Shown: in pieces, positions 1 through 21,506 of the stretch
Numbering within the stretch: position 1 is the stretch's first letter
How the letters are laid out: each line of letters opens with the position of its first letter
Assembly: GCA_000310025.1 (NCBI GenBank)
Contig: FN648824.1
Coordinates: forward strand, 16,387-37,892
Reading direction: 5' to 3'
DNA length: 21,506 nucleotides
DNA from: Ectocarpus siliculosus
Taxonomy: Eukaryota > Sar > Phaeophyceae > Ectocarpales > Ectocarpaceae
Program-made: the position numbers and the translations under genes
Notes under the pieces: model-generated
What the model saw: the letters and a program-made list of their open reading frames with translations, nothing else
What the model was told of the DNA's origin: nothing
The model's database searches: none

Positions 1-1130
1 GGTGCTTCCACTCATTGGCGCGTCCCGTGCTAATACGTGTTTTCATGCTTTTCTTCGATGCGTTGGATACGGTAAACTCCACTTGCCAACAGCGCGGGTG
101 CTTCCACTCATTGGCGCGTCCCTCGCTGAAACTGACAACACATATGCAGCACGGGTGCTTCCACTCATTGGCGCGTCCCGTACTGATATTTATACGCAGC
201 GCGGGTGCTTCCACTCATTGGCGCGTCCCTTGCTGAAACTGACAACGCATATGCAGCACGGGTGCTTCCACTCATTGGCGCGTCCCGTACTGATACTTAT
301 ACGCAGCGCGGGTGCTTCCACTCATTGGCGCGTCCCTCGCTGAAACTGACAACGCATATGCAGCACGGGTGCTTCCACTCATTGGCGCGTCCCGTACTGA
401 TACTTATACGCAGCGCGGGTGCTTCCACTCATTGGCGCGTCCCTTGCTGAAACTGACAACGCATATGCAGCACGTACTGATACTTATACGCAGCGCGGGT
501 GCTTCCACTCATTGGCGCGTCCCTTGCTGAAACTGACAACGCATATGCAGCACGGGTGCTTCCACTCATTGGCGCGTCCCGTACTGATACGTGTACGAAT
601 TCGTTTTCGATGCGTGGAAATCGGTTAATTCTACTCGCCAACAGCACGGGTGCGTCCACTCCTTGGCGCGGCCCGTGCTGATACGTGTACGGCTTTTTTT
701 TTTTCTTTCTTGTTGAGATCGGTTAACTCTACTCGCCAACAGCACGAGTGCTTCCACTCGTTGGCGCGTCCCATGCTGAGGCTGACATCACATATGCAGC
801 ACGGGTGCTTCCACTCATTGGCGCGTCCCGTACTGATGCGTGATTTGTGGTATTTTTCTACCGCTGCGTTGAATTCGGTTAACTCTATTCGCCAACAGCG
901 CGGATGCTTCCATTCGTTGGCACGTCCCGTGCTGAGGCTGCCAGCACACATGCAACGCCATGCGGTCAGCTCTACTCGCCAACAGCGCGGGTGCTTCCAC
1001 TTATTGGCGCGTCCCGCGCTGATACATGTATAACTTCGTGTTTCGGTACGTTGAGATCGGTTAACTTCCACTCGCCAACAACATGGACGAGTACTTCCAC
1101 TATTGGCGCGTCCGTGCTGGTGCGTATCCG
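1..1130 (-). repeat. Minisatellite of Y-L (about 53-bp monomer, 107-bp higher-order unit)
   Basis: A conserved 27-bp block (GGGTGCTTCC ... GGCGCGTCCC) recurs through this stretch, separated by a few recurring spacer types. One short spacer carries TGAAACTGACAAC and CATATG, another carries TACTGATACTTATACGC, and a long one carries GGTTAACTCTACTCGCCAAC. The two short types alternate from about 205 to 500, giving a 107-bp higher-order period. The same blocks appear inverted at 10318-12062. The many overlapping open frames here are repeat translations, not genes. Confidence 0.9.
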
Positions 1131-2252
1131 TCTTTTTTTTTTTTTTTTTTCTTTTTTTTTTTCATTGAGATCACTTCCGCATAGACAATCCTACGGCAGG
1201 TTGACGAGTTCTGGCATGCATCAATTGCTGTCCGGGCGTTTTTGGAACGGTCGCTTAATCGTCGTTGGATGTGACGTATTGTTATAGAACGTTTGTGTCA
1301 CGGCATGTGCGCGCACGACTTGATGCCCCTCGAGACCTTGGTACACCTAGATTGACCTTTGAATGACGGCCTTCGCGGGTTCGAACGTCGCGGTAATTTT
1401 CTTCTCGCCCCTTTTTTTTTTCATCTTCTTTTTCCTCATGCATACAGCACGTAGTTCGCTGTCTCGTTTTTTTTTCTCGTCTTCTTTGTTTTTCAGTATT
1501 TTCTTTGAGTCTTTCTCTCGCATGCATGTGGTTTTTGCTTTTATCCGTTCCCGTGAGTGCTGTTGAATGCACTTTCCGATTACGTATGCGGCCGCTTTGT
1601 ATACCGTGGGACTTGTCAATACCATCAGTGGGGACTTGTCAATACCATCCGTTGAGGCGATTGCTCACGTGAGTGAGCATATTATCGTGGGTTCCTTCAG
1701 CTATATGCCCCTCTGTGCGTGGCACCGATAAGGTTGTACCGGCAAGTAGTCCCAAGCCGGGGAAAACAGAAAAAACAAGGCACCTGCCTCATGTGCATAC
1801 TCTTGACATGCCCTACTGCCGCGGGTCGATTGGTTAGGTCCGAAGCCGCAAGATTCCTCCGCCCCGTGCAGTACAATGGCTGCTATCGTGGCACGTACAG
1901 CAACCGCGACAAGTCAGCGTGCGACCATACAACAGGCCCCGCGCTTTCTTTTTTCCGTTGAATTTTTTTCTTCAGCGAGAGTACGTCTCGATTGGGATGA
2001 ACCGCATCCCATGTTTGGGGAGGTACCTATCTGAGCGGCGTGGCGAGCGAGACTGCGGTGGCTTGCCGTCGCTTATCTTACTGCACCCTCCCCCCTCGTG
2101 CTAAATGCACGCAGCGGTGAGGTCACAAGAGTAGCGGGACGCGAATAGGAACACGGCCGACACGATGGATGTTGGACACGCGTACACACCTTTATATGGA
2201 GAGTCGCGTGCTGGTCGCTTCCCCAATGCTTGCGCCGTGTCCCGTCCCGCCC
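1131..2252 (-). other. Y-L leader (no convincing gene)
   Basis: This is the counterpart of 9170-10317 in Y-R, read on the minus strand. It holds T-rich tracts near 1130-1165 and 1405-1520, the duplicated GGGACTTGTCAATACCATC at about 1608-1650, and the reverse complement of the TATA-like CATATAAAGG near 2190-2200. Several lysine-rich or low-complexity frames occur on both strands. None has a recognisable domain and I do not call any as a gene. Confidence 0.6.
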
Positions 2253-2515
2253 TTTTCTAAACTGCCGCCGCTACTGCGTAAGGCGGCTGCTGCTGTCCTT
2301 CCGTTGCCTCACGCGCTCTGTAGCTGTCACACGTTACCCGACTTCGCTACAGCCCCTGCGTGGACTCGATCACGGAATGACACCCCCAACTATAGAGTAA
2401 TAATTCCAAACGCCGTGACCCTGGGTTTCCGGTAGAAAATGAAGCCAAATTCTAATTCGACTGTTACAAAATAAACACCAGTTTATTCTATCTGCTTCGA
2501 CGAACAAACCTTCCT
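2253..2515 (-). repeat. A terminal repeat of Y-L
   Basis: This is the reverse complement of the 263-bp A repeat seen at 8907-9169 and 14832-15094, with about seven substitutions. It begins with AGGAAGGTTTG on the minus strand and ends with TTTAGAAAA. It contains an AATAAA hexamer about 30 bp from its outer end, as the other A copies do. Confidence 0.88.
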
Positions 2516-2582
2516 GTACATGATTCGTACCCCTATAACCGAAACGCCCTTGTTGTCCTTGAAGCACACCGGTGGCCACTTT

Positions 2583-3973
2583 GCTCAGGGCTGTGGACAC
2601 CCTGTGGAGGGTTTCACCCTGTACCTGACCCTGTGGGTACCCTGTCGAGGTAAAAAATATTGCCAGGGTCACTGGGTCAACAATGACAGGGTTAGGGTAC
2701 CCACAGGGTCGACGAAGAAACACACCCTGCGGGTCTGGAAAGTTCGACAGGGTCATTTCGCGAACCTTGCCAGGGTCACGTCATCCGCAGGGTCACCAAA
2801 ACCCGACCTTGGGGATATCGTATGGTCCACAGGGTTACAAGTTATCGCCATGACAGGGTGCCGATACCCGCAGAGTCGGTAAAGGAACACACAATGTGGG
2901 GTTTGAAAGTTCTACAGGGTCATTCGGTTCACCTTGCCAGGGTTACCTCATCCGCAGCGTCACGAAAACCTGAACTTGGGGGTATCGTGTGGTCCGCAGG
3001 GTACCATGTGCTCACCATGACAGGGTTTCGGTACCCTCAGGGTCGGCGACGTAGAACAGTATGTGGGGGTTGAAAATTCTACAGGGTCATTCGGTGAAGC
3101 TTGCCGGGGTGGGGTCATCCGCAGGGTCATGAAAACCCGACCTTGGGGATATCGTATAGTCCACAGGGTGCCACGTGCTCACCATGACAGGGTTTCGGTA
3201 CCCACAGGGTCGGCGAAGGAATACACCCTGCGGGGCTTGAAAGTTCTACAGGGTCATTCGATGAACCTCGCCAGGGGGGCGTCATCCGCAGCGTCACGAA
3301 AGTTAAACTTTGGTGATATCGTGTGGTCCCCAGGGTTACAAGCTCTGGCCACGACAGGGTGCCGATACCCACAGGGTCGGTAAAGAAACACACCATGCGG
3401 GGCTTGAAAGTTCTACAGGGTCATTCTGTGAGCCTTGCCAGGGTCACGTCATCCGCAGGGTCACCAAAACCCGACCTTGGGGATATCGTGTGGTCCACAG
3501 GGTTACAAGTCATCGCCATGGCAGGGTGCCGATACCCGCAGGGTCGGTAAAGGAACGGTTTGAAAGTTCTACAGGGTCATTCGGTTCACCTTGCCAGGGT
3601 TACCTCATCCGCAGCGTCACGAAAACCTGAACTTGGGGGTATCGTGTGGTCCGCAGGGTACCATGTGCTCACCATGACAGGGTTTCGGTACCCACAGGGT
3701 CGGCGACGTAGTACAGTATTTGGGGGTTGAAAATTCTACAGGGTCATCCGGTGAACCTTGCCAGGGTGGGGTCATCCGTAGGGTCACGAAAACCCGACCT
3801 TGGGGATATCGTATAGTCCACAGGGTGCCACGTGCTCACCATGACAGGGTGCCGATCTCCACAGGGTCGGTGAAGCAACACACCATGCGGGGCTTGAAAG
3901 TTCCACAGGGTTATTCTGTGAACCTTGCCAGTGTTACTTTATCCACAGGGTCACGTAATTAAAACCTTGGGGA
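2583..3973 (+). repeat. 167-bp satellite, left part
   Basis: Successive copies of the phase mark TTCTACAGGGTCATTC begin their ACAGGG at 2747, 2914, 3081, 3248, 3415, 3571, 3738 and 3905. The spacing is therefore 167 bp, with one unit shortened to 156. Each monomer is itself built from several CAGGGT motifs, so it probably grew from a shorter repeat. From 2583 to about 2652 the motif appears reversed as ACCCTGT, an orientation switch at the array edge. The monomer is cut at CCTTGGGGA by the 5' LTR and continues after the 3' LTR at 15942. Long open frames inside are repeat translations. Confidence 0.9.
3969..3973. other. Target-site duplication, left (GGGGA)
   Basis: The five bases before the 5' LTR are GGGGA, repeated directly after the 3' LTR. 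Five bp is the usual duplication size for copia integrases. The duplicated bases lie inside the satellite motif CTTGGGGATA. Confidence 0.9.
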
Positions 3974-4385
3974 TGTTGAAATACAGCGCATCACTGCTGT
4001 AGGATGTGTGTAGTAGAATAGATGCAGCTGTATGATTGCTGTATGCAATGATACGTACATGCGGTGTGATATGTGATGTTTGGTAAAATGTAACATGTAT
4101 GACGGGTTCTAGCGAGGAACTCACGAATGAATTGATGGTTGAGCAGAGGATTGTAATTGTAGCGAGATCACGAGGTGTTGCGAGCCCCACCGGGTTCACT
4201 CCCCAACTATCCCTCAACATCTCACCTCTGCAACTGAGCTAGGCTCCGGTGCCACCGGCAGGCAATAATGAAAGTCCCATTGAGGCAACAATGATACCAA
4301 CTTCAATCTCGACGACTACACACAGGCTTAACCGCCTGCAGACACGACCCTTGGGTACAGGGCACCTCGACTACACATTTCTACA
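3974..4385 (+). repeat. 5' LTR (412 bp)
   Basis: It starts TGTTGAAATACAG and ends CATTTCTACA. It is the same as 15530-15941 except for one T/C difference (ATGTGATGTTT here, ATGTGACGTTT there). The end is fixed by the point where the two copies diverge: the pol-bearing interior starts here and satellite starts after the other copy. An open frame crosses into the interior from inside the LTR, but the LTR part is not expected to be coding. Confidence 0.93.
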
Positions 4386-4397
4386 TGGTATGGGCAC
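4386..4397 (+). promoter_or_regulatory. Primer-binding site candidate
   Basis: TGGTATGGGCAC directly abuts the 5' LTR. Its first six bases match the classical copia primer site TGGTATCAGAGC, which is complementary to the 3' end of initiator methionine tRNA. The remaining bases differ, so the exact primer tRNA is uncertain. Confidence 0.6.
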
Positions 4398-5805
4398 ACG
4401 ACATGCATCAACAGGACGAGGAGGGCCGATAACAGAAGAAACACAAGGAGCGAGACAGGCTAACCCTGTTCGTCACCAAGTCCAAGACAGGGATGGTACT
4501 TGGACTTTCAACCCAAGAATGTACAACGGCGATCATCGGACTATCAACAGAGCTGCAACAGCTCATGAGGAGACGAGGGGGTCTACTCACAACCGGAATG
4601 TCCGAACCACGTCACAACCAACTGAAGAGACAGTGGTTGAAGGTTATAATGGGAACCTTGGATACCCATGCGTCAGCCGCATGGAGATGGCAGCACAACG
4701 AGCTGCTTATGTGGAATTCGATCAAGGAAAATTTAATTTACTGGTGGATAGTGGAGCATCGGGCCACTACTTGGACAGCGACCTGTTACCGGATCTGGAA
4801 AACATATTGGATGACTTCACGTACATCACTACGCCAACGAAGATCATTGGTGCTGGAGGAATTGAGCTTGAAGGGATCAGTGAAGGCATCATCAACGTTT
4901 TCGCCAAGGATGGCGAAGGAAACGACAGGAGAGTGCGGTTCAAGTGCACAGTGGTTCCAGGGCTAGGGCGGCACCTGTTCTCTACTGGAACAGCTCAGAA
5001 GAAAGGTGCGAATACGATAATGTCAGATCAACCTCGAATCGAGTTGCAGACTACTTCGAGAGATGAATCAAGAATCGCCCTGGTGTTACGAGAAGTGGGG
5101 ACGCTGTACTTCCTGGATGTGCGACTTGACACAAGCCAGCGTGAACGAAGACAGAGGATCCACGAGGAAAATATGAACACGTACGAGAAAGCATACATTG
5201 CTGTCCCACGCGCGGAGCCATACAATCTTTGGCATCGGCGTTTGGCGCATTGCCACAAGGGCATCATTGAGGCAGCAGCGCGCATTAAAGAAACTGGAGT
5301 TAAGCTCACGGACAACTTGGACCCGTGCGAGACCTGCAAACTTCAGAAGAGCACCCAAAGGAAGCACCCCAAAACGGCACAGCACACTGCTGTTCAACCA
5401 TGTCAACGGGTGTACACGGATCTGCTGGGACCAATTTCGCCACCTGCAAAGGGCGGATTCAACTATGTCAGCAAATTCACGGATGAATATTCCAGAATGA
5501 ATGTCGTGTACCTGATAAGGACCAAGGACGAAGCCATCGACACACTGGAACGATTTATTGACGACATCGTCATACCGAATGGTTTTCGACTGGAGCAGCT
5601 TCGGAGTGACTGTGGAGGAGAGTACACAGCTGAGTACTACAAGAAGTTCTGCAAAACAATTGGAATCGTCCAAGAATTTACGGCACCGGCAACACCGCAA
5701 CAAAATGGGATAAGCGAGCGTGCTGGACGGACGCTCATGAACATCGTTCGATGTTTAATGCATGGCGGACAACTACCGGAGTATCTATGGGGCGAGTTGT
5801 GCTGA
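4390..5805 (+). CDS. pol: Copia pol, first part: protease, GAG-pre-integrase, integrase core
   Basis: The frame is open from inside the LTR; the first ATG in the interior is at 4390. About 119 residues with no capsid domain or zinc knuckle precede the aspartic protease motif LLVDSGASGHYL (catalytic Asp codon at 4747). Next comes the zinc-binding GAG-pre-integrase region (LWHRRLAHCHKG ... CETCK, about 5227-5343). The integrase triad follows: Asp in TDLLGP (5419), Asp in RSDCGGEY (5608) and Glu in NGISERAGR (5716). The frame ends at an in-frame TGA (5803-5805) shortly after the triad, inside conserved integrase sequence (LWGELC, stop, TAVHITNRLPH). Gag is absent, which is unusual for copia. The TGA may be a disabling mutation or, less likely, a read-through site. 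Confidence 0.9.
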   Translation: MGTRHASTGRGGPITEETQGARQANPVRHQVQDRDGTWTFNPRMYNGDHRTINRAATAHEETRGSTHNRNVRTTSQPTEETVVEGYNGNLGYPCVSRMEMAAQRAAYVEFDQGKFNLLVDSGASGHYLDSDLLPDLENILDDFTYITTPTKIIGAGGIELEGISEGIINVFAKDGEGNDRRVRFKCTVVPGLGRHLFSTGTAQKKGANTIMSDQPRIELQTTSRDESRIALVLREVGTLYFLDVRLDTSQRERRQRIHEENMNTYEKAYIAVPRAEPYNLWHRRLAHCHKGIIEAAARIKETGVKLTDNLDPCETCKLQKSTQRKHPKTAQHTAVQPCQRVYTDLLGPISPPAKGGFNYVSKFTDEYSRMNVVYLIRTKDEAIDTLERFIDDIVIPNGFRLEQLRSDCGGEYTAEYYKKFCKTIGIVQEFTAPATPQQNGISERAGRTLMNIVRCLMHGGQLPEYLWGELC

Positions 5806-8043
5806 ACGGCGGTACACATCACGAATCGCCTGCCGCATGTGCATCTGAACAACGAGACGTCTTACTACCGGATGTTTGGAAAACAAGCTTCGTTACGACA
5901 TCTACGGGTTATCGGATCGTCAGCGTTCGTACACGTCGAAACGTACAAGACTAAGCTTGCAAATCGAGCTTGGCCCGGAATACTGGTTGGGTACAGCCCC
6001 AACAGCAACGCTTATCGGATTTATAATCCGCATACCAAGCGCATCGTTCCATCGAGAAACGTGACTTTCATCGAACCAATGGACGCGGCCATGCCGCCGG
6101 TCATACCTATACCGACCATTGAGGAACTACGCGACTACGAACCGGAAAACGAATTATCGGTTTCCGCGGATGTCGACATACCCGGAAACGAGGGGGAAGT
6201 GAAAGATAATTCGAAATATGAGGAGGACTACTACGAGGAAGAAGGACAACAAGACCAAGAACAAGAACAAGGAATTATACCTCGCATGCACTTGCGAAGC
6301 AGCGGAAGGAATACGGATATTCAACAATCAACAAACAACAAACGGCAGCAAGCGGAGCTACGGAGGCTATCGCCATGGAATAAACTAGCGACTTTTGTCG
6401 ACCAAGACCAAGAACAAGGCCAAGATATAAGAATCAAGAATCCATCAGCCGGAGAACCTGTCCGGCCGCCAGCATCTATACCTGTACCCACTACATATCA
6501 AGAAGCCATGAGGTCTGTGGATGCCAATCAATGGAAAGCAGCTATGGACAAGGAGATGAGAAGCCTGAAAGATCATGATGTGGCGGATCTAGTTCCAATT
6601 CAGAGTCTACCTCCTGGAGCTAAACCCATAGGATCGAGATGGTTATACAAGATGAAAGCAACCGGAGTTATGAAGGCAAGACTTATCGTCCAAGGCTGGG
6701 GACAACGGCATGGAATCGACTGTGGAGGAACCTACGCACCTGTGAGTAGATTTAGCTCACAGCTGGTCTTAATGGCAATTGCAGCGGAAAGAGGATACGT
6801 TGTGGAAACGATGGACGTGGTGACTGCATTTCTCCAGAGCAAAGTGGAAGAAGAAGTAGATGTTCATCAAGCTAAAGGTTACGAAATACTGGATGAAGTG
6901 ACGGGACTACCGCTGGTGATGAAGCTCAAGAAAAGCTTATACGGATTGAAGCAGAGCCCTCGGAACTTCGGCAACGCATTTGCCAAAGGAATAAAAGAAA
7001 TCGGGTTTACTGCTCTACTGAGCGACCCGTGCGTATATGTGTACGGTGCTGGACCGACATATGCGATACTATGTGTGTACGTGGACGACTGCACACTAGC
7101 TGGAAAGACACCGAGCGTGGTTCAAGATTTGAAGAAACAACTATCGGACAAATTCAAGATGACGGACGGAGGACCAGCGGAACTACTACTAGGGATGGAG
7201 ATTTCTCAGAGCGACGGAGAAATCGCAGTGAGCCAACACAAATATGTGATGCACATACTGCACAAGTATCAAATGAAGGACTGCAAATCAGCGGCGACTC
7301 CAGGATGCGGGCCAGAAATTGAACAAGAGCCGGAGAATGCTATATATCTAAGTGACGAGGACAAGAAACTCTACCAGGGAATAGTCGGAAGTCTCCTCTT
7401 CTTGACTAACACGACGAGATGGGAGATTGGATATGCCGTCATGATCCTGTGCAGAGGGATGAACAAGCCTACCAATCAACATATGGTCGGAGCAAAGAGA
7501 GTGCTGCGATACCTTCGAGGATTCCCGGATATGCCACTAAAGTTCGGGAGAGGGCAATGGAACCTGAAGTGCTACTGTGACGCGAACTTCGCTGGATCGG
7601 GCGAGAGACTTCAGAAGCGTTCTTCTACTGGATATATTTTCATACTTGCGGGAGGCGTCATCAGTGCAGCATCAACTCTGCAGAAGCTAACAGCACAATC
7701 AAGTGTACATGCGGAGATCATCGCGATGGCTACAGCAGCGAGGGAAGCAATTTATCTGCAAGGTGTACTATCGGAACTTGGATTTCCATGCGGCAACATC
7801 CCGCTTCATTCGGATTCAACGGGAGCGCTGAGCACAGCAGGAAACTCCATGTTTCGAGGCCGCAGCAAGTTCATCAGCACGAGATACTGGCTACTTCGCC
7901 AGAACGTCAACCAGGGAAACATTGTGCTAAAGTTCGTGAGGAGTGAGGAGCAGCTTGCGGACATATTGACCAAGCATCTGGAACGTGTCCAATTCGTCAA
8001 ACTGCGGACATTGGTTCAAGAACGTGGAGGATCTACGAAATAG
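5806..8043 (+). CDS. pol: Copia pol, second part: integrase C-terminus, reverse transcriptase, RNase H
   Basis: This is in the same frame as the upstream part and separated from it only by the TGA; the first ATG is at 5839. It starts with the integrase tail and an acidic, Glu/Gln-rich linker (about 6120-6480). The copia RT begins around 6490 (TTYQEAM, WKAAMDKEM) and has RLIVQGWGQRHGIDCGGTYA, the first catalytic Asp in TMDVVTAFLQ (codon 6814) and the YVDD box (7078-7089). RNase H has Asp in CYCDANFAG (7579), Glu in SVHAEII (7714) and Asp in LHSDSTGAL (7813). It ends with the copia-typical SEEQLADILTKHLE. No other stop or frameshift is seen, so the RT could still be intact if expressed from the internal ATG. 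Confidence 0.92.
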   Translation, partial: TAVHITNRLPHVHLNNETSYYRMFGKQASLRHLRVIGSSAFVHVETYKTKLANRAWPGILVGYSPNSNAYRIYNPHTKRIVPSRNVTFIEPMDAAMPPVIPIPTIEELRDYEPENELSVSADVDIPGNEGEVKDNSKYEEDYYEEEGQQDQEQEQGIIPRMHLRSSGRNTDIQQSTNNKRQQAELRRLSPWNKLATFVDQDQEQGQDIRIKNPSAGEPVRPPASIPVPTTYQEAMRSVDANQWKAAMDKEMRSLKDHDVADLVPIQSLPPGAKPIGSRWLYKMKATGVMKARLIVQGWGQRHGIDCGGTYAPVSRFSSQLVLMAIAAERGYVVETMDVVTAFLQSKVEEEVDVHQAKGYEILDEVTGLPLVMKLKKSLYGLKQSPRNFGNAFAKGIKEIGFTALLSDPCVYVYGAGPTYAILCVYVDDCTLAGKTPSVVQDLKKQLSDKFKMTDGGPAELLLGMEISQSDGEIAVSQHKYVMHILHKYQMKDCKSAATPGCGPEIEQEPENAIYLSDEDKKLYQGIVGSLLFLTNTTRWEIGYAVMILCRGMNKPTNQHMVGAKRVLRYLRGFPDMPLKFGRGQWNLKCYCDANFAGSGERLQKRSSTGYIFILAGGVISAASTLQKLTAQSSVHAEIIAMATAAREAIYLQGVLSELGFPCGNIPLHSDSTGALSTAGNSMFRGRSKFISTRYWLLRQNVNQGNIVLKFVRSEEQLADILTKHLERVQFVKLRTLVQERGGSTK

Positions 8044-8906
8044 GAGATTTCATAAGGCGGAGCAGCAAATGTGATAGTTTCAGATGTATAAGGACAACAC
8101 GGGAAGGCTGGTGCGACGACTACACACCAACCACTACCAAGAAAAACAAGACAGGACTACCTGGGACAACAACGACAAGAGGAAAGACATCACAAACAAG
8201 ACAGGACTACCTGGAAAACAACGACATACAAGACCGACAAGACCAAGGAGGTGTACTTCCTGGACGACAACAACAACAACAATAACAACAGCGTCATCAT
8301 CGAAGACGTCTGGAGACACAACAACGGCTTAATTGCTACACTGGAGAAGGAGACGGGACGAGAAGGAAAGTCATGACGTATGAAATAGTTATACCGAACA
8401 TCAGTAACGTAGAGAAGAGTGATTTTTGTGAAAATACAGTGAATCCCGGGCATGGACATCACAGACATGATGTTTGCTGCAGGGTCATTCTGTCTACATA
8501 GAAGAATGAACGGTTTTACGAATAGGTGTATGTGATACTTCGTATGAGGTGTGATTCTGGTAAGGTAAAAAAAAAATGGCCAGATGAAAGAGAAATGCTG
8601 TGATAGAGGTATGTGTTTACGTACGTGCTAAGAGCGTTGAGGTACAGTAGTATGCGACGAATGAAAGGTTTACTATGGTCATTCAACCGTAGTCAATGTA
8701 TTTCACTATTGTAGAAACAGTTAAACGCAGTTGTTTTTTAGTTGAGCAAACTTGGGGACGAAATTCTGATCTTTGTTCACTGAATGCGGGGAGAGAATAA
8801 GAAGATAAGGAGAAGAAAATAAGGACGATTATTTTTTGGAGCAGGATAGCAGCTGAACAGGCAGTTGTTGAAGCATGAGTAACGCGCGTACCGTTATACA
8901 AAGTAT
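8044..8906 (+). other. 3' untranslated region of the LTR element, left of nested Y-R
   Basis: This is noncoding sequence after pol. It contains a 50-bp direct duplication (ACAAGACAGGACTACCTGG at about 8146 and 8196) and an ACA/ACG-rich stretch that translates to poly-threonine. A lone CAGGGTCATTCTGT near 8481 recalls the flanking satellite. I see no gene. The element resumes at 15401 after the Y-R insertion. Confidence 0.65.
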
Positions 8907-9169
8907 AGGAAGGTTTGTTCGTCGAAGCAGATAGAATAAACTGGTGTTTATTTTGTAACAGTCGAATTAGAATTTGGCTTCATTTTCTACAGGAAACCCA
9001 GGGTCACGGTGTTTGGAATTATTAGTCTATAGTTGGGGGTGTCATTCCGTGATCGAGTCCACGCAGGGGCTGTAGCAAAGTCGGGTAACGTGTGACAGCT
9101 ACAGAGCGCGTGAAGCAACGGAAGGACAGCAGCAGCCGCCTAACGCAGTAGCGGCGGCAGTTTAGAAAA
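8907..9169 (+). repeat. A1 terminal repeat of Y-R (263 bp)
   Basis: It begins AGGAAGGTTTG and ends GGCAGTTTAGAAAA. I find no difference from A2 (14832-15094). It includes an AATAAA hexamer near 8934. After TTTAGAAAA the copies diverge, which fixes the inner end. The outer end is fixed by comparing the three left flanks (A1, A2 and Y-L). Confidence 0.92.
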
Positions 9170-10317
9170 GGGCGGGATGGGACACGGCGCAAGCATTGGG
9201 GAAGCGACCAGCACGCGACTCTCCATATAAAGGTGTGTACTCGTGTCCAACATCCATCGTGTCGGCCGTGTTCCTATTCGCGTCCCGCTACTCTTGTGAC
9301 CTCACCGCTGCGTGCATTTAGCACGAGGGGGGAGGGTGCAGTAAGATAAGCGGCGGCAAGCCACCGCAGTCTCGCTCGCCGCGCCGCTCAGATAGGTCCC
9401 TTCCCAAACATGGGATGCGGTTCATCCCAACCGAGACGTACTCTCGCTGAAGAAAAAAAATGCGGTTCGTCCCAACCGAGACGTACTCTCGCTGAAGAAA
9501 AAAAAAATCAACGGCAAAAAGAAAGAGCGGGGCCTGTTGTATGGTCGCACGCTGACTTGTCGCGGTTGATAGCAGCCATTGTACTGCACGGGGTGGAGGA
9601 ACCCTGCGGCATCGGACATAACCAATCGACCCGCGGCAGTAGGGCATGGTGCTGTCACGAGTATGCACATGAGGCAGGTGCCTTGTTTTCTGTTTCCCCC
9701 GGCTTACTAGGGACTACTTGCCGGTACAATCTTGTCTGTGCCGCGCACAGAGGGGCATATAGCTGAAGGAATCGACGATAATATGCCCACTCACGTAAGC
9801 AATCGTCTCCACGGATGGTATTGACAAGTCCCCACTGATGGTATCGACAATTCCCATGGCATACAAAGCGGCCGCATACGTAATCGGCAAGTGCATTCAA
9901 CAGCATTCACGGGAACGGATAAAAGCAAAAACACATGCATGCGAGAGAAAGACTCAAAGAAAAAGACTGAAAAACAAAGAAGACGAGAAAAAAAAACGAG
10001 ACAGCGAACTACGTGCTGTATGTATAAGGAAAAAGAAGATGAGCAAAAAATAGGGGGGGGAGGTGAAAGTGACACGCGAGGTTCGAACTCGCGAAGAACG
10101 TCAGGTAGCGGTCCATGTGAGTGCATCACGGTCTCGAGGGGCATCACGTCAAATTTATTGCCGCTGTGACACAAACCTTCTATAAGAATACGTCATGTCC
10201 ATCGACGATTAAGCGACCAAAAACGCCCGGACAGCAATTGATGCATGCCAAAAACTCGTCAACCTGCCGTAGGATTGTCTATGCGGAAGTGATCTCAATG
10301 AAAAAAAAAAACAAGGA
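9170..10317 (+). other. Y-R leader with TATA-like site and 45-bp duplication
   Basis: This is the sequence between A1 and the minisatellite, matching Y-L 1131-2252 in inverse. It contains CATATAAAGG at 9224-9233, a 45-bp tandem duplication at 9416-9506 (TGCGGTTCRTCCCAACCGAG, single in Y-L), A-rich tracts and a poly-G run near 10052. A short palindrome, CGCGAGGTTCGAACTCGCG, lies near 10074. Small basic frames at 9838-10053 and 9891-10169 are seen in Y-L as well, but they follow the A-rich composition and have no known domain. I do not call them genes. Confidence 0.6.
9224..9233 (+). promoter_or_regulatory. TATA-like site of element Y
   Basis: CATATAAAGG lies about 55 bp inside the inner end of A1 and is kept in Y-L (2190-2199, inverse). 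It could set the transcription start of element Y. This rests on the motif and its position only. Confidence 0.35.
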
Positions 10318-12062
10318 CACGCACCAGCACGGGACGCGCCAATAGTGGAAGCACTCGTCCGTGCTGTTGGCGAGTGGAAGTTAACCGATCTCAAACGCAA
10401 CGAAACACGAAGTCATACATGTATCAGCACGGGATGCGCCAATGAGTGGAAGCACCCGCGCTGTTGGCGAGTAGAGTTAACCGAATTCAACGCAGCGGTA
10501 GAAAAATACCACAGATCATGCATCAGTACGGGACGCGCCAATGAGTGGAAGCACCCGTGCTGCATATGTGATGTCAGCCTCAGCACGGGACGCGCCAATG
10601 AGTGGAAGCACTCGTGCTGTTGGTGAGTAGAGTTAACCGATCTCAAAAAGAAAGAACAAAACGCCGTACATGTATCAGCACGGGACGCGCCAATGAGTGG
10701 AAGCACCCGCGCTGTTGGCGAGTAGAGTTAACCGAATTCAACGCAGCGGTAGAAAAATACCACAAATCATGCATCAGTACGGGACGCGCCAATGAGTGGA
10801 AGCACCCGTGCTGTATATGTGATGTCAGCCTCAGCACGGGACGCGCCAATGAGTGGAAGCACTCGTGCTGTTGGTGAGTAGAGTTAACCGATCTCAAAAA
10901 GAAAGAACAAAACGCCGTACATGTACCAGCACGGGACGCGCCAATGAGTGGAAGCACCCGCGCTGTTGGCGAGTAGAGTTAACCGAATTCAACGCAGCGG
11001 TAGGAAATACCACAAATCATGCATCAGTACGGGACGCGCCAATGAGTGGAAGCACCCGTGCTGCATATGTGTTGTCAGCCTCAGCACGCGACGCGCCAAC
11101 GAGTGGAAGCACTCGTGCTGTTGGGGAGTAGAGTTAACCGATCTCAAAAAGAAAGAACAAAACGCCGTACACGTATCAGCACGGGACGCGCCAATGAGTG
11201 GACGCACCCGTGCTGTTGGCGAGTAGAATTAACCGAATTCAACGCATCGAAAACGAAGTCGTACACGTATCAGTACGGGACGCACCAATGAGTGGAAGCA
11301 CCCGTCCTGCATATGTGTTGTCAGTTTCAGCAAGGGACGCGCCAATGAGTGCTGTTGGGGAGTAGAGTTAACCGATCTCAAAAAGAAAGAACAAAACGCC
11401 GTACACGTATCAGCACGGGACGCGCCAATGAGTGGACGCACCCGTGCTGTTGGCGAGTAGAATTAACCGATCTCCACGCATCGAAAACGAAGTCGTACAC
11501 GTATCAGTACGGGACGCGCCAATGAGTGGAAGCACCCGTGCTGCATATGTGTTGTCAGTTTCAGCAAGGGACGCGCCAATGAGTGCTGTTGGCGAGTAGA
11601 GTTAACCGATCTCAAAAAGACAGAACAAAAACGCCGTACACGTATCAGTACGGGACGCGCCAATGAGTGGACGCACCCGTGCTGTTGGCGAGTAGAATTA
11701 ACCGATCTCCACGCATCGAAAACGAAGTCATACACGTATCAGTACGGGACGCGCCAATGAGTGGAAGCACCCGTGCTCATATGTGTTGTCAGTTTCAGCA
11801 AGGGACGCGCCAATGAGTGGAAGCACCCGCGCTGCGTACAAGTATCAGTACGGGTCGCGCCAATGAGTGGAAGCACCCGTGCTGCATATGTGTTTTCAGT
11901 TTCAACGAGGGACGCGCCAATGAGTGGAAGCACCCGCGCTGTTGGCAAGTGGAGTTCACCGTATCCAACGCATCGAAAAAAAAAAAAAAAACACGTATCA
12001 GCACGGGACGCGCCAATGAGTGGAAGCACCCGTGCCGATGGCGAACCGGGGTTCACCGAATC
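10318..12062 (+). repeat. Minisatellite of Y-R (about 22 blocks)
   Basis: The conserved block here reads GGGACGCGCC ... GGAAGCACCC and occurs about 22 times. Spacers recur as a small set, including a long one with GGCGAGTAGAGTTAACCGA and A-rich tails (AAAGAAAGAACAAAACGCCG). A roughly 250-bp higher-order unit is clear at 10430-10930. Each block carries GCGCCAAT, which contains a CCAAT box and whose complement ATTGGCGC fits the E2F-type consensus WTTSSCSS. Open frames on both strands here are repeat artefacts. Confidence 0.9.
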
Positions 12063-12433
12063 CAAGAAAAAATATATATATAAAAAAAAGAGAAACCATC
12101 GCTAGTGTTCCAAAGAGAGAAATATTCGGGATTGGTCGACGTCCGGTGACCGTAGCGTCAGCAGCAATAATCACTCCATTCAATCCACAGGCGTCGAGAA
12201 CGAACTAACGCGAGCTCGCGATATAACAACCCGTCGTTCTGGGCCCGACGAAAACCCACGTCAGATAGTTTCGCCCGAAGATAGGATTTGTAGACCATTC
12301 TAACTGCAGATCCAGGCGCGCGATCGACTACGCCCACGATGAAGAGGAAAAGAAGTGTTCCCGCAACGCCGCCCTGACGCTCGCCCGCCGCCTGCCGCCG
12401 GTCCGCTGCTTATACCACTCCAACCGCGACCAG
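12063..12433 (+). other. Spacer between minisatellite and gag-like frame
   Basis: This starts with an A-rich stretch (AAAAAATATATATATAAAA at about 12065-12087, possibly TATA-like) and turns GC-rich after about 12310. The frame of the downstream gag-like region is open from 12269 but has no ATG before 12434. An ATG at 12339 in another frame (MKRKRSV) meets a stop at 12375. An intron, a frameshift or a non-ATG start could all explain this. Confidence 0.5.
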
Positions 12434-12895
12434 ATGCCGACACGGGCCTCCACGCGGAGCGGCAGGGCAGCGGCTGGGCAAGCAGGGCGAGGTCGGGCGG
12501 CGACACCTTCGACACCACGCACGAGGAGGTCTACCGCGCGATCGGTGGCGAGCTCGACGGCTCGCCCCTCGACGCGCAGCGGATCACGTACTCCCGCGAG
12601 GCGTCGAGCGGTATCCTCCTCGCGAGCGCCAGGGACAGGCACCCGCGGCGACCCCCCCGCTGATGAGACTGAGCTCGCTTCTCTCCGCGGGCTGGTGGAC
12701 GGCCTGAGGGAGGAGCTGCAGCGGAAGCGCGATGAGGCTGCCGGCGATCGCCAGCAGCTTCAAGCAACGATCGACGACCTGATCGCCACCCAAGCAGCAG
12801 GACCTGGCCTTCCGGGGGGGGGTGCAACTGGTGGGCACAACCGCCCCACCATCGGCCTCTCGGGCCCCCGCTACACCCAGCGCCGAGGCGGCTAA
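12434..12895 (+). CDS. Gag-like frame, N-terminal part (Ser/Arg-rich and coiled coil)
   Basis: This 153-codon frame starts with a basic Ser/Arg/Ala/Thr-rich region (residues 1-75). A predicted coiled coil follows at about 78-120 (ETELASLRGLVDGLREELQR onward, with regular Leu spacing). The frame is open upstream to 12269. It runs past a G9 tract (12814-12822), after which the better protein sequence lies in the +1 frame at 12822-13304. The two are therefore probably one original protein, broken or shifted at the G-run. A nucleocapsid or Gag role is inferred from its position before the zinc finger and recombinase. There is no direct homology that I recognise. Confidence 0.5.
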   Translation: MPTRASTRSGRAAAGQAGRGRAATPSTPRTRRSTARSVASSTARPSTRSGSRTPARRRAVSSSRAPGTGTRGDPPADETELASLRGLVDGLREELQRKRDEAAGDRQQLQATIDDLIATQAAGPGLPGGGATGGHNRPTIGLSGPRYTQRRGG

Positions 12896-13304
12896 GGCTA
12901 CGGCAAAGGAGAGAGCGCGGATGTGGGGGGACCTCCGCCGGGTAAAAGCGTGGCTCATCCTGGGGCGGCCTCCGGCAGTTTCAAAACTGTCGCAGATGGA
13001 GTGGCAATCCTTGCTTCGCAAAGGCGTCCTGGTGACAGGAGAAAGTGGCGGCATCGCTCGACACGCTCGTGGTTACTGCTTCGCCTTCAACTCGTCGTCC
13101 GGTTGCCATGATCGTAACTGCCCACACATCCACGCCCAGAACCCTTCCCACGCTAGGCGCGGAGCGTCCGAAACTCCGGCAACCGGCGCGCGCGGCGTTG
13201 GCCACGGCAACGGGGGAGGGCGCGGAGGAGAGGCGCGCGCCGCTGGCGAGGGCGGCGCGAGACCCAAGGCCGCTGGCTTCTTCACCCACGGGAAAGACAA
13301 ATAG
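12822..13304 (+). CDS. Gag-like frame, C-terminal part with CCCH zinc finger
   Basis: This frame is open from 12783 and its first possible start is a GTG at 12822 inside the G9 tract, so independent initiation is unlikely. A helical segment (about residues 25-72, ending LLRKGVLV) leads to a zinc finger, GYCFAFNSSSGCHDRNCPHIH. Its spacing is C-X8-C-X4-C-X3-H, with the first Cys codon at 13077. The tail is Gly/Ala/Arg-rich. CCCH fingers of this spacing bind RNA or DNA and occur in ORFs of tyrosine-recombinase elements. It ends at TAG 13302-13304, directly in frame with the recombinase downstream. Confidence 0.6.
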   Translation: MQLVGTTAPPSASRAPATPSAEAAKATAKERARMWGDLRRVKAWLILGRPPAVSKLSQMEWQSLLRKGVLVTGESGGIARHARGYCFAFNSSSGCHDRNCPHIHAQNPSHARRGASETPATGARGVGHGNGGGRGGEARAAGEGGARPKAAGFFTHGKDK

Positions 13305-13322
13305 GGGTGCGGGCTCTCCCGC
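13302..13322 (+). promoter_or_regulatory. Candidate amber read-through site
   Basis: TAG at 13302-13304 is the only stop between the zinc-finger frame and the recombinase frame; both are in the same frame, and no ATG occurs downstream until 13470. The stop is followed by G, and a perfect 5-bp hairpin (GCGGG, loop CTCT, CCCGC; 13309-13322) starts four bases later. A stop followed by a nearby structure resembles known retroviral Gag-Pol read-through signals. Read-through here is inferred, not shown. Confidence 0.4.
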
Positions 13323-13469
13323 GTAGCGGGGGGGCCTACCTCGGATGGCAGCGCACCTGCGGCTAAATCGAACGGCAGCACGCCGGTCTACACGAGGTTG
13401 GCTCCAGGGCTATCAGCAGGTTCAGGACCTGGGACAGGCAGGACGGGACTTTGTTACCGACGTCTTGGC

Positions 13470-14552
13470 ATGCAGCTCGTCGAGCACTCAGTTGGGTCTT
13501 CGTCTAGAAGGACTTACACGTCAGGCTTCAACTCTTGGTGCACGTTTCGCAGGCTGACGGAGAAGCCCAAGTTCCTAGGGCAACGTGCCGGGGACCTTCA
13601 TGTGTGGGAGTTGATAGACTTCGTAGCCTGGTGTTTCGAGTCTGAGGGTAATCTAGCGAGTACAATATCCGGAAAACTCACGGCTGTACAACATTTTCAT
13701 AGGCTGGAAGCTTCTGTCGAGCTAGACTTGTCGTCTCCGATGTTGAAATGTGCGCTAAGGGGGATTGCGAGGAACCACGTGGCTGTGGGGACGGTACGCC
13801 GTGTGCGCCTGCCTGTGTCTTGGCGTATGCTGCTGGACGGGGAAAGCGCAAGCCAGAACTGGGGGGAAGGGGGCAGAGTGATGTGGCTGTGTCTGTGCTT
13901 GTCCTATCTAATTATCACACGGTCTGATGAGGTGTTCGCGAATGATGCGGGCAGGGTGCATGAGGCACACTGTCTTACGAGGGCGGACGTAGCATTGTTT
14001 GCTGGCGAGACGCAATTAGTCTTTAGTCACTATCGTAGAGCAGACCGTGTCGAAATGAGGTTTAGAGGGCACAAGGCCGATCAAGAGCAGAAAGGAAACA
14101 TACGGGTTCGTACGCGAGACGAAGTCACCGGACCGCAGTCAGGTGTGAGAGCACGCGGCGGCGCGGTGGCTCTTGTGGTGGAGCTGTTATCGTGTCATGC
14201 GACGTTGCCTGACTCCGCACCGTTGGCTTCGTACCGTAGTGGAAGAGCAGTGAGAGTAGTGAGGTATACTGCTGCCCTCCGTGCAGTCAGAGAAGTGGTA
14301 GCGAAGTCGGGGCGTAACCCCCAGGAGTACGCGTTGCACTCGTTGCGAATTGGAGGCGCGACGGCTCTTGCATCGGGCGGAGACATCGCAGAACGAGTGA
14401 TTCAGAGAGAAGGGAAGTGGAGGTCGGATGCATACAAGCCGTACGCGCGAAACAATGTAGAGGATTGGCGGCGAGTGTCACGGAAACTTACAGACGGCAG
14501 TAGGATCGTATCGAGACAGCCGGGGGAGGGGACCGTCTGGGGGAACGGATAG
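13470..14552 (+). CDS. Tyrosine recombinase / integrase of element Y
   Basis: The frame is open from 13305; the first ATG is at 13470, giving about 360 residues. Counted from the ATG, the N-terminal half is a helical core-binding-like region (SSRRTYTSGFNSW, LIDFVAW). The catalytic domain has Arg at about 151 (ITRSDEVF), a possible Lys at about 202 (FRGHKADQ), His and Arg at about 290 and 293 (ALHSLRIGGATAL), Trp at about 317 in the usual His/Trp site (GKWRSDAY), and the likely nucleophile Tyr at about 325 (YKPYAR). The whole R-K-HxxR-W-Y set is present. HSLRIGGATA is typical of DIRS/Ngaro/Crypton-type eukaryotic recombinases. It probably cuts and rejoins the B1-A2 junction of a circular intermediate to integrate Y. 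The protein looks intact. Confidence 0.9.
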   Translation: MQLVEHSVGSSSRRTYTSGFNSWCTFRRLTEKPKFLGQRAGDLHVWELIDFVAWCFESEGNLASTISGKLTAVQHFHRLEASVELDLSSPMLKCALRGIARNHVAVGTVRRVRLPVSWRMLLDGESASQNWGEGGRVMWLCLCLSYLIITRSDEVFANDAGRVHEAHCLTRADVALFAGETQLVFSHYRRADRVEMRFRGHKADQEQKGNIRVRTRDEVTGPQSGVRARGGAVALVVELLSCHATLPDSAPLASYRSGRAVRVVRYTAALRAVREVVAKSGRNPQEYALHSLRIGGATALASGGDIAERVIQREGKWRSDAYKPYARNNVEDWRRVSRKLTDGSRIVSRQPGEGTVWGNG

Positions 14553-14593
14553 TTGACTTATTCGGTAGTCGTCCAGAAACTGACCTCGATGTG

Positions 14594-14831
14594 GGTGTTG
14601 TAGAATGGTGTGTACCATTTGAGGACTTGGTCAGTTTTGGGACTCCTGCGTTTGCAGTCGTAGTCCCCCGGCTAGTATTTGTGGGGAGAGAGATGGATTT
14701 GTAAGAGTTGACGCCGGCCTTTGCAGCTAACGCGGCCGGAGAGACGATGAGCGTTTCGTGCGTCTCTCTCCCCAACACGTAGCCTAGAAACCGAACAAAT
14801 AATGAAGCAATTCGAAAGAAAACAAAATAAA
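14594..14831 (+). repeat. B1 internal repeat of Y-R (238 bp)
   Basis: It begins GGTGTTGTAGAATGG 41 bp after the recombinase stop and ends AAACAAAATAAA. It matches B2 (15163-15400) apart from one change (CCCCAACACG here, CCCCAAGACG there). It abuts A2 directly. It contains an imperfect inverted repeat around GGAGAGACG ... CGTCTCTCTCC (about 14739-14771). Confidence 0.92.
14826..14831 (+). terminator. Poly(A) signal candidate AATAAA
   Basis: AATAAA forms the last bases of B1, 274 bp past the recombinase stop. The same hexamer ends B2 (15395-15400). It could direct 3' end formation in A2 or just beyond B2. Confidence 0.4.
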
Positions 14832-15094
14832 AGGAAGGTTTGTTCGTCGAAGCAGATAGAATAAACTGGTGTTTATTTTGTAACAGTCGAATTAGAATTT
14901 GGCTTCATTTTCTACAGGAAACCCAGGGTCACGGTGTTTGGAATTATTAGTCTATAGTTGGGGGTGTCATTCCGTGATCGAGTCCACGCAGGGGCTGTAG
15001 CAAAGTCGGGTAACGTGTGACAGCTACAGAGCGCGTGAAGCAACGGAAGGACAGCAGCAGCCGCCTAACGCAGTAGCGGCGGCAGTTTAGAAAA
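14832..15094 (+). repeat. A2 internal repeat of Y-R (263 bp)
   Basis: This is an identical copy of A1 in my reading. The B1-A2 junction (AAATAAA / AGGAAGG) is where a circular intermediate would join the element's ends in PAT/Ngaro-type models. Confidence 0.92.
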
Positions 15095-15162
15095 TCCCGC
15101 CCTCCCATCCCTTTTCTTTCGAAGGTGGGGGCATAAGTTCGGGAATATTCGGTATCTAGTCA
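15095..15162 (+). other. 68-bp linker between A2 and B2
   Basis: This short stretch is specific to the right end. It begins TCCCGCCCTCCCATCCC, a rough inverse of the GGGCGGGATGGGA that follows A1, and ends TTCGGTATCTAGTCA. In the described split-repeat elements A2 and B2 are close or adjacent; this linker may mark the replication template switch. Confidence 0.5.
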
Positions 15163-15400
15163 GGTGTTGTAGAATGGTGTGTACCATTTGAGGACTTGGT
15201 CAGTTTTGGGACTCCTGCGTTTGCAGTCGTAGTCCCCCGGCTAGTATTTGTGGGGAGAGAGATGGATTTGTAAGAGTTGACGCCGGCCTTTGCAGCTAAC
15301 GCGGCCGGAGAGACGATGAGCGTTTCGTGCGTCTCTCTCCCCAAGACGTAGCCTAGAAACCGAACAAATAATGAAGCAATTCGAAAGAAAACAAAATAAA
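15163..15400 (+). repeat. B2 terminal repeat of Y-R (238 bp)
   Basis: This second copy of B forms the right end of Y-R. It ends AAACAAAATAAA, after which LTR-element sequence (GGGGGCGTGTG) resumes. Confidence 0.9.
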
Positions 15401-15529
15401 GGGGGCGTGTGTAATGTAAGAGTACTGAATTGAAGTAGGTGCGTAAAAGACTTGCAGGATTATGCAGTAGATTTAGAACAACACTGGGGTTGTTGAAGTG
15501 CACGTAACATTGCATCCATCATGGGGGCG
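15401..15529 (+). other. 3' untranslated region of the LTR element, right of Y-R, with polypurine tract
   Basis: The rest of the copia interior lies between Y-R and the 3' LTR. It ends ATGGGGGCG (15521-15529), a polypurine-like tract directly against the 3' LTR that would prime plus-strand synthesis. A similar GGGGGCGTGTG at 15401 marks the Y-R junction. Confidence 0.65.
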
Positions 15530-15941
15530 TGTTGAAATACAGCGCATCACTGCTGTAGGATGTGTGTAGTAGAATAGATGCAGCTGTATGATTGCTGTAT
15601 GCAATGATACGTACATGCGGTGTGATATGTGACGTTTGGTAAAATGTAACATGTATGACGGGTTCTAGCGAGGAACTCACGAATGAATTGATGGTTGAGC
15701 AGAGGATTGTAATTGTAGCGAGATCACGAGGTGTTGCGAGCCCCACCGGGTTCACTCCCCAACTATCCCTCAACATCTCACCTCTGCAACTGAGCTAGGC
15801 TCCGGTGCCACCGGCAGGCAATAATGAAAGTCCCATTGAGGCAACAATGATACCAACTTCAATCTCGACGACTACACACAGGCTTAACCGCCTGCAGACA
15901 CGACCCTTGGGTACAGGGCACCTCGACTACACATTTCTACA
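15530..15941 (+). repeat. 3' LTR (412 bp)
   Basis: It has the same length and termini as the 5' LTR, with one substitution. It is followed by GGGGA and then in-phase satellite. Confidence 0.93.
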
Positions 15942-15946
15942 GGGGA
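15942..15946. other. Target-site duplication, right (GGGGA)
   Basis: This is the direct repeat of 3969-3973. The satellite then continues TACCGTGTGGTC, exactly the sequence expected after CTTGGGGA in a monomer. Confidence 0.9.
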
Positions 15947-16985
15947 TACCGTGTGGTCTAGAGGGTTACCAGTGCTCGGCGCGACAGGGTGCCGATACCC
16001 GCAGGGTCAGTGAAGGAACACACCATATGGGGTTTGAAAGTTCTATGACCCTTGCCAGGGTGGCGTCATCTACAGCGTCACGAAAACCCAACATTGGGGA
16101 TATCGTGTGCCCGCAAGGTTTCAAATTATTGCCGTGACACAGTGTCGATACGCACAAGATCGGCGAAGGTACAAACCATCTGTCTGTGTCTTGAACTTCT
16201 GCAGGGTCATTCGGTGCACCTTGCCAGGGTTGCGTCATTCGCAGGGTCACCAAAACTTGACCTTGGGAATACCGTGTCGTCCACAGGTTTACAAGCTCTC
16301 GCCATGACAGGGTGCCCATACCCACAGGGTCGGTGAAGGAACACACAATGTGGGGCTTGAAAGTTCTACAGGAGGGTCATTGTATGCACCTTGCCAGTGT
16401 TACGTCATCCGCAGGGTCACGAAAACCTGACCTTGGGGATACCGTAGTTCACAGGGTTACAAATTATCGCCGTGACAGGGTGTCGATACCCGCAGATATC
16501 CGCAGGGTCGGTGAAGCAATACACCATGTGGGGCTTGAAAGTTCCACAGGGTCGTTTTGTTCACCTTGGCAGTGTACGTCATCCGCAGTAGCGTCACAAA
16601 AGTTAAACCTTGGGGGTATTGATAATCCACAGGGTCACATATTATCGCCTTGACAGGGTACCGATACCCACAGGGTCGATGAAGGATCACACCATGCCGG
16701 TCTTCACAATTCGACAGGGTATTTCGGGGAACCTTGCCAGTGTTACGTTATCCACAGGGTCACGTAAGTCAAACCTTGGGGATGTCGTATGTGGTCCTTA
16801 GTGTCACGAATTCTAGCCACGACAGGGTATCGGCACCCACAGGGTCAGGGAAGCATACATCATGTGGGCTTTGAAAGTTCGACAGGGTGCACCTTGCCAG
16901 GGTTGCGTCATCCGCAGGGTCACGAAAACCAGACATTGGGGATATCGTATGGTCCACAGGGCATGCAGGCATTGACCGCGGGTCC
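15942..16985 (+). repeat. 167-bp satellite, right part
   Basis: This is the continuation of the array cut by the LTR element, with CAGGGT motifs and the same monomer order. Phase marks recur near 16201, 16368, 16542, 16710 and 16880. The copies are more diverged than on the left, with partial motif losses. The array stops near GGTCCACAGGGCATGCAGG. Confidence 0.85.
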
Positions 16986-17816
16986 GACATGTGACGGTGT
17001 TTGGTCCCTCAAGCTAAGATACCGTCTGGGCGGGTATATCTTCCCAAAATGATATCCCGACCACCTGCGGAGATTCTCATTATTTTATTATTTACATGTG
17101 TATTTTTTTTTTTGTTATTCCGACTTCATATAGCAAGTTGCGGCGATGGTTGGTAGCATCACAGCAAGCAGCGTGCTCTGTTTTTGTCCTCTACGCGTCT
17201 CAGTATGGCCTGGGAGTGAGCGATAGCGAGCGATTGGAGGAGATAAACGGAAGGAAGGAACTAAACGGAGGGAACCCAAGCTCTCATAGCCTGCACACAG
17301 CGCCACGGTCGGGCTATTTGCACACTTCAATTATGTGACACGTGAGTACTCGCGTCGCTTTTTCGATTCTCTTCGGGGAAAACCTTTGATTTACATGTAT
17401 TTTTCTCGGTTACTTTTTTCTTTTTCTCTTATCCTTCGCCACAAGCCATCGCGAGCTCCCAACATGTTCGCGCCCACAGCCGGCTGCCCCGACTCAGCAG
17501 CCACCACCCCCGCGGCACGGAGAGGCCTCCGCCCGTTCCCGCTCTCCTGCTGTCAGCAGCCCTGACGGCAGCAGCATCACAGCTCTCCGCCTTCGGCACA
17601 ATCTGTGGTAGATCCGGCCGACATCAGCATCTTCGCTTGCACCTTATTTATTGCCGACAAATTCGCCACAGGTTTCACGCATCACCTCTCGCCAGTGCTC
17701 CGTGATACCCAACAGACAGCACACTTCGGCAGGAATGCTCTCTCATGTCTCGCCGACAGGGAATATGAAAATAGCTCAGGCTACAACGCATGCAGCAGCT
17801 TATTCTCTCGCTCTTT
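16986..17816. other. Unassigned stretch, no supported gene
   Basis: This has AT-rich sequence with a T11 run (17103-17113), a second T-rich part near 17398-17430, and a GC-rich part from 17450 on. TTTACATGTRTATTTT-like sequence occurs near 17091 and 17391. Short frames (for example 17335-17565) show no domain. It may contain the 3' end of the minus-strand gene that follows. Confidence 0.5.
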
Positions 17817-19325
17817 TCAGGTCGCGAACGAAGTCTGGCAGATGCTGTGGTGGTGTTCGTTCAACAGGTACTTGTCCTCTTCCCCAGCCCGCTCGGCAAG
17901 CTTGAACCCATGCCGCCAGGTTGCAGCCCGTCCGCTGCGGCCACCCTGTGATGCTGACCCCGTCGACGAAACACCACAACACCGTGGCGGCGGCGGCCCG
18001 GCTGGCTGTGCACCGTCGTCTTCGTCCTGTCCAGTTGCCGCGACGTGGCCGAGGGAAGGCGCCGGGCACATGTGGTAAAGATGCACGTGTCGTCGAATGT
18101 TTTCTGCTGGGAACACCACTGGGGACCGTCGCCCACGCAACCTCATCACCGGGTGTTGGGTCACGGTATCGGCCAGACGCGCGTTCCCCGACCCGGCGGA
18201 CACGTACTCGAACAAGAGCACCCACCACGTCTCTGGACCGGGCTCGGATGTTCCCTCCCTCGCATTCCCCCGGTGTCTGAAGAAATACACGATCTTACCC
18301 ATCGATAGGTTCTCGACTGATGATGATGATGCTGTCGCGTCGCCGCCCGTGGGTGGAGTTCCTCTCCATACCTCGACGTCCTGTCCGCCCCCCTCCCCGA
18401 GCACCCAGGCATGAGGTGGGCTATCATCTTGTAGGTAGTCCGCCGCCGAGCGCGCATCTCCGCCCTTCCAGGTTCCTGTACCGCTGCTGGCCAACAGTGA
18501 AGCGAAGTGGTTGTACCTGGAACACTGGATCGTTGACGAATCCAGATTTCCCGTGTTTGTCCAGCACGTGGGGCAGCGTAGTTCGGCGCAGCGAGGTGTA
18601 CCTTCTCCTGCCTTCCTGCGGCACGCGAATGAAGCCTTATATGCCGCCTTCATGGCCAGCAAGGTCGGGCGAAAACGCCCAGAAGCTACTATTGCCTCCC
18701 ATTTAGGTGGAGTTCCATCCCCGTCACCGCCAACCTCCACCCAGTCGTGCGAGTCTTGCATCAGAGAGGCATCCCAGATCGCGGACCCTTGGTGCGCGCC
18801 AGCCACCCTCTGCCTCGACGGGTTCCCTGGTTCTCGGATGTCTGTGCCTCCTTGTGACAACCCTCCGGGCAGGTCTCTCCTCAAGGTTTGTAGGACCCGC
18901 ACACAAGATTGTCCGGGTCGAACAGTCACCTCGACGTTGCGACGTTTACGGTAGTCGTACTTCATGACGTTGTACCGCACACCATCCGCGAGAGCGGCCC
19001 ATGCGTAGTTCGTGTTGGCACTCGTGATGTAGTGCTGACAGGCGTTCCGTCCGCAGCTCGACTTGTTGGTTCGCTTGTGCTGCTGATGAGCGAACTCCCC
19101 TGTGCTTGCGTTCGGGACGATCCCTGGTGATGATGGCGTGTATACATGGCAAACGTACAGCGGAAAATAACACAGGAGGGTTTTCACATGATGCACGCCC
19201 CTGGTTGTGGGTTTCAAATATCCCACAATAGGAAATAAGGGGAGATTTGTTGTAGGAGCAGACGGAAACAAATCAAGGTTTATTGAAAGTAGTCGAATTT
19301 GTAACGTCGTTGTTAGGGTATGCAT
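17817..19325 (-). CDS. Hypothetical protein, 502 codons, possibly transposon-associated
   Basis: This long minus-strand frame has GC-rich, protein-like composition through most of its length, and I do not recognise it firmly. Residues 1-29 lie in the Y-like terminus at 19239, and residues 30-75 look weakly coding, so the true start may be later (a Met at residue 121, codon 18965) or after an intron. From about 93 on it has GRNACQHYITSANTNYAW, a Cys pair CPTC (251-254), and near 343-420 a compact module (MGKIVYFFRHRG, WWVLLFEYV, HPVMRLRGRR, IRRHVHLYHMC). This module recalls, from memory only, uncharacterised proteins next to large eukaryotic transposases (KDZ/Plavaka type). The C-terminus is low-complexity. 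Function unknown. Confidence 0.5.
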   Translation of the reverse strand: MHTLTTTLQIRLLSINLDLFPSAPTTNLPLFPIVGYLKPTTRGVHHVKTLLCYFPLYVCHVYTPSSPGIVPNASTGEFAHQQHKRTNKSSCGRNACQHYITSANTNYAWAALADGVRYNVMKYDYRKRRNVEVTVRPGQSCVRVLQTLRRDLPGGLSQGGTDIREPGNPSRQRVAGAHQGSAIWDASLMQDSHDWVEVGGDGDGTPPKWEAIVASGRFRPTLLAMKAAYKASFACRRKAGEGTPRCAELRCPTCWTNTGNLDSSTIQCSRYNHFASLLASSGTGTWKGGDARSAADYLQDDSPPHAWVLGEGGGQDVEVWRGTPPTGGDATASSSSVENLSMGKIVYFFRHRGNAREGTSEPGPETWWVLLFEYVSAGSGNARLADTVTQHPVMRLRGRRSPVVFPAENIRRHVHLYHMCPAPSLGHVAATGQDEDDGAQPAGPPPPRCCGVSSTGSASQGGRSGRAATWRHGFKLAERAGEEDKYLLNEHHHSICQTSFAT

Positions 19326-19400
19326 AAATTGCTACGGAAATACGGGGTCCCCTCCCAAGCGGGAGCAGGGGAGTAGCCACCACCTCGGCACTCTATCGAA
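19239..19400 (+). repeat. Diverged Y-like terminal repeat (A-like)
   Basis: The order of short blocks matches A of element Y: TTTGTT, AGCAGA, GGTTTATT, AGTCGAATT, CTACGGAAA, GGGGTC, then GCAGGGG with GTAGC. Spacing is close to that in A1 and overall identity is moderate. It therefore looks like the A end of a related but different family, pointing right. Boundaries are approximate. Confidence 0.55.
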
Positions 19401-20339
19401 GCTAGGTGTTCACACAAAGTCTTACGAGGACTAGTCTAGAGAGAGCAACGCAGAGACAAGGAGCGAGGTGGACACTGTGAGGGCTTCGAGTGGTTTGCCA
19501 GCTGGAGGAGCGGCAAACAAGTTTGGTCTTTCAATCAGCGAGCCGTGGGGACCCGAGAGGGCCGCCCAACAGCAGCAGCAGTTGTACGAGGGAGAGCGCT
19601 GCTCCATCGCGGTGCTAGAGGAACGCCGGGAGTACCGACGCGTGTGCACACCACTGAACGGTACGAGTGGGTCGATATGTGTGGGTCGATAGGATCCGAT
19701 GCACGTTGGGTGTAATACTGGTAGCGATCCAGTCGCGATTGTTCCACCTCTGCCGTTGGGTTGCTGGGGTGATCGCAGGCGGCGGGAATTTTAATTTGAG
19801 CATGGGTGCATACATGGAGGCACACGCCAATTCGCCAGCTGACGTACAAAACGCGACCGGTGTCCTCGCAGGCACGTAGCCATTACGGCGCAGAGATGGT
19901 CGCGGATACACGGCACAGTGCATGCAAGCTGAGATGGATGTCAATTACGAGGGCAACACACCGAAATATCACGAGGCAACACATGGAAACAATTGTTTTT
20001 TTGGTTGTTTACTTGTTCAAAGTACGCTACTGTATCACCAGGGTCCTTGGTTCGGTGCGGCATGCTGGATGATGGGCTGCTGTGTACTGATACCATGCCG
20101 AGACATATCAGCTGAGATATACGGATCATCTGGCATACGACATAATTGCATGCATGAAATGATCACAGCCCAGCAGCGCACGTATACAAACCAATTGCTG
20201 TTTGGTAAAACCAATTGATGGTCGTTGTGGATGTGCATACAATATGCATATGCATTATGCTGGAAGTCATGAATCCGACTCACAGAGGCTCTGAGTAGCA
20301 GTACAATGCGTAACATGGAATCATCTGGTTCACATTTGG
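19401..20339 (+). other. Putative leader of the second Y-like element, no supported gene
   Basis: I see no domain-bearing frame. Short frames on both strands overlap each other and look random. By position it corresponds to the leader between A1 and the minisatellite of Y. There is a short CAGCAGCAGCAG run near 19570. Confidence 0.4.
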
Positions 20340-21506
20340 TCTCAGATACGCGCCGCTTACCAGGGTTGTCGTCTAGCGCAATTCACGCAGATACAAATCT
20401 GCCGGAACCAAAACACATAAAAAGTGTTTGGCGGCGGTGGTAAGGGAGGGGGGGAGCGATTGTCAACAGTGATACATACCTAGTAAGGGATGTTAAACTC
20501 GGGCAATTACCCTACGCTCCACAGGCATTACGAAATAGAGTTACAGTAATGCAGGGTCCACACACACAAATAGTGCGCGGCGGCTGTGATGGTGGAAACG
20601 TTTGATTATCAATAGTGCCACATATAATTCACGACACCGAGATCCATGCCGGAACCACACGCATACATAGGGTGTGGCGCGTACATACAGAGTGCACATA
20701 CTGTACCGGATCCACACACATCCAGAGTGGTGGCGGCCGTGGGTGGCAGGCTTGTTTGTTAAACATCGCTACTTACCAGGGTTGTTGCTCAAGGAGCGAT
20801 TCACGCCTAACAACAGAGTACATACACCGGAACCACACACATAAATAGTGGGTGGCGGCCGTGGGTGGCAGGCTTGTTTGGTAACAGCACTACTTATCAA
20901 GGTGGTTGCTTGGAAGCGATTCACGCATAACATACAGAGTACATATGCCGGGACCACACACATAAATAGTGTGTGGCGGCCGTGGTGGGTAGACTTGTTT
21001 GTTAAACAGCGCTACTTACCAGGGTTGTTGCTCGAGGAGCGATCCACGCATAAATACAGAGTACATATGCCGGGACCACACACATAAATAGTGTGTGGCG
21101 GCCATGGTGGGTGGGCTTGTTGTTCCAACAGCACTACTTACCAAGGTTGTTGCTCGAGGAGCGATCCACGCATAAATAGAGAGAGTACGAATGCCGGGAC
21201 CACACACATCAATAGTGTGTGGCGGCCGTGGTGGGTAGACTTGTTTGTCAAACAGCGCTACTTACCAAGGTTGTTGCTCGAGGAGCGATTCACGCATAAA
21301 TACAGAGAGTACGAATGCCGGGACCACACACATCAATAGTGTGTGGCGGCCGTGGTGGGTGGGCTTGTTGTTCCAACAGCACTACTTACCAAGGTTGTTG
21401 CTCGACGAGCGATCCACGCATAAATACAGAAATGCCGGAACCACACACATAGATAGTGTGTGGCGGCCGTGGTTGGTAGGCTTGTTGGTAAACAGCGCTA
21501 CTTACC
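20340..21506 (+). repeat. 122-124 bp minisatellite with hairpin-forming core
   Basis: ACTTACC-like phase marks occur at 20771, 20892, 21014, 21136, 21260, 21384 and 21500, so the period is about 121-124 bp (the last is 116). Degenerate units extend left to about 20340. Each unit has CCACACAC, a 7-base AT-rich loop and GTGTGTGG (a perfect 8-bp stem in the regular units), then GGCGGCCGTGG, and GCTCGAGGAGC, itself a short inverted repeat. Alternate units carry GTTTGTTAAACAGC or GTTGTTCCAACAGC, a dimeric pattern. The array continues past the window edge. Open frames within are artefacts. Confidence 0.88.

Follow-up and report, generated by a model that had tools for sequence, protein, structure and literature searches.

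An RT-less derivative of a Ngaro/PAT-type tyrosine recombinase retrotransposon in Ectocarpus siliculosus, with a missing RT block bounded by GT...AG

A stretch of 21,506 nucleotides from Ectocarpus siliculosus (contig FN648824.1; hereafter, the window) carries an element with the split repeats and recombinase of a tyrosine recombinase (YR) retrotransposon and no reverse transcriptase (RT). The question raised by this locus is whether the element lost its RT, belongs to a separate RT-less family, or moves as DNA. Repeat comparison confirmed the terminal layout given in a preliminary description of the sequence. On the forward strand, A1 (8907..9169) forms the left part of the split direct repeat, and B1 (14594..14831) and A2 (14832..15094) are followed by a 68-nt spacer (15095..15162) and B2 (15163..15400). 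A1 and A2 are identical over all 263 positions, and B1 and B2 have a single difference in 238, which far exceeds what chance would produce at such length and identity. Split direct repeats of this form (A1-ORFs-B1A2B2) are a trait of PAT (DIRS group) and Ngaro elements. The interior begins with a 5' leader (9170..10316), also found in RT-bearing copies, and a minisatellite (10317..12044).

The element is inserted in a host copia element (3969..15824, forward strand; RVT_2 and integrase core). Among 26 matches to the left flank, we fetched six uninterrupted copia copies, and both flanks adjoin directly in all six. The insertion is therefore clean, with no target duplication, and absence of a target-site duplication is a trait of YR elements. 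The A...B-A-B order was also found again in dispersed copies across the genome. Together with the abutting copia flanks, this makes an assembly error, raised earlier as a possible source of the repeats, very unlikely.

An open frame of 415 aa (13305..14552, forward strand; first in-frame ATG at 13470) contains a leader fused in frame to the recombinase. The YR is of the Cre type, as indicated by a profile match to Cre (E 3.5e-10) and by Foldseek (E 7.7e-9, TM about 0.5); the YR sequence of the window element, taken alone, gave no match against Pfam or PDB. In an alignment of 35 YR sequences, R151 is invariant and K202, H290, R293, and Y325 are nearly invariant. We take these to be the catalytic residues, in agreement with the full catalytic set previously ascribed to the recombinase. 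The dN/dS of YR was 0.11-0.16 for two RT-less copies versus the RT-bearing copy C74 and 0.16 to 0.66 across 12 other pairs. Genome searches with YR scored the best 40 of 228 candidates (DNA) and the best 113 of 718 (protein).

A six-frame search of the window with an RT/RNase H profile found no RT domain apart from a C-terminal tail (43 bits), which rules out a hidden RT in the element and bears out the reported lack of one in the interior. This tail (13327..13554, forward strand) is a relic of the end of the RT/RNase H frame and overlaps YR; it is present in all 16 RT-less loci scanned as well as in the window. The same profile scored >1100 bits in the RT-bearing copies L035, which is one of the profile's own members, and L027. 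The 189-Mb genome also contains copies that carry RT; they share the ends of the window element, and their YR is 98% identical. One is the inverted neighbour described below. In the copy C74 (L035/L036), A1 is 97.7% identical to that of the window element and the YR-B1-A2-B2 part is 98% identical; its open frames, measured stop to stop, are Gag (564 aa), RT/RNase H (768 aa), and YR (392 aa). The minisatellite and the CCCH Gag, which the preliminary description counted in a combination it knew from no described family, both occur in C74 and so are not peculiarities of an RT-less family. We conclude that the window element descends, with loss of RT, from a Ngaro/PAT-type YR retrotransposon that still carries RT elsewhere in the genome. 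Of the earlier suggestions, loss of RT with the recombinase kept agrees with these copies, and RT is most likely borrowed; a separate RT-less family does not agree with them.

In the RT genome searches, the best 70 of 376 and 58 of 628 candidates were scored. A predicted structure of the RT is disordered through residue 39 and folds from residue 40, which is the position of the donor described below, and it matches retroviral/Ty3 RT (E 5.4e-9, TM 0.2-0.3). Pfam returned no RT match on the L022 polyprotein, and the RT profile had no match among PDB sequences. Pfam, which is weak on these proteins, also gave no match in the parent frames to a methyltransferase domain, which would be expected in PAT elements and not in Ngaro elements. 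L021 was rejected as an RT-bearing copy because its 1341-aa frame crosses 2883 N. Frame slips occur in some RT-bearing copies, ahead of RT in C76 and C171 and in the Gag-to-UAG region in C74 and C206.

Comparison with the RT-bearing copies places the loss at a single junction (13419..13420, forward strand), where a GT...AG block that includes RT/RNase H is precisely missing. The ends of the block are CAG|GTGTGG...TGGCAG|GTTCAG, and its length is 2054 nt in L035 and 2063 nt in L022 and L027. The block covers the RT/RNase H fold, and its removal brings a short leader and YR into one reading frame. This leader, a putative exon (13305..13419, forward strand), is the leader of the RT frame and consists of 38 codons plus one base. 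The break falls at the identical parental base in the window and in all 15 RT-less copies fetched for comparison (12 from subfamily 1 and 3 from subfamily 2, drawn from the 102 junction matches), and the frame is kept in the copies checked. The preliminary description had proposed a search for other copies, and pattern searches of the genome recovered both kinds: the RT-less junction pattern matched 102 times (up to 2 mismatches) and the RT-bearing right-border pattern 10 times (up to 3 mismatches, an unequal limit), with 0 matches for the reversed junction control and for the border control. Six of the 10 border matches were compared as RT-bearing family-1 copies. One of three GT motifs stands at the donor in 14 of 15 RT-bearing copies, and GT is also kept in the 15th. 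The donor phase was automatically called as 1 in 11 of 14 copies; the phase of C206 and C27b was taken from translations, and C187 gave no clear phase. The acceptor AG was read in 15/15 copies, with YR in phase 1 in 13/15. No polypyrimidine tract upstream of the acceptor was evident by eye.

Two RT-less subfamilies share this exact junction. The approximately unbiased (AU) test rejects a single RT-less clade on both the YR side (p 0.0003) and the Gag side (p 0.013). In the tree of YR, built from 24 of 26 rows with L022 as outgroup and with L027 and L028 of the L022 family dropped, the forks that part the subfamilies are moderately supported (86/85 and 88/83) and C147 is unplaced. C147 was left out of the Gag tree, in which C187, the sole RT-bearing representative on the subfamily-2 side, covers 30% of the columns. 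L021 and L042, which contain N runs, were excluded from the trees. At the base 9 nt 5' of the junction, subfamily 2 agrees with C187 and subfamily 1 with the RT-bearing copies C74, C79, C27, and C156. In L043, a single copy from a family that is ~65% identical in YR, RT is missing between AAG|GTGGGA and GGCAG|GAACAA. These breakpoints lie at homologous codons and share only 3 bp of sequence, and the Gag frame is open.

The preliminary description had held that copies with a central RT would make this element a simple deletion derivative. Such copies exist, but the GT...AG ends, the one junction recurring in two tree-separated subfamilies, and the homologous codons in the L043 family do not have the appearance of a simple deletion. 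We infer that the window element is probably a reverse-transcribed spliced RNA whose RT/RNase H block would be a facultative intron, and that it spread by means of RT supplied in trans. In the parent, the block runs from a GT donor ~38 codons past the end of Gag to an AG acceptor immediately 5' of YR. Unspliced RNA would give Gag-UAG-RT/RNase H, and spliced RNA would give Gag-UAG-leader-YR, with read-through of the UAG. Packaging and reverse transcription of the spliced RNA would lead to integration of an element that lacks RT and has its split repeats in full; such copies have kept YR and become more numerous than the RT-bearing ones, with RT, and probably Gag, presumably provided in trans. 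In a broader scheme, RT would be encoded within a facultative spliceosomal intron whose removal converts the message from Gag-RT to Gag-YR, and packaging, reverse transcription, and integration of the spliced RNA would repeatedly yield RT-less recombinase elements, always with the same exact junction and in larger numbers than their parents. We favor this scheme somewhat less firmly, as more likely than not. In L022, RT and YR are in one frame through a 1-nt difference, so splicing would be unnecessary there.

An ordinary internal deletion is in our judgment unlikely, though the likeliest of the alternatives. Short direct repeats could have recombined at the DNA level, or RT could have switched template at GCAGGT, and the derivative would then have been amplified in trans. 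The family-1 junction falls within a 6-bp direct repeat of this shared 6-mer, so a microhomology deletion is possible in family 1. Deletions of the usual kind also occur in the RT-less copies themselves, which counts against splicing: relative to C74, Gag of the window element lacks 511 and 84 nt (at about 13068 and 13191-13195), and the ends of these gaps are not GT-AG, which rejects them as further introns. A deletion of this type would, however, have to strike the identical base in two subfamilies kept apart by the trees, and homologous codons in the diverged L043 family, which lacks the 6-mer. In the zones tested, only 3 of 46 6-bp direct repeats and 28 of 2977 3-bp direct repeats permit GT-AG ends, and the block that was lost coincides with a protein domain while the flanking frames join.

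A single origin of the junction, with later transfer to the other subfamily when element RNAs recombined, would account for the exact junction common to both subfamilies; retroelement RNAs recombine readily, and the fork supports are moderate. We regard it as improbable, given that subfamily 1 stays near the C74 copies that carry RT, both in Gag (including the stretch that separates the two Gag deletions, as far as the diagnostic base 9 nt 5' of the junction) and again in YR, so that any transferred tract would need to be tiny, and given that L043 is left unexplained. Crypton-like movement as DNA by the element's own recombinase, RT being no longer needed, was the other option in the preliminary description. 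The intact YR, the lack of an encoded RT, and the clean insertion are what it would predict, but A1 and A2, like B1 and B2, have been homogenised within each copy since the subfamilies split: A1 and A2 differ at 0 or 1 position per ~263 in 13 of 15 copies, whereas the subfamilies are ~4% apart. This fits ends that are rebuilt in each cycle; excision and insertion would not produce it, barring gene conversion. RT-bearing partners with matching ends also exist, and we consider DNA movement very improbable.

Several known systems resemble the window element in part. TOC1 and TOC2 of Chlamydomonas have split repeats and internal tandem repeats and lack RT, like the window element, and to our knowledge encode no recombinase, unlike the window element with its intact YR. 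According to the excerpted accounts of Cafeteria burkhardae (PMC8547959) and fungal (PMC3783388) elements, Ngaro retrotransposons have A1-[ORFs]-B1A2B2 split direct repeats, Gag, RT/RNase H, and a YR that replaces the DDE integrase, with a YR frame that may be shifted against and overlap RT/RNase H. The RT-bearing parent shares the repeats and all three proteins; the difference is that its RT/RNase H is bounded by GT-AG and is gone from the window element. The excerpts describe neither splicing for YR expression nor RT-less spliced copies, and we found in them no account of how an out-of-phase YR is expressed. The window element has a YR with the catalytic residues and no target-site duplication, and RT/RNase H is absent from it and present in its relatives; we file it as an RT-less Ngaro derivative, not an autonomous member. 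A survey of Ectocarpus DIRS elements tabulates 15 Ngaro and 5 PAT-like families, among which that of the window element may be; the portion available names neither RT-less Ngaro elements nor DIRS splicing (PMC12477816). In EVADE (Ty1/copia), as outlined in part of PMC8892269, a spliced subgenomic Gag RNA (shGAG) favors Gag over Pol. The likeness is that one element yields two messages, depending on whether a long coding intron is spliced out; here, splicing would instead excise RT/RNase H and frame YR, and its product would be passed on in the genome as mobile elements. Cryptons carry YR without RT and, in the passages of PMC3212892 at hand, lack long direct repeats and have short ones instead. 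The window element likewise has YR without RT, but its long split repeats, homogenised within copies, the RT tail relic, and the RT-bearing kin in the same genome rule out Crypton membership.

If the proposed mechanism is true, it offers a ready way for YR retrotransposons to give rise to recombinase elements free of RT and would show retrotransposon parasites arising out of an element's own RNA processing. A facultative intron would explain how YR is expressed in Ngaro-type elements, where its frame often overlaps RT out of phase, and recurrent precise RT loss would prove directly from the genome that these elements pass through RNA.

The coding region upstream of the recombinase is as the preliminary description had it, with a CCCH frame, a single stop before the recombinase, and the minisatellite. 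The N-terminal Gag frame (12269..12895, forward strand; MPTRAS... from about 12434) is truncated by a frame slip and is disrupted in all 13 subfamily-1 copies read. The C-terminal Gag frame with the CCCH motif (12783..13304, forward strand) ends in the UAG (13302..13304) that separates Gag from the next frame, in a TAGGG context common to other families. A GC-rich hairpin (13311..13336, forward strand) begins 6 nt 3' of the UAG; in 3 of 9 sequences (one of the nine with a shifted start) its fold is clearly better than those of shuffled versions. As a possible read-through signal, it offers no more than a lead.

The window begins with the 5' part (1..2515, reverse strand) of another copy of the element in inverted orientation, which the preliminary description did not mention. 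The 3' part of this copy lies outside the window past an N run; there the end of RT and its border with YR are kept, and the YR frame is broken.

The element at 8907 to 15400 carries the split direct repeats that the preliminary description had assigned to it, with A1 at 8907 to 9169, B1 at 14594 to 14831, A2 at 14832 to 15094, and B2 at 15163 to 15400; A1 and A2 are identical, and B1 and B2 differ at 1 of 238 positions. Its proposed recombinase is confirmed by profile and by fold, as the frame at 13305 to 14552 is a Cre-type tyrosine recombinase (YR) with the catalytic set; R151, K202, H290, R293, and Y325 are invariant or nearly so in an alignment of 35 sequences. A protein profile search for reverse transcriptase/RNase H (RT/RH) likewise detected no RT domain, the sole match across all frames of the window being a C-terminal tail at 13327 to 13554. 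The idea of a family without RT did not hold, as a check for RT-carrying copies found them in the same genome.

We searched 189 Mb in 492 contigs. The best 40 of 228 candidate YR DNA matches were scored, all at 99 to 100%, together with the best 113 of 718 YR protein matches. Among the matches listed, the only named relatives of the element's proteins are from Ectocarpus sp. CCAP 1310/34. RT lies directly upstream of YR on contigs C74, C27, C79, C147, C156, and C187, where the YRs are 94 to 98% identical to that of the window. The C74 copy has frames for Gag (564 aa, same CCCH motif), RT/RH (768 aa), and YR (392 aa), a similar minisatellite, the same B1-A2-B2 end, and an A1 97.7% identical to that of the window. 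Another RT-bearing copy lies inverted on the window's own contig, C273; 3,602 N separate its 5' end (window 1 to 2515) from its RT-YR border (C273:12468 to 12499), and its YR frame is broken. N runs occur upstream of YR inside two fetched copies, L021 (2,883 N, 4054 to 6936) and L042 (3,602 N), making RT status there only partly readable. The RT protein matches Pfam RVT_1 weakly, in 11 of 19 aligned sequences (best E 2.7e-4). Its structure model, in which leader residues 1 to 39 are disordered and the fold starts at 40, matches foamy-virus and Ty3 RTs by E-value (5.4e-9), with low TM-scores.

Compared to the C74 copy, the window element is missing two stretches of Gag (511 and 84 nt) and 2,054 nt carrying RT/RH. 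The RT breakpoint is the same base in all 12 other copies of subfamily 1, to which the window element belongs, and 3 copies of subfamily 2 that we compared, although the Gag deletions differ between these RT-less subfamilies. The RT block starts with GTGTGG and ends with CTGGCAG, and a 6-bp repeat, GCAGGT, is present at both ends; GT-AG ends are absent from the Gag deletions. The joined RT-less pattern has 102 genome matches (57 forward, 45 reverse) at ≤2 mismatches, and the intact right border of RT-bearing copies has 10 at ≤3 mismatches (control, 0 for each). An RT tail relic was found in 15 of 15 RT-less copies of the family scanned and in L043, an RT-less copy on contig C183.

In a YR tree of 24 sequences, four RT-bearing copies group with subfamily 1 (support 88/83), and the RT-bearing C187 copy groups with subfamily 2 (86/85); C147 is unplaced. 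A single RT-less clade was rejected both for YR (P-AU 0.0003, the same 24 sequences) and for Gag (P-AU 0.013, 21 sequences). At the position 9 nt before the donor, the GT that starts the RT block, C187 and subfamily 2 have A, and C74, C79, C27, C156, and subfamily 1 have T. L043, from a family with an approximately 65% identical YR, represents a third loss: it aligns to L022, of the same family, up to 4884 and resumes from 6945. Its Gag frame is open (496 aa) and is followed by one UAG, then YR (422 aa) in the same frame. The ends of its loss are AAG/GTGGGA and GGCAG/GAACAA, with 3 bp common to both. By eye comparison of the RT proteins, its junction codons are homologous to those of the window element's family, and a genome search at ≤3 mismatches gives a single match to its junction.

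The ends of the block are also retained where RT is present. Of the 15 RT-bearing copies whose donor region was read, all but C476 fit one of three donor motifs, CAG/GTGTGGATG, AAG/GTGGGATTG, or GAG/GTGGGGTTGG; C476 still has GT at the donor position. The acceptor AG is kept in all 15 copies read (the donor set with C147 replacing C76), approximately two codons further on in C27b, C228, and C476. Relative to the YR frame, it falls in phase 1 in 13 of 15 copies, the exceptions being C187, whose YR contains a stop, and C460, where RT and YR are fused by a 1-nt difference. The donor likewise falls in phase 1, relative to the RT frame, in C74 and C315 and, read from translations, in C206, C27b, C228, and C138; in these six copies, the leader would be spliced in frame to YR. 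Judged from these sequences, the best explanation for the recurrent, precise GT-AG loss of the RT block is that spliced RNA was retrocopied, and the loss in the window element is stranger than that of a plain deletion derivative. In Ty1/copia elements, a coding intron is known to be spliced facultatively (PMC8892269). Among the papers searched, mostly open-access and judged by titles and abstract openings, we recognized none describing a YR element that lost its RT through splicing.

Gag and the UAG share one frame in C76, C27b, C228, C476, C171, C138, C315, L043, and the window element; a frame slip separates them in C74 and C206, and one lies between UAG and RT in C76 and C171. The TAGGG stop context is constant in 8 aligned sequences, and a GC-rich hairpin follows UAG in most sequences, clearly better than shuffles in only 3 of 9. 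Placed after Gag and ahead of the following frame (window 13302 to 13336; L027, L047, L049, and L051), TAGGG plus hairpin looks like a stop-codon read-through signal. Because the N-terminal Gag frame is broken and YR is open in 13 of 13 subfamily-1 copies read, the pattern suggests that Gag too is supplied in trans. YR dN/dS was 0.11 to 0.16 for two RT-less copies versus C74 and 0.16 to 0.66 for 12 other pairs.

Within copies, A1 and A2 differ at 0 or 1 of approximately 263 positions in 13 of the 15 having both (at 2 and 5 in the remaining two), and 14 of 16 copies show 0 or 1 differences between B1 and B2 (4 and 2 in the remaining two), despite A repeat divergence of approximately 4% between subfamilies and 2% among subfamily-2 copies. 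Each copy thus renews its own ends, in the manner of cDNA made from a single RNA. By eye, no long motif is common to the insertion sites listed; left flanks are A-rich and often similar to the AATAAA end of B. At L017 (8363 to 8896), A2 runs into a 5' leader where the spacer and B2 would be expected, as though a second element had joined at the B1/A2 junction, an arrangement that may reflect site-specific recombination there.

Ngaro elements are described with the same split-repeat layout as the window element but, unlike it, with RT (PMC8547959), and their YR frame can be shifted relative to RT/RH (PMC3783388). PAT elements, described as members of a methyltransferase-bearing group, share the split repeats (PMC4157794). 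The window element's family may be among the 15 Ngaro and 5 PAT-like families described from Ectocarpus (PMC12477816).

The insertion site of the YR element lies in a copia element, close to that element's 3' end. All 6 of the empty copia sites that were fetched, out of 26 left-flank matches, have flanks that abut with no gap and no duplication. A 167-bp tandem repeat lies on either side of the copia element (window 2683 to 3955 and 15871 to 16961); therefore, the YR element is nested in copia, and copia in satellite. Integrase and RT of the copia element (4243 to 8043) share one frame, split by a single stop near 5803 to 5805. A 504-aa open frame with no Pfam match lies at 17817 to 19331 (minus strand) of the window, which also holds a 124-bp tandem repeat at 20712 to 21506.
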